From the NCBI GenBank assembly GCA_029007095.1, contig JAQXHF010000004.1, positions 1-64,000 of the forward strand: DNA of 64,000 nucleotides. Direction: 5' to 3'. Shown here piece after piece: positions 1 to 64,000 of this stretch. The stretch comes from Clostridia bacterium (GTDB taxonomy: Bacteria; Bacillota; Clostridia; Oscillospirales; Acutalibacteraceae). Below the pieces are notes generated by a model. That model did no database searches. It saw nothing but the letters and a program-made list of their open reading frames with translations, and was not told the origin of the DNA. The position numbers were made by a program, and so were the translations under genes. The number at the start of each line of letters is the position of its first letter. Position 1 is the stretch's first letter.

Positions 1-1
1 T

Positions 2-319
2 TTACAGCTTGAAAAAGAAAAAGCCGCTAAGGCCAAAGAAAAACAGCGAATAGCTCTTGAAAAAGCTCGTGCCGCCGAAGCCGAAAGGGCAAGATTGGCA
101 AAAGAAAAAGAAAAGGCCAAGCTTGCAAAAATGAAAGCGGATCAACTTGAAAAAGAAAGAGCCGCAAAAGCAAAGGCAAAGGAAAAAGAGCGAAAAGCCA
201 AAGAAAAAGCTAAGCAAAAAGAGAAAGAAGCCCGTCAAAAGGCAAAGAACAAAGAAAAAGAAATTTTGAAGCGTGACAACGCGAAAACTGAATCATCAAA
301 CGAGGCAAATCAGGACTAA
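2..319 (+). CDS. C-terminal fragment of a Lys/Glu/Ala-rich protein (5' end outside window)
   Basis: The reading frame is open from base 2 to the stop at 317-319, so about 105 residues of the C-terminus are present and the start lies upstream of the window. The visible part is almost entirely Lys, Glu, Ala, Arg and Gln in short repeats such as KEKERKAKEKAKQKEK, as expected for a long charged helix or coiled coil. It ends with a polar tail (TESSNEANQD). No domain can be named. The next gene starts 27 bases later with its own strong ribosome binding site, so the two are probably co-transcribed. A similar charged stretch occurs at the N-terminus of the membrane protein at 11774-12661. Low complexity makes any homology claim unsafe. 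Confidence 0.7.
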   Translation, partial: LQLEKEKAAKAKEKQRIALEKARAAEAERARLAKEKEKAKLAKMKADQLEKERAAKAKAKEKERKAKEKAKQKEKEARQKAKNKEKEILKRDNAKTESSNEANQD

Positions 320-346
320 TCGTAATTTATAAGCGGAGGATTAAAT

Positions 347-3300
347 ATGTTCGGTAAAAAAACGGAAAGGATAATAGTGTTGATACTCAGCATTGCCGTG
401 CTGTTGTCATCGACAGGTGTACTGCCGTCTCTTGCGGCAGACGCATCCGAATTGTCCTCGTCGTCCGTTTCCGAGTCAACCTCCGCTGAAATATCACAAG
501 AGGGCGGATCTGTCACGACTACTCAGATTTCGCAGGAGGGCGGCTCGCTCAACACTCTGTCGGGTGAGGGAACTTCGGACAATCCTTATAAGATTGCAGA
601 TGCCAACGATTTTCTTGCAATGCAAAACATCATCAACGATACTTCAAAGTCCGATAAGTATTTTGAATTAACCTCCGATGTTGATCTTTCCTCTGTTAAA
701 GCTGATGATTTCAATTCAAACGGTGTTTACGGCGGCTCGTTAATTTCAGTTGACAAAGCATTGGCTAAGGCATCAAAAAATGTCGGATTTAAACTTGACG
801 GTAACGGACATAAAATTATCGGATTGAATGTTTCGTCTGACGATAAAAACGGTATAGCTGTTTTCGGTTACATCAATTCAACATCTTCTGTGTCAAACAT
901 TGTGTTTGAGACTCCTGCTGTCACTTCAAGCGCAGATACGGCTTCTATAATAGCTGTTGTTTCCGCAGAAAATGACGGTACTATTTCTAATGTAACCGTA
1001 AATTACCCTGTGCTGACTGCTGTTTCTGCGAAGTATGCCGGCGTAATTGCCGCAGTTAACAGAGGTACTGTTATCAACTGTACCGTTAAGGGTAAAATTG
1101 CAAATTCAGGCACAGCAACAAAGGATTCACACACCGTAAGCGCGTCGGGCGTATGCGGTGCTGTTGTCGGTTATAACAGCGGAAAAATTACTTCTGTTTC
1201 CGCGATAAATGTCGGTATTTATATCCCTGAGGGCGGCAATTCCGTATGCGGCGTTGTTGCCGGCAGAAGCAACGGAACAATAACTAACAGTATAGCTACC
1301 GGCGCTATATCCGGCGGTGATTCCAAATCGGTAGCCGGAGGAGTTGTCGGTGAAGCCGTTACTCCTGACAAGAATGATAATAAATTAAGTATAACAAATG
1401 TATATGTGCTTACAGCAATATCAAAGTCGGTTGTAGGAAATGCTGTTATCGGAGCTAACGGAACCTCCGATATGTTAAAGGATTGCTATTGGTCAAGCAT
1501 TGTCAGTGGCAGAAATACAACCGTTGATTTTGCCGGAACAGGTATTAACGATCTTTCGTTCACTTCGTACAAAACCGTATGCGTAGGAAAGTCTGTTGAG
1601 CTTAAATCTAATGACCTCGGATTCAAATGGGGTAAAGCAAGCTTTTCTGATACCTATGGTTACAGAGCAAGCGGAAAAAGCGTAGAGCTTATCAATAATA
1701 AGAATTCTGCAACAGTTAAAGGTACTGTGCAGGATAGCGTTTCGAGTGTGGTTTATAATGTCGACATTATGCTGCCGTCTGAAGTGGGAGCGGGCGACGG
1801 TTCGGTTAAGCTTGTTCAGGCTTTGAAAACCGCTGTTTTAGTTCTTCCGAAAGGCGTTTCGGGCGACGGTACAGAAAAGAATCCTGTCGAGATTTCTACC
1901 GCAGGTGAATTGGCTTTAATTGCAAAAGTTCCCTATATGAACTATAAGCTCGTTTCCGATATAACGCTTACCTCGGTATCACCGTTTGAATTCTGCGGAA
2001 CTATCGACGGAAACGGACATACGCTTACTGTTGACGGACCGCTATTCTCTACCGTTTACGGTTACGAGGAGCAAACCGCTAATGTTAGAAATATTAAAAT
2101 TGTTGTTTCCGAAGAAATAAACTCCGCAGTTCTCGGAACGGCTGCCAATGCAAAACTTTCGGGTGTGCAGCTTGTACTTGCACAGAATGTGGTAGCTCGT
2201 TTAAGCTCAAAGACGGGTGTACTTCTTAATTCTGTTAACGGTGCTTCTGTTATAGATGACTGCCATGTTTCGGCTGACATTATGGTAATGGGTGATAAGG
2301 CCAAAGAAATAGGCGCGTTTGCAGGTTCGGTTGACGGAAACGGTGCGATTATTACAAACAGCGGCGTTAATACCGTAATTAAATCGGACAAGAATTCGGT
2401 ATTTGATTCGGTTTCCGGATTTATAGGAAGCGTTAATGCAGATAATACGACAATATCGAATTGCTATGTAACGGGATCGGTTGAAGCCGGAAAATTTGCG
2501 TTTATCGGCAAAACTACAACTAATATAATTAAGGTTGAAAATATAATTTGGAATAAGGGCGGAGAGAATTCTGCTCAGTCGCCGGTTGATTTTACAAATA
2601 AAACTGCCTTTGATGAGAAGCAGTTTTCCATATGGCATTTTAATTTGACCGGCGGAGCTTTCTTTACAGGCAAGGGCGGCAAGTTCATAGCTGATTTACC
2701 TCAGATAAAAGCCTTGCAGACTGCCGACAAAGATGATTTTACGGTTAATTTTGATTCCGAAGTCATAAACGCTTCTGTCAATATCGACAGCGGCAAATTA
2801 GTGCTTAATGTTTCAAGAGCCGACGGAGCGGTTACTGTCGCTAACAGTCCGATTACCATAACTGAAAATAAAACAGGACTTTCTGTTTCTCTCAGCGTTT
2901 CTAACGGACTTGACAAGGATTCTGACGGCAATTACATAATCGCTTCCTCATATGACCTTGCATATTTGAGCGAAAATATCAATGAATATTCCGACTCAAA
3001 CTTCATTATGTCTGCTGATGTCGATATGTCGGAAATAGGCGATTTCAAGCCTATTGGCGGAACGGACGCGTCATTCAGCGGTGTTTTTGACGGAAACGGT
3101 CATACAATTTTAAATCTCAATGTTAACGGAACTTCAAAATCAGCGCTTTTTGCTACTCTTGATTCTGCTGTCGTTAAGAACTTAACTTTCAAAAATGCTA
3201 AAATCAATGCAAAAGGCAGTTATTCGGCTGTTCTTGCAGGTCAGGCTGTCGGCAATACAGTTATTAAATCTGTAAGTATATTAAACTCACAAATAACCGC

Positions 3301-6300
3301 AGACGATTTATATTCAGCGGCTTTGGTCGGTTCTGTTAATTCAGAAAGTGAAGCGGTTATATCGGATATAACTGTTTCTGATACCGTTCTGCTCTCATCG
3401 GCAGGTTTTGTCGGTGGAGTGGCCGGACGCGCCGACGGTAATGTTGCTTTCGCCAATTTGACTCTTATTAATCTCAATGTCAGCGGGGCGCAAAATATAG
3501 GCGGAGCGATAGGTGCCGCCGACGGCAAAGTAAAATTATCTTCGGTTTCTGTTTCAAACTCCGATATAAGCGGTATATCCGATGTCGCAGGTTTGGTTGG
3601 CACATCAGGCTCTGAAACGGTAATTTCAAATGTAAAACTCATATCGTCGTCTGTTTCTACGGTCGGCAATGATTCGTCCTATGTATCGGGAGGTATTTCG
3701 GCTTCAAGCGCAGCCGATATTTCAAATGCGTCTGTTGATAATTCTACTGTAAAAGGCGGTATTGCCGGCGGTATAGTCGGAAGATCTACCGGTGACATAA
3801 ATATCAATAATGTAAAAGTATCCGATACGGCTGTTTCTGCTGAGGGAACAGGTACGGTTGCGGCCGGAATTTTGGCTGTTCATAATTCCGGTGGAACTGC
3901 CTCTGTTTCAAATGCAAAGTTATCGTCTGATTCTTCTGTATCCGGTGCGGCAGTCAGCGCAGGAATTGTCGGAGACTGCTCCGGCGAAACTTCATTTTTA
4001 AATGTAAAAGCTTCTGTTTCTCTTGCCGATATTAAGGGAGATATGACAGCAAGCGCCGTTTCTGCTGCCGGAATAGTCGGTAAGATCGGTGTTAAGGCTA
4101 TAAATAATGTAAAACTTAATAATGTTAAGGCAATGGGTAATATCAGTTCTGCGGCTTCGGTTGGCGGAATAATCGGTTGCATTAAAAATACCGATAACGG
4201 TTTTGATTCAAAGCTGCCGCTTATCAACGGTTGCGTATCTTCCGTTACTGTTTCTTCTAACGGTTTGGATTCCTGCGGTTTGATAATAGGCGCAGTTGAA
4301 AATAATGTACTCAATTCAGAAAATATCGCTTCTGCCGTTCAAAATGCCGTGATTTCGACAGCAATGTGTGAGTTAGGCGCATATTCGGCAATAAGCGGTA
4401 TCAGCGGTGATGTATATGATGTTAACAATCCGGGCGGCAAGCCTGTATCTCCGTCTGAAAATGTATTGAAAAACACAGATGAAATTGAGATAACAATAAG
4501 TAATTTGCCTCAGATTAACGGCTTCGTTTTCGATTCAAACAGCGGTTGGGTTTCGGAGTCGGAAGAAAGAATTGCCGTAATAGACAGTACGGAAAATACC
4601 GTTAGGCTTAAAGCTCTGCGTAAGTCTGAGGTTATGATTGTCACTTATTATATCAGCGAAGACGACGCCGAATTCAGTATTCCGGTAGGATTTAAGGTTA
4701 AAGCCGATCTGCGCGATAAGTTGGAGGGCAGCGGCACAGAAGCAGAACCGTATCTTATCTCAAATGCATATGAGCTTGAAACAATGGCTCAGTATGCGGG
4801 TGATAATGCATATTTTGTTCTGACAGACGATATCGTGCTTAATGATTCCGATTTTGCTTTCGGCGGCGGATTCTATAATGTCGGAAACGGAATTGTAACC
4901 ATAGGCAACGCTGAACAGAAATTCACAGGCCATTTCAGCGGACTTTATAACGGCAAGATACATACAATCAGCGGACTTCGCACAGGTAATAATACTTTCG
5001 GTGGACTTTTCGGAGCGATCGAGTCTGCCGTAATTTCCGACTTGATAATTGATTATGCACAGACAGAGGGCGAATATTATTCGGGAATCCTTGTCGGTTG
5101 TGCTGATAACTCGACGATAACCGGAGTTACTGTTAAAAATTCTAAGGTTAACTCTGTTCAGGGCGGCAGCTTCGCCGGTGTAATTGTCGGATTAGGCAAT
5201 GATGTAAACATTGAAAATGTAACTGTTGAAAACTGCTCTGTGACTGCGGCTGTAAATTCCGATTCGTCAACCTTTGAAGCTGTCGGAGGAATTGCCGGTC
5301 AGCTTTGCGGAAGTATAAACAAAGCTGTTGTCAATAATGTTAAGATTGAAACTTCGTGTGCGGCAGGTGGTTTGGTCGGCGTTATTCCGAACGGAGATAA
5401 CTCCCTTGTCATTTCTGACGCTGAATCGGTTGCCGATGTAAGAGCAGATTATGCAGGCGGCGTAATCGGTAAGCTCAGCAACCCTGCGTTGCTCAAAATT
5501 TCGGATGTTTCCGTTGGCGGCTGTATCGAGGGGTTTGAAAGCGGAGCGGGTATCGCCGCTTCCGTAACGGCCGAAAGCGTTGACTTTGATGTTTCAATGC
5601 TGAAAACGCCAATGATAAAGCATACGGTTATTGCCGCCGATATCAGCGGTAATAATAACGGTATTGTAATCGGTGAAACATCTGCCGACATCTTCACAGA
5701 CGCCGTTAATAAAAATACAGATGTATTCACGAATGTATATTACTCATCATATCAGAATTCTGCCGGTGTATTCGGAACAAACGAGATAAATTCGTACCAA
5801 AGCTATGAATATATCGTCAATGACTTAAATGATGTTAAATATTCGGAGAACGGTGAGAAGTATAATTCCGTTAAGCTCGGAGCTGATTACAAAACTCTTA
5901 ACGATGACAGCTTTACTGTCGGAGACTTTGATAGTTGGAAACAGCTCGTGATTGGTGATGTTACTCTTAATTTGACTGACATTACCTGTAATCAGCCTGA
6001 TACCGTCGTGTACGATTCCGATAATTCGGCTGTGCGTTTAATAAGGAAAGCCGATAATGCGGTGCTTGAACTTGTTTATGATAACGGATTGAAAGTTTCC
6101 ATACCGATTGAGGCTGACTTTAAGCTTGCAGGAAACGGAACAAAGGATAGTCCTTATCTGATATCAAGCGCAGAAGATTTTGCTGTTATGCAGCAGAGCG
6201 CGGTCGGCGGAAATGCGTATTATGCGCTTACATCAGACATAAATCTTAATGATGTTCAGCCGTCCGAGTCTTTTGACGCTAACCTTGACGGAAACGGATT

Positions 6301-7585
6301 TGTACTTTACGGTTATACCGGTAAGCCGTTGTTCGGCTCAGTAACCGGAAGTATCGTAAATGTAGGCTTCGCAGGATTTGCAATATCCGACAGTGAGAGC
6401 AAGTCCGTCGGCGCGGTTGCAGAAATTCTTAATGGCGCTGTTATCAAAAATTGTTTTGTTATCGCTGATGTTTCAGCTAACTTAAATAATCAGGACGCAG
6501 GTATTCTTGCAGGACGCGCGGTTAACGGCACTTATATTGACGGTTGCCTTACAAGCGGCAGGGTTGTATCTAATAAAGCAATTTCTGTCGGCGGCATAGT
6601 CGGTTATGCGCTTAATTCCGAAGTTTTAAGATCAGCATCTACCGCTTATGTTTACGGCGGTAAGTTTGTCGGCGGAATTGTCGGTGAAGCTGATAATTCT
6701 TCGCTTGATACGGTTGTATTTGCAAATATGACGGAATCCGTAAGCGGTACTGCGGCCAATATTGCAGGAAATGCTGTTGGCACAAAGATAACTGATGCTT
6801 ACTTTGATTCATCAGCTTCTGTTTCTGATAAATTTGTCGGTTCGGGTAGTGCGGATACTTCGTATGCGCTTTCAACAGAACAGCTTGTTTCTGCGAAAAT
6901 CAGCGGATTTATTTCAAACGGCGGCTATCCTGTACCAAGCGGCTTGATATCGGAAAGCAATTCGTCTGCTTTTGATACAGGCGTAGCGTTTGCAGCTTTG
7001 CCGGTAAGATATCTTTACGGACTGAATTCAGGAACCGCAAGTAATTATACAGATATTAAAGTAGAACCTGAGGTCAACGGCAACAAGGTGAACCTTGTTA
7101 TAGGCGGCGGATATAAGCTTACTTTGGAGCCTGTATCCGATTACACCGATTCTACTAATGAAATTGCAAGATATTCAAATCCGTCCGACATAAATTCACT
7201 TTCACTCAGCTATAAGCTCAGCGGAAAAGATGACGGTGAACTTAAAAATTCCGTAATTTCAGTAATGCTTAGAAGCGGCAAGGGCTTGGGTTCAACCTCG
7301 TTCGGACTGTTTACTAAGCTTAACGCACAGTCAAAACAGATTTCAGATATTGCTGTTGCTGACGGAGTGCTTTATGTGTCTGTCGGCGGTGCGGCCGAAG
7401 ACCGAGATTATACTGTTTCTGCCATCGACGGTAACGGAGTACAGCTTCAAGTCACCGAAATTAACGGTGAGTATGCTGTAAGCGTGGGCAGTTCCGAAAC
7501 AGTTTCCCTGAGCATAGAGATCGGCGGTAAAGCAGATCAGCCGTGGGGACTGCGTTCAATATGGCGAAGTATTACGAATAAATAA
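347..7585 (+). CDS. Giant secreted GLUG-repeat surface protein (2412 aa)
   Basis: The start ATG follows GGAGG with good spacing. Residues 1 to about 31 form a signal peptide (basic start, hydrophobic core, Ala at the end). A Ser/Thr-rich stretch follows, with ISQEGGS twice. The body has five similar modules starting near residues 74, 506, 855, 1462 and 1930. Each opens with a G-x-G-T-x-x-x-P-Y-x-I-x-x-A pattern (degenerate in modules 2 and 3), then Y-x-L-T-x-D-I and DGNGHxI, followed by many short units containing GGIVG or AGVIVG. These are GLUG-type repeats, known from bacterial surface proteins and expected to fold as a right-handed beta-helix. Ig-like linkers separate the modules. There is no LPxTG motif, SLH domain or C-terminal membrane segment, so the anchor is unknown. 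It heads the cluster of SipW-type genes, but its own signal peptide lacks the Ala-Trp-Phe signature. Likely role: adhesin or matrix scaffold (inference). Confidence 0.9.
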   Translation: MFGKKTERIIVLILSIAVLLSSTGVLPSLAADASELSSSSVSESTSAEISQEGGSVTTTQISQEGGSLNTLSGEGTSDNPYKIADANDFLAMQNIINDTSKSDKYFELTSDVDLSSVKADDFNSNGVYGGSLISVDKALAKASKNVGFKLDGNGHKIIGLNVSSDDKNGIAVFGYINSTSSVSNIVFETPAVTSSADTASIIAVVSAENDGTISNVTVNYPVLTAVSAKYAGVIAAVNRGTVINCTVKGKIANSGTATKDSHTVSASGVCGAVVGYNSGKITSVSAINVGIYIPEGGNSVCGVVAGRSNGTITNSIATGAISGGDSKSVAGGVVGEAVTPDKNDNKLSITNVYVLTAISKSVVGNAVIGANGTSDMLKDCYWSSIVSGRNTTVDFAGTGINDLSFTSYKTVCVGKSVELKSNDLGFKWGKASFSDTYGYRASGKSVELINNKNSATVKGTVQDSVSSVVYNVDIMLPSEVGAGDGSVKLVQALKTAVLVLPKGVSGDGTEKNPVEISTAGELALIAKVPYMNYKLVSDITLTSVSPFEFCGTIDGNGHTLTVDGPLFSTVYGYEEQTANVRNIKIVVSEEINSAVLGTAANAKLSGVQLVLAQNVVARLSSKTGVLLNSVNGASVIDDCHVSADIMVMGDKAKEIGAFAGSVDGNGAIITNSGVNTVIKSDKNSVFDSVSGFIGSVNADNTTISNCYVTGSVEAGKFAFIGKTTTNIIKVENIIWNKGGENSAQSPVDFTNKTAFDEKQFSIWHFNLTGGAFFTGKGGKFIADLPQIKALQTADKDDFTVNFDSEVINASVNIDSGKLVLNVSRADGAVTVANSPITITENKTGLSVSLSVSNGLDKDSDGNYIIASSYDLAYLSENINEYSDSNFIMSADVDMSEIGDFKPIGGTDASFSGVFDGNGHTILNLNVNGTSKSALFATLDSAVVKNLTFKNAKINAKGSYSAVLAGQAVGNTVIKSVSILNSQITADDLYSAALVGSVNSESEAVISDITVSDTVLLSSAGFVGGVAGRADGNVAFANLTLINLNVSGAQNIGGAIGAADGKVKLSSVSVSNSDISGISDVAGLVGTSGSETVISNVKLISSSVSTVGNDSSYVSGGISASSAADISNASVDNSTVKGGIAGGIVGRSTGDININNVKVSDTAVSAEGTGTVAAGILAVHNSGGTASVSNAKLSSDSSVSGAAVSAGIVGDCSGETSFLNVKASVSLADIKGDMTASAVSAAGIVGKIGVKAINNVKLNNVKAMGNISSAASVGGIIGCIKNTDNGFDSKLPLINGCVSSVTVSSNGLDSCGLIIGAVENNVLNSENIASAVQNAVISTAMCELGAYSAISGISGDVYDVNNPGGKPVSPSENVLKNTDEIEITISNLPQINGFVFDSNSGWVSESEERIAVIDSTENTVRLKALRKSEVMIVTYYISEDDAEFSIPVGFKVKADLRDKLEGSGTEAEPYLISNAYELETMAQYAGDNAYFVLTDDIVLNDSDFAFGGGFYNVGNGIVTIGNAEQKFTGHFSGLYNGKIHTISGLRTGNNTFGGLFGAIESAVISDLIIDYAQTEGEYYSGILVGCADNSTITGVTVKNSKVNSVQGGSFAGVIVGLGNDVNIENVTVENCSVTAAVNSDSSTFEAVGGIAGQLCGSINKAVVNNVKIETSCAAGGLVGVIPNGDNSLVISDAESVADVRADYAGGVIGKLSNPALLKISDVSVGGCIEGFESGAGIAASVTAESVDFDVSMLKTPMIKHTVIAADISGNNNGIVIGETSADIFTDAVNKNTDVFTNVYYSSYQNSAGVFGTNEINSYQSYEYIVNDLNDVKYSENGEKYNSVKLGADYKTLNDDSFTVGDFDSWKQLVIGDVTLNLTDITCNQPDTVVYDSDNSAVRLIRKADNAVLELVYDNGLKVSIPIEADFKLAGNGTKDSPYLISSAEDFAVMQQSAVGGNAYYALTSDINLNDVQPSESFDANLDGNGFVLYGYTGKPLFGSVTGSIVNVGFAGFAISDSESKSVGAVAEILNGAVIKNCFVIADVSANLNNQDAGILAGRAVNGTYIDGCLTSGRVVSNKAISVGGIVGYALNSEVLRSASTAYVYGGKFVGGIVGEADNSSLDTVVFANMTESVSGTAANIAGNAVGTKITDAYFDSSASVSDKFVGSGSADTSYALSTEQLVSAKISGFISNGGYPVPSGLISESNSSAFDTGVAFAALPVRYLYGLNSGTASNYTDIKVEPEVNGNKVNLVIGGGYKLTLEPVSDYTDSTNEIARYSNPSDINSLSLSYKLSGKDDGELKNSVISVMLRSGKGLGSTSFGLFTKLNAQSKQISDIAVADGVLYVSVGGAAEDRDYTVSAIDGNGVQLQVTEINGEYAVSVGSSETVSLSIEIGGKADQPWGLRSIWRSITNK

Positions 7586-7620
7586 AAGTTGTTTTATTAA
7601 ATCAAGAGAGTAGGTGAACT

Positions 7621-8247
7621 ATGCGAAAGAATTTCCAACTTTACAAGACGATAATACTTGTTGCGGCTTCTGCAATAACCTTGATTGCGGTTACTTTTGC
7701 ATGGTTCGGAGTTTCAAATAACGGCACTTTTGAAAGTTTCAAAGGCGTTATCGAGGGTAATCCCGTAAGCGTTGATTTCTATCAGAAGGGAACCGATGAT
7801 GAATATGCCGCTCTTGACGGAGATATAACGCTTAACAATTTTGTCCCCGGAAGCTATAATTGCTATAAAATGCTTGTAACTACAAAGACGGCTGATCCTC
7901 TTAAACTGTCATTCACGATAGACGATTTACCGAGCGATATGCCCGCGGCGCTCAAAAGTGCTGTCCAGATTAAATATACCCTTGTTAAAGACTCATCCGA
8001 CGGTAGCTCACAAACCGTAATTTCCGAGTCAAACGGATATATCTCGCTTGACGAATATACAGACGGAGTGATTTTCGGCGGAATTGACCTTACTCAATAT
8101 CAGAGCGCAAAAGGCGATATTTTTACCATATATTATGAAATCGGTCTTGATCCGAACAGTTCTTCCGATATTTCATTGTTGAGCTCTTCGCTCGGATATG
8201 TTAATATCAGCGCACAGAGAGTAGGTATTGCCGACGGAGGCAACTGA
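7621..8247 (+). CDS. SipW-dependent exported protein 1 (AWF signal peptide, TasA/CalY-like)
   Basis: The 208-residue product begins with a basic and hydrophobic N-terminus ending in Phe-Ala-Trp-Phe at residues 26-29. This is the signature of signal peptides processed by SipW-type signal peptidases, as in TasA and CalY matrix proteins. The mature part is polar and beta-rich, with a V-P-G-S-Y segment near residues 80-84 and no cysteine-rich or enzymatic motif. The stop TGA overlaps the ATG of the first signal peptidase by one base, which couples their translation and suggests that the pair works together. It is probably an extracellular fibre or matrix subunit; that function is inferred from the signal peptide and context. 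Confidence 0.82.
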   Translation: MRKNFQLYKTIILVAASAITLIAVTFAWFGVSNNGTFESFKGVIEGNPVSVDFYQKGTDDEYAALDGDITLNNFVPGSYNCYKMLVTTKTADPLKLSFTIDDLPSDMPAALKSAVQIKYTLVKDSSDGSSQTVISESNGYISLDEYTDGVIFGGIDLTQYQSAKGDIFTIYYEIGLDPNSSSDISLLSSSLGYVNISAQRVGIADGGN

Positions 8248-8852
8248 TGCAAAAGGTAAAGAAAGTTTTTTCGGCAGTAATGGCGGTTATAACCGCGGCT
8301 TTATTCATCTTCGGCTTTGCTGTTTTTGTTTCTGTTATGAGAGCGGCGGGCGGTCAGATTCCGTCTGTCCTCGGATACAGCGTGATGCAGATTCAGACTG
8401 GTAGCATGGAGCCTGAGTATGAAATCGGCACGGTTATTGTTACTAAAAAAACAGACGCGGTTAAACTGAAAAAAGGCGATGTAATCAGCTTTTATTCAAC
8501 AGATTCTTTAATCAGCGGTAAGGTGAATACTCACCGCATCGTTTCGGTAAGATATGACGATGAGGGTTATCCGATTTTTATGACAAAGGGTGACGCTAAT
8601 CAGGCTGCCGATAGAATGGAAGTCGATTCCGAAAGAATAATCGGTAAGGTCATATTTAATCTCGGAACGGTCAGCGGATCGGTTATAAGCGTTTTACAGA
8701 ATCCGAAGGTCATTTTTTTCCTGATTGTGTTGCCACTGATTTTCATAACTTTTGGTGAAGCCGTAAATCTTGTAACGATGATTGCCGCCAACAGAGAAGC
8801 AAAAAAATTTGGAAGCGACAAAAACGATAATGAAAAGCCAAATGACAAATAA
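8247..8852 (+). CDS. SipW-type signal peptidase I, copy 1
   Basis: The 201-residue membrane peptidase has an N-terminal transmembrane segment (about residues 7-30) and a second near the C-terminus (about 153-178). The catalytic region has IQTGSMEP with the nucleophile Ser53. An NTHR motif places His96 where bacterial type I peptidases have the general-base Lys; Ser/His is the hallmark of the SipW/ER type. A TKGDAN box with Asp116 follows. It should cut the AWF-type signal peptides of its neighbours on the outer face of the membrane. It overlaps the upstream substrate gene by one base and the next peptidase gene by 23 bases. The charged tail (KKFGSDKNDNEKPNDK) is cytoplasmic by prediction. Confidence 0.9.
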   Translation: MQKVKKVFSAVMAVITAALFIFGFAVFVSVMRAAGGQIPSVLGYSVMQIQTGSMEPEYEIGTVIVTKKTDAVKLKKGDVISFYSTDSLISGKVNTHRIVSVRYDDEGYPIFMTKGDANQAADRMEVDSERIIGKVIFNLGTVSGSVISVLQNPKVIFFLIVLPLIFITFGEAVNLVTMIAANREAKKFGSDKNDNEKPNDK

Positions 8853-9345
8853 GCAAAAATTAAATATATTTTTTACTTCCGTTGTAATTTTTATTGCTGT
8901 GATTGCGGTCGGGTTTGTATTTTTCCCAAAGTTGGTCAATTACAAAACCTATTCCATTCAGACAGGAAGTATGGAGCCGAATATCCATAAGGGCAGTATG
9001 ATTTATGTAAAGGAATGTAAAAATTTTTCCGACTATAAGGTAGGCGATGTCGTCACATTTACCGATTTCGGAAAAACTAAGAGCTTTACTCACCGAATTG
9101 TTGCAATCGACGAGGAAAATCAGATGTTTACAACTAAGGGCGACGCAAACGAAGAAAATGATCTTGAACCTACATCGGCAATGTTTGCGGTCGGTAAAGT
9201 AGAATTTGCAGTACCTTATCTCGGCTATGTAGCGACTTTTTTGAATAACACGGCGACTAAAATTTCAATAGCTGTAATTTATATAGCATGGCTCGCCATA
9301 GAAATTGAAATCTATATTACGGAAAGGAAGAAGAAATATGAGTAA
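8830..9345 (+). CDS. SipW-type signal peptidase I, copy 2
   Basis: The product is about 171 residues from the ATG at 8830 (alternative ATG at 8842; a longer in-frame start at 8782 would overlap copy 1 by 71 bases and has no good ribosome binding site). It has an N-terminal transmembrane helix (about residues 12-32), the Ser motif IQTGSMEP (Ser47), FTHRIV (His88), TKGDAN (Asp105) and a C-terminal helix with a basic tail. These are the Ser/His features of the SipW/ER-type family. The gene starts inside the end of copy 1 and its own stop overlaps the start of exported protein 2 by 8 bases, so the order in this operon is substrate, peptidase, peptidase, substrate. It is clearly diverged from copy 1, not a recent duplicate. 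Confidence 0.88.
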   Translation: MKSQMTNKQKLNIFFTSVVIFIAVIAVGFVFFPKLVNYKTYSIQTGSMEPNIHKGSMIYVKECKNFSDYKVGDVVTFTDFGKTKSFTHRIVAIDEENQMFTTKGDANEENDLEPTSAMFAVGKVEFAVPYLGYVATFLNNTATKISIAVIYIAWLAIEIEIYITERKKKYE

Positions 9346-9988
9346 AAGAATAATACTGATGATAGCTTCCCTTGCCGTGATACTCGGTCTGATGAATTGC
9401 GGCAGTTCATATGCCTGGTTTGTAACCGCGGCTAAGAAACAGCAGACAATTTCTGTTTCTGTTGTCAGCAGTACCAATACCGCATATCTTACCGATTTGG
9501 ATTCTGACGAGTCAAACATAATAATTATGCAAAAGGATAATCTTGTAAGTCTTGACGGCAGAGAGGCTGTTCTGAAAATTGAGAATAAATCAACTACCGA
9601 TACACAGCTGAGAATTGCGGTCGAATACACGAGCTGCAAGGACGGAAAGCCTGAGCAGGTTCGATATTCGGCAAGCGACGATGATATAACAGTTGAATTT
9701 GCCAATAAAAATTGGGCTAAAAATATCAACGCCGGCGGTGATTGCTATTTCTATTATGTCGGTGATAATTATTCCGGCGATGAAATTGATAACCTTGACT
9801 CGGTTGCTTCAATAGGTTCTGATGTTTCTGAAATAGAAGCTATCAAGAGTATTTATTATAATGAAGATGTTTCTGACAACTATTCGGGACAGAAGATAAA
9901 TGTTAAGGTTATTTTTGAATCAAAGCAAGCTGACAATGTTACATGGTCAACTGTTGATGAATACGGCGTTTCAGGCGTAGCGGAGTGA
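9338..9988 (+). CDS. SipW-dependent exported protein 2 (AWF signal peptide)
   Basis: The ATG at 9338 is preceded by GGAAAGGAAG; the longer frame starting at 9305 would run deep into copy 2 of the peptidase. The 216-residue product has a hydrophobic N-terminus ending in Tyr-Ala-Trp-Phe (residues 25-28), the SipW-type signature. The mature part is acidic, with many Asp, Ser, Asn and Tyr residues, and no enzyme motif. The segment LKIENKSTTDTQLRIAVEY resembles the N-terminal beta strands of TasA-like proteins, where a conserved Asn-rich strand follows the cleavage site (inference). The next peptidase gene begins 4 bases after its stop. Confidence 0.82.
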   Translation: MSKRIILMIASLAVILGLMNCGSSYAWFVTAAKKQQTISVSVVSSTNTAYLTDLDSDESNIIIMQKDNLVSLDGREAVLKIENKSTTDTQLRIAVEYTSCKDGKPEQVRYSASDDDITVEFANKNWAKNINAGGDCYFYYVGDNYSGDEIDNLDSVASIGSDVSEIEAIKSIYYNEDVSDNYSGQKINVKVIFESKQADNVTWSTVDEYGVSGVAE

Positions 9989-9992
9989 AAAA

Positions 9993-10520
9993 ATGATGTC
10001 TAAGGTAAAACCTGCAAACATCTTATTTAACATTTTTATGATTATTGCCATGCTTGCAGCCGGTTTTGTCGGATTTAATCTTGTAACCGGAACAAAGGGT
10101 TATGCGGTAGTCAGCGACAGTATGAAAGAAACGCTGAATAAAGGCGATGTTGTGTTTGTCCGTGAGACTGATTTCGACAGCTTGAATGTGGGTGATGTCA
10201 TTACCGTCAAAGTTGGCGATAAGGGATATTTCACACACCGTATAGTTGATATTGATTATGAATCTCAAACGGTTAAGACTAAGGGTGACGCAAATCCGTC
10301 TAACGATCCGGGCAGAACGGAAAGTAAAATGATAGTTGGAAAAATGTGGTATAAACTGCCGCTTGCAGGATATCTTTCAATATGGTTAGGCGGCTCGACA
10401 GCGAAAAAAGGAATTATAATTCTTACTGTTGCGGCTTGTGTGCTTATAGCGCTGAACTCAATTATAGCTGCAAAGAATAAAAATCGGAGAAAGGAAGATG
10501 GCGGAAATGAGCAAAACTAA
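9993..10520 (+). CDS. SipW-type signal peptidase I, copy 3 (SDSM variant)
   Basis: The 175-residue product has an N-terminal membrane helix (about residues 8-30), the catalytic Ser43 in a VVSDSMKE context, THRIV with His82, TKGDAN with Asp99, and a second hydrophobic segment near residues 137-157. It is therefore a SipW/ER-type Ser/His peptidase. It differs from copies 1 and 2 around the nucleophile: they have TGSMEP, whereas here it is SDSMKE, without the Glu-Pro after Met. GGAG precedes the start. Its 3' end overlaps exported protein 3 by 23 bases. The changed active-site loop may mean a different substrate preference (inference). Confidence 0.88.
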   Translation: MMSKVKPANILFNIFMIIAMLAAGFVGFNLVTGTKGYAVVSDSMKETLNKGDVVFVRETDFDSLNVGDVITVKVGDKGYFTHRIVDIDYESQTVKTKGDANPSNDPGRTESKMIVGKMWYKLPLAGYLSIWLGGSTAKKGIIILTVAACVLIALNSIIAAKNKNRRKEDGGNEQN

Positions 10521-11139
10521 AAAAATACTTGCCTGCATAGCCTCGCTTACGCTTGTTTTATGCGTCGGATATTTTTCCGTTATGTCTCCGACCTCCGCAT
10601 GGTTTTATGACAGCGGCGTTATCGACAGCGGCGACAGCTTCGTTTTCGGCAGCCTTTCGGTTAATTCAAGATTTGTTTCGGACAAGAGCGTTAGCTTTGA
10701 AGCGGCTACGGATTTTACCGATGAAAACGAAATCTTTTTTGACGATATGGTTCATACCGATACCGTTAATGTTTCTAATGCGGGCAATATCCCTGCAAGA
10801 GTTTATATTGATGTTAAAAATGTCGGTGAGTCAAAGGGACTTCGTTGGTTTGCATATACGGACAGCGTACTCGTTGATTCAAGTGTAAAAAAGACACTTA
10901 AAAATGTGCTTGATTCGCTTGATGATAACGGATTAAGTTCATACAATATCGGAGCTGATTCCAACAGCGGTTGGTATGTTCTTCTGCAACCGGGACAGTC
11001 AGAGCAGATTAAGATTGCCACTTGGATTCAATATGATGATGTTAAGAATGAGCTTCAAAAAAATAATTCTCTGAGCGGATATGATGTTGAAATTACAATG
11101 ACCGCAACTCAAGATATTGACGGTGCAATGCAACGATAA
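10498..11139 (+). CDS. SipW-dependent exported protein 3 (AWF signal peptide, TasA/CalY-like)
   Basis: The 213-residue product starts at ATG 10498 (an in-frame ATG at 10507 is also possible). The N-terminus ends in Ser-Ala-Trp-Phe (residues 33-36). The mature part has a VNVSNAGNIPARVYIDV segment and ends near TMTATQDIDGAMQR. A D-x-V-x-V-x-N strand and a terminal T-A-T-Q-like motif are typical of TasA/CalY-type proteins, which makes this the clearest family member of the four. It begins inside the third peptidase gene, so translation is coupled. Expected role: secreted matrix or fibre subunit cleaved by a neighbouring SipW-type peptidase. Confidence 0.85.
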   Translation: MAEMSKTKKILACIASLTLVLCVGYFSVMSPTSAWFYDSGVIDSGDSFVFGSLSVNSRFVSDKSVSFEAATDFTDENEIFFDDMVHTDTVNVSNAGNIPARVYIDVKNVGESKGLRWFAYTDSVLVDSSVKKTLKNVLDSLDDNGLSSYNIGADSNSGWYVLLQPGQSEQIKIATWIQYDDVKNELQKNNSLSGYDVEITMTATQDIDGAMQR

Positions 11140-11160
11140 ATTAAGTCGGGGTGACAGTAA

Positions 11161-11784
11161 ATGTTTCAGAAATTTAATAAAAAAGCAATAGCTGTCATCG
11201 TAGCGGTTGTTGCAGTTATAGCGGCTGTCGGTGCAACGCTTGCGTGGTTCTCCACCAAAAGCTCTGTAAGCGAAAAATTTACGCTTTCACCGATAAAAGC
11301 GACGGGTGAAGTTTATTTCGATGTTAACGGCGAGAAAAAAGAAGCTTCAAAGTTTGCTGACAACGACGGACTGTATATATTAAGTCTTGATAAAAATGAT
11401 GATAACTATATCGGAAATCTCAGAATGAATGTGAAGCTCAGCGGCAAAGCCTGTGTGCGTGTTCGTTTAGAATTTGAATGGAATAACGCTGACGGTTCGG
11501 TGGCTCAGTATTCTACATCGGTTCCGTATGTTTTCGGTGACGAGTGGTACGATAACCGCAACGAAGATTACTGCGTTTATTATATGGAAAACAACGGCAA
11601 AGCGAGCTTTGACAATTTGCCTGTAATAAGCGGATTTGATGAAAGCGAATTTGACGATTTCGGCTTTGACAGCGGGAATTATGTGAGGACGTCGATTGAG
11701 GTTGACGCGGTTCAGGTTAACCGATATCCGCAGCTTTGGGGTATTAAAAATTTCCCATGGGAAGTTGATGAAAATGGCAAATAA
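11161..11784 (+). CDS. SipW-dependent exported protein 4 (AWF signal peptide)
   Basis: The 207-residue product starts 21 bases after exported protein 3, behind GGGGTGA. The signal peptide has a long Val/Ala-rich core and ends in Leu-Ala-Trp-Phe (residues 27-30). The mature part contains VYFDVNGEKK, an LRMNVKLSGKACVRVRLEFEW strand pair and, near the C-terminus, IEVDAVQVNRYPQLWG. The D-A-V-Q element resembles the terminal A-x-Q motif of TasA-like proteins. It is the last AWF protein of the run; the following membrane-protein gene starts within its final codons. No peptidase lies immediately next to it, so it presumably shares one of the three upstream. Confidence 0.83.
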   Translation: MFQKFNKKAIAVIVAVVAVIAAVGATLAWFSTKSSVSEKFTLSPIKATGEVYFDVNGEKKEASKFADNDGLYILSLDKNDDNYIGNLRMNVKLSGKACVRVRLEFEWNNADGSVAQYSTSVPYVFGDEWYDNRNEDYCVYYMENNGKASFDNLPVISGFDESEFDDFGFDSGNYVRTSIEVDAVQVNRYPQLWGIKNFPWEVDENGK

Positions 11785-12661
11785 AAAGAAAAAGCCTGCG
11801 GCAGGTAAGTCTGTCGCAGGCAAAAATAATTCAGACAAAAAAGTTAATAAATCGGCGTCCGTTTCAAGTAAATCTGCACGCAAAAAGGCTCTCAATGATG
11901 AAAAAGAAGCGCTCAAAGTAATTAAAAAGAATGAGAAAGCTCAGCTTCAAAAAAAGAAAAAGAGCGATGAAATAAGAAAAATGCGTGAAAAGAAGCAAAA
12001 TGCCGAAAGGAAGATGGCAGAAAAAGAAAAATCAAAGACTGAGAAAATCAAGAAAAGAAAAAGCTTCAAGAAAAAATTAAAAAAATTCGGTAAAAAAATT
12101 AAATACTATACAAGCAAGGATTTCTTGGGTTCTTTTAATTATGTCAGGATTTTTCTTTTTATAATTCTTCCCGTATCGGTCATAGTTGCAGGCTGTGCAG
12201 CCGTTTCACAAAGCGTTGCGGTTAATGTTCCGAGCGAAATAAGAAATTTTGAATTTACGGGCAGAACCGAAAGTGAGCTTACAGCCTTAAAATCAGAGTT
12301 TAACGAGGGGCAAAAGCAGGCTCTTATAGATTCGACAGATGCAAAAGGTTCAGGCAAATTTGATTTTTATATAGACAAAACAATTTATATTGACGATGAC
12401 TTTTCTGATTTTGATTTATGCTTCGGCAATCCGAACAGCGACTGCATTTTAATTGCAACGATTTACGATTCGGACGGAAATGTTATTTACCGTTCGCTCG
12501 GAGTTGAACCGGAAACCGAAATCAAAAAAGCTTCTCTTTTTAACAGCATACCCTACGGTGAACAAAAAATGAAGGTATGCGTCAATGCTTATGACAGCGA
12601 AACAAATGAGAAAATCGGTACAAAATATGCTAAAATTAAGCTCGCGGTTGGTGTTCGGTAG
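11774..12661 (+). CDS. Membrane protein with Lys-rich cytoplasmic N-terminus and extracellular domain
   Basis: The chosen start is ATG 11774 (MANKKKK), with GGGAAG about 10 bases upstream; ATG 11768 is also possible and the frame opens even earlier. About 110 residues of strongly basic Lys-rich sequence come first, then one membrane helix (about residues 124-147, IFLFIILPVSVIVAG). An extracellular part of about 145 residues follows. That part contains NPNS, then YDSDGNVIY, which recur as NPSS and YDGDGKQIY in the next gene, so the two are paralogous in this domain. The overlap with exported protein 4 and zero spacing to the next gene place it in the same operon. Function unknown; anchoring or assembly of the exported proteins is a guess. 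Confidence 0.8.
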   Translation: MANKKKKPAAGKSVAGKNNSDKKVNKSASVSSKSARKKALNDEKEALKVIKKNEKAQLQKKKKSDEIRKMREKKQNAERKMAEKEKSKTEKIKKRKSFKKKLKKFGKKIKYYTSKDFLGSFNYVRIFLFIILPVSVIVAGCAAVSQSVAVNVPSEIRNFEFTGRTESELTALKSEFNEGQKQALIDSTDAKGSGKFDFYIDKTIYIDDDFSDFDLCFGNPNSDCILIATIYDSDGNVIYRSLGVEPETEIKKASLFNSIPYGEQKMKVCVNAYDSETNEKIGTKYAKIKLAVGVR

Positions 12662-13147
12662 ATGAATAAAAAGAAAAGAATAATACTTATTTTATTATCT
12701 GTCGTCGCTTGCGCCGTTATAGTTTCAATCGTTCTTGTTTTTAGCGGTGCGGCGGATAAAATCAGATTAAACGCGGCTGCCTCCGGCGAGGTTAAGGACG
12801 GACTTCTGCCAGTTGAAGGAATTGAGCATATTACCGATGTTCCCAACGGTGAAATCAGATATTTGATTAACAAAAAAGTATTTTTTGAAAGTCCTTATTC
12901 AATGGGGAATTTTATGTTTGAGAATCCGTCAAGCTGTGGATATGCGCTTGTTTTTGTAATATATGACGGCGACGGCAAGCAGATTTATACATCGCCAAAA
13001 ATCAATCCCGGACAGTATTTGGAAAAGGACAAGCTATCCTCTGTGCTGAGTTCGGGAGTATATGAATGTTCATATTCTGCTCAGGCATATTCAGACGATG
13101 AATTTGTCGGGAAAATAAGCGGAGTAATAACGCTGAGTATCGGCTGA
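12662..13147 (+). CDS. Membrane-anchored protein paralogous to the preceding gene product
   Basis: The 161-residue product starts on the base after the stop of the preceding gene. A basic N-terminus and one hydrophobic segment (about residues 6-29) act as signal or anchor. The remaining 130 residues match the extracellular part of the 11774-12661 product in order and spacing: a short strand after an FES/IDD position, F-x-N-P-x-S, an I-Y-D-x-D-G-x-x-I-Y motif, and a closing strand ending in I-T-L-S-I-G. It lacks the Lys-rich extension. It is the last member of the overlapping run. No known domain was recognised. Confidence 0.8.
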   Translation: MNKKKRIILILLSVVACAVIVSIVLVFSGAADKIRLNAAASGEVKDGLLPVEGIEHITDVPNGEIRYLINKKVFFESPYSMGNFMFENPSSCGYALVFVIYDGDGKQIYTSPKINPGQYLEKDKLSSVLSSGVYECSYSAQAYSDDEFVGKISGVITLSIG

Positions 13148-13159
13148 CGGGGTGAAACC

Positions 13160-13840
13160 ATGAATATTACTGAAAAAATAACAGAGCTTTTGAAATCCGA
13201 GGGAGCGGCAGATGTCGGATTTTCAAAAATAGGCTGCGGACCTTTCGGTGAATCTACATATGCCGTCAGTATAGTTATAAAACTGTCAGAAGCGGTTGTA
13301 GACGAAATAGATGCAGAGCCGACGCACACATATTTTCATCATTACAGGACTGTCAATGCATATATCGACAGACTTTGTCTCAGAGTTGGATTCCTTTTGG
13401 AGCAGAACGGTTACAAATATATTCCGATTGCGGCTTCCCAGAGTATAAATAAGGACGGCTGGAATTATGAGGGCAGATTCTCTCATAAAAAAGCGGCGAG
13501 CCTTGCAGGACTTGGGGGAATCGGAAAAAACGGATTGTTTCTGCATAAAGACTACGGACCGCGCGTAAGGCTCGGCACGGTGCTGACGGACTGCAATTTT
13601 GATATTAAACTGTCGGAGTACAAATCCCCGTGTATCGGCTGTGACGCTTGTGTAAACGCCTGCCCTTCGGGAGCTATAAAAGGTAAGCTTTGGCAGGAGG
13701 GAATGGACAGAAGCGAAGTGCTTGATCCGGCGGCTTGCAGTAATTATATGAAAAAAGCTTTCAAGCATATAGGCAGAGGCGCGGTGTGCGGAATTTGTAT
13801 GAGCGTTTGTCCGATCGGCAAAAAAATTAGCAGAGAATGA
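13160..13840 (+). CDS. QueG-like double [4Fe-4S] cluster protein (short form)
   Basis: The 226-residue product contains CIGCDACVNACP (about residues 160-171) and CGICMSVCP (about 212-220), two ferredoxin-type cluster motifs. They are preceded by LAGLGGIGKNGLFLHKDYGPRVRLGTV, which matches the corresponding part of epoxyqueuosine reductase QueG. QueG itself is usually longer and has a cobalamin-binding N-terminal part. Here that part is short, so enzymatic identity with QueG is uncertain, and a related reductase is as likely. queA and tgt of queuosine synthesis occur later in the window (57419-59590) but not next to it. The start is supported by GGGGTGAAACC just upstream, 12 bases after the preceding stop. 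Confidence 0.75.
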   Translation: MNITEKITELLKSEGAADVGFSKIGCGPFGESTYAVSIVIKLSEAVVDEIDAEPTHTYFHHYRTVNAYIDRLCLRVGFLLEQNGYKYIPIAASQSINKDGWNYEGRFSHKKAASLAGLGGIGKNGLFLHKDYGPRVRLGTVLTDCNFDIKLSEYKSPCIGCDACVNACPSGAIKGKLWQEGMDRSEVLDPAACSNYMKKAFKHIGRGAVCGICMSVCPIGKKISRE

Positions 13841-13883
13841 TTCCTTAGAGGAATACGCCGCGAAAGAAAGGTACGGTTAAAAT

Positions 13884-14099
13884 ATGGAACAAAGCAGAAT
13901 TGACAGAATTAACGAGCTTGCGCGAAAGGCAAGGACTCCGGAGGGACTTACTGACGCGGAAATTGCGGAAAGAGACATACTTCGCGCCGAATATATCGCT
14001 TCATTCAGACAGAGCTTAGTTTCTCAGCTTGAAAATACTTATATTGTCGATGAACACGGTAATAAGCGTAAGGTGACGAGCAAGAAAAAAAGAAGATAA
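13884..14099 (+). CDS. YnzC/DUF896 family small protein
   Basis: The 71-residue product has the typical pattern of the UPF0291/DUF896 family: R-I-N-E-L-A-R-K-A-R-T-P-E-G-L-T near residues 7-22, then E-R-D-x-L-R-x-E-Y-I-x-x-F-R, and a basic tail. The family is a short helical hairpin of Firmicutes; in Bacillus subtilis, ynzC lies in the SOS-linked yneA region, but its biochemical role is not firmly known. AAAGG precedes the start. It sits between the iron-sulfur protein and a membrane protein, with short gaps that suggest one transcript. Confidence 0.85.
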   Translation: MEQSRIDRINELARKARTPEGLTDAEIAERDILRAEYIASFRQSLVSQLENTYIVDEHGNKRKVTSKKKRR

Positions 14100-14118
14100 A
14101 GCGGCGGGAGGTCTTATA

Positions 14119-14937
14119 ATGATTTCAAATAAGAAATGGGCAGGTTTGTTTTCCGCCTGTGTGTTAATCGGAGTTATTGCAAGGATTTTTGATAATAATA
14201 TTTCGGCGTTTCTTTACCGCGACGGCAATATAGTCGGCAGCATATGCGAACATATCGTTCCTATGATTTGGTTTCTTCTTTGCGGATTTGCCTGCGCGAT
14301 ATTGCTTTTTCATCGTAATACGCATACTACAAAATCAAAAAATCAGGTTCTTAATGTTGTTTACGGTGCGTTGTCGGTTATATTTATTTTTGCCGGAACA
14401 ATTTTTCCGTTTCGCAACACCGAGGATAAGCCGTATGTGATTATTGTTATTACGGCTGTTGTTGCAGCGGCTTGTATTATTTATATAAGCTCCGCATGGT
14501 TTAAGCAGGATTTTCAGAAACGGATTATTACAACGGCTTCGGGAGTTTTACTTGCTTCCTGTGCGACTTCCGCTTTGGCTTGTGCAATCAGTCTTGCTTT
14601 ACCTGCGAGACAGAGTTATTATGATTTGCTTCAAATACGCCAAACCGATAATATGGCCGATATGAAGCAGTATCCTGTTTATTTATTCTGTTTTGCGGCC
14701 GCTTCCGGCGCTTTGATTCTGTGGTTTAATTATTTTGCGGCGGTAATGCCTAAAATCAGATACGCATCAGCAAAATTTTTTGCAGCTACCGTGGCGATTA
14801 ATATTGTGATTGCGTTAGGACTTGTATCAACGGGACATTTCTATTTGTCAGAGATTATTTACGGAATGGCAGTCAGCTATTTCTCACTTTTCGCTTTTGC
14901 AAAAATTGCGGAGCGTAAGGACAAAAAGAGAAAATAA
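14119..14937 (+). CDS. Polytopic membrane protein, PAP2-like but with degenerate catalytic motifs
   Basis: The 272-residue product has about seven hydrophobic segments and a basic C-terminal tail. The N-terminal layout (NNISAFLYRDGNIVGSICEHIVPM) matches the opening of clostridial PAP2-family phosphatases. The C-terminal STGHFYLSEIIYGM corresponds to PAP2 motif 3, which normally reads SRxxxxxHxxxD. Here Arg and Asp are absent, the KxxxxxxRP motif is not found, and the PSGH position reads as YPVYL. It therefore looks like an inactive or repurposed relative. The homology is my reading of weak motifs; an unrelated membrane protein is possible. GGGAGG lies upstream of the start. Confidence 0.55.
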   Translation: MISNKKWAGLFSACVLIGVIARIFDNNISAFLYRDGNIVGSICEHIVPMIWFLLCGFACAILLFHRNTHTTKSKNQVLNVVYGALSVIFIFAGTIFPFRNTEDKPYVIIVITAVVAAACIIYISSAWFKQDFQKRIITTASGVLLASCATSALACAISLALPARQSYYDLLQIRQTDNMADMKQYPVYLFCFAAASGALILWFNYFAAVMPKIRYASAKFFAATVAINIVIALGLVSTGHFYLSEIIYGMAVSYFSLFAFAKIAERKDKKRK

Positions 14938-15134
14938 TTTTTGTGCTAAATGCCGAAAAATTTTCAAAATATAGTATGTCCGGCGGCATTGGCAAGCTTT
15001 TAATCTCAACACATGGTAATTTTGAACATATCAAAAATGACTTATTTGAATGGTTTTATTTGTTAATATTCTATAAAATAAAAGCTTTAAAAACTGTTTT
15101 TTGAAGTTTTTTTTCAAAAAAATGCTCAAAACGC
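14938..15134. other. AT-rich intergenic stretch without a gene
   Basis: This stretch separates the membrane-protein gene from the promoter at 15135. It holds two possible hairpins. AATGCCG at 14949-14955 can pair with CGGCATT at 14984-14990 across a long loop, followed within ten bases by a short T-run. TTTTTTGAA at 15097-15105 pairs with TTCAAAAAA at 15113-15121. Either may end transcription. No open frame with a ribosome binding site was seen. Confidence 0.5.
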
Positions 15135-15163
15135 TTGAAAAATAGCTTGGAATTGTGTAAAAT
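15135..15163 (+). promoter_or_regulatory. Sigma-A type promoter for the regulator-ftsEX operon
   Basis: TTGAAA at 15135-15140 and TAAAAT at 15158-15163 are separated by exactly 17 bases. The start codon of the regulator gene is about 100 bases downstream, so the leader is fairly long. Confidence 0.6.
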
Positions 15164-15261
15164 GTATATGTGTCAGTTGACATTTTGCATAAATCAAATC
15201 CCAATATGCCGAATTAGGCAATTCAGTAGACGTTTAAACATCATAAGTGAGGAGTTTTATT

Positions 15262-16347
15262 ATGTCAAACAGACTTTTTCAGGGTGTAATTCATCAGATG
15301 AGGGGCGCCATAGACAGAACCATAGGCATTATTGATGAAACCGGCGCTGTTATTTCATGCAGCGAGCTTGGAAGAATAGGAGAAGTTAGGTCATCAGCCG
15401 CCGCTGCTGCTTTTATGGACGCAGAGGTCTGTGTTGTAGACGGCTGCACCTATAAGGCTTTTGGCAGTCAGATTCATCAGGAGTACGCGGTTTTTGTTGA
15501 CGGTGACGATGACCTTGCTGAAAAGTATGTCAATATAAGTGCGGTTGCTCTCAACAATCTCAAACTTTATTTTGACGAAAAGTACGACAGAAACAACTTC
15601 ATAAAAAACGTTATACTTGATAATATTCTGCCGGGCGACATATATCTTAAAGCTCGTGAGCTTAGATTTAACAATGACGCTTCGAGAACTGTCCTTCTTA
15701 TCAGAATCCCGGAGCAGTCGGATATTTCGGCTTACGATGTTATACAGAATCTTTTCCCCGACAAGTCTAAGGATTTTATTGTAAATGTCAGCGAGACGGA
15801 TATTGCGCTTATCAAAGAGGTTAAGAGCAATGTTGAGTCCAAGGATCTCGAAAAGCTTGCCCGTTCCATTGCCGACGCTCTTTCAACAGAGCTTTATGTT
15901 CACGCGGTAATTGGTATCGGTACAACCGTTGTAGGTATAAAGGAGCTTGCTCGCTCGTTCAAGGAGGCTCAGGTTTCACTTGAAGTCGGTAAGGTTTTCG
16001 ATACAGAAAAGACTATTGTCAGCTACGACAGTCTCGGAATTGCAAGACTTATATATCAGCTTCCGACAACGCTTTGCGAGATGTTTTTACATGAAGTATT
16101 CAAGAGAGGTTCAATAGACAGTCTTGATCAGGAAACGCTGTTTACAATTCAGAAATTCTTTGAGAATAATCTGAATGTCAGCGAAACATCAAGAAAGCTG
16201 TTTGTTCACCGTAACACCCTTGTATATAGACTTGAAAAAATAAAGAAACTCACAGGACTCGATCTCAGAGAATTTGATGACGCAATAGTATTTAAAGTTG
16301 CATTGATGGTAAAAAAATACCTCGACGCAGATCCGATTAAATATTGA
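15262..16347 (+). CDS. PucR/CdaR-type transcriptional regulator
   Basis: The start is ATG 15262, behind GAGGAG; the frame extends to 15247 without a better site. The 361-residue product has a central GGDEF-like CdaR region and a C-terminal helix-turn-helix of the PucR type (about residues 303-357): FFENNLNVSETSRKLFVHRN followed by LVYRLEKIKKLTGLDLR. Family members bind DNA and often respond to small metabolites; the ligand here is unknown. The gene lies 16 bases upstream of ftsE and shares its promoter. It may therefore link division or wall turnover to a metabolic signal (inference). Confidence 0.85.
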   Translation: MSNRLFQGVIHQMRGAIDRTIGIIDETGAVISCSELGRIGEVRSSAAAAAFMDAEVCVVDGCTYKAFGSQIHQEYAVFVDGDDDLAEKYVNISAVALNNLKLYFDEKYDRNNFIKNVILDNILPGDIYLKARELRFNNDASRTVLLIRIPEQSDISAYDVIQNLFPDKSKDFIVNVSETDIALIKEVKSNVESKDLEKLARSIADALSTELYVHAVIGIGTTVVGIKELARSFKEAQVSLEVGKVFDTEKTIVSYDSLGIARLIYQLPTTLCEMFLHEVFKRGSIDSLDQETLFTIQKFFENNLNVSETSRKLFVHRNTLVYRLEKIKKLTGLDLREFDDAIVFKVALMVKKYLDADPIKY

Positions 16348-16363
16348 TCAAAGGCTGGTTTCG

Positions 16364-17275
16364 ATGATTGACTTTAAAAACGTATCTAAGGTATATGATA
16401 ACGGAACAAAGGCTCTTCATAATATAAACATTCATATTGATAAGGGAGAATTTGTATTCGTTGTCGGCGCTTCCGGTGCGGGAAAGAGTACCTTTCTCAA
16501 ACTGATGATGCGTGAAGAAGTTCCTTCAACGGGAACAATAAACATTAAAAATTACAATCTTGGAGAGATGAAGAAAAAGGAAATCCCGTATTTCAGACGA
16601 AATATGGGTATCGTTTTTCAGGATTTCAGACTCATTCAGAATATGACGGTTTATGACAATGTTGCTTTTGCGATGCGCGTTGTCGGCGCGAGGGAAAAAG
16701 AAATCCGTAAACGCGTTCCGTATGTTATAAATATTGTAGGTCTTTCCTCTAAGGCGAGAAACTATCCGATGGAGCTTTCCGGCGGTGAACAGCAGCGTGT
16801 TGCACTTGCAAGAGCGCTTGTTAATAACGCCGATATTATCATAGCCGACGAGCCTACGGGAAATGTTGATCCGCAGATGTCGCTTGAAATTGTTGAGTTG
16901 CTTACAAGACTTAACGAGGCCGGCACAACGGTTATAATGGTTACTCACGAGCATAGCCTTGTTTCGCAGTTTGACAAGCGTGTAATCGTTCTAGACAGCG
17001 GCGAGGTTATTTCCGACGGCGTTATGGAAGACGGTGAAATCCCGATAGGTCTGGCTTCTCATCTCAACAGCGACACAAAGAGGAGAACCCGTACTAAATT
17101 CGGAAACAAGATTTCTAAGAAAGAAAAAAATTCAGAGAAGATTATTGCGGTTGAACCGAAAGATAATGTTAAGGTTGACGACGAATATCTTGACGCTCTT
17201 ATCGGAGATACCGATTCTTACAGAGTTTATCTTGAACAGGACGATTCACAGCCGAAAGGCGGTGACAGTCAGTGA
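16364..17275 (+). CDS. ftsE: Cell division ATP-binding protein FtsE with C-terminal extension
   Basis: The 303-residue product is an ABC ATPase. Walker A is GASGAGKST (residues 35-43), the signature LSGGEQQRVALARAL begins near residue 139, and Walker B IIIADEPTG is near residue 160. It forms a type VII ABC complex with FtsX that transmits ATP hydrolysis to a wall hydrolase outside the cell. FtsE is normally about 228 residues; this one continues for about 75 more. The extra part is basic then acidic (KRRTRTKFGNKISKKEKNSE, later DDEYLDALIGD), with no membrane segment, so it is a cytoplasmic tail. Its stop overlaps the GTG start of ftsX by four bases. Confidence 0.95.
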   Translation: MIDFKNVSKVYDNGTKALHNINIHIDKGEFVFVVGASGAGKSTFLKLMMREEVPSTGTINIKNYNLGEMKKKEIPYFRRNMGIVFQDFRLIQNMTVYDNVAFAMRVVGAREKEIRKRVPYVINIVGLSSKARNYPMELSGGEQQRVALARALVNNADIIIADEPTGNVDPQMSLEIVELLTRLNEAGTTVIMVTHEHSLVSQFDKRVIVLDSGEVISDGVMEDGEIPIGLASHLNSDTKRRTRTKFGNKISKKEKNSEKIIAVEPKDNVKVDDEYLDALIGDTDSYRVYLEQDDSQPKGGDSQ

Positions 17276-18198
17276 AAAAAGGCGGAAGTTTAAGTTATCT
17301 TACCAAAGAGGGATTTCACAATGTTTGGATGAACCGATTGATGTCGGTTGCTTCCATAGCGGTCCTTATGGCTTGCCTTGTTATGATGGGTTCTGCGTTT
17401 ATGATTATCGTAAATGTGCAGAATGTTATGAATCAGATTGAACAGCAGAACGTAATTATGGTCTATATGGACGATGATGCGACGCAGGCTGATGTCGCGG
17501 CGCTTCAAAAAGATATATTGAGCGTTGACAATGTTCTTTCCTGCGAGCATGAGGATAAGGAAAAGGCTTTTCAGGAACAGCTTGACGAGCTTGGCTCAAA
17601 GGCCGATTATTTTGAAGGAGTCGAAAATCCTCTTCCGGAAACCTTTAAAGTAACGGTTAAGGATATGGAAAAATTCGATGAAACGGCTTCGGCTTTATCG
17701 GGACTTCAAAAAGTAAACTCAATTCGTGATAATAAAGAGATAGCACAGATTCTAATCAAGACTCGTTCTTCGGTTACTTATATCAGCGTAGGAATTATTG
17801 CGGTTTTGTTGGTAATTTCACTGTTCATTATTGCTAATACTGTTCGTATAACAATGTATAGCAGACGGCTTGAAATAAATATTATGAAATCCGTTGGCGC
17901 TACAAATTGGTTTATCAGATGGCCTTTCTTTGTCGAGGGAATGACGCTCGGCGCTATTTCGGGCGTTGTGTCTTTCGGAATCGTTTGGGGCGTATATAAG
18001 CTGCTGAACGGAACTTTGCAATCAATGTTCTCCGTTATCAATTCGGGATTCAAAATCGTACCGTTCACATCATATGCTTTGTATATATTGGCAGCATTCC
18101 TTGTTATCGGTATTGTTTCCGGCGGATTGGGAAGCTTAGTTTCTATTCAAAAATATTTAAAGGAGCGTGGAGGAATTGTCTATGAAGAAGAAGAGTAA
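17272..18198 (+). CDS. ftsX: Cell division protein FtsX
   Basis: The GTG start overlaps the ftsE stop in GTGA. The 308-residue product has an N-terminal membrane helix (about residues 22-47), an extracellular loop of about 120 residues, and three further helices near residues 168-190, 215-240 and 265-290. This is the FtsX plan. The loop contains VIMVYMDDDATQ and the P-L-P-E-T-F-K-V motif typical of the extracellular domain that contacts the hydrolase. The gene for a coiled-coil M23 peptidase starts within its last codons, which fits the FtsEX-activated hydrolase pairing. Confidence 0.95.
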   Translation: MKKGGSLSYLTKEGFHNVWMNRLMSVASIAVLMACLVMMGSAFMIIVNVQNVMNQIEQQNVIMVYMDDDATQADVAALQKDILSVDNVLSCEHEDKEKAFQEQLDELGSKADYFEGVENPLPETFKVTVKDMEKFDETASALSGLQKVNSIRDNKEIAQILIKTRSSVTYISVGIIAVLLVISLFIIANTVRITMYSRRLEINIMKSVGATNWFIRWPFFVEGMTLGAISGVVSFGIVWGVYKLLNGTLQSMFSVINSGFKIVPFTSYALYILAAFLVIGIVSGGLGSLVSIQKYLKERGGIVYEEEE

Positions 18199-19516
18199 TC
18201 TCAGCCTTTTCAAAAGACTGACTTCGTTTGCGATTTGCGCCGCGGTTGTGTTCACGGCTGTCGGTTCGATGAAAATAGAGTCTCATGCAACATCTCTGTC
18301 AGCTCTTAAAAGCCAATATAACAGCTATCAGAGCAAGATAGAGGAGAGCGAAGCCAAGGTTAAGGAGCTTGAAGCGCAGCAGGCAGAGCAGGAGAGTATC
18401 ATTTCTGAGCTTAACGGTCAGATAGAACAGTTAAACCGCGAGCTTGAAAATATTATTGCTCAGCAGGCGATTATTTCAGACGATATAAATTCATCTGAAA
18501 AGGCGATTGAGAGTCTTAATACTCAGATTGCAGACCTTGATAATCAGATTGCTCAGAAAGATAAGGAGATTGACGATACCGTTGAACTTTTCTGCCAGCG
18601 AATGAAAGCGAATTATGTTTCGGGCGGAACTTCGTTGCTTGAACTTTTCACCTCGTCGTCAAGCGTATCCGGCTTTCTTAACAGACTTGAAATATTCAAG
18701 AGAGTTACTGACAGCGATCAAGCTCTTGTTGACCAGCTTGATAAGGAAATTGCTTCTATTGAGTCGATGCAGGAGGATCTTAAAACAAAGAAAACCGAGT
18801 TGCAGACTCAGAAAACAAAACTTGAAACTAAAAATTCAGAGCTTAAAGAGGCCGGCGACGAGCTTATCAGCCGTCAGCAGGATATAGTAACTAAATCGAA
18901 CGAGGTTAACGCAAAGCTTGAATCTCTCAATTATCAGACTCAGAAGCTCAATGTTTCTATCGACCGTTACGAATCCGAGATGGACGCACTTGACGATCAG
19001 ATCAAGGCTTTCATTCAGAATAATACAAACAATTCGTCTTCCGTCGGTTCATCGTCCTCAGGCGGTTCGTCATCTTCGTCGGGCGGTTCGTCTTCTTCGA
19101 CCGTCAGCAGTAAGGGTTGGGCATGGCCTGTACCTTATTCAAGCTCATATATAAGCTCGCCTTACGGATACAGAAACGATCCGATTTCGGGCAAATATAA
19201 GTTCCATTCGGGAATTGATATCACGATGGGCGGTGCTTACGGTAAGAAGATTGTTGCTTCAAAGGCGGGTACGGTTATCAGAACCGTTCATAGCAATTCA
19301 GGATACGGCAATTATGTTATGATTGACCACGGCGGCGGATATGTTACTCTTTACGGTCATTGCAGTTCGCTTGCAGTATCGACCGGTCAGAAAGTCAGCC
19401 AGGGACAGACGATAGCTTATATCGGCACGAGCGGATATTCGACAGGACCTCATGTTCATTTTGAGATACGCTTGAACGGTGAAAAGGTTAATCCGTCCAA
19501 TTATGTTCACAAATAA
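18182..19516 (+). CDS. Secreted coiled-coil M23 peptidoglycan hydrolase, likely FtsEX partner
   Basis: The start is ATG 18182, with GGAGG at 18169-18173; the frame also opens upstream at 18167. The 444-residue product has a signal peptide (to about residue 35), then about 220 residues of coiled coil rich in Glu, Gln, Lys and Ser, a Ser/Gly linker (about residues 281-307), and a C-terminal M23 metallopeptidase domain. Zinc ligands are seen in FHSGID and in GPHVHFEI near the end. The architecture is that of EnvC/PcsB/CwlO-type proteins whose coiled coil binds FtsX. Adjacent position to ftsEX supports septal or lateral wall cleavage controlled by FtsEX. Confidence 0.92.
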   Translation: MKKKSNLSLFKRLTSFAICAAVVFTAVGSMKIESHATSLSALKSQYNSYQSKIEESEAKVKELEAQQAEQESIISELNGQIEQLNRELENIIAQQAIISDDINSSEKAIESLNTQIADLDNQIAQKDKEIDDTVELFCQRMKANYVSGGTSLLELFTSSSSVSGFLNRLEIFKRVTDSDQALVDQLDKEIASIESMQEDLKTKKTELQTQKTKLETKNSELKEAGDELISRQQDIVTKSNEVNAKLESLNYQTQKLNVSIDRYESEMDALDDQIKAFIQNNTNNSSSVGSSSSGGSSSSSGGSSSSTVSSKGWAWPVPYSSSYISSPYGYRNDPISGKYKFHSGIDITMGGAYGKKIVASKAGTVIRTVHSNSGYGNYVMIDHGGGYVTLYGHCSSLAVSTGQKVSQGQTIAYIGTSGYSTGPHVHFEIRLNGEKVNPSNYVHK

Positions 19517-19524
19517 TTTTGATT

Positions 19525-19551
19525 AAAACCGCTGCGTTATGCGGCGGTTTT
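19525..19551 (+). terminator. Rho-independent terminator of the ftsEX operon
   Basis: AAAACCGC at 19525-19532 pairs with GCGGTTTT at 19544-19551 just after the hydrolase stop codon; the stem's own T-run and a second TTTT follow. Confidence 0.7.
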
Positions 19552-19598
19552 AGCCGTTTTACTGCCGGAATAAAATTTTCATATGCTCAGAGGTTTAT

Positions 19599-21200
19599 AT
19601 GATTAGGATAAATGAAATTAAATTGCCGCTTGATTCTAACTATGACGACTTGTTTGCCGCGGTTATTAAGGAGCTTAAATGCTCAAAAAATCAGATAAAA
19701 AACATTGAGATTTCACGCAAATCTCTTGATTCGAGAAAGAAGGACAATCTTCATTTCGTTTACAGTGTGGATGTTACGGTTGACGCAGATGAGAACAAGT
19801 TGCTTGCAAAATCAAAGAGCAAGAAGTCTGCTGCTATCGAACCGTTTATTTATACAATGCCGGAAAATAAGCGAAAAAGTCAATTCCGTCCTATCGTTGT
19901 TGGCTTCGGTCCCGGCGGAATGTGGGCGGCGCTGACGCTTGCAAGGGCGGGACTTTGCCCGATAGTATTAGAGCGCGGAAGAAGTGTAGATGAGAGAACG
20001 GCCGATGTTAATCGCTTTTGGAAAACTAAGGTTATAGATGAAACATCAAATGTGCAGTTTGGAGAGGGAGGTGCCGGTACATTTTCCGACGGAAAATTGA
20101 CCACCGGCATCAAGGACAAGCTTTGCAGAAAGGTCTTTCTTGATTTTGTCGAATTCGGCGCGCCTGAGGATATTCTCTATTCGTGGAGACCTCATATCGG
20201 TACAGATAAGCTTGCAGAAGTGGTTAAAAATATCCGTAAGGAGATCATAAGACTCGGCGGAGAAGTCAGATTTTCGTGCTGTCTTACAGATGTTATTATT
20301 GCTAATGGAGTTGTTCACGGCGTTACTTATAAGTATGCAGACAACAATTCCGTTGACATTGAAACGGATTCCGTTATAATGGCGATAGGTCATTCGGCTA
20401 AGGATACGGTTGAGATGCTTTACCGTAAGGGATTGGATATTATGCAAAAACCGTTTTCGGTCGGAGCGAGAATTGAACATTCGAGAGAAATGATTGACAA
20501 GTCGCAGTACGGCTCGTTTGCAGGCCATCCTGCGCTCGGAGCGGCAGATTATAAACTTTCGTGTCATCCGCCGCATGGCAGAGGCGCATACACCTTTTGT
20601 ATGTGTCCGGGCGGCACGGTGGTAGCTGCGGCGAGCGAGAACGGAGGAGTTGTTGTAAACGGAATGAGCAATTATGCCCGTGACGGTGAAAACTCAAACT
20701 CGGCTCTGCTTGTCGGAATTGAGCCGGAGGACTTCGGAAGCGATCATCCTCTTGCCGGTTTTAAATTACAGCGTGAAATTGAGGAAAAAGCTTTCAAGTG
20801 TGGAGGCTCGGATTTTACTGCGCCTGCTCAGCTTGTAGGAGATTTCCTTCAAGGAGTGGCTTCCACCTCTCTCGGCAATGTCAATCCGTCATGCCCGACA
20901 GGAGTTAAACTCGGAGATATACGGCTTGTTTTACCCAAAAAAGTAACGGACACGATGGCCGATGCCATTGTGAAAATGGGACAACAACTCAAAGGATTCG
21001 ATTTACCTGACGCTGTGCTTACCGCTCCTGAAACGCGTTCATCTTCGCCTGTAAGAATTCTGAGAGACGAATTCTATCAATCGTTGAAAGTCAGAGGACT
21101 TTATCCCTGCGGAGAGGGTGCAGGTTACGCAGGAGGTATTGTTTCGGCGGCGGTTGACGGAATGAGATGCGCACACGCCGTCCTTGATGATGAATTTTAA
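19599..21200 (+). CDS. FAD-dependent oxidoreductase (COG2509-like)
   Basis: The 533-residue product has a dinucleotide-binding motif VVGFGPGGMWAALTLARAG near residues 98-116, followed by VLERG and VNRFW. Later come VQFGEGGAGTFSDGKL and GEGAGYAGGIVSAAVDGMR near the C-terminus, which close the FAD site. The N-terminal 90 residues form a small extra domain with many Lys residues. This is the pattern of uncharacterised FAD-dependent dehydrogenases widespread in Clostridia. The substrate is unknown. AGAGG precedes the ATG. The next gene begins 13 bases after its stop. Confidence 0.88.
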   Translation: MIRINEIKLPLDSNYDDLFAAVIKELKCSKNQIKNIEISRKSLDSRKKDNLHFVYSVDVTVDADENKLLAKSKSKKSAAIEPFIYTMPENKRKSQFRPIVVGFGPGGMWAALTLARAGLCPIVLERGRSVDERTADVNRFWKTKVIDETSNVQFGEGGAGTFSDGKLTTGIKDKLCRKVFLDFVEFGAPEDILYSWRPHIGTDKLAEVVKNIRKEIIRLGGEVRFSCCLTDVIIANGVVHGVTYKYADNNSVDIETDSVIMAIGHSAKDTVEMLYRKGLDIMQKPFSVGARIEHSREMIDKSQYGSFAGHPALGAADYKLSCHPPHGRGAYTFCMCPGGTVVAAASENGGVVVNGMSNYARDGENSNSALLVGIEPEDFGSDHPLAGFKLQREIEEKAFKCGGSDFTAPAQLVGDFLQGVASTSLGNVNPSCPTGVKLGDIRLVLPKKVTDTMADAIVKMGQQLKGFDLPDAVLTAPETRSSSPVRILRDEFYQSLKVRGLYPCGEGAGYAGGIVSAAVDGMRCAHAVLDDEF

Positions 21201-21213
21201 AGGATTGATTTTA

Positions 21214-21693
21214 GTGATAATTGATAAATATGATGAAAAATATCTGACCGAAGCGATAGCAATATGGAATGAAGTTGTCAATGACGGTCAGGCTTTTCCG
21301 CAGACAGAACCATTGAATATTGAAAGCGGAAAAGAATTTTTTGAATCTCAAAGCTACACGGGAATTGCTGTTGATTGCGGCAAAGCGGTGGGATTATACA
21401 TTCTCCATCCTAATAACATCGGCAGATGCGGCCATATTTGCAACGCAAGCTATGCGGTTAAAGGCAGCGAAAGGGGACGGGGAATAGGTGAATTACTTGT
21501 TAAAGATTGCTTGACTCAGGCTAAAAAGCTCGGCTTTGGAATTTTGCAGTTTAATGCAGTTGTAGCAACTAATAAATCGGCTCTTTCACTTTATAAAAAG
21601 CTCGGGTTTACTCAGCTCGGAACAATCCCAAAAGGCTTTTTGAAGAAAGACGGAACATATGAGGATATAATTCCGCATTATATAAATTTGTGA
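21214..21693 (+). CDS. GNAT family N-acetyltransferase
   Basis: The likely start is GTG 21214, nine bases after AGGA; longer in-frame starts overlap the FAD gene. The product is about 159 residues. The acetyl-CoA loop is at ERGRGIGELLVKDCL, and FNAVVATNKSALSLYKKLGFTQLG forms the last conserved helix and strand, both typical of GNAT enzymes. The acceptor substrate cannot be told from sequence. It is followed by a bidirectional terminator. Confidence 0.85.
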   Translation: MIIDKYDEKYLTEAIAIWNEVVNDGQAFPQTEPLNIESGKEFFESQSYTGIAVDCGKAVGLYILHPNNIGRCGHICNASYAVKGSERGRGIGELLVKDCLTQAKKLGFGILQFNAVVATNKSALSLYKKLGFTQLGTIPKGFLKKDGTYEDIIPHYINL

Positions 21694-21700
21694 TAAAAAT

Positions 21701-21736
21701 AAGTCCAAAAGTCAGTTCGTTTCGACTTTTGGACTT
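21701..21736. terminator. Bidirectional terminator between GNAT and TVP38 genes
   Basis: A 13-base perfect inverted repeat, AAGTCCAAAAGTC and its complement, has a 10-base loop. It lies between two convergent genes and is flanked by A-rich and T-rich sequence on the two sides. Confidence 0.75.
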
Positions 21737-21741
21737 TATGC

Positions 21742-22413
21742 TTATTCTGTGTTATTTTTCTTTTTTACCGTTCTTTTTATTAACATTGCAACCGAGAAAA
21801 TCACGAGGAACAATACGGCGGCGATTATGATATATTTCATAGGAATAAGATTGTATATGCTCTCTCCGAGTATGGTAAAAGCGATAACTCTCGGTGCAAT
21901 TCCGAGGACGGATAGAATCAGATACTTTGGAAAGCTGAAATTTAATGTTCCCATTAAAAGCGACGATATATCAATGGGAAAAGCCGGTATGAGCCTTATC
22001 AGAAATATTGCAATATTCTGGTTTTTGTCAAGCATACCGATTAGCTTTTCGCCGTTTTTTGCAGAGTCAAGCTTTTTTTGCACCGCGTCTTTTCCGAGGA
22101 ATTTCCCGAAAAAATATGCAACGGTGACTTCAAAAGCTATACCGAGGATATTGACTATAATCGCTTCTTTCCAACCCATTGCAACGCCGACTGAAATATA
22201 AATCATAGACGCCGGAATAACCATACTGACGGCTTTAACGCAATATACCCCGATTATAATTATTATAGCTGCCGGCAGGCTTTTTGCACCGGATATCAGA
22301 CTGCGAATGTCGAGATTTGACAGAGTGCGATAGTTTAAAGCCACGGCTAAAACTATTGCAACAACTATTGCTATCCGAAGAATGTCAAGCAGTTTTTCTT
22401 TTTTTGAACTCAT
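21742..22413 (-). CDS. TVP38/TMEM64 (DedA-like) membrane protein
   Basis: The 223-residue product has six or so hydrophobic segments and the conserved core of the SNARE-associated/TVP38 family: F-x-V-T-V-A-Y-F-x-G-K-F-L-G-K-D near residues 94-110, then RLIPAFPIDISSLLMGTLNFSFPKYL near residues 140-165. Bacterial members are inner-membrane proteins linked to lipid scrambling or membrane homeostasis. The start overlaps the end of the AlkD-like gene by four bases on the same strand, so they form a two-gene unit. Confidence 0.87.
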   Translation of the reverse strand: MSSKKEKLLDILRIAIVVAIVLAVALNYRTLSNLDIRSLISGAKSLPAAIIIIIGVYCVKAVSMVIPASMIYISVGVAMGWKEAIIVNILGIAFEVTVAYFFGKFLGKDAVQKKLDSAKNGEKLIGMLDKNQNIAIFLIRLIPAFPIDISSLLMGTLNFSFPKYLILSVLGIAPRVIAFTILGESIYNLIPMKYIIIAAVLFLVIFSVAMLIKRTVKKKNNTE

Positions 22414-23099
22414 ACGATCCCCTTAATTTTCAGAGTTTTGAGATATTCTTTCTGTTCAGGCAATATACGGGTGCTTTCTATCGCCTTTTGGATTGTTTTG
22501 TTATGTACCCAAGGTTCAAGACGGCACTCCGTTATAAAAGGCAGAATATCGTTGTATTGCTTAGACAGAGCGGTAGCGAAGTACCACGCGATCATCATTT
22601 TAATATAGTATTCGTCACTTTTTATATTTGAAATAAGTTCAGGATAAGCTATATCAAATGAACTGTCAAGATAATAATTCATCAGACATTTGATTGCAAA
22701 TCGTACAGCGTAGGTGCTGCCGAATGATATCCATTCACGACATTTTTCGCTAAGCGCCGTTAGATTTTTACCGAGAATTTTCGGGGACATCATATCGCAG
22801 GTTGCCCAGTTATCTACATAAGGCAGAAATCGGTCGAGCGCTTTTATAGTTTCATTGTAATCCTTGATTTGTTCAATCAAGAATGCGTGTAGGTTGTTCT
22901 CCTCGTAATACTTATGAGGTAAGTGATTCATAAAACCCTGCGATTCATCGCTTTTTGAAAAAGCTTTTGCAAACTTCCTTAATTCGGGCGTACGCACTCC
23001 TATTACAAGTTCCTTGTCGATATTAGGAATGAGCTTAGCGTGAAAGTCGCGGTATTTTAAGTCCTGCATCTGAAACAGTTGAGTATGCAATTCGTTCAA
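22410..23099 (-). CDS. DNA alkylation repair protein (AlkD-like)
   Basis: The 229-residue helical-repeat product opens with QLFQMQDLKYRDFHAKLIP and contains VIGVRTPELRK, DNWATCDMMSPK and MIAWYFATAL, the pattern of AlkD/DNA alkylation repair enzymes that remove N3- and N7-alkyl purines. The predicted start is a TTG (complement of 23097-23099), eight bases after AGGCGG; the frame extends 18 codons further upstream through the terminator hairpin at 23125-23160 and is not credible there. The TVP38-family gene follows with a four-base overlap. Confidence 0.85.
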   Translation of the reverse strand: MNELHTQLFQMQDLKYRDFHAKLIPNIDKELVIGVRTPELRKFAKAFSKSDESQGFMNHLPHKYYEENNLHAFLIEQIKDYNETIKALDRFLPYVDNWATCDMMSPKILGKNLTALSEKCREWISFGSTYAVRFAIKCLMNYYLDSSFDIAYPELISNIKSDEYYIKMMIAWYFATALSKQYNDILPFITECRLEPWVHNKTIQKAIESTRILPEQKEYLKTLKIKGIV

Positions 23100-23124
23100 T
23101 AATATTACCGCCTTTGTGCAATGT

Positions 23125-23160
23125 AAAAGCGGCGCAGTTCGTCTGAGCTGCACCGCTTTT
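23125..23160 (-). terminator. Terminator of the ceramidase-like gene
   Basis: AAAAGCGG and CCGCTTTT close a stem (with GCAG/CTGC inside) between the stop of the secreted protein and the AlkD-like gene on the - strand; the stem's T-run lies on the downstream side. Confidence 0.65.
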
Positions 23161-23173
23161 TATCAATTCAATG

Positions 23174-25063
23174 TTATCTTACGCTGTTTGTAAGGTCAAT
23201 GAATTCTTTTATGACAGTTGAAGCAGCGTTGCGTCCCCATGAAATAAGGCACCATGTATCGGTGTCAAATTTATCCTTTTGGGAGCTGTACTGAATACCT
23301 GCCATTACATAATCATCATCGGGTTCGAGATATCCGATAGCGTCATTCATAAGGTCAAATACGATTAAATTCTCGCCGTAGATTTCACGAAGTGACTTGT
23401 ACTTAAAGCCGACAAGTCCTTCGCCGCCGACAAGAAGCTCACCGTAAGTTTCGCCGGGGCAAAGCTCAACTTTGAGCGAATCGCCAAGCTCCATATAACC
23501 GCACTCGGTTACCGAGTAGTAAGTATCTGAGCATGAATCATAGAGGAAGAAATAGTCTGTAATTCCTACCTTGCCGATTATATCGAGAAGTCTGTTGCTT
23601 ACTTCGATGATATACTGCTTATTTGCAATGTTGAGCATAGGAGCTACAACTTCTTCTGTAACGGGTTCCCAATCCTCGTACCAAATTGTGTAGTTTTCGT
23701 TATCGGAAAGCTCTTTAACACCGAGAAGATCGCCGTATTTTTCATTTATAACAGCGCACTCAGCTTCGCTTTCGGTAAGGCCGAGAAGCATATATCCGAT
23801 TTCGTGGCCGTAACGGACTGTTTCCTCGTGTCTTGTGAGACCTTCGATTCCGTCATCTGTAACGCCGCGCTGGTAGGTAATAGTTCCGACTGCGCCCTGT
23901 ATAAAGATGAAGTTGTATCCGGCAGAATTAAGAACTTCCTCAGCGTAAGGAATAAAGTCAGCGGAAATAACCTCGTGACCGAATCCTGAATTCTCAGGAT
24001 GAACGCCAAAGCTTGTAATCATTGTGGGAGTTTCGTTTGCATTGTCGGGAGTGAATTCAAGACGGTAGATGTTCTCGTCAAAAGCGTAGGGAGCTGTTCT
24101 GTCTTTGAGATAATCCTCGGCAATGTTCTTCTTAGCAAGAGTAAGAGTACCCGAAGTCATATCTGCATAAGCTTCTTTGATAGACTTAGCGGTGCTGTCG
24201 ATAACCTTGCTGAGGAAAGTACGGTCAACGCCGCTTTTGAGGCTTGCCAAACCGAGATTTGAGAGGAAAATGTTGCTCAGAACATTCTCAACGGTGTTAG
24301 CCCAAACGCCCTGCAAGTCAATACCGCTGTGGGTGTGTGTGCAGGAAACATTTATGCTTACAATATTGTTTTCAGCCGCAAAATCAGCGACTGCTTCACG
24401 GATAAGGCGAACATCTGCATTTGCGATGCCGATAGCGTCAAGCACACAGAATGCAACATTTCCTCTGCCGCTGCCATCGTTAAGTATGATAGTGCGGACG
24501 CTGATACCGTCAAAAGTTTCTGTGGTTTCAGCCATAAGACCGTAGCCGCCCATTGTGTAGGGCTTAACACCGAAATCATCGGGAAGTATTGATTCCTTAG
24601 CATAGCCGAGATGCCATCTTGCACCGGCGGCAGGCGAGTCAAGGAATTTGTCCATTCCTGCGTAGAAGTTGCCGTATTCGTCAAGATTAAAATCGGCATA
24701 ATCGTTTATAGCAGAGGTCTTGGGAATGATTTTCTCAATCGCAGAGCCGAGAACGCCGATAAGCACATTTGTAAGAACATTTACAAGATTTGCAACGAGC
24801 TTCATAAATGTTGTCTTGAAGCTTGAATTGAAAATGAGGTTTGCCGTGTCCGCAAGACGGTCAGCCTCGACCGAGGAGCCGTTGACCTCGACATCTGTAC
24901 CGTTGGTGGCGCATTGGGCGAGATAATCCTCAAACGAAGTTGCATTGAGAGTTACCTCAGGGCCGACATCTTCTTTATTCCCTGCAAATGCCGTTACCCC
25001 GATAGGGATTACAAGGCAGAAGCAAAGAAAGACAGAAATTACGGAAAGAACTGTCTTTTTCAT
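23174..25063 (-). CDS. Secreted neutral ceramidase-like protein
   Basis: The 629-residue product has a signal peptide (about residues 1-26) ending in AFA. The central part matches the N-terminal domain of neutral/alkaline non-lysosomal ceramidase: MGGYG, then NVSCTHTHSGIDLQG with the His-x-His metal site (about residue 245), FGVHPENSG, and FIFIQGAVGTI. Those enzymes split ceramide into sphingosine and fatty acid with a zinc centre. A loosely conserved insert of about 100 residues precedes the catalytic domain. It is monocistronic, with its own promoter and terminator. A lipid amide substrate from host or diet is plausible, but not shown. Confidence 0.8.
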   Translation of the reverse strand: MKKTVLSVISVFLCFCLVIPIGVTAFAGNKEDVGPEVTLNATSFEDYLAQCATNGTDVEVNGSSVEADRLADTANLIFNSSFKTTFMKLVANLVNVLTNVLIGVLGSAIEKIIPKTSAINDYADFNLDEYGNFYAGMDKFLDSPAAGARWHLGYAKESILPDDFGVKPYTMGGYGLMAETTETFDGISVRTIILNDGSGRGNVAFCVLDAIGIANADVRLIREAVADFAAENNIVSINVSCTHTHSGIDLQGVWANTVENVLSNIFLSNLGLASLKSGVDRTFLSKVIDSTAKSIKEAYADMTSGTLTLAKKNIAEDYLKDRTAPYAFDENIYRLEFTPDNANETPTMITSFGVHPENSGFGHEVISADFIPYAEEVLNSAGYNFIFIQGAVGTITYQRGVTDDGIEGLTRHEETVRYGHEIGYMLLGLTESEAECAVINEKYGDLLGVKELSDNENYTIWYEDWEPVTEEVVAPMLNIANKQYIIEVSNRLLDIIGKVGITDYFFLYDSCSDTYYSVTECGYMELGDSLKVELCPGETYGELLVGGEGLVGFKYKSLREIYGENLIVFDLMNDAIGYLEPDDDYVMAGIQYSSQKDKFDTDTWCLISWGRNAASTVIKEFIDLTNSVR

Positions 25064-25131
25064 TGAGAGTTTGTTCTCCTTTCAGTTTAAAAGCAGTCAA
25101 AACAAACTGCCCTTAGTATATATTTTGATTT

Positions 25132-25160
25132 ATTATATCACATTTTACAAAAATATACAA
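25132..25160 (-). promoter_or_regulatory. Promoter of the ceramidase-like gene
   Basis: On the - strand, TTGTAT (25155-25160) and TATAAT (25132-25137) are 17 bases apart, about 70 bases upstream of the start codon. Confidence 0.55.
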
Positions 25161-25247
25161 TATAAAACAATAGGGTGAATTTTTAGTAATTTTAACGAAA
25201 AATATAATTTTTTAAAATAAAAGAACAGTTTAATTTCAAATTATATA

Positions 25248-25275
25248 TTTACACTATTAAAAGATATGTTATAAT
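25248..25275 (+). promoter_or_regulatory. Promoter of pyk
   Basis: TTTACA at 25248-25253 and TATAAT at 25270-25275 are 16 bases apart, about 70 bases before the pyk start. With the - strand promoter at 25132-25160 this fills the divergent intergenic region 25064-25345. Confidence 0.6.
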
Positions 25276-25345
25276 GACTTTGATTTTGATTTATTATGGA
25301 AATAATTTTTGTAAATTTTATTATAAATCAGAGGAGGCTTACAGA

Positions 25346-26758
25346 ATGAGAAAAACAAAGATTGTCTGCACCATAGGCCCTGCCTGTTCAGACAGAGAAA
25401 CGCTTATTGCAATGTGCAAAGCAGGTATGAATGTTGCAAGACTTAATTTTTCGCACGGCACACATGAGGGGCATCAGAAAGTTATCGACCTTATAAAAAG
25501 CGTCAGAGACGAGCTTGAAGTTCCGCTGGCTATAATGCTCGATACAAAAGGCCCGGAATACAGAATAAAGACATTTAAAAACGGCAGCGTAACGCTTAAA
25601 GCAGGAGATACCTTTGCTTTCAGTATTGAGGATATAGAGGGCGACGAAAACCGCGTCGCCGTAACATACAAGAATATTGTTAATGAGCTTGAAAAAGGCG
25701 ATAAAATTTTGCTCAACAACGGATTGATTTCCTTTGAGGTTACCGATTTTACGGAAAAGGAAGTTGTCTGCCGCGTTGTAGTGGGAGGCGTCCTTTCCGA
25801 CCGTAAGAGTATGAGCTCCCCCGGCAAGGTTCTCAATCAGCCTTATCTGAGCGAACAGGATAAGAAAGATTTGCTTTTCGGAATTAAAAATGATGTTGAT
25901 TTTATTGCCTGCTCATTTGTTTCGTCAAAGCAGGATGTCGCGCAGGTTAAAAATTTCCTTGCGGAAAACGGAGCTGAGGGGATTGACCTGATAGCCAAGA
26001 TAGAGAACCGCTCCGGCGTTGACAATATAGAGGAAATCTGCACAATTTGCGACGGAATTATGGTTGCGAGAGGCGATATGGGCGTTGAAATTCCGTTTGA
26101 GGAGCTTCCGGCAATTCAGAAAAAACTGATTACGGTTTGCCGTTTGCTCGGCAAGAGAGTTATCACCGCGACCGAGATGCTCGAATCTATGATTCACAAT
26201 ATCAGACCTACAAGAGCCGAAATTTCAGATGTCGCAAACGCTGTCTATGACGGAACGAGCGCGATAATGCTGTCGGGAGAAACCGCCGCCGGCGAATATC
26301 CCGTGCTTGCCGTCGAAACAATGTCAAAGATTGCTCTTGAAACCGAACAGCATATTTGCTATGAGCAGAGGTTCCGCCACAATGATTTTCAGATTAAAAA
26401 CACGGTTGACGCTATTTCACACGCGACCTGCGGTATGGCGATTGATATAAACGCAGGAGTAATAGCGGTTTGCTCTCTTTCCGGAGCAACGGTCAGAATG
26501 GTATCCCGATTCCGTTGCCCTGCCGATATTCTGGGTGTAACGACTAATAAAAAGACCTGGCGCAAGCTTGCTCTTTCGTGGGGAGTAACGCCTGTTATGT
26601 GTGAAATATTCAATTCGGTAGATGTGCTTTTCTATACAGCGAAAAAGCTCGCCAAAGAAAAATTTTCGCTTAATGAGGGAGATAAGCTTATCATAATGGG
26701 CGGTATGACAAACGGTGTTTCCGGCAATACCGATCTTATCAAGGTTGAAACCGTATAA
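25346..26758 (+). CDS. pyk: Pyruvate kinase
   Basis: The start is ATG 25346, behind GAGGAGG (25331-25337); the frame opens earlier without a site. The 470-residue product begins RKTKIVCTIGPA and contains NFSHG, the LDTKGPE loop, the signature IAKIENRSGVDNIEEI near residue 216 and VARGDMGVEI near residue 239. The catalytic Lys and the Mg-binding Glu/Asp are in those two segments. The length matches the basic A-B-C domain enzyme, without the extra C-terminal PEP-utiliser domain found in some Firmicutes. It makes pyruvate and ATP from phosphoenolpyruvate and ADP. Confidence 0.97.
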   Translation: MRKTKIVCTIGPACSDRETLIAMCKAGMNVARLNFSHGTHEGHQKVIDLIKSVRDELEVPLAIMLDTKGPEYRIKTFKNGSVTLKAGDTFAFSIEDIEGDENRVAVTYKNIVNELEKGDKILLNNGLISFEVTDFTEKEVVCRVVVGGVLSDRKSMSSPGKVLNQPYLSEQDKKDLLFGIKNDVDFIACSFVSSKQDVAQVKNFLAENGAEGIDLIAKIENRSGVDNIEEICTICDGIMVARGDMGVEIPFEELPAIQKKLITVCRLLGKRVITATEMLESMIHNIRPTRAEISDVANAVYDGTSAIMLSGETAAGEYPVLAVETMSKIALETEQHICYEQRFRHNDFQIKNTVDAISHATCGMAIDINAGVIAVCSLSGATVRMVSRFRCPADILGVTTNKKTWRKLALSWGVTPVMCEIFNSVDVLFYTAKKLAKEKFSLNEGDKLIIMGGMTNGVSGNTDLIKVETV

Positions 26759-26775
26759 AAATAATATTAAAAACC

Positions 26776-26813
26776 ACAGGCTTGCACGAGTTAATTCGTA
26801 CAAGCCTGTTTTT
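26776..26813. terminator. Terminator between pyk and the lipase-like gene
   Basis: ACAGGCTTG and CAAGCCTGT bracket a stem that continues with ACGA/TCGT; a run of T follows on the + strand and A-rich sequence precedes it, so it can serve both convergent genes. Confidence 0.75.
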
Positions 26814-26834
26814 ATGGAGTCTTATTAAGTTGAA

Positions 26835-28634
26835 TCAATACTGCTTGACAGCGTCTGCAAACGAATCGGTAAAGCCTCTCGGTCCCCAATATTTGAGGAT
26901 AAGCTCGCTTGCTGTTCGGCAAACAACGAGGAGAATACGATCGAGAGTGTCTGACTCTCTTTCCTTTGCGCCGACTGCTATGAGGGCTTCGGTCAGACGA
27001 GCCTCTGCTGTTTCAAGCTCACCGTCAACGATGATTGTCTTTTCGAGAAGAGCGTTTGCATTACTCAATGCAGATGTAAGAATGGTTGATTCTGTTTCGG
27101 AGAGGTTGGAAATATCAACCGCATTTGCTTCTGCAATCAGCTTTTTAAGTTCTCTCGGATTTCTGTGACCGTTGAACTGCGGATACTCGGTAGTTGTGAA
27201 TACATCCATATCTTCAACTAAAAGGAGATCGGTTGCAAGTCTGATAACAACATCGTTGCTGCCGATTTTTTCATGATCCTGACCGCCGAAGAACCAAGTG
27301 GTCTTCGGGAAAGCGGCGGTTGAAGCGTCAACCTGACCGTCGGGTGAAAGATAGTCGTACTGCTTGTAATTCTGCTGAACATAATCTTCACCGAGGGCTT
27401 CACCGACTTTACTGAATGTTGCGCCCATCGAGGTAGAAGCTGAATGAATTATCTTATCTGAATTTGAATCGGAATCAATCAGGCTGTAAAGCTCCAAACC
27501 GTAAGCGGAGATATCATAAATTTTAACGCCGTTTTTCTCATAATTTTTGAGATTCTTTACGAGATTGCTCTGAGCTTCATGGAATTTGTCAGCCTTAGCT
27601 TTGAGTACGGTACCGTCTGTCAGATATTCTGCGGCAAGCTCGTCGTACATTGCGTTGGGAACAAGTCCCCACATATTGATTGACTTTGAGAGAAGAGCGG
27701 TCGAAAGACCGGTAGCGGCGGCAGAGAAAACATTTACAAGAACTTCTTTCGGAAGAATTCTTACGGCAATGTTTATGAGCCAACCGGTGTAATCGTCAGG
27801 TCCGATGAGCTTTGTGAACATATCGCGGTAAAGTCCGGTATCGCTGTAATCAAGCTCGTTTGCCATAACCTTGCCGACAATTTCCGAACCGTCAAGGGCG
27901 GGAACGATAAATACGATTTTATTGATACCATCGCCGGAGGGATGTTCGTTGATATAAGCTGTTGCAATAGCTCCGCCGAGACTGATAGGTACAAGGTTTA
28001 CCTTATCTTTACCGGTGTCTTTCTTTGCTTTTTCGATAATAGCTTGAAGCTCATCTATGATTTTGTATGTATCTCCGAAAGAGTTGTAAGCAAAGTAGTA
28101 GAGGTTTTCTTCGCCGACTTCCTGAGCGTATTGGTCAAGAGGAACGCGGTCAAATATTTCTTTCTTCTCTTCCTCTGTGCATTCCGAAATCGGGCGTCCG
28201 TCATAACCTTTTACAGCAATGTTGTTGAGAGGCTCGCCGTCGTCTCCGGCAGCGCTGAGGGACATCTGATCAAGCAACGCGTTGTAAATCGCGTCGGAAA
28301 GACCGCAGTCTTTTTGCGTTATAAGAGTGAACATAAGGGGGAGTATGAGCTTTATAACAAGATCCCGGACATTGAAATAGAGAGGCCAGCCTGTGATTTC
28401 TTTTCCGCTGTCATCGTAAACCGGATCACCGTTATCGTCAGCGAGATAGGTGTTGGCCTGACCGATACCGTGAATGATGATGGTCGGGTAAACCTCGTCT
28501 CTTTCCAGTTCGCTTACGGAAACTCTCTGAGCGGAGTCGTTGGTGTCAATCGCGTAAGCGCCGACTGCCGCAATACCCGTCAGCATTGAAATTGCAAGCA
28601 GGACGGAAAGGACTTTTTTAAAAGTCTTGTTCAT
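26835..28634 (-). CDS. Secreted alpha/beta-hydrolase (lipase-like) with C-terminal helical module
   Basis: The 599-residue product has a signal peptide (about residues 1-28). The hydrolase region starts with YPTIIIHGIGQ (about residues 49-59), the usual oxyanion strand of lipases. The nucleophile elbow is probably VPISLGGAIATAY (about residue 215), where P-I-S-L-G replaces the standard G-x-S-x-G. Near the C-terminus, a three-helix module of about 60 residues with DISNLSETESTILTSAL and VDGELETAEARLTEAL resembles FIVAR repeats. GGAG lies nine bases before the ATG. The gene is five bases downstream of the dockerin-protein gene and shares its transcript. Confidence 0.78.
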   Translation of the reverse strand: MNKTFKKVLSVLLAISMLTGIAAVGAYAIDTNDSAQRVSVSELERDEVYPTIIIHGIGQANTYLADDNGDPVYDDSGKEITGWPLYFNVRDLVIKLILPLMFTLITQKDCGLSDAIYNALLDQMSLSAAGDDGEPLNNIAVKGYDGRPISECTEEEKKEIFDRVPLDQYAQEVGEENLYYFAYNSFGDTYKIIDELQAIIEKAKKDTGKDKVNLVPISLGGAIATAYINEHPSGDGINKIVFIVPALDGSEIVGKVMANELDYSDTGLYRDMFTKLIGPDDYTGWLINIAVRILPKEVLVNVFSAAATGLSTALLSKSINMWGLVPNAMYDELAAEYLTDGTVLKAKADKFHEAQSNLVKNLKNYEKNGVKIYDISAYGLELYSLIDSDSNSDKIIHSASTSMGATFSKVGEALGEDYVQQNYKQYDYLSPDGQVDASTAAFPKTTWFFGGQDHEKIGSNDVVIRLATDLLLVEDMDVFTTTEYPQFNGHRNPRELKKLIAEANAVDISNLSETESTILTSALSNANALLEKTIIVDGELETAEARLTEALIAVGAKERESDTLDRILLVVCRTASELILKYWGPRGFTDSFADAVKQY

Positions 28635-28639
28635 TGTAA

Positions 28640-29362
28640 TTACTCCATTTCTATATTATTTATAACCAAATCGGTAGATCCTGTGAGGATAACTCCGCAG
28701 GAGACCGTTGATTTCTCATCAACCGAGCCAATGCTAACGCTGAGCGTATTGCCGTCTGCGTCGCACCGGCAATCCCAGCTATTGCCGATATTTACATTAT
28801 CGCTGAAATTGACTCTGATTTTTTTACCGCTTAAATATTCGTCGGTAAGATTTTTCTGATAAATATTGAGCTGATATGAATATGTGCCGTCGTCATTTTT
28901 CCAGATATTGATTATTCGGGCGGAAATTTTTACTTCATCGGTCGAGATTTCTGCGCTCAGACTTCCGCTTTGAGCGGCGCTTCCGTCGGACTCTGTATAT
29001 GGAAGGCTGTTTATTTTGCCGATAGAATATCTAAAAATCAGCAAGGCGTCTGTTGAATCAACCGTTCCGTCAAGGTTAACATCGGCAATTTTTATCTGAT
29101 TTTCAAAAAGCTCCGCTTTGTTAGATGTATAATTGGTTACAAGCAGAGCGTCATTGGAATTTATAACTCCGTTACCGTCAACATCACCGACAGCGCAGTT
29201 TTCATATGAATCGTTTGTTACCCGTGTCGCAAAATGAACGATGAGCGAAACTGCGGCACAAACAACCGCAATAACCGTAAATATGATTATCAGATTTTTT
29301 TTACTGATTTTTTTGCTCTTTTTACGACTGCGTTTTATAACATCGGGTTTGTTACTGTCCAT
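28640..29362 (-). CDS. Membrane-anchored type I dockerin protein with beta-sandwich C-terminus
   Basis: The start is ATG at 29362, behind GAGGA; a GTG four codons earlier falls in the ribosome binding site. The 240-residue product has a very basic cytoplasmic start, one membrane helix (about residues 24-46) and a type I dockerin: two calcium loops, DVDGNGVINSND and DVNLDGTVDSTD, each followed by ALL and a short helix. The C-terminal 110 residues have strands with NSWDCRCDADGNTLSVSI, reminiscent of CBM2-type cellulose-binding modules (weak). Dockerins normally bind cohesins. No cohesin is visible in this window, and membrane anchoring of a dockerin is unusual. Confidence 0.82.
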   Translation of the reverse strand: MDSNKPDVIKRSRKKSKKISKKNLIIIFTVIAVVCAAVSLIVHFATRVTNDSYENCAVGDVDGNGVINSNDALLVTNYTSNKAELFENQIKIADVNLDGTVDSTDALLIFRYSIGKINSLPYTESDGSAAQSGSLSAEISTDEVKISARIINIWKNDDGTYSYQLNIYQKNLTDEYLSGKKIRVNFSDNVNIGNSWDCRCDADGNTLSVSIGSVDEKSTVSCGVILTGSTDLVINNIEME

Positions 29363-29392
29363 AATGTTCCTCACAATTTTTTGATAAACAAT

Positions 29393-29421
29393 ATTATATC
29401 AAAAATAATAAGTTTTTTCAA
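29393..29421 (-). promoter_or_regulatory. Promoter of the dockerin/lipase unit
   Basis: On the - strand, TTGAAA (29416-29421) and TATAAT (29393-29398) are 17 bases apart, about 30 bases before the dockerin-protein start. Confidence 0.65.
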
Positions 29422-29450
29422 GAATATTATGTATAAAATTCCTATTAGGA

Positions 29451-30149
29451 TTATATTGAAAAAGGCAAAAGACTGAAAAGAAACGACAAAATAGGCGCAA
29501 AAATAATCGCGGGCATATAGTTGGCAACTTTAAATTTTGAAATTCCGATTAAATTAAGACCGAGGGCGATTATAATTACCGAACCGGCGCAGGTCATTTC
29601 CGCAATCGCCGCGTCGCTCAACAGATTTTGCAGCAGTCCTGCCAAAAGCACGAGAGCACCCTGAAAAACGAAAACAAAAACGGCGGAGAGAATTACTCCG
29701 AAGCCGAAGGTTGCCGCGAGCATAGTTGAGGAGATAAGGTCAAGCAGCGATTTTGTGTAAAGTATCTGATTATCACCGAGCAGACCGGCATTCAGAGAAC
29801 CGACTACCGTCATAGAGCCGACGCAAAAAAGGAGACTTCCTGTTACGAAACCTTGTGCGACGGAACCGTTCTGATTTTTGCCGAATTTCTTTTCAACAAA
29901 TTTTCCGAGCCTGTCTAATTTATCGTCAATATCTATGAGTGTTCCTACTATTGCGCCGAGTACCATTGAGATGATAAGCACCAGCGTGTTTTCTCCCGAT
30001 AAAGCTCCGTCAATTCCGATATATACCGTGCATAATCCTATACCTATCATAACCGCGTTGCTCAGCTTTTCGGGGATTCCTTTTTTGCAAAGTGTTCCTA
30101 CCGTGCCTCCGAGCAGAACGGCAACGGTATTTACAATAACTCCTAACAC
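29451..30149 (-). CDS. DUF554 (YdfK-like) membrane protein
   Basis: The 232-residue product starts MLGVIVNTVAVLLGGTVGTL and has about seven membrane segments, with GIGLCTVYIGIDG, GAIVGTLIDIDDKLDRLG and FCVGSMTVVGSL. This is the pattern of the DUF554 family, whose members are inner-membrane proteins of unknown transport function. It is divergent from the GH36 gene. A small TCCTA/TAGGA hairpin lies just after its stop. Confidence 0.88.
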   Translation of the reverse strand: MLGVIVNTVAVLLGGTVGTLCKKGIPEKLSNAVMIGIGLCTVYIGIDGALSGENTLVLIISMVLGAIVGTLIDIDDKLDRLGKFVEKKFGKNQNGSVAQGFVTGSLLFCVGSMTVVGSLNAGLLGDNQILYTKSLLDLISSTMLAATFGFGVILSAVFVFVFQGALVLLAGLLQNLLSDAAIAEMTCAGSVIIIALGLNLIGISKFKVANYMPAIIFAPILSFLFSLLPFSI

Positions 30150-30218
30150 ATTTTCGCCGCTTTCTTTAAAATATTTATTTAATCATAACATATATCGGGA
30201 GTAATTGTCAATTTTAGG

Positions 30219-30247
30219 TTGTAATTGTAGAGCGTTTGTGTTAAAAT
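30219..30247 (+). promoter_or_regulatory. Probable promoter of the GH36 gene
   Basis: TTGTAA (30219-30224) and TAAAAT (30242-30247) are 17 bases apart, some 70 bases upstream of the start codon. Confidence 0.4.
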
Positions 30248-30314
30248 ATTTTTAAAATATTAGACTTGACAAAATTTAATTGCCTGAAAAAAACTGATGC
30301 GGCGAGGTGCGGAT

Positions 30315-31985
30315 ATGTATAAGTTTGTTCCCTTTATCAAATATTCCGTAAACGGAAAGGTATATGAAAGCGGTAAGCTTAACGATGAGCATTATACGCT
30401 TGATTACACGGCTGACGATTCCGCAGTTAAGTGTATTCTTCACCCGAAAACCGAGATTGAGCTGATGGAATTCAGACTGACGGCTATACGCAAAAGCTCC
30501 GGTTCTGAGGTGTTCTTTGCCAACGGATATCAGTCATGGACTACCACAAGGGAGTATTCGCCCGACGATACCGTAAACGGATATATTCCTGTTGCAAAAA
30601 TATCGGACTTTACAAAATCGCTTGCAGGAATTTCCGGTGATTACCACTTCACAAATTACGGAGAAAAGGGCCGTTTTCACAGCTTTACATATACATATTT
30701 CAGGCTCGGAGACAAGCTTGAACTTTTCGGCTCTCTCAACGAGAGAACAGGTTATACTATTTTTGAAGTCAATTATCCCGAAAACAGTTTTTCTGTAATC
30801 AAAGATGTTGAGTCGGCAAAGGTCACGGGCGATTACGAGCTTGTAAATGTACTTCGTTTCGAGGGCGGATACGATGAGGTGTTTGACAATTATTTCGGAG
30901 CTATGAATCTGAGAAAATCAAAGTTAGAGCATCTTTCCGGATATACTTCATGGTATAATTATTTTCAGAAAATCAGCGAGGATATCATTCTCCGCGACCT
31001 TGACGGACTTGACAGAGCGAAGGATTCCGTATCGGTATTTCAGATAGACGACGGATTTGAGAGCGCCGTGGGCGATTGGCTTGAAATTGACGAAAAGAAG
31101 TTCCCGAACGGAATGAAACCCATTATTGATAAGATTCACGAAAAAGGATATCTTGCCGGACTTTGGTTAGCTCCGTTTTCCGCGCAAAAATCATCTGAAA
31201 TCGCAAAAGAGCATCCCGACTGGCTTATAAAGGACAATGCTTCGGGTAAACCGCTTCTCGGCTGCGTTGCTTGGGGCGGAGCTTATACGCTTGATTTTTA
31301 CAATCCCGAAGCGAGGGAATATATAAGGCATTTCTTCGATGTCGTCCTGAACGAGTGGAATGTTGATCTCGTTAAGCTTGATTTTCTTTATTCAGAATGT
31401 ATGCAGCCGCGAGACGGAAAAACCCGCGGACAGATTATGTGCGAGGCAATGGATTTCCTGCGCGAATGTGTTGGCGACGAGAAATATATCCTCGGTTGCG
31501 GCGTTCCTCTCGGACCGTCTTTCGGAGTCGTTGACGCCTGCCGTATAAGCTGCGATGTTGATTTGAAATATACCGGAAAATACTACAATAAGCTCGGCGT
31601 AAACCGTGAGATTCCGTCTGCCCGTTTTGCAATGAATAATTCCATCTTCCGCAGACATCTTAACAGGAGAGTTTTCTGCAACGATCCCGATGTTTTCTTC
31701 CTGCGCGACGGAAATCTCAAATTCAACGACGAGCAGAAGCTTTTGCTTGCCAAGATAAACAATCTCTGCGGCGATGTGCTTTTTGTTTCTGATAACGCCG
31801 GAGAATACAGCGATGAAAAAATCTCTCTGCTTAAAAAATTCTTTAAGCGAAGCGACGCAAAAATACTGAAAGCCGAATATATCGGAAAAGACAGTCTTTA
31901 TATCAGATATACCGAAAACGGCGGCGAAAAAACTTTGAGATTTAATATCGCTACCGGTAAGAGCAATGTTGAAAGTCTTATTTGA
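30315..31985 (+). CDS. GH36-type alpha-galactosidase
   Basis: The start is ATG 30315, behind GAGGTG. The 556-residue product has an N-terminal beta domain with FANGYQSW, then a (beta/alpha)8 barrel with FQIDDGFESAVGDW, GYLAGLWLAPF, DWLIKDN, and VDLVKLDFLY, in which the Asp is the expected nucleophile of GH36; GCGVPLGPSFG and CDVD come later. Without a signal peptide it is cytoplasmic, so it would act on imported alpha-galactosides such as melibiose or raffinose. The gene is followed within 50 bases by the small membrane protein and nadE. GH36 also contains enzymes of other specificity. Confidence 0.88.
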   Translation: MYKFVPFIKYSVNGKVYESGKLNDEHYTLDYTADDSAVKCILHPKTEIELMEFRLTAIRKSSGSEVFFANGYQSWTTTREYSPDDTVNGYIPVAKISDFTKSLAGISGDYHFTNYGEKGRFHSFTYTYFRLGDKLELFGSLNERTGYTIFEVNYPENSFSVIKDVESAKVTGDYELVNVLRFEGGYDEVFDNYFGAMNLRKSKLEHLSGYTSWYNYFQKISEDIILRDLDGLDRAKDSVSVFQIDDGFESAVGDWLEIDEKKFPNGMKPIIDKIHEKGYLAGLWLAPFSAQKSSEIAKEHPDWLIKDNASGKPLLGCVAWGGAYTLDFYNPEAREYIRHFFDVVLNEWNVDLVKLDFLYSECMQPRDGKTRGQIMCEAMDFLRECVGDEKYILGCGVPLGPSFGVVDACRISCDVDLKYTGKYYNKLGVNREIPSARFAMNNSIFRRHLNRRVFCNDPDVFFLRDGNLKFNDEQKLLLAKINNLCGDVLFVSDNAGEYSDEKISLLKKFFKRSDAKILKAEYIGKDSLYIRYTENGGEKTLRFNIATGKSNVESLI

Positions 31986-32028
31986 TTTTAGAAGTTAAGT
32001 TTAAAAGATATGTAACTGAGGTGGCAAG

Positions 32029-32319
32029 ATGGCAAAAAAAGAGAAAAACGCAAAAGAATTCGATCCGGGCGAGGCTCAGAAGCGTATGGAGAAATATATC
32101 AAAGCCTGTGAGAGCGAAAAGAAAGGCAAAAAGCTTACTCTGTCCATACTCGGCGGTTCTCTGCTGATTTTTGTTATTTTGCTTGTTGTAATTTTAAAAA
32201 TGAGCGGAGTCGGTAAAACAATCGTTTACGAGCAGGGCACAGTAGCAACCTCCGCTTATACCGAGAGCGCCACGGAGAGTACGGAACTTACAGATTCAGC
32301 GTCTGAAAATTTAACATAA
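32029..32319 (+). CDS. Small single-pass membrane protein of unknown function
   Basis: The 96-residue product has a GAGGTGG site, a charged cytoplasmic part (about residues 1-38), one membrane helix (about 39-62, SILGGSLLIFVILLVVIL) and a short Thr/Ser/Glu-rich outer tail. No family was recognised. It lies between the GH36 gene and nadE with short gaps, so it may be in one transcript with them. Confidence 0.7.
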   Translation: MAKKEKNAKEFDPGEAQKRMEKYIKACESEKKGKKLTLSILGGSLLIFVILLVVILKMSGVGKTIVYEQGTVATSAYTESATESTELTDSASENLT

Positions 32320-32333
32320 CAGGAGTGATCAAT

Positions 32334-33092
32334 ATGAATTTTGACGCAAAAAAGACCGCTGAGGAAGCGGCGGAATGGATAAGGGACTTTTTCGAGAAAA
32401 ACGGAAAAGGCTGCAATGCAATCGTTGGCATTTCGGGAGGCAAGGACAGTTCTGTTACTGCGGCACTGTGCGTTAAGGCTCTCGGAAAAGACAGAGTTTA
32501 CGGCGTACTTATGCCTAACGGAGAGCAGGCTGACATTGATATGGCTAAGCTGCTTGTAAATCATCTCGGAATTAAAAATATCGAGGTTAACATCAAGGAC
32601 GCATATGACGGCTTGATGAATTCTATAAAAAATTCAAAATGCGCCAACGGAATTGACGGAATCGAAATATCCGACGCCACACGAATCAATCTTGCGCCGA
32701 GAATTCGTATGTCAACCGTTTATGCAATCGGACAGAGCCTGAACGGCAGAGTAGCAAATACCTGCAATCTTTCCGAGGATTGGGTAGGCTACTCAACAAG
32801 ATACGGAGACGCAGCAGGTGATTTCAGCCCGCTTGCAAGACTTACCGTTCAGGAGGTAAAGGCGATAGGCAGAGAGCTCGGCTTGCCGGAAGCTCTTATA
32901 GAAAAAGCTCCGTCTGACGGACTTTGCGGCAAAACCGATGAGGACAATCTCGGATTTACTTACACCGTGCTTGATAAATACATCAGAACCGGAGTTTGCG
33001 AGGACGAAAAGACAAAAGAGCTTATCGACTACAAGCACGAAATGAATAAGTTTAAAATGGAGCTTATGCCTTGCTTTGAATATAAAGCATAA
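32334..33092 (+). CDS. nadE: NH3-dependent NAD+ synthetase
   Basis: The start is ATG 32334, eight bases after AGGAG (a GTG nine bases earlier overlaps that site). The 252-residue product has the ATP-pyrophosphatase loop GISGGKDSSVTAAL (about residues 32-45) and the NadE segments RIRMSTVYAIGQ, NTCNLSEDWVGYSTRYGDAAGDF and KAPSDGLCGKTDEDNLGFTY. There is no glutaminase domain, so it uses ammonia directly to turn deamido-NAD into NAD. A terminator lies just downstream. Confidence 0.95.
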   Translation: MNFDAKKTAEEAAEWIRDFFEKNGKGCNAIVGISGGKDSSVTAALCVKALGKDRVYGVLMPNGEQADIDMAKLLVNHLGIKNIEVNIKDAYDGLMNSIKNSKCANGIDGIEISDATRINLAPRIRMSTVYAIGQSLNGRVANTCNLSEDWVGYSTRYGDAAGDFSPLARLTVQEVKAIGRELGLPEALIEKAPSDGLCGKTDEDNLGFTYTVLDKYIRTGVCEDEKTKELIDYKHEMNKFKMELMPCFEYKA

Positions 33093-33123
33093 CTAAGAGG
33101 TCTATTTCCGTAACAGAAGAAAA

Positions 33124-33163
33124 ACCGTTGCAAAGGTTAGAACAGTTCTTCCTTTGTAACGGT
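33124..33163. terminator. Bidirectional terminator between nadE and the PPTase gene
   Basis: ACCGTTGCAAAGG (33124-33136) pairs with CCTTTGTAACGGT (33151-33163) with one mismatch. The right arm lies within the last codons of the PPTase gene, so the 3' end of that gene doubles as part of the hairpin. Confidence 0.75.
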
Positions 33164-33751
33164 TATTATTTTATCGTAAAATTCGTATGAGCAGGCAGAT
33201 ATCAAAGCTCCGTTTGCGCTGAAAACACTGTATTTGTCGCCGTATTTGCAAAATCTGTCTGAGCTTGAAGGAAAATTATATTTTTTGATATCCGCGAGCG
33301 TTTCACCTCTGCGCTTAACGGCGCTCTCTTTCAGAGTCCAAAGCCGCGTAAATTCATATTTCGGACTTTCGCTTGACCTGACTGCGTTTATTTCGTCGTC
33401 GCTGAAAACCCGATTTAAAACGGCGTCTTTCACTTCGGTTACAGGCTGAATGTCAATTCCGACAGCTTCGGTTCCCACGACAACGGCAATGCCCGAATCG
33501 CAATGGGAAAGATTAAAATGGATTTTGTTCGTTTCTTTAATATACGGCTTGCCGCCTACGCTTGAAGAAAGAGTGAATTCATTTAAACCGAATTCTTTTT
33601 TTAGTGCGAATTTAAGCAAAAGATATGCACAAAGACAGTTACGCTTATCAATTTCCCGTGCAAGCCGACAGTATTTAGCATATCGGTCGTCCGGCAAAAG
33701 CTCTTTTACATTTTCGGGAAGCTGAATTTCTTGACCAAAATAATAAATCAT
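33137..33751 (-). CDS. 4'-phosphopantetheinyl transferase (Sfp-like)
   Basis: The 204-residue product contains VGIDIQPV (about residues 116-123) and FTRLWTLKESAVKRRGETL (about 152-170). These are the two magnesium/CoA motifs (G-x-D and W-T-x-K-E-x-x-x-K) of Sfp-type transferases, which load phosphopantetheine onto acyl or peptidyl carrier proteins. No carrier-protein or NRPS/PKS gene is near, so it may serve fatty-acid synthesis. Its ATG overlaps the stop of a 39-codon frame just upstream in an ATGA junction. Confidence 0.88.
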   Translation of the reverse strand: MIYYFGQEIQLPENVKELLPDDRYAKYCRLAREIDKRNCLCAYLLLKFALKKEFGLNEFTLSSSVGGKPYIKETNKIHFNLSHCDSGIAVVVGTEAVGIDIQPVTEVKDAVLNRVFSDDEINAVRSSESPKYEFTRLWTLKESAVKRRGETLADIKKYNFPSSSDRFCKYGDKYSVFSANGALISACSYEFYDKIITVTKEELF

Positions 33752-33867
33752 AGCTCGGTTTTCCTGTTATAATTCTCTGTAAAACTGTGAAGCTCTCCGC
33801 CGTCGGATTCGCGGTAGCCGATGACGGTTGCCAAATTTACATTGTGAATACTTTTAAAGATATTCAT
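33748..33867 (-). CDS. Possible small protein (39 aa) between TtcA-like and PPTase genes
   Basis: The frame runs from ATG at 33867 to TGA at 33748-33750. It reads MNIFKSIHNVNLATVIGYR and ends in RKTEL. It begins 15 bases after the TtcA-like stop, and its stop overlaps the PPTase start in ATGA, the classic translational-coupling geometry. It is polar, with no membrane segment. A GTGGAT lies directly upstream but is too close to be an ideal ribosome binding site. It could be a real small protein or a remnant; junction geometry is the main evidence. Confidence 0.35.
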   Translation of the reverse strand: MNIFKSIHNVNLATVIGYRESDGGELHSFTENYNRKTEL

Positions 33868-33882
33868 ATCCACATTGTCGTT

Positions 33883-34590
33883 TTAGGCTTTCAGATTTTT
33901 TATAAGCTCTTTGACTTCCTGCCTTTTGGAACCGTCGCAGCTTATATCGTTTTTTTGCGTGACCTTACAGGCGCAGCGAATGAAATGCAAATCGTTATAT
34001 GCCGCCCATGAAATTATGTCCTTTTCCCGAACCATATACAGCGGCCGAATAAGCTCCATTCCGCTGAAATTAGTGCTTTTGAGCTTTGGCATCATTGTTT
34101 TGATTTCCGCTCCGTACAGCATACTCATAAGGGTAGTTTCTATCGCGTCATCGAAGTGATGGCCGAGAGCGATTTTATTGCAGTTACATTCGCCGGCAAA
34201 TTTATAAAGATAGCCTCGTCTCATTCTTGCGCAGAGATAGCAAGGAGTACCTCCGTCAGCGGCGTCAACGGTTTTAAATATATCGGAATCAAAAATTTTT
34301 ATCGGCAGTCCGAGAATTTCGGCATTGTCGATTATTTTTTTTCTGTTTTCGGGAGCATATCCGGGATCCATTACTATATATTCGGTTTCAAATTCAAAAT
34401 CGCTGTATTTCTGCAAATGCTGCATACATTTTGCCAAGAGCATAGAGTCCTTACCACCGGAGATACACACGGCTATTCGGTCGCCGGGACTTATTAACTC
34501 GTAATCTTTAATAGCTCCGATAAAATTATTCCATATAGTTTTTCTGTATTTTTTGATGATGCTTCTCTCTATAAGCTGATCTCTGTCCAT
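33883..34590 (-). CDS. TtcA-like tRNA 2-thiocytidine biosynthesis family protein
   Basis: The 235-residue product has the PP-loop CISGGKDSMLLAKCM (about residues 43-57), and further on PCYLCARMRRGYLYKFA with a C-x-x-C pair, then LGHHFDDAIETTLMSMLYGAEI and a late RCAC. These are the hallmarks of the TtcA group, which uses ATP adenylation and an iron-sulfur centre to put sulfur on tRNA cytidine 32. Clostridial relatives are not all proven to do this, so the name is given as a family. It is transcribed divergently from lon. Confidence 0.82.
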   Translation of the reverse strand: MDRDQLIERSIIKKYRKTIWNNFIGAIKDYELISPGDRIAVCISGGKDSMLLAKCMQHLQKYSDFEFETEYIVMDPGYAPENRKKIIDNAEILGLPIKIFDSDIFKTVDAADGGTPCYLCARMRRGYLYKFAGECNCNKIALGHHFDDAIETTLMSMLYGAEIKTMMPKLKSTNFSGMELIRPLYMVREKDIISWAAYNDLHFIRCACKVTQKNDISCDGSKRQEVKELIKNLKA

Positions 34591-34623
34591 ACTAATCTCC
34601 CGATTGTTAGTGCTGATAAATTT

Positions 34624-34652
34624 ATTATAGCATTGACTTTTACAAAATACAA
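34624..34652 (-). promoter_or_regulatory. Promoter of the TtcA-like gene
   Basis: On the - strand, TTGTAT (34647-34652) and TATAAT (34624-34629) are 17 bases apart, about 35 bases before the start codon. Confidence 0.55.
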
Positions 34653-34674
34653 CAATAGTGTAAATCTTTTTATG

Positions 34675-34703
34675 TTGAAAAATGTAGGATATTCGTGTAT
34701 AAT
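34675..34703 (+). promoter_or_regulatory. Promoter of lon
   Basis: TTGAAA (34675-34680) and TATAAT (34698-34703) have a 17-base spacer, immediately before the lon ribosome binding site. No CIRCE-like inverted repeat was seen. Confidence 0.7.
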
Positions 34704-34739
34704 TATCGTATATATTTTATCGGAGTTGATTTTTTGCAT

Positions 34740-37136
34740 ATGACGCTTAATGAATACAGAGTAATTCCGACCGTAGCGCTCCGCGGACTTGTAGTTTTCC
34801 CGGATATGAAGCTCACCTTTGATGTCGGCAGACCGCGCTCCGTTGCCGCGCTGAAAGCGGCGATGGCTCAGGACCAGGAAATTTTCCTTGTGGCGCAGAA
34901 AGATGTCAGAGATGACGAACCGGGCTTTGACAAATTGTTTAAGGTCGGTACGGTTGCGAGAGTTAATAATATTTTTACGGTTCCGAACAGCGACACAGTC
35001 AGAATTTCGGTGGACGGACTTTACAGAGCTTCGCTTGAAGATATAATCGACGACACTCCCTATCTGCTTGCCGATATAAGAATTCGCAAGCCTGTTGCAG
35101 TTAAGGCTCAGGATAAGGATTATGCGATTGCTCTCGTCAGACAGACTAAGGATTATTTTGAGGATTACGCTCAGGCGGTTCCGCAGATGCCGGGAGATAT
35201 ATTGCTTGAAGTGCTGGAAAAGAATGAGGCAGGAGAGCTTGCCGATTATATTGCCGGTAATGTTATGCTTGAATACAAAAAGAGGCAGAAAATTCTTGAT
35301 GAGTTCAATCCTATTAAAAGACTTGAACAGGTGTGTTCTCTTCTTGCCGGTGAAAGCGACCTTATGCGGCTCGAAAATGAAATCAATGAAAAAGTGCAGG
35401 AGAATATCGACAAGGGACAGCGCGAGTATTATCTGCACGAACAGTTGAAGGTTATTTCCGAGGAGCTGAACGACGGCCTTTCTCCACAGGCAGAGTGCGA
35501 AGAGCTGAGAGAAAAAATCAAAGCTTTGTCGCTTGAAAAAAACGCGGAGGACAAGCTTCTGAAAGAATGTGCCAGACTTGAAAAAATGCAGTCGTCCTCG
35601 CCGGAAGCAACTGTTTCAAGGGTATATATCGAAACCTGTCTTGAACTTCCTTGGCATAAATATTCGGCGGATAAGCTCGACCTTGCACATGCAAGAAAGA
35701 TCCTTGACCGCGACCACTACGGAATGGAAAAGGTTAAAAACAGAATAATCGAATATCTTGCCGTTAAAAAACTGTCGGACGGAGCATACGGACAGACCTT
35801 GTGCCTTGTAGGCCCTCCGGGCGTAGGCAAAACCTCGATAGCGTCAAGCATTGCAAAGGCGATGGGAAGAAAATTTACGCGGATTTCACTCGGCGGAGTA
35901 AGCGACGAGGCCGAAATCAGAGGTCACAGAAAAACTTATATAGGTTCTATGCCCGGCAGAATTATAAACGCCTTAAAGTCAGCAGGAACAGCCAATCCTA
36001 TCGTTTTACTCGATGAGGTTGACAAGCTCGGCTCGGATTATAAGGGCGATCCGTCGTCGGCATTGCTTGAAGTCCTTGACGGCGAACAGAACAGAACCTT
36101 TACGGACAGATATATTGAAATTCCGTTTGATTTGAGCAAGGTTATTTTTATAACAACCGCGAATGACAAATCTACTATTCCCGCTCCTCTGCTTGACAGA
36201 ATGGAGATAATAGAGCTTGCGAGCTATACTCATGAGGAAAAATTCAATATAGCGAAGAAGCACCTTGTACCGAAACAGGTCAAGCTTCACGGACTGGACG
36301 GAAAATGTTTCCGCATCAATGACGAAGCACTTCGTATGCTGATTGACGGTTACACGAGGGAGGCAGGCGTCAGAAAATTGGAACAGCAAATTGCGGCTCT
36401 TTGCAGAAAGGCGGCGTCACGGATTGTAGCCGGAGAAGAGAAAGTCTTTGTCAAGAAAAAAGATTTGGTGCCGATGCTCGGACCGGAGAAGTTTATTCCC
36501 GATACATTGGAAGAAACCAATCTTATCGGCGTTGTCAACGGACTTGCATGGACAAGCGTCGGCGGCGAGATGCTTCAGGTCGAAGTCGCTGTCCTTGACG
36601 GAACGGGAAAGGTGGAACTTACCGGTTCTCTCGGAGATGTTATGAAAGAGTCGGCGATGGCGGCGATCAGCTTTCTCAGAAGTCGGTGCGGCAAATACGG
36701 TATTAACCCGTCTTTCTATAAGGATAAGGATCTTCATATTCATGTTCCGGAAGGCGCTGTGCCTAAGGATGGTCCGTCAGCAGGCGTAACGATTGCAACA
36801 GCGCTTTTATCGGCATTGACCGATATCCCGGTCAATCAATATGTTGCTATGACGGGTGAAATCACGCTTCGCGGCAGAGTGTTGCCGATTGGCGGACTGC
36901 GAGAAAAAACCATGGCTGCCTATCGTATGGGCATCAAGACGGTTGTCATTCCGAAGAAAAATGTCCCCGATCTTGCCGAAGTGGACGAAGCCGTGAAAAA
37001 AGCGATTCGCTTTATTCCTGCGGATAATCTCGACACGGTTTTTGAAACCGCACTTGTTTTGCCGATTAAGAAAAATCAAGCGGTTGCGGCCATGGCAGGC
37101 GCACAGGACAAGCATTTTAATACCATGAGAATTTAA
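34740..37136 (+). CDS. lon: ATP-dependent protease La (Lon)
   Basis: The start could be ATG 34740 or the in-frame TTG at 34734, which is better spaced (8 bases) from CGGAG. The product is about 798 residues. It has a LON substrate-binding domain (V-A-L-R-G-L-V-V-F-P near residues 10-20), a coiled-coil middle, an AAA+ module with Walker A GPPGVGKT (about 358) and IVLLDEVDKLG, and a C-terminal protease with the Ser-Lys dyad: Ser680 in KDGPSAGV and Lys723 in LREKTMAA. It degrades damaged and regulatory proteins in the cytoplasm. engB, its usual neighbour in many Firmicutes, follows only after the inserted GH38 gene. Confidence 0.96.
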   Translation: MTLNEYRVIPTVALRGLVVFPDMKLTFDVGRPRSVAALKAAMAQDQEIFLVAQKDVRDDEPGFDKLFKVGTVARVNNIFTVPNSDTVRISVDGLYRASLEDIIDDTPYLLADIRIRKPVAVKAQDKDYAIALVRQTKDYFEDYAQAVPQMPGDILLEVLEKNEAGELADYIAGNVMLEYKKRQKILDEFNPIKRLEQVCSLLAGESDLMRLENEINEKVQENIDKGQREYYLHEQLKVISEELNDGLSPQAECEELREKIKALSLEKNAEDKLLKECARLEKMQSSSPEATVSRVYIETCLELPWHKYSADKLDLAHARKILDRDHYGMEKVKNRIIEYLAVKKLSDGAYGQTLCLVGPPGVGKTSIASSIAKAMGRKFTRISLGGVSDEAEIRGHRKTYIGSMPGRIINALKSAGTANPIVLLDEVDKLGSDYKGDPSSALLEVLDGEQNRTFTDRYIEIPFDLSKVIFITTANDKSTIPAPLLDRMEIIELASYTHEEKFNIAKKHLVPKQVKLHGLDGKCFRINDEALRMLIDGYTREAGVRKLEQQIAALCRKAASRIVAGEEKVFVKKKDLVPMLGPEKFIPDTLEETNLIGVVNGLAWTSVGGEMLQVEVAVLDGTGKVELTGSLGDVMKESAMAAISFLRSRCGKYGINPSFYKDKDLHIHVPEGAVPKDGPSAGVTIATALLSALTDIPVNQYVAMTGEITLRGRVLPIGGLREKTMAAYRMGIKTVVIPKKNVPDLAEVDEAVKKAIRFIPADNLDTVFETALVLPIKKNQAVAAMAGAQDKHFNTMRI

Positions 37137-37306
37137 ACGAGGGTTCAAAAGGACTCAAAAACACCGATGGATTCCCTCTACGCTTACAGAATCGAATACG
37201 CATAGGAATGACGATTCCTTTGACCGACAGCGTAATCGAGATTGTATTTTTTTCGGTGGGTTCCGTGATGTGAGCTGTTTTACAAAATAAAATTTAGGTG
37301 ATTTGT

Positions 37307-39739
37307 ATGAAAGAAATTAAACTGATATGCAACGCACATCTTGATCCCGTTTGGTTATGGCGCCGCGATGAAGGTATGGCTGAAGCTATTTCAACTTTTC
37401 GCGTTGCCGCCGAATTTTGCAGGCTTTATGACGGGTTTGTATTCAACCACAACGAAGCGGTTTTATATGAATGGATAGAAGAAAACGAACCTGCTCTTTT
37501 TGATGAAATCTGCGAGCTTGTAAAACTCGGAAAATGGAAAATAATGGGTGGATGGTATCTACAGCCCGACTGCCTTATGCCCTGCGGAGAATCCATAATC
37601 CGCCAGATAAAATACGGCAGGAAATATTTTTATGAGAAATTCGGCGTTAAACCCTCAACTGCCATAAACTTCGACTCATTCGGTCATTCAAGAGGACTGG
37701 TACAGATTCTGAAAAAATGCGGTTACGATTCCTATGTCCATATGCGCCCGTCTGACACAACAACAGACAACGATTACCTTTGGGAGGGGTATGACGGGAG
37801 CAGGATTTGCGTACACCGCACAAAAACAGGCTATAATACCGCCCGCGGAACGATGGCTCGAAATCTTGATGAATTTATAAACAACAAAGCAGACGAGGGT
37901 TGCAATCTTCTGCTGTGGGGTATCGGCAATCACGGCGGCGGACCGTCAAAAGAAGACCTTGACCAAATTGCGCAATACACCGATAACCACCCGGATATAA
38001 AGATTTCTCATTCGTGGTGTGAGGATTATTTTGCACAGCTTGACAAGACCTGTCTGCCCACGATAAGAAGCTCACTTGTTCACTGTATGGTAGGCTGCTA
38101 CACATCCATGGTGCAGATTAAGCAGGCTCACCGCAGACTGGAAAATGAAATTGCCCTGTGTGAAAAGTTGCTCGCCGCCGACGAAACGGAGTATGACAAA
38201 GCGAAACTGGAAGAGGCGGAAAAAGCGCTTATTTTCTGTGAGTTTCACGATATACTTCCCGGCTCCATGATAAAAAGCGCTGAGAACGATTCCCTACGTC
38301 TGCTGAATTACGGCTCTGAAATTGTATCAAGACTCATCACAAAGGCTTTCTTTTCCCTTTGCCGCGGTCAAGAGAAATGTGCAGACGGTGAAATACCGAT
38401 TCTCGTTTTCAATCCGCATCCGTACACAGTTACTCAGTGCGTTGAGACGGAGTTTCAGCTTGCAGATCAAAACTGGTCGGATAACGAATACACAATAGCA
38501 AATGTCTATGACGAAACAGGGAAACAACTGTATTCTCAAAATGAGAAAGAAGAATGCAGCTTCTCGCTTGACTGGCGTAAGCATATTGTCTTTACTGCCG
38601 AGCTGAAACCTATGAGCATCAGCCGCTTCAACTGTAAACTGAATGTCATCAACTCTCCGAGCAGACCTGTTGCCGCATGTGATATGAACGACACACACTT
38701 CTTCATCAGCAACTCCAAAATGAAAGTATGGATAAGCAAAGCAACAGGGCTTATCGACAAATACGAAGTGAATGGTACGGATTATCTCAAAGCCAACAGC
38801 GGAAGAATTGATGTGTATCAAGACAATGAAGATCCGTGGGGAATGACGGTTGACGGATTCCATGACAAAATCGGAGAATTCAAGCTTCTGAATAAAAAAG
38901 AAGCGAACCTTTTTAACGGTTATCCTGATGCCGATCATGAAAATGTTCGGGTAATAGAAAATGGTGATGTTCGCTGTAAAATTCAGGCAATCTTTCAACA
39001 TAAGACTTCTTTTGCCGTTATAACATATACAATTCCGAAGCAATCCGAGTACATTGATATAAAAGTAAAAATTCTCTCAAATGACTCTAATGTTATGTAT
39101 AAACTAACCTTTGAATCCACATTGGAGAATCCCGATTTTATCGGTCAGTCAATGTTCGGCAGAGAAAAATTATACAGCGATGGGAGAGAGATAACTTTTC
39201 AGAAATGGTGCGGTCTTTTTCAGCATAACAAAAGTCTCGCCGTGCTCAATAAAGGTACTTACGGCGGCAGTTCAAAAGGCAGTTGCTTCAGTATATCTCT
39301 GCTTCGCACGCCCGTTTATTCGGCACACCCGATCAATGACAGGCCCATTGCCGATAACCGTCTCAGCCACAATCATATAGATATCGGTGAGCGCGAATTT
39401 GAATACAGACTTACGGCTGAAACTGCACATATTGATAAAGAAGCAGAAATCTTCAATCAAGCGCCGTACACGCTTTCATTCTTCCCTTCGGGCGACGGAA
39501 CGAAAAAGGAAACCGAACTGTTGCTTGACAATGACGATGTTATTCTGACAGCCTATAAAGCCATATCTGCTGAGAAAAAACTGATAAGGCTGTATAATTC
39601 GCTCGGAGCGGATACCGAAACAACGCTTATGATGAACGAAAAAAGATTTTTAATCCGTTTGACCACATATGAAGTCAAAACGCTGCTCATTACGCAAGAT
39701 ACGATTACCGAAACCGATATGATAAGTGAAGAATTGTAA
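37307..39739 (+). CDS. GH38 alpha-mannosidase
   Basis: The start is ATG 37307, after AGGTGATTTGT. The 810-residue product begins ICNAHLDPVWLW, the metal-binding H-x-D of GH38. It continues with FNHNEAVLYEWIE, GGWYLQPD, INFDSFGHS (the catalytic Asp region) and HMRPSDTT; the C-terminal half is beta-rich, as in the family. There is no signal peptide, so it is probably cytoplasmic and works on imported mannosides or N-glycan fragments. It separates lon from engB. The 170 bases upstream of it contain a small AGGAAT/ATTCCT hairpin but no clear promoter. Confidence 0.9.
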   Translation: MKEIKLICNAHLDPVWLWRRDEGMAEAISTFRVAAEFCRLYDGFVFNHNEAVLYEWIEENEPALFDEICELVKLGKWKIMGGWYLQPDCLMPCGESIIRQIKYGRKYFYEKFGVKPSTAINFDSFGHSRGLVQILKKCGYDSYVHMRPSDTTTDNDYLWEGYDGSRICVHRTKTGYNTARGTMARNLDEFINNKADEGCNLLLWGIGNHGGGPSKEDLDQIAQYTDNHPDIKISHSWCEDYFAQLDKTCLPTIRSSLVHCMVGCYTSMVQIKQAHRRLENEIALCEKLLAADETEYDKAKLEEAEKALIFCEFHDILPGSMIKSAENDSLRLLNYGSEIVSRLITKAFFSLCRGQEKCADGEIPILVFNPHPYTVTQCVETEFQLADQNWSDNEYTIANVYDETGKQLYSQNEKEECSFSLDWRKHIVFTAELKPMSISRFNCKLNVINSPSRPVAACDMNDTHFFISNSKMKVWISKATGLIDKYEVNGTDYLKANSGRIDVYQDNEDPWGMTVDGFHDKIGEFKLLNKKEANLFNGYPDADHENVRVIENGDVRCKIQAIFQHKTSFAVITYTIPKQSEYIDIKVKILSNDSNVMYKLTFESTLENPDFIGQSMFGREKLYSDGREITFQKWCGLFQHNKSLAVLNKGTYGGSSKGSCFSISLLRTPVYSAHPINDRPIADNRLSHNHIDIGEREFEYRLTAETAHIDKEAEIFNQAPYTLSFFPSGDGTKKETELLLDNDDVILTAYKAISAEKKLIRLYNSLGADTETTLMMNEKRFLIRLTTYEVKTLLITQDTITETDMISEEL

Positions 39740-39773
39740 AAACAGGCGAAAAGATATAAAGTGAGGTTTAAAA

Positions 39774-40358
39774 ATGAAATTTGATAAAGCACAGTATGAA
39801 GCGTCCTACGGCACCTCGGCGCAGCTTCCGCAGTCGGAGGAAGCCGAAATTGCTTTTGCCGGTCGTTCCAATGTCGGCAAATCATCACTTCTCAATAAAA
39901 TTTTAAATCGAAAAAATCTTGCCAGAGTGAGTTCTGTACCGGGGAAAACAGTCACCGTTAATTTCTTTGAATGTGACGGAACGAAGCTCGTTGACTTGCC
40001 GGGTTACGGGTATGCCAAGGTTAATTTTAACGAAAAGAAACGCTGGGCGGATTTGATGGAGGGTTATTTTAACTCCGGTAGAAATATCAAATTGGTTGTT
40101 CAGCTGACGGATATGCGCCGTCCGGCAACGAAAGACGATTTGGATATGATGCGCTTTATGCAGTCGGCGGGATACCGCTTCATAGTCGTTATGACAAAAA
40201 GCGATAAGTTAAACAAAACAGAGTACGCCAACAGGCTTGAAGCCGTTAAATCTGAACTTGCCGAGTTCGGAGACATAACCGTAATACCGTTTTCAGCCTC
40301 AAACGGCGACGGTGTTCAGGCGGTTAAGGACGCCATTTCGGACGCCTTAGAAATGTAA
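39774..40358 (+). CDS. engB: Ribosome biogenesis GTP-binding protein EngB (YsxC/YihA)
   Basis: The 194-residue GTPase has G1 GRSNVGKSSLLN (about residues 30-41), a T-rich switch (TVTVNFF), G3 DLPGYGYAKV, G4 MTKSDKLN and G5 PFSASNG. The DLPGYGYA motif is specific to the EngB branch of the TRAFAC GTPases, which assist 50S subunit assembly. GTGAGG lies upstream of the start. A terminator follows. Confidence 0.96.
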   Translation: MKFDKAQYEASYGTSAQLPQSEEAEIAFAGRSNVGKSSLLNKILNRKNLARVSSVPGKTVTVNFFECDGTKLVDLPGYGYAKVNFNEKKRWADLMEGYFNSGRNIKLVVQLTDMRRPATKDDLDMMRFMQSAGYRFIVVMTKSDKLNKTEYANRLEAVKSELAEFGDITVIPFSASNGDGVQAVKDAISDALEM

Positions 40359-40363
40359 AAGGG

Positions 40364-40408
40364 CAGGGTTGCTGCATTAGCTTTCGCTTAATGTGACAAC
40401 CCTGTTTT
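40364..40408. terminator. Terminator between engB and GNAT gene
   Basis: CAGGGTTG (40364-40371) pairs with CAACCCTG (40397-40404), with CATTAGC/GCTTAATG in the middle; TTTT follows. The genes on either side converge, so it may act in both directions. Confidence 0.75.
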
Positions 40409-40428
40409 GCTATGTTGTTTTAACCTCG

Positions 40429-41049
40429 TTATACAAGCTGTCCCGGAAGTTTCAGCTTTGTTTTAGGCGGGAATTTTTTGTCGAATTCCTCGGCTTTATC
40501 TTCGTCGACAAAGTATCCGTCGGGTGTTCGATAAACACCCGTCACGCCGTCAAGGTATCCTTCTTTCAGCTCATTGAGCAGGAAATACGGAACCTCCTCG
40601 CTTCTCGGCTCGGCATAGTAATGTATGCCTTTTTTGCTCGCAATATCAAATCCGCAATGGGAATAAAAATCAATATTTCCCTCCATGCAAAGCGCACCGA
40701 CTTTAAGCTCCTTCGCTTTGCTGATTGCATAGTCGAGAAGAGCTTTGCCGTATCCCTGCCGCTGATACTTTGGAGCAATACTTATAGGGCCGAAAGTCAT
40801 AATGGGAAACTTTCTTCCGTCATCGGCGATGATTTGGGCGCGCACAAAAGCGATCTGCCCGATTATTTCTTTGTCTGTTTCCATAACAAAGTCGAGTTCG
40901 GGAACAAAATCCTTATCGTTTCTGAGTATATGCAGAACATAATGCTCGGTACAACCGGGACGGTAAACATTCCAAAATGCTTCTCTTACAAGATTTTCTG
41001 TTGCTTCAAAGTCTGTGGGGTTTTCCAAACGGATAATATAATTGTTCAT
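40429..41049 (-). CDS. GNAT family N-acetyltransferase
   Basis: The 206-residue product has AGGAGG before its ATG. It contains MTFGPISIAPKYQRQGYGKALLDYAISKAKEL, with the QRQGYG acetyl-CoA loop near residues 108-113, then a FYSHCGF segment. It matches the large group of clostridial N-acetyltransferases with an extra C-terminal part (YFVDEDKAEEFDKKFPPK). The substrate is unknown. Confidence 0.88.
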   Translation of the reverse strand: MNNYIIRLENPTDFEATENLVREAFWNVYRPGCTEHYVLHILRNDKDFVPELDFVMETDKEIIGQIAFVRAQIIADDGRKFPIMTFGPISIAPKYQRQGYGKALLDYAISKAKELKVGALCMEGNIDFYSHCGFDIASKKGIHYYAEPRSEEVPYFLLNELKEGYLDGVTGVYRTPDGYFVDEDKAEEFDKKFPPKTKLKLPGQLV

Positions 41050-41431
41050 AGTGACCTCCTGAAAATTGTAACATTAAAGTATGATAAACAATCGGGAGGC
41101 TTTGAGATTTTCGCGGCCTCCCGGTCAGCGAACAATCTCCGAAGCGTTGTTTTTAATCAAACAGCAATCTCCTAAAAATAAATTTATATAAAATCGAAAT
41201 TTTATATCGTTAAAATTATATACCATACATAATCGTATGTCAACACGGCATAGGCCGTATTTTGTAAATTTGCCTATTGAATTGTGTGAAAGAAACAAGG
41301 CGAACACTATTTCTTGTGGAATTTTCATAAGGGTGTAAAATATTGATTTTTACTGTTCCTTTTATGCCGAATTTTGTGTATAATATAAAATCAAGGCGTT
41401 ATAGCTTTATCAATAAAAAGGAATGTTAAGA
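41050..41431. other. Intergenic region with two inverted repeats and a -10-like box
   Basis: This is the second longest gene-free stretch. CGGGAGGC (41093-41100) pairs exactly with GCCTCCCG (41116-41123) without a T-run. TATAAAAT (41187-41194) pairs with ATTTTATA (41199-41206) and is palindrome-like. TATAAT at about 41381-41386 lies near the dnaD-like gene, but its -35 is unclear. No tRNA, open frame with a site, or known riboswitch was recognised. Confidence 0.5.
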
Positions 41432-42409
41432 ATGTCTTATAAAATAAATCCTAATATGTATGCTTCAACTTTCCCGATTCCGTCGCAGATAGTTGATGAG
41501 GATATTAAAATGGTAAGCCCGGCGCAGCTGAAAACCTTGCTCTGGGTTTTTCGCCATCCTGCCGAGGAGTATGATTGTGAAGCGATAGCAAAAGAGATAG
41601 GATATAAAGATTACGATGTGCGCGACGCAATGATTTATTGGTCGGGCAAGGGAATTCTGATGACGGGCGAAAATGAAGCTCCCGTCCGCGATGTGAAAAT
41701 AACTGTCGAGCCAAAAACCGAAACCGTTAAAGCTAAACTGCCGGAAATTAAACAGGTAGGACTTTCCTATGAACAGATAGAGGCTCGCTGTAAAGAGTCT
41801 CCCGAAATTACAAATATGTTCAATGATATACAGAAGGTCCTCGGCAAAACTATCGGATATAACGGCCAGAGCGTTCTTATTACCCTGCACGACGGCTACG
41901 GACTGCCGATAGAGGTTATTTATATGCTCGTTGAATACTGTGTTTCTGTCGGGAAAACTGCATTTTCTTACATAGCCAAGGTCGGCAGAGATTGGGGCGA
42001 AAAGGAAATAGATACTATCGAAAAGGCGGATAAACAAATTTCCGTACTCAATGAATGTAACGGAGTTTGGCGTGAGTTTGCCGCTATGGCAGGAATTCAG
42101 AATTCAAAGCCAACCTCAGCGCAGTCTGCATATATCAGGACATGGACGACAGAGATGAAATTCAGCGTTGATATGATTTATCTTGCCTATGAGGAAGCTA
42201 TCGACCATTCGGGAAAGATAAGCTTCCCTTATATGAATAAAGTCCTTGCAAACTGGAACGCCAAGGGACTCAAAACTCCCGAAGCTGTCGAAAAGGAAAA
42301 GGAAGAATTCAGAAGCCGTGCGTCACAAAAGAAAAATGATTCGTCATACGATATCGACGAATTTAAACGCAGGGCGGACAAATTACCGGTTTATAAGCAA
42401 AATCAATAA
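41432..42409 (+). CDS. DnaD domain-containing replication protein
   Basis: The start is ATG 41432, nine bases after AAAAGGA; an earlier ATG at 41423 lies within the site. The 325-residue product has an N-terminal winged-helix part (LKTLLWVFRHPAEEYDCEAIAKEIGY) and a C-terminal DnaD/DnaB-like domain with VLITLHDGYGLPIEVIYMLVEYCV, AYEEAIDHSGKISFPYMNKVLANW and an ending typical of DnaD tails. DnaD remodels DNA at replication restart and initiation sites. It is directly followed by a DnaC/DnaI-like loader gene, a common primosome pair. Confidence 0.9.
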   Translation: MSYKINPNMYASTFPIPSQIVDEDIKMVSPAQLKTLLWVFRHPAEEYDCEAIAKEIGYKDYDVRDAMIYWSGKGILMTGENEAPVRDVKITVEPKTETVKAKLPEIKQVGLSYEQIEARCKESPEITNMFNDIQKVLGKTIGYNGQSVLITLHDGYGLPIEVIYMLVEYCVSVGKTAFSYIAKVGRDWGEKEIDTIEKADKQISVLNECNGVWREFAAMAGIQNSKPTSAQSAYIRTWTTEMKFSVDMIYLAYEEAIDHSGKISFPYMNKVLANWNAKGLKTPEAVEKEKEEFRSRASQKKNDSSYDIDEFKRRADKLPVYKQNQ

Positions 42410-42439
42410 TTTTCAGTAAATTGCAAAAGAGGTGTAATC

Positions 42440-43408
42440 GTGCCTTACAGTAGAGAAACTTATGAAGCGGCGGAGCGTGAAATCAAGGAAAGACGCAAAC
42501 GGGCGCTTGCCGAGAGAGAAAAACGGCACAGCGAGGCTGTCGCTGTAATTCCGGAAATTTTAGAGCTTGAAAATACTATGTCAAAGGCCGGTCTTGACGC
42601 GGTTAAGGCTATCGGTATGAATCCCGATACATCTGCCGATTATATTAAAAGGCTCGCAAAAGTAAATATGGACGCTCAGGAAAAGCGCAGAAAGCTGCTT
42701 GCCGATAACGGATTTGCACCCGATTGGCTCGATGTTCATTATGTGTGCAAGGTCTGCGAGGACAAGGGAGTTAATGACGGAAAAATCTGCGAATGTTTTA
42801 AGACTCTGCTGCGTTCTATCGAGTACGAGAAGCTTTGCTCCAAACTCCCTGTTGACAAATGTCGGTTTGATAATTTTAAGCTTGATTATTACCCCGACGG
42901 CGCAGGAATAAGTCCGAGAAAGAGAATGGAGAGCGTGTATAATTACTGCAAGGCATATGCGGAGGATTTCAGCTTACATTCTCCGAGCCTGCTTCTTTAC
43001 GGACTGACGGGACTCGGTAAAACACACCTGTCGCTTGCCGTTGCGGCAAAGGCTGTCGAAAAGGGTTACGGCGTTATTTATACCTCGGCGCAAAATCTTT
43101 TTAACCGTCTTGAAAGAGAAAAATTCGGCAGAGCCGAAGATTGTTCCACCGAACAAAACACTCTTGACTGCGACCTGCTGATAATCGACGACCTCGGAGC
43201 TGAGTTTTCTACTCAGTTTACCGTTTCGGCTCTGTATAACATCGTCAATTCGCGCGATTTGGAAATGAAGCCGACGATTATAAGCACCAACCTTGCTCCC
43301 GACGATTTGAAAAAAACTTATACGGACAGAATTGCGTCAAGAATTCTCAGCAATTATGTTTCGCTGTATTTTGCGGGTTCGGATATAAGACAGCTAAAAA
43401 CTCAGTAA
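42440..43408 (+). CDS. DnaC/DnaI-like ATPase (helicase loader)
   Basis: The start is GTG 42440, following AGAGGTG. The 322-residue product has a charged N-terminal helix, then a Cys cluster (VCKVCEDKGVNDGKICECF, about residues 105-123) that could bind zinc as in DnaI. The AAA+ core follows: Walker A YGLTGLGKTHLS, Walker B LLIIDDLGAEF and a sensor TIISTNL. The role is loading of the replicative helicase together with the DnaD-family protein. Whether it is called DnaC or DnaI is a naming matter. Confidence 0.9.
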   Translation: MPYSRETYEAAEREIKERRKRALAEREKRHSEAVAVIPEILELENTMSKAGLDAVKAIGMNPDTSADYIKRLAKVNMDAQEKRRKLLADNGFAPDWLDVHYVCKVCEDKGVNDGKICECFKTLLRSIEYEKLCSKLPVDKCRFDNFKLDYYPDGAGISPRKRMESVYNYCKAYAEDFSLHSPSLLLYGLTGLGKTHLSLAVAAKAVEKGYGVIYTSAQNLFNRLEREKFGRAEDCSTEQNTLDCDLLIIDDLGAEFSTQFTVSALYNIVNSRDLEMKPTIISTNLAPDDLKKTYTDRIASRILSNYVSLYFAGSDIRQLKTQ

Positions 43409-43435
43409 ATTAAGTCAAAAAACAGTTAAAAACTA

Positions 43436-43464
43436 TTGGAACTGTCGATTTAATATTGTATAAT
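43436..43464 (+). promoter_or_regulatory. Promoter of the hprK operon
   Basis: TTGGAA (43436-43441) and TATAAT (43459-43464) are 17 bases apart, about 40 bases before the hprK start. It probably drives the tightly spaced series to dnaE. Confidence 0.6.
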
Positions 43465-43504
43465 ACATATTATGAAGAGATTATAAAGCGAAGGAGTGAC
43501 ATAC

Positions 43505-44473
43505 TTGGCGGCTAAATATACGATATCTTTGGAAAAAATCGTAAAAACTCATGGATTTGAAGTTGTTTACGCACCTAAGAATATATCCGAAATTTTTGTT
43601 TCGTCACCCGATGTTTACCGACCGGGACTTATTTTTGCCGGATTTGCAAAATACTTCGATCCTGACAGAATACAATTTCTCGGCGCTGCGGAAACTGAGT
43701 ATATAAAGAGCTTTGAACCCGAACAAAGAGCCGATATTATTAAACGGCTTCTTGCAAAGAAACCCGTCGCCGTTGTGCTGACGAGAAATCTCAAATATAC
43801 GGATGAATTCATAGAGCTTGCAAAGGAATACGGCGTACCTCTGCTGAGTACGGCGGAGGGTACTTCAAGCTGTATGTCCACCCTTATAGCATATCTTAAT
43901 GTCGAGCTTGCACCGAGGATTACGCGGCACGGAGTTTTCGTCGAGATTTACGGCGAGGGAGTTCTGATACTCGGTGACAGCGGAGTGGGAAAAAGCGAAA
44001 CTGCTTTGGAGCTTATAAACAGAGGTCACAGACTTATTGCCGACGACGCTGTTGAGATACGCAAGGTTTCGCACAAAACTCTTGTAGGTTCCGCGCCGGA
44101 AAACATACGCCACTTTATAGAGCTTCGCGGAGTCGGAGTAATAAATGCGCGCAGACTTTTCGGTATCGGCTCGGTAAAAATTTCGGAAAAGATAGATATG
44201 GTAGTTCAGCTTGAACAATGGGATCCCGAAAAAACTTACGACCGTATGGGACTGGAAACAGAAACTATTGATATTCTCGGTATCAGCATACCTATAAATG
44301 TGGTGCCGGTCAATCCCGGAAGAAATATCTCTATCATCATCGAAACTGCCGCTATGAATAACAGGCAGAAGAAAATGGGTTACAATGCTGCCCGTCAGCT
44401 TCTGCACAACCTCGGTATGACCGATGATGTCGTACCCGAACAGGAAGAATTGGAAATCTGGCATAATTTTTGA
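43505..44473 (+). CDS. hprK: HPr kinase/phosphorylase
   Basis: The start is TTG 43505, eight bases after AAGGAG; a GTG nine bases earlier lies in that site. The 322-residue product has an N-terminal domain with LTRNLKYTDEFIELAKEYGVPLLST and a C-terminal kinase with Walker A GDSGVGKSETALELI (about residue 157). A family signature follows: RGVGVINARRLFG with VVQLEQWD, and the VNPGRNISIIIETAA segment. It phosphorylates Ser46 of HPr in response to glycolytic state and so controls CcpA-based catabolite repression. It sits with glcK and pfkA, in keeping with carbon control. Confidence 0.95.
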   Translation: MAAKYTISLEKIVKTHGFEVVYAPKNISEIFVSSPDVYRPGLIFAGFAKYFDPDRIQFLGAAETEYIKSFEPEQRADIIKRLLAKKPVAVVLTRNLKYTDEFIELAKEYGVPLLSTAEGTSSCMSTLIAYLNVELAPRITRHGVFVEIYGEGVLILGDSGVGKSETALELINRGHRLIADDAVEIRKVSHKTLVGSAPENIRHFIELRGVGVINARRLFGIGSVKISEKIDMVVQLEQWDPEKTYDRMGLETETIDILGISIPINVVPVNPGRNISIIIETAAMNNRQKKMGYNAARQLLHNLGMTDDVVPEQEELEIWHNF

Positions 44474-44515
44474 TATTGCCGCAAAAATAATTAAATTAAA
44501 ATCGGAGGAATTTTT

Positions 44516-45460
44516 ATGTATAAAATCGGAGTTGATCTCGGAGGAACAAATATAGCGGTAGGCGTAGTTGACAAGGACTATAAAATTATCGGCAGAGGCA
44601 AGGTTAAGACTAATTTGCCAAGACCTGCCGAGGAAATTTTTGATGACATAGCTAAGGCTATTCGCCTCGCTGTTGATGACGCAGGACTTACCATGGACGA
44701 TATTGAATCGGTCGGAATAGGTACGCCCGGTTCGGTTAATAAGAGTAAGGGAATTATTGAATTCTCAAACAACCTCGGCTTCAATAATGTTCCGGCAAAG
44801 GCTATGCTTGAGGAACGCATCGGCAAACCCTGCGTATTTGAAAATGACGCAAACGCCGCCGCTCTCGGTGAGGCTTATGCAGGCGCAGGCAACGGAGCAA
44901 AAGATTTTGTTGCGGTCACTCTCGGTACGGGCGTGGGCAGCGGAATTGTTCAGGACGGCAAAATTCTCAGCGGAATAAATGACGCGGCAGGCGAGATAGG
45001 TCATACCGTAATTATGGTTGACGGCGAACAGTGCAACTGCGGCAGAAAGGGCTGCTGGGAAAGATATGCTTCCGCAACCGCTCTTATTTCACAGACAAAG
45101 GCAAAAATGAAGCTTTGCCCGGACAGTAAGATGTGGGAAGTGGTTGACGGCGATATTGACAAGGTAAACGGCAGAACCGCTTTTAACGCTATGTATGAAA
45201 ATGACGAGCCGGCTAAGGAAGTTGTAGAGCAGTATATTAAGTATGTTGCCGTCGGCATTACAAACATTGTAAATACATTTCAGCCGGAGGTTGTCTGCAT
45301 AGGCGGAGGAATAAGCAACGAGGGCGAAAATCTGCTCAATCCCATACGCGAAATTGTTGAGAAAGACCGATATACCAAATATGCTGAAAAGCAGACGAAA
45401 ATCTGCAAAGCTGTTCTCGGTAATGACGCCGGTATAATAGGAGCGGCTCTTGCTGAATAA
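44516..45460 (+). CDS. glcK: ROK-family glucokinase
   Basis: The 314-residue product begins YKIGVDLGGTNIAVGVV, the phosphate-1 motif of the ASKHA fold. VTLGTGVGSGIVQDGKI is the phosphate-2 region. CNCGRKGCWERYAS provides the Cys cluster that binds zinc in ROK kinases. AEIGHTV contains the family E-x-G-H. It probably phosphorylates glucose using ATP. GGAGG is placed well before the ATG. Position after hprK and before murB supports a metabolic operon. Confidence 0.92.
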   Translation: MYKIGVDLGGTNIAVGVVDKDYKIIGRGKVKTNLPRPAEEIFDDIAKAIRLAVDDAGLTMDDIESVGIGTPGSVNKSKGIIEFSNNLGFNNVPAKAMLEERIGKPCVFENDANAAALGEAYAGAGNGAKDFVAVTLGTGVGSGIVQDGKILSGINDAAGEIGHTVIMVDGEQCNCGRKGCWERYASATALISQTKAKMKLCPDSKMWEVVDGDIDKVNGRTAFNAMYENDEPAKEVVEQYIKYVAVGITNIVNTFQPEVVCIGGGISNEGENLLNPIREIVEKDRYTKYAEKQTKICKAVLGNDAGIIGAALAE

Positions 45461-45474
45461 ATTGGAGCGTTTTT

Positions 45475-46380
45475 ATGAATTTTGATAAGATTTACAGCCT
45501 TGCCGTTGAGCTTGGCTGCAAGGCTGAATACGGAGTGCCGATGCGCGACTATACTACCTTTAAGACAGGCGGAGCCGCAAGACTTATGATAACTCCGAAC
45601 TCTGACGAAAGTCTTTCAAAGGTAATTGAAGCCTGCAATGACGAGGGTATTAAGCCGCTTATATTGGGAAACGGAAGCAATATGCTTGTTTCCGATAACG
45701 GACTTGATAATGTTGTTATAAATATGTGCCGCCCGAACGCAGAAATCCGAGAACTCTCAGACGGAATCATTGAATGTGACGCAGGTGTGACGATGTCTAA
45801 ACTCTGCAACTTTGCTCTTGAAAAGGGACTTACGGGACTTGAATTCGCATTCGGAATTCCCGGAACAGCCGGCGGCGCGGCTTATATGAATGCGGGCGCT
45901 TACGGCGGCGAAATGAAAGATGTTTTATTTTCGTGCAGCCATATTGAACCCGACGGAAGTATAGGCGAGCTTTCCGATTCCGAGCTTCAACTCGGATACC
46001 GAACAAGCGCGTACGAAAAGAACGGATTTGTTATTACAAAGCTTCGTCTTTCCTTGAAAAAAGGAAATTCCGAAGAGATAAGAGCAAAGATGTATGAGCT
46101 TCTCAAAAGGCGCAAGGATAAGCAACCGCTTGAATTCCCCAGCGCAGGAAGCACATTTAAACGCCCGGAGGGATATTTTGCCGGCAGCCTTATAGAGGAA
46201 TGTGGACTTAAAGGCAAGTCGATAGGCGGAGCGCAGGTTAGTGAAAAACACGCCGGATTTATAATAAACAAGGGCGGCGCAACCTCTGAGGATATTTTAA
46301 ACTTGATTGAATTTGTTAAAGATACTGTCAAGAGGGAAAAGGGCGTGACTCTTGAACCTGAGGTAAGACTTATAAAGTAA
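45475..46380 (+). CDS. murB: UDP-N-acetylenolpyruvoylglucosamine reductase (MurB)
   Basis: The 301-residue product has TTFKTGGAARLM (the FAD-pyrophosphate loop), GNGSNMLV, FAFGIPGTAGGAAYMNAGAYGGEM, the YRTSAYEKN stretch, and PSAGSTFKRPEGYFAGSLIEECGLKG, followed by the final VTLEPEVRLI. These are all MurB motifs. It reduces enolpyruvyl-UDP-GlcNAc to UDP-MurNAc, the second step of peptidoglycan synthesis. The gene begins 14 bases after glcK. Confidence 0.96.
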   Translation: MNFDKIYSLAVELGCKAEYGVPMRDYTTFKTGGAARLMITPNSDESLSKVIEACNDEGIKPLILGNGSNMLVSDNGLDNVVINMCRPNAEIRELSDGIIECDAGVTMSKLCNFALEKGLTGLEFAFGIPGTAGGAAYMNAGAYGGEMKDVLFSCSHIEPDGSIGELSDSELQLGYRTSAYEKNGFVITKLRLSLKKGNSEEIRAKMYELLKRRKDKQPLEFPSAGSTFKRPEGYFAGSLIEECGLKGKSIGGAQVSEKHAGFIINKGGATSEDILNLIEFVKDTVKREKGVTLEPEVRLIK

Positions 46381-46408
46381 TTTAACGCGGTTAAAAAGAA
46401 GGGATAAT

Positions 46409-47269
46409 ATGGAATTACTTATTGTTACGGGAATGTCGGGTTCGGGCAAATCTGCGGTTACGGACGCGTTGGAGGATCTCGGATATTTCTGCGCGGACAA
46501 TATGCCGCCTGCTCTGATTCCGACGATAGCGCAGTTTGTCAATTCGTCGGAAAACCTGACTAAAAAAACCGCAGTTGTTACGGATATCCGAATCGGTGAA
46601 AGTTGGGTTAACGACTTTCTTGCAATGCTCGTAAAGCTTAAAGATTTGAGCTATGAGTATAAGATTCTGTTTGTTGACGCGTCCGATGATGTGCTGATAA
46701 GGCGTTATAAGGAAACACGCAGGAAGCATCCTCTGATTGATGACTGCGACGGCTCGCTCATTCACAGCGTACAGCATGAGAGAGAGCTTTTGCTCCCGAT
46801 TAAGGCTATTGCCGATTATGTGCTTGATACCACTTCCAGCACCGCCGCTGAATGTAAGCGGAGAATTAACGAGATGTTTCTTGAAAATCCTGACAATGCG
46901 CTGAAAATTCGTTGTATGTCTTTTGGTTTTAAGTACGGAATTCCTAACGATTCGGACATTGTTTTTGATGTTCGGTGTCTGCCGAATCCGTTTTACATAC
47001 CCTCAATGAAATATAAAACCGGACTTGATAAGGAAGTAAACGACTATGTTCTGCAATCGGAACAGTCGAGGACGGTGCTTGATAAACTGAACGACCTGAT
47101 ATCATATATGATTCCGCTTTATGTTGACGAGGGCAAGAGCCAGCTTGTTATATCAATCGGCTGTACAGGCGGCAAACACCGCTCCGTTTGCTTTGCGGAG
47201 CATATTGCACAAAAGCTTAAAGAACAGAATTATCCCGTGTCGGTCAAGCACAGAGATATTGAAAAATAA
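46409..47269 (+). CDS. rapZ: RapZ/YvcJ family RNase adapter, P-loop nucleotide-binding protein
   Basis: The 286-residue product begins ELLIVTGMSGSGKSAVTDALEDLGYFCADNMPPALIP with Walker A at residues 8-15. It also has LFVDASDDVLIRRYKETRRKHPL and, at the end, IGCTGGKHRSVCFAEHIAQKL, the conserved RapZ C-terminal motif. In Enterobacteria RapZ recruits RNase E to a small RNA; in Firmicutes the YvcJ role is less clear. The usual neighbour yvcK, normally between this gene and whiA, is missing: whiA follows 34 bases later. Confidence 0.93.
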   Translation: MELLIVTGMSGSGKSAVTDALEDLGYFCADNMPPALIPTIAQFVNSSENLTKKTAVVTDIRIGESWVNDFLAMLVKLKDLSYEYKILFVDASDDVLIRRYKETRRKHPLIDDCDGSLIHSVQHERELLLPIKAIADYVLDTTSSTAAECKRRINEMFLENPDNALKIRCMSFGFKYGIPNDSDIVFDVRCLPNPFYIPSMKYKTGLDKEVNDYVLQSEQSRTVLDKLNDLISYMIPLYVDEGKSQLVISIGCTGGKHRSVCFAEHIAQKLKEQNYPVSVKHRDIEK

Positions 47270-47303
47270 AAGGATTAACTGCGAAAGAGAGGAATGAACG
47301 CAA

Positions 47304-48200
47304 ATGTCCTTTACCCACGAGCTAAAAAAAGAATTAGCCTTGCTTGAATCAGAAAATCCGTGCTGCGAAAAGGCGTTTGCGTACGGATTTATGCTTTTTG
47401 GCAAGAGCTTTAACTTGCGTTCCATGAGCTGCTCTACGGATTATACGGAGGTTATGGACAGCTTCGTTCGCTCTGCGAAAAAATTTGTCAGCGATACTAA
47501 ATTTGATGTTTCTCACAATGACGGCGGAAAATACACGCTTCGTATAAATTCTTTACAGGCAAGAAACACCATTCTCAATTACTTCGGTCACGAATCAAAT
47601 GAAATATCTTTGAGGATAAATTACGCAAACTTTGAAAATGACTGCTGCTATGCTTCGTTTGTCAGGGGAGTTTTTCTCTCCTGCGGTTCGCTTGCAGATC
47701 CTTATAAGAATTATCACCTTGAATTTGTTGTTCCGTACTTCAAGCTCAGTCAGGATTTGTTGAAAATGCTTACAGACCTTAATTTTAACGCAAAGTATAT
47801 CCTTCGCAATTATTCCCATGTTATTTATATTAAAGAGAGTGAAAGCATAGAGGATATTATAACGCTTATGGGAGCGATGAATTCGAGCTTGAAGCTTATG
47901 GGTATCAAGCTCGAAAAAGATGTAAGAAACAATATTAACAGACAGATGAATTTTGAAAGCGCAAATATGAACCGCTCCATTGAAGCCGGCATAGCGCAGG
48001 CAGAAGCGATTGAGCTTATTGAAAAGAAGCAGGGACTTGATTCTCTGCCGGACAATCTCAGAGAGCTTGCTAAGATAAGAAAAGACAATCCCGATATGTC
48101 TCTGAAACAGCTTGGAGAGTGCCTTTCGGAGCCGCTGAGCCGTTCGGGAGTAAATCACAGACTGAAAAAGATTATGGAAATTGCCGAAAGTTATAAATAA
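47304..48200 (+). CDS. whiA: DNA-binding protein WhiA
   Basis: The 298-residue product starts SFTHELKKELA and includes SYNCC-like pairs, RGVFLSCGSLADPYKNYHLEF, the homing-endonuclease-like N-terminal fold, and a C-terminal helix-turn-helix with PDMSLKQLGECLSEPLSRSGVNHRLKKI. WhiA is a transcription factor tied to division in Gram-positives. AGAGAGG precedes the start. It is followed by dnaE after 18 bases, so the unit continues. Confidence 0.95.
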   Translation: MSFTHELKKELALLESENPCCEKAFAYGFMLFGKSFNLRSMSCSTDYTEVMDSFVRSAKKFVSDTKFDVSHNDGGKYTLRINSLQARNTILNYFGHESNEISLRINYANFENDCCYASFVRGVFLSCGSLADPYKNYHLEFVVPYFKLSQDLLKMLTDLNFNAKYILRNYSHVIYIKESESIEDIITLMGAMNSSLKLMGIKLEKDVRNNINRQMNFESANMNRSIEAGIAQAEAIELIEKKQGLDSLPDNLRELAKIRKDNPDMSLKQLGECLSEPLSRSGVNHRLKKIMEIAESYK

Positions 48201-48218
48201 TACCCGGAGGTGAACGCT

Positions 48219-51200
48219 TTGCCCGGATTCACTCATTTGCATCTTCATACCGAATACAGCTTGCTTGACGTAGCGTGCAGACTCGATAATCTCCTCGACA
48301 GAGCGGTTCAGCTCGGTCAGACTTCTATTGCGATCACAGACCACGGCGTTATGTACGGCGCTGTGGATTTTTATAAAAAAGCAAAGGCAAGAGGAATAAA
48401 GCCTATTATCGGCTGTGAATGTTATCTTGCAGCGAGGACAAGATTTGATAAGATTCACGCTCTCGACAGCGAAAGATATCACCTTGTCCTGCTTTGCAAA
48501 AATGCACAGGGATATCAGAACCTTATAGATATGGTTTCGCGCTCGTGGACAGAAGGCTTTTATACAAAGCCGAGAATCGACCGCGAACTACTTGAACAGA
48601 AGCATGAGGGACTTATAGCTCTGTCTGCCTGCCTTGCGGGAGAAATTCCGCGCGCGCTGTCACGCGGAGACTACGAAAGTGCCAAGGAAAAAGCTTTGTG
48701 GTATAATTCCGTTTTCGGTCAGGGAAATTTCTATCTCGAATTGCAGGATCACGGAATAAAAGAGCAGAAAGCTATCGAACCGATGATGATACGCCTTTCG
48801 GAGGAAACCGGAATTCCTCTCGTTGCGACTAATGACACGCATTATGTTATGCGTGAGGACAATAAAATTCAGCAAATACTGATTTGCATAGCTACAAACA
48901 CAACGCTCGGTCAGGACAACGGACTTGAATTTCAAACGGACGAGTTTTATCTCAAATCCGAGGAAGAAATGCGTGAACTTTTCTCAAATGTTCCGCAGGC
49001 GATAGACAATACTCAGGTTATAGCCGAGCAATGCAATTATGATTTTGAATTCGGAAACACAAAGCTTCCGCATTTCGATGTTCCTGACGGCAGAGACCAT
49101 TTTGAATGGTTCAGGGAGCAGTGCTTCAACGGACTTTACCGCCGATACGGGGACAATCCTCCTCAGAGCTACATCGACAGGCTCAACTATGAGCTTGGAG
49201 TTATAAATAAGATGGGATATGTTGATTACTATCTCATAGTTCACGATTTTATTCGCTACGCAAAGTCTAAAAATATTCCGGTCGGACCGGGCAGAGGTTC
49301 GGGTGCAGGAAGCCTTGCGGCTTATTGCATAGGTATAACCGGCATTGATCCGATGAAGCATAATCTTCTCTTTGAGCGCTTTTTGAATCCCGAAAGAGTC
49401 AGTATGCCTGACTTTGATGTCGATTTCTGTTATGAGCGCAGAGGCGAGGTAATAGATTATGTTATCGAAAAATACGGGGCGGATCATGTTGCTCAAATCG
49501 TAACTTTCGGAACGCTTGCCGCCCGCGCCGCAATACGCGATGTGGGACGCGCAATGGGAATGGCATATAATGTAGTGGATAATGTCTGCAAGCAGATTCC
49601 TACCGAGCTGAATATCACAATAGAAAAGGCTCTTAAAAAATCTTCGGAACTTAAAGCAATGTATGACTCCGACACCGAAATAAAGGAGCTTATTGATAAT
49701 TCAATGAAGGTGGAGGGTATGCCGAGACATACATCTACCCATGCCGCAGGCGTTGTTATCACGAGAGATCCGGTTTCAACATATGTTCCACTTGCTTTGA
49801 ACGATGAATCGGTTGTTACGCAGTTTACCATGACTACTCTTGAGGAACTCGGACTTTTGAAGATGGACTTCCTCGGACTCAGAACGCTTACCGTTATTGA
49901 TGACGCGCAAAAGATGATACGCAGGCGCGAAAAAGATTTTGATATCGAAAAAATCCCGACTGATGACAAGGCGACATTTGAAATGATGTCGCAGGGACAG
50001 ACCGAAGGCGTTTTTCAGTTTGAATCGGCAGGAATGAAAAATGTGCTGATAGGACTGAAACCGGAAAATATAGAGGACCTGATAGCGGTTATATCTCTTT
50101 ACCGTCCCGGTCCTATGGATTCGATACCGACTTATATAAACAACAGGCATCATCCCGAACAGACGGTTTACAAGACGGAGAAACTCAGGGATATACTTGA
50201 TGTTACAAACGGCTGTATGATTTATCAGGAACAGGTTATGCAGATATTCCGAACCCTTGCCGGATATTCATACGGCAGAGCGGATATAGTGCGCCGCGCT
50301 ATGTCTAAGAAAAAGCACGATGTAATGGAGCGCGAAAGGCATAATTTCATATACGGACTCGTAAACGAGGACGGCACGGTAGAGTGCGACGGCTGCATAA
50401 AAAGGGGAGTGCCTGAAAGCGTTGCAAACGAGATATTCAACGATATGTCCTCCTTTGCGTCATATGCTTTTAACAAATCCCATGCCGCCGCATATGCCTA
50501 TGTCGCTTACAGAACCGCTTATCTCAAATGCCATTATCCGTGTGAATTTATGGCGGCGCTGCTTTCGAGTGTGCTTGACAATTCGGGCAAGGTTTCACGC
50601 TATATCGGTGAATGTGAGCGAATCGGAATAAAGGTTCTCCCGCCGAGCGTGAATGACAGCGGAGAGAATTTTACCGTTGAGAACGGAAATATTCGCTTCG
50701 GCTTGCTTGCTGTTAAAAATCTCGGTAAGAATTTCATAAGAAACATTGAAATGCAGCGCAGAGAGGGCAAATACACATCGTTTTATGATTTTTGTTCAAG
50801 ACTGCACGGCGCGGATTTCAACAAGCGGGCGATAGAGAATCTTATTCGCTGCGGTTCGCTTGATTCGCTCGGCGCTAATCGCCGTCAGATGCTTATGGGT
50901 ATGGGCGACATAATCGACGAGCTTGATAATAAACGACGCAGAAATGTTGACGGTCAGATAGGTTTCTTTGATTCCGGCTTCGCGTCCGACGGCTCGACGG
51001 CTCACGAACCCGAACTGCCTTATGTTGACGAATTCCCAAAAAATGAGCTTCTCGCTATGGAAAAGGAGACAACCGGACTGTACCTTTCGGGGCATCCGAT
51101 GTCTGAGTACAGAGAGCTTGCCGTCAGTCTTAAATGTACGGATATTGCAGATTTGGTTGAAGAGCAGGAAAGTCCTTCGTCATATTCTGACCGTGACAGG

Positions 51201-51713
51201 GTAAAGATAATGGGAATAATAAGCACGGTTAAGAAAAAAATTACAAAATCCGATTCTACGATGGCGTTTCTTACTGTCGAGGATGTTACAGGCTCTATGG
51301 AAGTGATAGTATTTCCTAAAACTCTTACTGAGTATTCTACTCTTATAGGAGAGGGCGAAATAGCTGTTTTTACAGGCAGACTTGATATGCGTGAAGATGA
51401 GCCGACAAGACTTGTTTGCGAATTCATTTCAAGCCTGAGCGAAGCGAAAAAAAGAATGGGTGCAAATCCTACTCAGCAAACCAAGCATAAGCGCAGAGGA
51501 CTTTTTATAAAATTCAAGTCTAAAAATTGCCCTGAACTGATACAGGCGGAAAAATTACTTAAAATTTTTGACGGAAATATGCCGCTGTACTATTATTTTG
51601 AAGATAATAAAGAATATACAAAACTTCCGGCAGACAGGTTTGTTGATGTAAACGAACCGCTTATCAGGGAGCTTAAAAAGGTTGCCGGCGAAAAAAATGT
51701 AGTTGTTCAGTAA
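48219..51713 (+). CDS. dnaE: DNA polymerase III subunit alpha (DnaE)
   Basis: The likely start is TTG 48219, eight bases after GGAGG (48206-48210); the GTG at 48210 overlaps the site. The 1164-residue product has an N-terminal PHP domain (GFTHLHLHTEYSLLD, with metal residues intact), the polymerase core with GPGRGSGAGSL and PDFDVDF (about residues 396-402, catalytic Asp pair), helix-hairpin-helix and an OB-fold near residue 990 (VKIMGIISTVKKKI). It is the DnaE class, without the exonuclease domain of PolC. Confidence 0.97.
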   Translation: MPGFTHLHLHTEYSLLDVACRLDNLLDRAVQLGQTSIAITDHGVMYGAVDFYKKAKARGIKPIIGCECYLAARTRFDKIHALDSERYHLVLLCKNAQGYQNLIDMVSRSWTEGFYTKPRIDRELLEQKHEGLIALSACLAGEIPRALSRGDYESAKEKALWYNSVFGQGNFYLELQDHGIKEQKAIEPMMIRLSEETGIPLVATNDTHYVMREDNKIQQILICIATNTTLGQDNGLEFQTDEFYLKSEEEMRELFSNVPQAIDNTQVIAEQCNYDFEFGNTKLPHFDVPDGRDHFEWFREQCFNGLYRRYGDNPPQSYIDRLNYELGVINKMGYVDYYLIVHDFIRYAKSKNIPVGPGRGSGAGSLAAYCIGITGIDPMKHNLLFERFLNPERVSMPDFDVDFCYERRGEVIDYVIEKYGADHVAQIVTFGTLAARAAIRDVGRAMGMAYNVVDNVCKQIPTELNITIEKALKKSSELKAMYDSDTEIKELIDNSMKVEGMPRHTSTHAAGVVITRDPVSTYVPLALNDESVVTQFTMTTLEELGLLKMDFLGLRTLTVIDDAQKMIRRREKDFDIEKIPTDDKATFEMMSQGQTEGVFQFESAGMKNVLIGLKPENIEDLIAVISLYRPGPMDSIPTYINNRHHPEQTVYKTEKLRDILDVTNGCMIYQEQVMQIFRTLAGYSYGRADIVRRAMSKKKHDVMERERHNFIYGLVNEDGTVECDGCIKRGVPESVANEIFNDMSSFASYAFNKSHAAAYAYVAYRTAYLKCHYPCEFMAALLSSVLDNSGKVSRYIGECERIGIKVLPPSVNDSGENFTVENGNIRFGLLAVKNLGKNFIRNIEMQRREGKYTSFYDFCSRLHGADFNKRAIENLIRCGSLDSLGANRRQMLMGMGDIIDELDNKRRRNVDGQIGFFDSGFASDGSTAHEPELPYVDEFPKNELLAMEKETTGLYLSGHPMSEYRELAVSLKCTDIADLVEEQESPSSYSDRDRVKIMGIISTVKKKITKSDSTMAFLTVEDVTGSMEVIVFPKTLTEYSTLIGEGEIAVFTGRLDMREDEPTRLVCEFISSLSEAKKRMGANPTQQTKHKRRGLFIKFKSKNCPELIQAEKLLKIFDGNMPLYYYFEDNKEYTKLPADRFVDVNEPLIRELKKVAGEKNVVVQ

Positions 51714-51740
51714 AAAATTAAAAATATTTTAAGGATTTAT

Positions 51741-51769
51741 TTGACATTTTTTTCAAATTAGTGTATGAT
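51741..51769 (+). promoter_or_regulatory. Promoter of pfkA
   Basis: A consensus TTGACA (51741-51746) and TATGAT (51764-51769) with a 17-base spacer lie about 40 bases before the pfkA start. Confidence 0.75.
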
Positions 51770-51808
51770 ACAAATCGTATGTAATTTAACCAAAGGGGAT
51801 GTTCCAAA

Positions 51809-52786
51809 ATGAAAACAATAGGTGTTTTGACAAGCGGAGGAGACGCTCCGGGCATGAATGCCGCAGTTCGTTCGGTAGTTCGTACTGCTTGTGAAAATAA
51901 TGTTAAGGTTTACGGCATTGACAGAGGCTTTAAAGGCCTTATGGCAGGCGACCTTATACCGATGGAGATTCGCTCTGTATGCGATATAATTCACAGAGGC
52001 GGCACTATTCTCCATTCGGCAAGAAGCAAGGAGTTTGCAACCGAAGAGGGAATGGCAAAGGCAATAGAAATTTGCAATGCTTACGGAATTGAGGGCATAG
52101 TTGTAATCGGAGGCGACGGTTCTTTCAGAGGAGCAAGAGATCTTTCCGAGAGAGGTATTCCCTGCGTCGGAATTCCCGGTACTATCGACAACGATATAGC
52201 TTGCTGTGATTACACTATCGGCTACGACACCTGCCTTAATACAATTATGGAAATGGTTGACAGAATTCGCGATACTTCCGCTTCTCACGACCGCTGCTCC
52301 GTAATCGAGGTTATGGGCAGACGCGCAGGTTACCTCGCTCTTAATGCGGGTATTGCCGTCGGCGCTGCTGCAATTCTTATCCCTGAGGTTGAGTTTGACC
52401 TTAAAAGAGATGTTTTTGACCGTATCCGCCGTACTCAGAAGACAGGCAAAAAGCACTTCCTTGTAATCGTTGCCGAGGGCGTAACCGCTGACGGTAATAT
52501 AACGGTTGAAGAGCTTGCAAAGGCTATCGAAGAAGAAACCGGAGTTGAGTCAAGAGCTATGGTACTCGCTCATGTTCAGAGAGGCGGCTCACCGACAGTA
52601 CGCGACAGAGTTGTTGCAAGCCAGATGGGTTACCATGCTGTTCAGCTGCTTATGCAGGGAATCGGCAATCGCGTAGTAGCTATGCAGAAAGACCAGATAG
52701 TTGATTTTGACATCTTTGAAGCTCTCAATATGAAGAAGCATATTGATATGGATCTTTATAAGATGGCAAATGTAATTTCTATCTGA
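51809..52786 (+). CDS. pfkA: ATP-dependent 6-phosphofructokinase
   Basis: The 325-residue product begins KTIGVLTSGGDAPGMNAAVRSVVR and contains GGDGSFRGA, PGTIDNDIACCDYTIGYDT with the catalytic Asp, MGRRAGYLAL and LAHVQRGGSPTVRDRV. It makes fructose 1,6-bisphosphate. The GGD-G-S motif and its Gly (rather than Asp) suggest ATP rather than pyrophosphate use. It has its own promoter, and the helicase gene follows 35 bases later without a terminator. Confidence 0.97.
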   Translation: MKTIGVLTSGGDAPGMNAAVRSVVRTACENNVKVYGIDRGFKGLMAGDLIPMEIRSVCDIIHRGGTILHSARSKEFATEEGMAKAIEICNAYGIEGIVVIGGDGSFRGARDLSERGIPCVGIPGTIDNDIACCDYTIGYDTCLNTIMEMVDRIRDTSASHDRCSVIEVMGRRAGYLALNAGIAVGAAAILIPEVEFDLKRDVFDRIRRTQKTGKKHFLVIVAEGVTADGNITVEELAKAIEEETGVESRAMVLAHVQRGGSPTVRDRVVASQMGYHAVQLLMQGIGNRVVAMQKDQIVDFDIFEALNMKKHIDMDLYKMANVISI

Positions 52787-52821
52787 GAATATTAAAAATA
52801 CATTAAAGAGGGACATAGATT

Positions 52822-55209
52822 GTGCTGAAAGACGAATTTTTAGAACTTCGCCGCCGCATAATTGCAAAAGATTTCTCAAAGATGAACGATAAGCAGCAAG
52901 AGGCTATTTATACGGTAAAAGGCCCCTTGCTGCTTCTTGCAGGAGCGGGAAGCGGAAAAACGACAGTCCTTGTAAACAGGATTGCAAATTTAATAAAATA
53001 CGGCAACGCATATAATTCCGATTACTGTGAGTTTGAACCCACAGAGAACGATGTCGAGCTTATGAGGGCATACCTGAATGATGACAGCATAGACCTTTTT
53101 GAGGTCAGCGACCTTTTGAGCGTTGACGCACCGTATCCGTGGGAGATACTTGCAATCACTTTTACCAATAAGGCGGCAAATGAGCTTAAAGAAAGGCTGT
53201 CAAAGCTGCTTGGGGACGCGGCAAATGATATTTGGGCAAGCACCTTTCATTCTGCCTGCGCGCGTATTCTTCGCCGTCACGGAGAAGCTCTCGGCTATAC
53301 AAATCATTTTACAATATACGATACCGACGATTCAAAACGCGTTATGAAAGAGGTTCAGAGACTTCTCGGTATCAACGATAAAATGCTTTCTCACAAGGTG
53401 ATTTTAAAAGAGATAAGCAAGGCAAAAGATATGCTTATAACTCCTAAGGAATACATCGAAAAAGCCGGCGGCGATATACGGCTGAAATCCATAGGAGAGG
53501 CGTACGAGTGCTATCAGAAGCAGCTCAAAGCGGCAGACGCAATGGATTTTGACGATATCATATTCAAGACTGTCGAACTGCTTGAAAAGAACGAGGAAGA
53601 ACGCAAATATTATCAGAATAAATTTAAGTATATATTGGTCGATGAGTATCAGGACACAAATCATGCTCAGTACAGACTGACGAGCTTGCTTGCCGATAAA
53701 TATAAAAATATCTGTGTTGTCGGTGATGATGATCAGAGTATATATAAATTCCGCGGCGCTACGATAGAGAATATACTCAGCTTCGAGAATAGATATCCCA
53801 ACGCGAAGGTTATCAGGCTTGAACAGAATTACCGCTCAACTCAGACGATACTTGACGCTGCCAACTTTGTAATTTCCAACAATCAGCAGCGCAAAGGCAA
53901 AAATCTTTGGACGGATAACGGAATCGGAGATAAAATCACGGTAAATACCTCTTATGACGAGAGGGAGGAAGCGAGATTTGTCGCTGAAACCGTGATGAAA
54001 GATGTTGCAAACGGTAAAAAAATGAGCGATCATGCTGTTTTGTACCGTATGAATTCACAGTCAAACAATATTGAAAACGCGTTTGTAAGAGCGGGAATTC
54101 CGTACCGCGTAATCGGCGGACTTCGATTCTATGAGAGAAAAGAAATCAAAGACGCGCTTGCATATCTCACGGTTATAAACAATCCTGCCGATACCGTTAG
54201 ACTTCGCAGAATTATCAACGAGCCTAAAAGAGGTATAGGCGACTCCACCGTGAACAACGCTTCCGAAATTGCGGCAGGCCTTGGAATCAGCGTGTTTGAG
54301 GTTATTTCAAATTCTGAAAATTATCCGGCGCTCAGCCGTGCTTCGGGTAAACTCAAACTTTTTACGGATATGATAAATGAGCTGATAGAAGCTTCGTCCG
54401 ATATGAAGCTTGACGAGCTTTTGGAGCTGACGCTCAATAAATCCGGATATTATGAATATCTGAAACTCGATAAGGATACCGAGCAGGACAGAAAAGAAAA
54501 CCTTAAAGAGTTAAAGGACAACCTGCGCCGTTATGAGGAAGAAACCGAGGAACCGTCTCTTAACGGCTTCCTTGAAGAAATTGCGCTTATGACGGATATT
54601 GACAATTATAACGCTCAGGCGGATACGGTAGTGATGATGACTTTGCACTCGGCAAAGGGATTGGAATTCCCGGTTGTGTTCATCGTAGGTATGGAGGACG
54701 GAATTTTCCCCGGAAGTCAGTCGCTTTACAGTACCGAGGATATGGAAGAGGAGCGGCGGCTTGCCTATGTCGGAATAACGAGAGCTAAGCAGAAGCTTTA
54801 TCTTACCAATACGAGGACAAGGCTTATGTTCGGCTCGACCTCTCACAATCCTCCGTCGCGGTTCCTTTCCGAGATACCCGATAAACTTGTTGAAAAGACG
54901 GGCGCAACGGCGTACGGATTTGGCGGAATGTCCGACGATTTTGACAGGGATGAACGAAGCTTTAACAGGTACTCCGACTCCGAGCCTCAGCGCAGAAGCG
55001 TTAACAGAGGCTTCTCGGCGGCAAAGACAGCTCCGTCTGCGCCTACCGGCGAGCAGTATAATGTCGGTGATACGGTTAAGCACAGAGTTTTTGGCACGGG
55101 AGTTGTTTTATCGGCTCAGAGAGTCGGAAACGATACCTTGCTTGAAATAGCTTTTGACAATGCAGGCACTAAAAAGCTTATGGCAAATTTTGCAAAGTTG
55201 ACAAAATAA
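52822..55209 (+). CDS. pcrA: UvrD/PcrA-type DNA helicase
   Basis: The start is GTG 52822, with GAGGG upstream. The 795-residue SF1A helicase has Walker A AGAGSGKTTVLVNRI (about residues 39-53), motif Ia AITFTNKAANELKERL, motif II LVDEYQDTNHAQY, motif III GDDDQSIYKFRGA, motif IV RLEQNYRSTQTIL, and motif V/VI VMMTLHSAKGLEFPVVF and RRLAYVGITRAKQKLYL. The C-terminus is a Tudor-like fold (GDTVKHRVFGTGVVLS). Between motifs I and Ia there is an extra piece of about 55 residues (FEPTENDVELMRAYLN) not present in the usual PcrA. Confidence 0.95.
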   Translation: MLKDEFLELRRRIIAKDFSKMNDKQQEAIYTVKGPLLLLAGAGSGKTTVLVNRIANLIKYGNAYNSDYCEFEPTENDVELMRAYLNDDSIDLFEVSDLLSVDAPYPWEILAITFTNKAANELKERLSKLLGDAANDIWASTFHSACARILRRHGEALGYTNHFTIYDTDDSKRVMKEVQRLLGINDKMLSHKVILKEISKAKDMLITPKEYIEKAGGDIRLKSIGEAYECYQKQLKAADAMDFDDIIFKTVELLEKNEEERKYYQNKFKYILVDEYQDTNHAQYRLTSLLADKYKNICVVGDDDQSIYKFRGATIENILSFENRYPNAKVIRLEQNYRSTQTILDAANFVISNNQQRKGKNLWTDNGIGDKITVNTSYDEREEARFVAETVMKDVANGKKMSDHAVLYRMNSQSNNIENAFVRAGIPYRVIGGLRFYERKEIKDALAYLTVINNPADTVRLRRIINEPKRGIGDSTVNNASEIAAGLGISVFEVISNSENYPALSRASGKLKLFTDMINELIEASSDMKLDELLELTLNKSGYYEYLKLDKDTEQDRKENLKELKDNLRRYEEETEEPSLNGFLEEIALMTDIDNYNAQADTVVMMTLHSAKGLEFPVVFIVGMEDGIFPGSQSLYSTEDMEEERRLAYVGITRAKQKLYLTNTRTRLMFGSTSHNPPSRFLSEIPDKLVEKTGATAYGFGGMSDDFDRDERSFNRYSDSEPQRRSVNRGFSAAKTAPSAPTGEQYNVGDTVKHRVFGTGVVLSAQRVGNDTLLEIAFDNAGTKKLMANFAKLTK

Positions 55210-55253
55210 TCAAACTGTATAAATAATTTTACTAAAAATTCACCTAAAAACTA

Positions 55254-55282
55254 TTGATAATTAACAGAAACTTCTATATAAT
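55254..55282 (+). promoter_or_regulatory. Promoter of the small secreted protein gene
   Basis: TTGATA (55254-55259) and TATAAT (55277-55282) are 17 bases apart, about 30 bases before the start. Confidence 0.65.
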
Positions 55283-55312
55283 ATTATCATAAAATAAAAA
55301 TGAGGTGATTTT

Positions 55313-55873
55313 ATGTCAAAAACTATTTCAAGGTTTATGGCTATTCTCTTGTCGGTGGCAATGCTGATAGCGCTTCCTATTGCGTCGGGTGCAGACGATG
55401 CGCAAGCTTCCATAAGCAATGTCGGAATAAATGTTGTCAGCGGCAGATGGTCTGATGATTACATCGGCAAGGTTGAATTAAAATTCAGCAGTGCCGCCAA
55501 TATGGTTGGCGACGGAACGCTGGTTGTTATTTCTCTTAACAGTGAAGATAATGTTATCAAAGAGCTTTCGCTTGATAATTCTTCTGTTTCGGTCAAGGGC
55601 AACAATGTTTGTATAGAATTCGACTTTGACAGGACTGTTGAACATTCGGACACATATATTTTCAGCATTTGTGAGGGCGCGTTTACAGCGAGAGACTCAT
55701 CTCAAAATGCGGCTTATGTTTTCAGCGTAACGGGCAATGAGCTTGTAGAGGATATTGATACCGTAGAAATCGCGGTTACTCCTGTTCAGCGAATTATTGA
55801 ATGGCTTGAATCGCTTAACAAATTATGGCTTAAACCTGTAATATGGATACTCACTTGGTTCACAAAGCTTTAA
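55313..55873 (+). CDS. Small secreted protein of unknown function
   Basis: The 186-residue product begins with a signal peptide (about residues 1-27, ending ASGAD). The mature part is beta-rich with NVVSGRWSDDYIGKVELKF, then ISLNSEDNVIKELSLDN and FSICEGAFTARD. It resembles a single Ig-like sandwich. A hydrophobic and basic tail (KLWLKPVIWILTWFTKL) could hold it at the membrane or act as an amphipathic helix. No family was recognised. It has its own promoter and terminator, so it is monocistronic. Confidence 0.75.
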   Translation: MSKTISRFMAILLSVAMLIALPIASGADDAQASISNVGINVVSGRWSDDYIGKVELKFSSAANMVGDGTLVVISLNSEDNVIKELSLDNSSVSVKGNNVCIEFDFDRTVEHSDTYIFSICEGAFTARDSSQNAAYVFSVTGNELVEDIDTVEIAVTPVQRIIEWLESLNKLWLKPVIWILTWFTKL

Positions 55874-55893
55874 TGCTTCATATTTGACTTTAA

Positions 55894-55928
55894 ACGGCTT
55901 GCAACAATTTTGTTACAAGCCGTTTTTC
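55894..55928. terminator. Terminator after the small secreted protein gene
   Basis: ACGGCTTG (55894-55901) pairs with CAAGCCGT (55916-55923), with AACAA/TTGTT continuing the stem; five T follow. Confidence 0.75.
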
Positions 55929-56012
55929 TGCTTAAAGCAAAAAATATGAGTATGCGTCGACTGACTCATACTCATATTGTCATATTTTGTTTGATAAGAA
56001 ATTTCGCAGAAA

Positions 56013-56432
56013 TCAGAATTTTTCTTCTTCTTTTTTGCTCTTCTTTTTCTTAGCCGGCTTGCCCTGAGCTTCACGGCGGGCTGCCTTTTCTTTTTCAGCG
56101 GCTTCCTTAGCTGCTGCACGCTCCGCTGCAAGCTTCTCGTTAGCGGTATTGTTCTGGCTGATTGCCCAGCGTGTTACTTTGATATGGTTTCTGTCAACGC
56201 CGGTTTCGATAATCAAAGAGTCGTCCTTAACTGTAACGATTGTACCGATTATACCGCCGATTGTTGTTACCTCATCACCGATTTGGAGATTTTCACGCAT
56301 CTGCTGTTCCTGCTTCTGCTGCTTCTTCTGAGGTCTTATCATAAGCAAGTACATAACTCCGAAGATGACAAGCATCCAGATGATCATTGTCCAACCGCCG
56401 CTTGAAGTATTAGCTGCTGCCAAAAAATTCAT
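56013..56432 (-). CDS. yajC: Preprotein translocase subunit YajC
   Basis: The 139-residue product has one membrane helix (about residues 14-33: TMIIWMLVIFGVMYLLMIRP), followed by QKKQQKEQQ and the conserved IGDEVTTIGGIIGTIVTV. YajC is an accessory protein of SecDF-YidC. The C-terminal tail (about 50 residues, Ala/Lys/Glu-rich) is longer than usual. AGGAGG precedes the start. queA and tgt, its usual partners, are upstream, separated by ribU. Confidence 0.93.
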   Translation of the reverse strand: MNFLAAANTSSGGWTMIIWMLVIFGVMYLLMIRPQKKQQKQEQQMRENLQIGDEVTTIGGIIGTIVTVKDDSLIIETGVDRNHIKVTRWAISQNNTANEKLAAERAAAKEAAEKEKAARREAQGKPAKKKKSKKEEEKF

Positions 56433-56461
56433 ATTACATCCTCCTATAAAACAATATTTGT

Positions 56462-56490
56462 ATTATACAGTAAATTTGTCTAATATGCAA
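56462..56490 (-). promoter_or_regulatory. Promoter of yajC
   Basis: On the - strand, TTGCAT (56485-56490) and TATAAT (56462-56467) are 17 bases apart, about 30 bases before the yajC start. Confidence 0.6.
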
Positions 56491-56535
56491 GACTTTTTTA
56501 TTACTATTCTGTGAACATAAAGAAAATATTAAACA

Positions 56536-57129
56536 TTATTTGGAAATAAATTTTTGCAAAGGCTTATAAACAAATACTGTCACGATCGAACAAATCAGAC
56601 CTTTTACTATCGTAAACGGTACATTGAAGACGAGCAGAGCCTGCGCTATGCTCTTTATCGACGGGCATATGAGTTGGTACATTCCGAGTATAGCCTCCTG
56701 CGGGAAGCCCATTACGCTGTAATAAAGCGGATAAATTACAAAATAGTTGACAGGCAGCGAAACTGCGCCCATTACCAAACACGCGGCGGCAGAGCCTAAG
56801 ATAACGCCCTTTATGTTTGGAAGCTTTTTGTAAATCAGACCTGCCGTGAGCGCAAACACAGCTCCCAGAATGAAGTTTGAAAGCTCGCCTATACCTCCGG
56901 ACGAACCTAAGGCAAGGTGAATCAGATTTTTAAGAAAAGCTATTGTGACTCCGGCAATCGGTCCGCAGACGAAAGCTCCGATAAGCTCCGGCAAATCGGA
57001 AAAATCGAGTTTTATGAAGCCGGGCATTATGGGTATCGAAATTTCGATAAATTGCAGGACTACCGCGACAGCCGTAAGGAGCGCAACCGTTGTTAATTTC
57101 TTTGTTTTGATTTTTGTGTTTGTGTTCAT
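56536..57129 (-). CDS. ribU: ECF transporter S component, riboflavin-specific (RibU)
   Basis: The 197-residue product has six membrane segments and the S-component pattern: VALLTAVAVVLQFIEI, then MPGFIKLDFSDLPELIGAFVCGPIAG, typical of RibU, and LGSSGGIGELSNFILG. RibU binds riboflavin and works with the shared EcfAA'T energising module, which is not in this window. The preceding FMN riboswitch confirms the substrate. AAAGGATC precedes the ATG, at the end of the regulatory hairpin. Confidence 0.93.
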   Translation of the reverse strand: MNTNTKIKTKKLTTVALLTAVAVVLQFIEISIPIMPGFIKLDFSDLPELIGAFVCGPIAGVTIAFLKNLIHLALGSSGGIGELSNFILGAVFALTAGLIYKKLPNIKGVILGSAAACLVMGAVSLPVNYFVIYPLYYSVMGFPQEAILGMYQLICPSIKSIAQALLVFNVPFTIVKGLICSIVTVFVYKPLQKFISK

Positions 57130-57141
57130 TTTGACAGATCC

Positions 57142-57166
57142 TTTCTCTTTTAGGGCAAAAGAGAAA
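57142..57166 (-). promoter_or_regulatory. Hairpin of the FMN riboswitch expression platform
   Basis: A perfect 10-base stem (TTTCTCTTTT and its complement, 57142-57151 with 57157-57166) forms in the ribU leader. The ribU ribosome binding site (AAAGGATC on the - strand) starts inside the 3' arm, so pairing should limit translation. A switch at the level of translation is inferred. Confidence 0.5.
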
Positions 57167-57221
57167 CCCCAGAAAAGTCGTATGACTGTTCAGGGGCGTA
57201 AATGTTCTTGTATGATTTAAC

Positions 57222-57352
57222 ATTTTCTCTCATCCGGACTTTAACCGTCGGTATCGGAATTTCACCGATTCGGCCGCAAAGGAATTTGCGGTTCGCAGAC
57301 TTTGAGGAGTTGACCTCTTACTGCCGGTGGGGAATTGCACCCCGCCCTGAAA
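57222..57352 (-). ncRNA. FMN riboswitch (RFN element)
   Basis: Read on the - strand, the leader carries TTCAGGGCGGGGTGCAATTC then CCCACCGGCAG, and later GGTGAAATTCCGATACCGAC and GTCCGGATGAGAGAA. These are the conserved stem ends and core of the RFN element, in the correct order. FMN binding would repress ribU expression. It lies between the ribU promoter and the ribU start. Confidence 0.93.
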
Positions 57353-57367
57353 ATATTTTGTGGTATT

Positions 57368-57396
57368 ATTATATGACCGTGTGTCTTGTTTGTCAA
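57368..57396 (-). promoter_or_regulatory. Promoter of the FMN riboswitch-ribU unit
   Basis: On the - strand, consensus TTGACA (57391-57396) and TATAAT (57368-57373) have a 17-base spacer. Transcription would begin just ahead of the aptamer. Confidence 0.8.
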
Positions 57397-57418
57397 GATA
57401 AAATACGCTTTTTATATA

Positions 57419-58555
57419 TTAAATTCGAGTGTCGAGTAAATCAACATAAGTCTCTTTGAACTTGTCAAAAGTTCCGTCTGCAATACTGTCACGAATTTTT
57501 TGCATCAGCGTATTATAAAAATAAAGATTATGAGTTACGCAAAGCCGCATTGCGAGCATCTCTTTGGCTTTGAAAAGATGCCGTATATAGGCTTTTGAAT
57601 GTCTCTGACAGGTGGGACAGCCGCAATCGGGATCTATCGGGGTATCGTCCTTCATATATTTCGCGTTATTGATGTTGATTATACCGTTCATCGTGAATAA
57701 ATGACCGTGACGCGCATTTCTGCTCGGCATAACGCAGTCAAAAAGGTCGACGCCTCGGCTGACGGCTTCGATTATATTGCCCGGAGTGCCGACTCCCATC
57801 AGATATCGGATTTTATCGGACGGCATATAAGGCTCAACAGATGAAATAATCCTATACATATCCTCTTTTGGCTCTCCGACGGCAAGACCGCCTATCGCAT
57901 AGCCGTCAAGATTCAGCTCTGCTATGCGCTGCATATGTTCGATTCTCAAATCATCGTAAACGCAGCCTTGATTTATGCCGAAAAGAAGCTGATTTTTGTT
58001 GACGGTATCCGGCAGAGAGTTGAGTCTTTCCATTTCCTCTTTGCATCTTACGAGCCATCTTGTTGTTCTGGCGCATGATTTTTCAGCATATTCGCGCGTT
58101 GACGGATTGGCGACGCATTCGTCAAAAGCCATAGCGATAGTTGAACCGAGGTTTGACTGAATTCTCATACTTTCCTCAGGTCCCATAAAAATCCGTCTGC
58201 CGTCGATGTGAGAGGCAAAGGTTACGCCCTCCTCCTTGATTTGACGAAGCTTAGCAAGCGAAAAAACCTGAAATCCGCCGCTGTCTGTCAGTATCGGACC
58301 GTCCCAACCGGTGAATTTGTGAAGTCCGCCAAGCTCCTTTATCAGCTCATCTCCGGGACGGACATGAAGATGATAGGTGTTGCAGAGCTGAACCTGAGCG
58401 CCAACCTCTTTTAAATCGTATGAGTCGAGAGCGCCTTTTATCGCGCCGCAGGTTGCGACATTCTGAAATGCCGGAGTCTGAATTGTTCCGTGAACCGTCG
58501 AGAATTCTCCGAGTCGTGCGTTTCCGTGTTTTTTTATAACTTTAAATTCTGCCAT
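57419..58555 (-). CDS. tgt: Queuine tRNA-ribosyltransferase
   Basis: The product from ATG 58555 has 378 residues; a GTG at 58564 is also possible. It contains LTDSGGFQVFSL (with the catalytic Asp), FDECVANPSTR, GGLAVGEPKEDM, and LMGVGTPGNIIEAVSRGVDLFDCVMPSRNARHG, with the second Asp. The zinc site reads CGCPTCQRHSKAYIRHLF. Tgt exchanges guanine 34 for a queuine precursor in tRNAs for Asp, Asn, His and Tyr. Its GTG or ATG start lies directly after the queA stop, a conserved pair. Confidence 0.96.
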   Translation of the reverse strand: MAEFKVIKKHGNARLGEFSTVHGTIQTPAFQNVATCGAIKGALDSYDLKEVGAQVQLCNTYHLHVRPGDELIKELGGLHKFTGWDGPILTDSGGFQVFSLAKLRQIKEEGVTFASHIDGRRIFMGPEESMRIQSNLGSTIAMAFDECVANPSTREYAEKSCARTTRWLVRCKEEMERLNSLPDTVNKNQLLFGINQGCVYDDLRIEHMQRIAELNLDGYAIGGLAVGEPKEDMYRIISSVEPYMPSDKIRYLMGVGTPGNIIEAVSRGVDLFDCVMPSRNARHGHLFTMNGIININNAKYMKDDTPIDPDCGCPTCQRHSKAYIRHLFKAKEMLAMRLCVTHNLYFYNTLMQKIRDSIADGTFDKFKETYVDLLDTRI

Positions 58556-58564
58556 AATCTTCAC

Positions 58565-59590
58565 TCAGCCAATAAACATGGCGTCTCCAAAACTAAAAAA
58601 TCTGTATTTTTCTTCAACAGCGATTTTATACGCATGCATTGTATTTTCATATCCGCAAAAAGCGCTGACAAGCATAATAAGTGTGCTTTCGGGCAAATGG
58701 AAGTTTGTCAGCAAGGCGTCTATGCACTTGAATTTGTATCCGGGATATATGAATATACCCGTATCGTCCTCATATTCGCAAACCTTGCCGGCGGCCTGAC
58801 AAACGGATTCGAGAGTTCGGCAGCAAGTAGTGCCTACGGCGATTACTCTGTGTCCCGCAGCCTTGGTTTCGTTTATAAGCTCCGCTGTTTCTTTGGGGAT
58901 TCTGTAATGCTCGGTGTGCATCTTGTGTTCCTCAATGTTTTCGGTTTTAACGGGACGGAAAGTGCCTATTCCGACATGCAGAGTTACAAACCCTACCTTC
59001 ACGCCTTTTGCTTTGATTTTTTCGAGAAGTTCGGGGGTGAAGTGCAGACCTGCCGTGGGAGCGGCCGCTGAACCCAATTCCTTTGAATAAACAGTCTGAT
59101 ATCTTTCTTTATCTTCAAGGCGTTCTTTAATGTAATGCGGCAACGGCATTTCACCTATTTTATCAATAACATCATAGAAGTTTCCGTCATAGGTGAATTT
59201 GACAAGGCGGTTACCGTTTTCAAGCACCTTTTCTACTTCGGCGGTCAGCAAACCCTCACCGAAAGTAAATACTGAGCCTTCGCGCGCTTTCTTTCCGGGA
59301 CCTGCCAATACTTCCCATTCGTTTGCGTTCAGCCTTTTAAGCAGGAGAAATTCCACAATAGCGCCCGTGCCTTGCTTTACACCGTACATTCTTGCCGGTA
59401 GAACCCTTGTGTTGTTAAGGATCAGGCAATCGCCGGGATTAAGATAATCGGTAATTTCGTGAAAAATGCTGTGCTTGATTTCGCCTGTCTCTTTGTTGAC
59501 AATCATCAGCCGCGAGCTGTCTCTCGGCTCGGCAGGATGTTGAGCTATAAGCTCCTCAGGCAAATCGTAGAAGAAATCACTTTTTTTCAT
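58565..59590 (-). CDS. queA: S-adenosylmethionine:tRNA ribosyltransferase-isomerase (QueA)
   Basis: The 341-residue product begins [24 protein letters not shown] and has [63 protein letters not shown] and [16 protein letters not shown]. These are all QueA motifs. It adds the epoxycyclopentane part to preQ1 in tRNA, before QueG or QueH. GAGGTCC lies before the ATG. The gene heads the - strand unit queA-tgt. Confidence 0.96.
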
Positions 59591-59614
59591 ATTAGGACCT
59601 CTGAAAAATTATTG

Positions 59615-59643
59615 TTGACTTAAATATATAAAAGTGGTATGAT
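59615..59643 (+). promoter_or_regulatory. Promoter of asd
   Basis: TTGACT (59615-59620) and TATGAT (59638-59643) have a 17-base spacer. They lie in the divergent gap between queA and asd, about 90 bases before the asd start. Confidence 0.65.
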
Positions 59644-59731
59644 TATAAACAATATTCGCATTAACTTATATATTATATTGCAAAGCGGATAAATAAGCAA
59701 TATTTTTTAAGAAAATTCAGGGGTGAATTGT

Positions 59732-60820
59732 ATGAAAAATTATAAGGTCGGTATCATAGGCGCAACGGGAATGGTTGGACAGAGGTTCGCAACTCTGCTT
59801 GAAAATCATCCTTGGTTTGAGGTTGTTGCGCTTGCAGCAAGCTCACGCTCGGCCGGTAAGACCTATAAGGAGGCTGTCGGCAGCCGCTGGTGTATGGATG
59901 TTCCGATGCCGAAAAATATGGAAGATCTCGTAATCTTTGACGCTCAGGCTGATGTTGAAAAAATCGCTGAGCTTGTTGATTTCGTTTTCTGCGCAGTAGA
60001 TATGAAGAAAGATGAAATCAAAGCTCTTGAAGAAAGATATGCTAAGGCTGAATGTCCTGTTATCTCAAATAACAGCGCAAACCGCTTTACACCTGATGTA
60101 CCTATGGTAATTCCTGAGCTGAACAGCGACCACATTGATGTTATTCCCGCACAGAGAAAGCGTCTCGGAACAAAGAGAGGCTTCATTGCGGTTAAATCCA
60201 ACTGCTCGCTTCAAAGCTATGTTCCCGCTGTTTATCCTCTCGACAAGGCAGGATTTAAGGTTAAAGATGTGCTTGTTTGCACATATCAGGCAATTTCGGG
60301 CGCAGGCAAAACCTTTGAAACTTGGCCGGATATGGTAGATAATGTAATTCCGTTTATCGGCGGTGAGGAAGAGAAGAGCGAACAGGAGCCGCTTAAAATT
60401 TGGGGTAAGCTTGAAAACGGCGAAATCGTTAAGGCTTCTGAGCCGAATTTCACCGCTCAGTGCATCAGAGTTCCGGTTTCAAACGGACATATGGGCGCTG
60501 TATTCGTAAGATTTGCCGACAAGGTTCCCACAAAGGAAGAAATCCTCGATGTTTGGCAGAATTTCTCAGGCGTTCCGCAGGAGTTTGATTTGCCGAGCGC
60601 ACCTAAGCATTTCCTCAATTATTTCACCGAGGACAATATGCCGCAGACTAAGCTCAACAGAGGACTTGAAGGCGGTATGGCTGTAAGCATCGGCAGACTT
60701 CGTGAAGATACGCAGTATGATTATAAGTTTGTATGTCTTTCACATAATACGCTCCGTGGCGCAGCGGGCGGCGGTGTTCTGCTTGCAGAATTACTCTGCG
60801 CGAAAGGCTATATGGACTAA
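59732..60820 (+). CDS. asd: Aspartate-semialdehyde dehydrogenase
   Basis: The start is ATG 59732, behind CAGGGGTG (an alternative ATG three codons upstream lacks the site). The 362-residue product begins KVGIIGATGMVGQRF, an NADP-binding loop, and has SNNSANRF, then AVKSNCSLQSYVPAV with the active-site Cys, and YQAISGAGK; it ends with HNTLRGAAGGGVLLAELL. This reading of the Cys region (N-C-S-L) and the overall layout match the fungal/archaeal-type Asd group found in Clostridia. It makes aspartate semialdehyde for lysine, methionine and threonine. dapA follows after the repeat region. Confidence 0.94.
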   Translation: MKNYKVGIIGATGMVGQRFATLLENHPWFEVVALAASSRSAGKTYKEAVGSRWCMDVPMPKNMEDLVIFDAQADVEKIAELVDFVFCAVDMKKDEIKALEERYAKAECPVISNNSANRFTPDVPMVIPELNSDHIDVIPAQRKRLGTKRGFIAVKSNCSLQSYVPAVYPLDKAGFKVKDVLVCTYQAISGAGKTFETWPDMVDNVIPFIGGEEEKSEQEPLKIWGKLENGEIVKASEPNFTAQCIRVPVSNGHMGAVFVRFADKVPTKEEILDVWQNFSGVPQEFDLPSAPKHFLNYFTEDNMPQTKLNRGLEGGMAVSIGRLREDTQYDYKFVCLSHNTLRGAAGGGVLLAELLCAKGYMD

Positions 60821-60821
60821 T

Positions 60822-61031
60822 CCGGACTGCCTCAGTAAGCGAAGACCAAAAGAAACGGATTATATAGTAAAGATATAAGAAAAAACAGGTTCGTGCAAAT
60901 GTATGAACCTGTTATTTTTTTAAATTTTATGAAAAAAAGGAAGTTTCTTTTTATCCGTTTTTTTCCTCGGCGTATCACATACGCCTGTCGTCGAAAGAAA
61001 ACGAATTCTTCATCTTACTGCGGCAGTCCGG
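60822..61031. repeat. MITE-like element, copy 1 (18-base terminal inverted repeat)
   Basis: The unit starts one base after the asd stop with an 18-base end (60822-60839) whose complement recurs at 61014-61031 with one mismatch. Inside are an intrinsic terminator (60884-60921) and a GGCGTAT/ATACGCC hairpin (60969-60985). A second copy follows. No open frame is conserved between the copies. Confidence 0.75.
60884..60921 (+). terminator. Terminator of asd within repeat copy 1
   Basis: AACAGGTTC (60884-60892) pairs with GAACCTGTT (60905-60913), followed by a run of seven T. Confidence 0.8.
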
Positions 61032-61235
61032 GCTAAAAACGCAGTAAGCGAAGACCAAAAGAAACGAAAAAATAAAGAACAGGTTTATGCGAAAACAAAA
61101 TCGTATGAACCTGTTATTTTTTCAAAATGTTTACAAAAACAAGAAGTTTCTTTTTATCCGTTTTTTTCTCCTCGGCGTATCGCATACGCCTATCGTCAAA
61201 AGAAAACGAATTCTTCATCTTACTGCGGCAGTCCG
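61032..61235. repeat. MITE-like element, copy 2
   Basis: A near repeat of copy 1: GCAGTAAGCGAAGACCAAAA at the left (from 61040), a terminator-like hairpin (61078-61122), GTTTCTTTTTATCCG, a GGCGTAT/ATACGCC hairpin (61174-61190) and the right end CTTACTGCGGCAGTCCG to 61235. The left end has lost most of the outer inverted repeat. Copy 2 has a two-base insertion before CTCGG, and several substitutions. Confidence 0.75.
61078..61122 (+). terminator. Second terminator-like hairpin in repeat copy 2
   Basis: AACAGGTT (61078-61085) pairs with AACCTGTT (61108-61115), followed by six T. It duplicates the terminator in copy 1. Confidence 0.6.
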
Positions 61236-61330
61236 AAATGAAAAAATTAAGCGAAAATTAAGAAAAAGATTTATTAGAAAACGGAAATCGTGCATTTTTT
61301 TAGTTTTAACACATAATTGGAGCTGATTTT

Positions 61331-62224
61331 ATGAAAGAAACAGTTTTTACCGGCTCTGCCTGTGCGATTGTTACGCCGTTTGACGAGACGGGGAAGTTGG
61401 ATTTAAAGGCTCTGAAAAGGCAGATTGATTTTCAGATTGACAACGGTACAAAAGCTCTTGTGGTCTGCGGAACTACCGGAGAGGCTTCTACACTAAATTT
61501 AAGAGAAAGGCGTCAAATGATTAAGTCTGCGGTCAGATTTGTAGACGGCAGAGTTCCCGTGATTGCCGGTACGGGAAGCAACTGCACACAAACTGCGGTA
61601 AGGCTCAGTGAAGCGGCGGAGCTTTCGGGCGCAGACGCTCTGCTTATGGTGACGCCTTATTACAATAAATGCTCGCAGGAGGGACTTGTCGGGCATTACG
61701 GCTATATCGCGGAAAGAACGGAGTTGCCGATAATTGTTTATAATGTTCCGTCGAGGACGGGGGTGGATATCAAGCCGGAAACATACCTCGAACTGAGCAA
61801 AATCGAAAATATTGTAGCGACCAAAGAAGCTAACGGAAATATCTCGGCACTTGCAGAAACTATGAGTCTTTGCGGTGATGAGCTTAATATATACTGCGGA
61901 AACGATGATCAGACCGCTGCGTTTACCGCGATGGGCGCAAAAGGAGTTATTTCTGTTATGGCAAACATTCTGCCGGCTGAAACTGCCGAGCTTGCCGAAT
62001 CGGGAATTATAGGTAACATCGGACGAAGCGTTCAGCTTCAACTGAAATACCTTGAACTTTGCAAATGTCTTTTTTGCGATGTCAATCCGATTCCTGTTAA
62101 GGAGGCAATGTATCTGCTCGGTTATGACAGCGGTGTGACGCGGCTTCCCCTCACAAGAACAAAAAGAGCCAATCGCGAAAAAATCGAATTGACTCTTAAA
62201 AAGTACGGATTGCTGAACAGTTAG
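61331..62224 (+). CDS. dapA: 4-hydroxy-tetrahydrodipicolinate synthase
   Basis: The 297-residue product begins GSACAIVTPFDETGKLD and contains VCGTTGEASTL with the active-site Thr pair, VTPYYNKCSQEGL with the Tyr, YNVPSRTGVDIKPETY and IVATKEANGN with the Schiff-base Lys (about residue 161). It condenses aspartate semialdehyde with pyruvate. The start has TTGGAGC nine bases upstream. Its stop overlaps the truB stop on the other strand by four bases. Confidence 0.96.
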   Translation: MKETVFTGSACAIVTPFDETGKLDLKALKRQIDFQIDNGTKALVVCGTTGEASTLNLRERRQMIKSAVRFVDGRVPVIAGTGSNCTQTAVRLSEAAELSGADALLMVTPYYNKCSQEGLVGHYGYIAERTELPIIVYNVPSRTGVDIKPETYLELSKIENIVATKEANGNISALAETMSLCGDELNIYCGNDDQTAAFTAMGAKGVISVMANILPAETAELAESGIIGNIGRSVQLQLKYLELCKCLFCDVNPIPVKEAMYLLGYDSGVTRLPLTRTKRANREKIELTLKKYGLLNS

Positions 62225-63105
62225 CGCACAAGCAATTTTTCAATTTTTATAATGCCTTCTTCGTGTTTGCCGAGGCCGAGCAGTTCGTTGTCGGGCGAAT
62301 AAACGCGGCAAATTCCGTCAGGCAAGTCGCCCTTTATTCTGTTAGCGTCAAGCTCTCCACCGTTTGAAAAACGAACGGATTGCTTTTCGCTGATATGAAT
62401 TTCGGGATAAACACCAAGCATTTCATCGCAGCTGTGTAAAACGGATTCGAGTTCTCCTGCGGAGGCAAGCGCTTCAAGCTCGTCAATCGTGACCGTCTGC
62501 GAAATATCAATTCCGTTTGCGCTTGTTCTCCTAAGGGCGGAGATTGCGGCGCCGCAACCTAAGGCGTCACCGATATCCGATGCCAGAGAGCGTATATAAG
62601 TGCCGGCAGAACAGGAAACTTCAATTTCAAATTCGCAGTTGCAAATACCGCTGATTATTTCGATTTTGTGGACGGTCACGCATCTTGCTTCTCTTTCAAC
62701 CTCGATTCCGCTTCGCGCGAGCTTGTAAAGCCGTACTCCGTCCTTTGAAACGGCGGAATACATCGGCGGTAACTGCTTTATATCTCCTATGAAAGAGGGG
62801 ATAATGTTTATGATATCTTCATCGGTCACGCTGACTTCGTTTTGTTTAAGTATTTTTCCCGTTGTGTCGAGAGTGTCGGTAACGGTACCAAGCAGAATTT
62901 TCGCGCGGTAGGATTTATCGTGCGTGGGCAGATATTGGGAAAATCGCGTAGCGCCCGAAAGCATTATCGGCAGAACGCCTGTCGCCATAGGATCGAGAGT
63001 GCCTGTGTGACCTGCTTTCTTAACGGAGCAAATCCGCCTTACTTTATTAACTGCTGTGAAAGATGTGATACCTTCGGGTTTGTCCAGAAAAATGAATCCT
63101 GTCAT
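62221..63105 (-). CDS. truB: tRNA pseudouridine(55) synthase TruB
   Basis: The start is ATG 63105 (MTGFIFLDKPEG), behind GGAGA; the frame opens at 63120. The 294-residue product has the catalytic Asp in GHTGTLDPMATGVLPIMLSGATRFSQYL, then YRAKILLGTVTDTLDTTG, LPPMYSAVSKDGVRLYKLAR and CSAGTYIRSLASDIGDALG. The C-terminal 60 residues form a PUA-like domain. It makes pseudouridine at position 55 of tRNA. It converges with dapA. Confidence 0.95.
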   Translation of the reverse strand: MTGFIFLDKPEGITSFTAVNKVRRICSVKKAGHTGTLDPMATGVLPIMLSGATRFSQYLPTHDKSYRAKILLGTVTDTLDTTGKILKQNEVSVTDEDIINIIPSFIGDIKQLPPMYSAVSKDGVRLYKLARSGIEVEREARCVTVHKIEIISGICNCEFEIEVSCSAGTYIRSLASDIGDALGCGAAISALRRTSANGIDISQTVTIDELEALASAGELESVLHSCDEMLGVYPEIHISEKQSVRFSNGGELDANRIKGDLPDGICRVYSPDNELLGLGKHEEGIIKIEKLLVR

Positions 63106-63148
63106 AATATTCTCCTGCATAGTCGGCTTTTAATATAATTATGATAGT

Positions 63149-63177
63149 ATTATACAATGTCCGTAGGAATTTTTCAA
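63149..63177 (-). promoter_or_regulatory. Promoter of truB
   Basis: On the - strand, TTGAAA (63172-63177) and TATAAT (63149-63154) are 17 bases apart, about 45 bases before the start codon. Confidence 0.6.
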
Positions 63178-63315
63178 TATCTCTGAAATTTGGCGTATTT
63201 TGTGCAAAAATATCATAGCATAGCGCAATTTATATTTTGATATTGTAAAAATAAACAAAAACAAATCTGCCTTTTTGTAAATTATTTCAAAAATGAAAAA
63301 TTTTCGTCTGTTTGG

Positions 63316-63344
63316 TTGACTTTTTTGCCGCTATGGGATATTAT
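63316..63344 (+). promoter_or_regulatory. Promoter of the small sigma-factor gene
   Basis: TTGACT (63316-63321) and TATTAT (63339-63344) have a 17-base spacer, about 35 bases before the start. Confidence 0.6.
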
Positions 63345-63377
63345 AAATATCGTATCTTAGTCCTGTGAGGTGTCCGT

Positions 63378-63935
63378 ATGAATCAAAACTCCGTAAGCGA
63401 GGAAATGATTTATGCGGCGCGTAATGGCGATAAGACTGCAATGAATAGGCTGATAGCCGCTCTTGCGCCGGCTGTTGAAAAAATTGCCGGAGCTTATGCA
63501 GACAGATGTTCTCTGAGCAGATGCGACTTGATTCAGGAGGGTATGTTGGGATTGCTCAGCGCCGTTTACGGTTACAGACCGGACGGGAGCGCGGAGTTCA
63601 AGACCTATTCCTGCACCTGTATTACAAATCGTATCGTCTCCGCTGTCAGAAGCCAGTTGAGAGGTAAAAACGCACCGCTTAACAGCTATGTTCCGCTTGA
63701 GGATGTAGAACTGTCTAATTTTGAAGCCGATCCGCAGACAGTTGTGGATATGCAGGAAAAAATTCAGTCTATCGAGCAAAAAATCAAGGCCGAGCTTACT
63801 AAGCTTGAACGCGAAGTGCTTGAGCTACATATTGCAGGCCATAATTACAGCTATATTGCCGCAACTCTTTCAATCAACGAGAAATCCGTTGATAACGCTC
63901 TGCAACGGGCGAGGAAAAAGCTCAGAGAAGATTAG
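63378..63935 (+). CDS. Sigma-70 family RNA polymerase sigma factor
   Basis: The 185-residue product has region 2 with DLIQEGMLGLLSAVYGY and FKTYSCTCITNRIVSAVRSQLRG, and region 4 with LTKLEREVLELHIAGHNYSYIAATLSINEKSVDNALQRARKKL, joined by a short linker. It has no region 1 and no region 3. This layout resembles sporulation- or stress-type small sigma factors of the SigH/SigI-like kind, but the exact group cannot be set. GAGGTG precedes the ATG. It has its own promoter and a terminator. Confidence 0.88.
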   Translation: MNQNSVSEEMIYAARNGDKTAMNRLIAALAPAVEKIAGAYADRCSLSRCDLIQEGMLGLLSAVYGYRPDGSAEFKTYSCTCITNRIVSAVRSQLRGKNAPLNSYVPLEDVELSNFEADPQTVVDMQEKIQSIEQKIKAELTKLEREVLELHIAGHNYSYIAATLSINEKSVDNALQRARKKLRED

Positions 63936-63948
63936 AGATACTCCAAAA

Positions 63949-63974
63949 TGCGCCGTGCGGCGTAAAACTTTTTT
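63949..63974 (+). terminator. Terminator after the sigma-factor gene
   Basis: A small stem CGCC/GGCG around 63951-63962 is followed by a T-run at 63969-63974. The loop is short, so it may be weak. Confidence 0.45.
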
Positions 63975-63989
63975 AGAGAGGTAAAAATT

Positions 63990-64000
63990 ATGTACGAAGA
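63990..64000 (+). CDS. Start of a further gene, cut by the window edge
   Basis: ATG at 63990 follows GAGAGG with good spacing. Only three codons (Met-Tyr-Glu) and two bases are inside the window, so the product is unknown. Confidence 0.5.

Follow-up and report, generated by a model that had tools for sequence, protein, structure and literature searches.

Genes of the module and its flanks

The window, a stretch of 64,000 nucleotides, opens contig C4 in the assembly of a Clostridia bacterium (1.85 Mb, 146 contigs). Between positions 7621 and 11784 it encodes four exported proteins, S1 to S4, whose N-terminal hydrophobic segment ends in the motif Ala-Trp-Phe (AWF), and three signal peptidases of the Ser/His type, P1 to P3, in the order S, P, P, S, P, S, S that a sequence-only reading had claimed (Table 1). 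The genes are tightly spaced, with overlaps of 1 bp (S1/P1), 23 or 11 bp (P1/P2), 8 bp (P2/S2) and 23 or 14 bp (P3/S3), and gaps of 4 bp (S2/P3) and 21 bp (S3/S4). This spacing (overlaps of 1–23 bp, gaps of 4–21 bp) extends, through an 11 bp overlap of S4 and M1, into M1 and M2, the conserved final part of the block, each of which is found in 15 of 16 congener loci. Counts from a promoter and terminator scan were no higher than the chance level.

Table 1. Features of the locus within the window, all positions counted from the first nucleotide of the window.
Feature	Product	Length (aa)	Position	Strand	Basis and remarks
E730 (tail)	C-terminal tail of E730	105 in window	1..319	+	Ala/Lys/Glu coiled-coil; remainder beyond contig end
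Giant	Exported protein with GLUG/M26-N-like repeats	2412	347..7585	+	Conventional Sec signal peptide (SLA-ADA)
S1	AWF exported protein	208	7621..8247	+	ORF call; AWF/AWY in 17/17 congeners
P1	SipW-type (Ser/His/Asp) signal peptidase	201	8247..8852	+	TIGR02228 2.3e-24; Ser53, His96, Asp116, Asp122 invariant
P2	SipW-type signal peptidase	171	8830..9345 (alternative start ATG 8842)	+	TIGR02228 1.9e-29; Ser47, His88, Asp105, Asp111 invariant
S2	AWF exported protein	216	9338..9988	+	ORF call, congener comparison
P3	SipW-type signal peptidase	175	9993..10520	+	TIGR02228 1e-23; Ser43, His82, Asp99, Asp105 invariant
S3	AWF exported protein	213	10498..11139 (alternative start ATG 10507)	+	Predicted beta-sandwich, AlphaFold2 mean pLDDT 79
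S4	AWF exported protein	207	11161..11784	+	Predicted all-beta, AlphaFold2 mean pLDDT 81
M1	Membrane protein, no AWF		11774..12661	+	Lys-rich cytosolic segment, one hydrophobic segment, extracytoplasmic domain
M2	Membrane protein, no AWF		12662..13147	+	One hydrophobic segment and extracytoplasmic domain

Immediately upstream lies the gene of a giant exported protein, which matches PF05342 (1.3e-8), shows no sortase motif at its end, and has orthologues of ~2000–3300 aa in 16 congener loci. The suggestion that it may serve as a scaffold was not upheld, as its signal peptide is an ordinary one and different large proteins occupy this place in other loci.

The window has 202 open reading frames with a length of 60 aa or more. 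Of these, S1 to S4 alone carry AWF within their first 60 residues, and the motif occurs just 5 times in the 34,735 residues of all window ORFs, so the pattern is not a product of chance. Throughout the genus each S protein retains its own distinct signal sequence, and profile comparison of the S families found shared similarity in the signal region only, the mature parts of S1 to S4 showing no relatedness to one another at the sequence level. S4 has a conserved C-terminal motif, QVNRYPQ.W.I..(L/F)PW. No family match above cut-off was obtained for S1 to S4. In particular, none passed the TasA/SipW-substrate models TIGR04088, NF046066 and PF12389 (S4 reached only 13 bits with TIGR04088 and PF12389, and S1 to S3 gave no match), although Bacillus TasA, the positive control, passes NF046066 and TIGR04088. 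Profile–profile comparison of the S proteins was likewise negative for TasA homology, and a sequence search of the PDB returned nothing usable. A scan of the genome with TIGR04088 for further AWF substrates recovered S4 and one weak, chance-like match, which is no census of such substrates because the model misses S1 to S3.

Structures were predicted for S3 and S4, and neither model had a match in the PDB at E ≤ 0.001. For the predicted beta-sandwich of S3, TasA came at rank 13 (E 0.04, TM 0.34; not significant), and no convincing relative was found for the S4 model. Structural support is weak, and a surface fibre is a plausible product of the locus. The AWF proteins might instead be individual surface proteins, such as adhesins or wall-bound factors, that undergo SipW-type maturation and form no polymer; the lack of a significant match between the S3 and S4 models and a polymerising subunit, and the unrelated mature sequences of S1 to S4, agree with this. 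We nevertheless think it unlikely, since the closest characterised operons make filaments (BsaA, TasA/CalY; PMC7395162, PMC9674648, PMC13082335) and several co-encoded subunits with anchors fit assembly better. SipW-type peptidases mature both TasA and BsaA, each filament-forming (PMC9674648, PMC7395162), and in B. cereus a chaperone-like protein is used with TasA and CalY (PMC13082335).

The locus beyond the contig end

The coiled-coil tail with which C4 opens directly precedes the giant gene, as E730 does in congeners, and is 61% identical over 97 low-complexity residues to the E730 protein of congener G013. The full order in congeners is S0-P0-E520-E730-giant-S1-P1-P2-S2-P3-S3-S4-M1-M2, where S0 is a further AWF protein of ~310 aa, E520 is an McrB-like protein of 520 aa and E730 is a McrC/DUF2357-like protein of ~730 aa with a coiled coil. 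P0, a peptidase whose gene directly precedes the McrB-like one, lies ~12–16 kb upstream of P1 to P3 on the same strand. In the present genome, too, the locus begins on another contig, C79, which carries this fourth TIGR02228 peptidase and breaks off inside E520. Because C79 ends in E520 and C4 starts with the E730 tail, the two contigs very probably adjoin, as judged by synteny.

The block is present with its order kept in 16 of the 17 other genomes of the genus; the remaining one, G017, has neither a TIGR02228 nor an E520 match. The relatives bear the names of metagenome-assembled genomes of uncultured gut Clostridia, of Oscillospiraceae or of Ruminococcaceae, mostly from ruminants, deer and horse. 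Outside the genus the same locus order recurs at L074/L134. Besides this genus, the more distant L074 has the downstream three-peptidase module S1-P1-P2-S2-P3-S3-S4-M1-M2 with its order unchanged, at 26–38% identity to S1 to S4 and P1. In the same genome (L134) the McrB-like gene is preceded by S0-P0-S0-P0, and these S0/P0 copies are only 23–30% identical, indicating an old doubled unit. A search of related genomes for the gene order thus found it to be common within one genus, and no published description of it was found.

Peptidase lineages and their candidate substrates

All four peptidases exceed the curated TIGR02228 cut-off of 51.85 bits (P1 86, P2 102.6, P3 83.9, and P0 of this genome 78.9), and from their sequences we assign them to signal peptidase I of the archaeal/SipW type (S26B). 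Scores with NF046067, the equivalog model for Bacillus SipW, were 59–90 bits, below the 190 bits that it requires. The catalytic Ser and His residues of P1 to P3 were exactly those predicted beforehand and are invariant in 17/17 genomes for each peptidase. Each peptidase also has two invariant Asp residues, making these enzymes Ser/His/Asp rather than Ser/Lys. The C85 signal peptidases were rejected as members of the SipW type, since their Ser/Lys (KRI) pattern is that of ordinary signal peptidase I.

In a tree of 93 peptidases (quick search, SH-aLRT support only), P0 groups with those peptidases that lie upstream in other loci (support 97), P1 forms one clade (99) and P3 one clade with a support of only 65. 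A single branch (98) holds P2 and P3 together, the L074 copies among them. The P2 and P3 lineages are both already present in L074, the very long branch of its P2 landing inside P2, and no mixing between locus positions was seen. The tree rules out recent tandem duplication. The peptidases, which the sequence-only reading had called diverged, are accordingly individually conserved lineages and not recent copies, which fits specialised roles. Four position-specific lineages with intact Ser/His/Asp make the peptidases look non-redundant.

To what extent each enzyme is devoted to particular substrates was approached through co-divergence, by partial distance correlations over 16 genomes (18 tests). 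An excess was found for P2-S1 and P2-S2 (p<0.0005), the sole pairs surviving Bonferroni correction, with weaker values for P1-S1 (0.035), P3-S3 (0.029) and P3-S4 (0.029). Co-divergence tracks gene adjacency, so that linkage is an alternative cause. The proposal of dedicated enzyme–substrate pairs is sustained in part: diverged lineages, the doubled S0-P0 unit and the P2-S1 and P2-S2 signals speak for it, but the co-divergence is confounded by linkage. Nor are such pairs general, given that in other CoCoPALM loci (see below) a single downstream peptidase accompanies several AWF-type proteins. Specialisation of the peptidases is likely, and one-to-one pairing is suggested, though unproven.

The peptidases might instead be interchangeable, any of them cleaving any AWF protein, with the copies kept for dosage or timing. 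The identical active-site residues of all four, the common AWF junction of all S proteins, the one or two peptidases beside several AWF-type proteins in related loci, and the sufficiency of one SipW in Bacillus and C. perfringens (PMC7395162) would all sit well with this. The age of the P0 to P3 lineages, each of which holds its own place in the locus and stays unmixed in the tree, the distinct signal sequence kept by each S protein genus-wide, and the S0-P0 unit doubled in L134 argue the other way, and we regard interchangeability as possible but doubtful. Four old, position-specific peptidases suggest instead that each may be devoted to a single step, or to one or two of the adjacent subunits.

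An McrB/McrC-like core and the proposed machine

Searched against the PDB, the E520 profile (A6) retrieved E. coli McrB structures only (5.5e-7), and an E520 orthologue matched an NCBIfam McrB model below its cut-off. The motifs GTGKT, LDEMN and GTINNDDST are invariant in 13 E520 proteins and are preceded by a hydrophobic segment at about residues 58–83 and then by a heptad-like, coiled-coil-like region visible in the alignment. The E730 orthologues of L083 and L091 exceed the cut-off of DUF2357 (PF09823), the domain through which McrC activates McrB (PMC11090510). Congener E730, which has a long Lys/Glu/Ala coiled-coil tail, gives no Pfam match by itself and can be aligned to those orthologues.

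An McrB- and McrC-like pair is a trait of CoCoPALM, a kind of locus named in 2024 in a few sentences that defer to a later publication (Bell et al., eLife, PMC11090510); a literature text search found no such follow-up. As described there, CoCoPALM comprises a McrB GTPase that bears the NxD motif, with D or E as the usual next residue, and an FtsB-like membrane/coiled-coil part, together with McrC homologues with coiled coils; its neighbours are signal peptidases, which the authors take for pilus assembly factors (PMC11090510). The NxD signature is present in E520 as GTINNDDST. E520 relatives turned up in 27 of the 245 genomes searched across the order, and in 20 of 20 tested full-length relatives outside the genus a TIGR02228 peptidase lay on the same contig within ~16 kb, the McrB/McrC pair being usually flanked by a peptidase on either side. 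Relatives without the membrane part (G107, G191 and G274, those tested) had no peptidase on that contig. At other loci in the order two peptidases are usual, beside several AWF-type proteins.

With the McrB/McrC-like core and the S0/P0 pair, both overlooked before, the locus reads as CoCoPALM-type and no longer as a SipW/TasA biofilm operon. A plain SipW/TasA biofilm operon was rejected as the whole story, given the McrB/McrC pair and the failed TasA models. The window holds the downstream half of the locus, and this variant with four peptidases and five AWF proteins is an expanded form of that barely described kind.

Within the genus, mean pairwise identity is highest for E520 (88%, range 78–96%), followed by E730 (80%) and P0 (68%), and falls to 52–58% for P1 to P3, 43–57% for S0 to S4 and 43% for the giant protein. 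The yardstick was DnaE, whose full-length congener sequences are 68–79% identical to the copy in the window, because pyruvate kinase is absent or too diverged in most congeners. The identity of E520, being above that of DnaE, implies that the cytosolic motor is under more constraint than a replication enzyme. A constrained motor with diverging exported parts is what a fixed machine whose surface product varies should show. Fast divergence of the exported parts beside a nearly unchanged McrB-like protein would also suit a locus that is mainly an anti-phage or stress system, with the McrBC-like pair as effector and the surface proteins as sensors or decoys. The relation of the McrB-like AAA domain to Type IV restriction and a match of the protein to the PADLOC candidate-defence profile PDC-M26A (1e-35) point in the same direction. 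The locus has a fixed form in 16 of 17 congeners, whereas defence islands are patchy, no nuclease domain was found by Pfam in the examined McrC-like proteins, and nothing in the block was recognised as a gene for a nuclease or methylase, all of which make a defence role improbable.

The conserved block probably encodes machinery for building a surface structure. We favour, as rather probable, an expanded CoCoPALM-type locus whose AWF proteins are cut by neighbouring peptidases and assembled at the surface under an McrB-like GTPase. The AWF proteins would be exported by Sec and retained by their N-terminal hydrophobic segment, and the SipW-type peptidases encoded alongside would cleave them at the Ala-Trp-Phe junction. 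Once freed, the subunits could join into a surface structure, for which a fibre built from beta-sandwiches is the likeliest form; M1, M2 and Lys-rich membrane proteins upstream of S0 may be its anchors. A membrane-tethered ring of the McrB-like GTPase, stimulated by the McrC-like coiled-coil protein, would be the cytosolic energy source or gate for export or assembly. That a membrane-anchored McrB/McrC-type GTPase, of a class familiar otherwise from DNA restriction, drives or gates the assembly of a Gram-positive surface fibre, from subunits with their own signal peptidase, is a more tentative proposal. The locus, fixed in these gut Clostridia, links a restriction-related GTPase with SipW-type export of AWF proteins. 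It also supplies candidate substrates and anchors for CoCoPALM, a name given before any substrates were proposed. With four peptidases and five substrates, the locus offers a natural test of peptidase specificity.

The locus shares with CoCoPALM the McrB-like NxD GTPase with membrane segment and coiled coil, the coiled-coil McrC-like partner and the adjoining signal peptidase genes, and differs in its four peptidases, where two are usual in the order, its five interleaved AWF proteins and its giant repeat protein; the sentences on CoCoPALM mention neither SipW nor TasA (PMC11090510). The Bacillus tapA-sipW-tasA operon likewise has a SipW-type Ser/His peptidase beside exported proteins and a similar motif at the signal end (TWA-AF in TasA), but it has one peptidase, and its TasA passes the TasA/SipW-signal models that S1 to S4 fail. 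We know of no McrB/McrC pair at the Bacillus operon. The layout described here is richer than that of the Bacillus one-enzyme biofilm operons. In C. perfringens sipW-bsaABCRSD, with no McrB/McrC pair reported, a neighbouring exported protein similarly depends on a SipW-type peptidase to be exported and to polymerise, but a single peptidase serves several exported proteins and the operon includes two-component regulators (PMC7395162).

The 5' part of CoCoPALM loci

Copy number of the AWF exported protein S0 and the SipW-type signal peptidase P0 varies among loci. At L134:1963-6217, in the genome of L074, outside the genus, the genes alternate as S0-P0-S0-P0, giving two copies of each, and identity between these copies is only 23–30%. 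In the congener G013 (L053:888-3176), a single P0 is preceded by two AWF S0-type proteins, so that this locus has one additional substrate without an additional peptidase. In many CoCoPALM loci (L038, L128, L129, L130, L134), S0 is preceded by a Lys-rich protein that has a single hydrophobic segment and an M1-like layout; this protein may be a constant and so far unrecognised CoCoPALM part.

The McrB/McrC-like pair

The contig break in G000, the genome of the window, falls within this pair, between C79:1-1401 (locus L096) and window 1-319, and about 2 kb, from the end of the McrB-like E520 and from the McrC-like E730, is absent between contigs C79 and C4. E520-related genes without the membrane part occur in tandem elsewhere (Table); contig C37 of G107, which carries one such tandem, has no signal peptidase.

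Neighbouring genes in the window

Near the block lies what we take to be a usual cell-division wall-hydrolase set (Table). The dockerin-like repeats, identified by eye only, are DVDGNGVINSNDALL and DVNLDGTVDSTDALL.

Table. Locations of McrB-like relatives and neighbouring genes
Feature	Location	Strand	Identification
FtsE-like and FtsX-like genes, then coiled-coil M23-type peptidase gene	window 16364-19516		by eye only
Protein that has a membrane segment and carries two Asp-rich repeats of dockerin-like type	window 28640-29374	-	by eye only
Two tandem McrB-like genes, E520-related, without membrane part	G107:C37:135223-139203		
Two tandem McrB-like genes, E520-related, without membrane part	G160:C29:2680-6660
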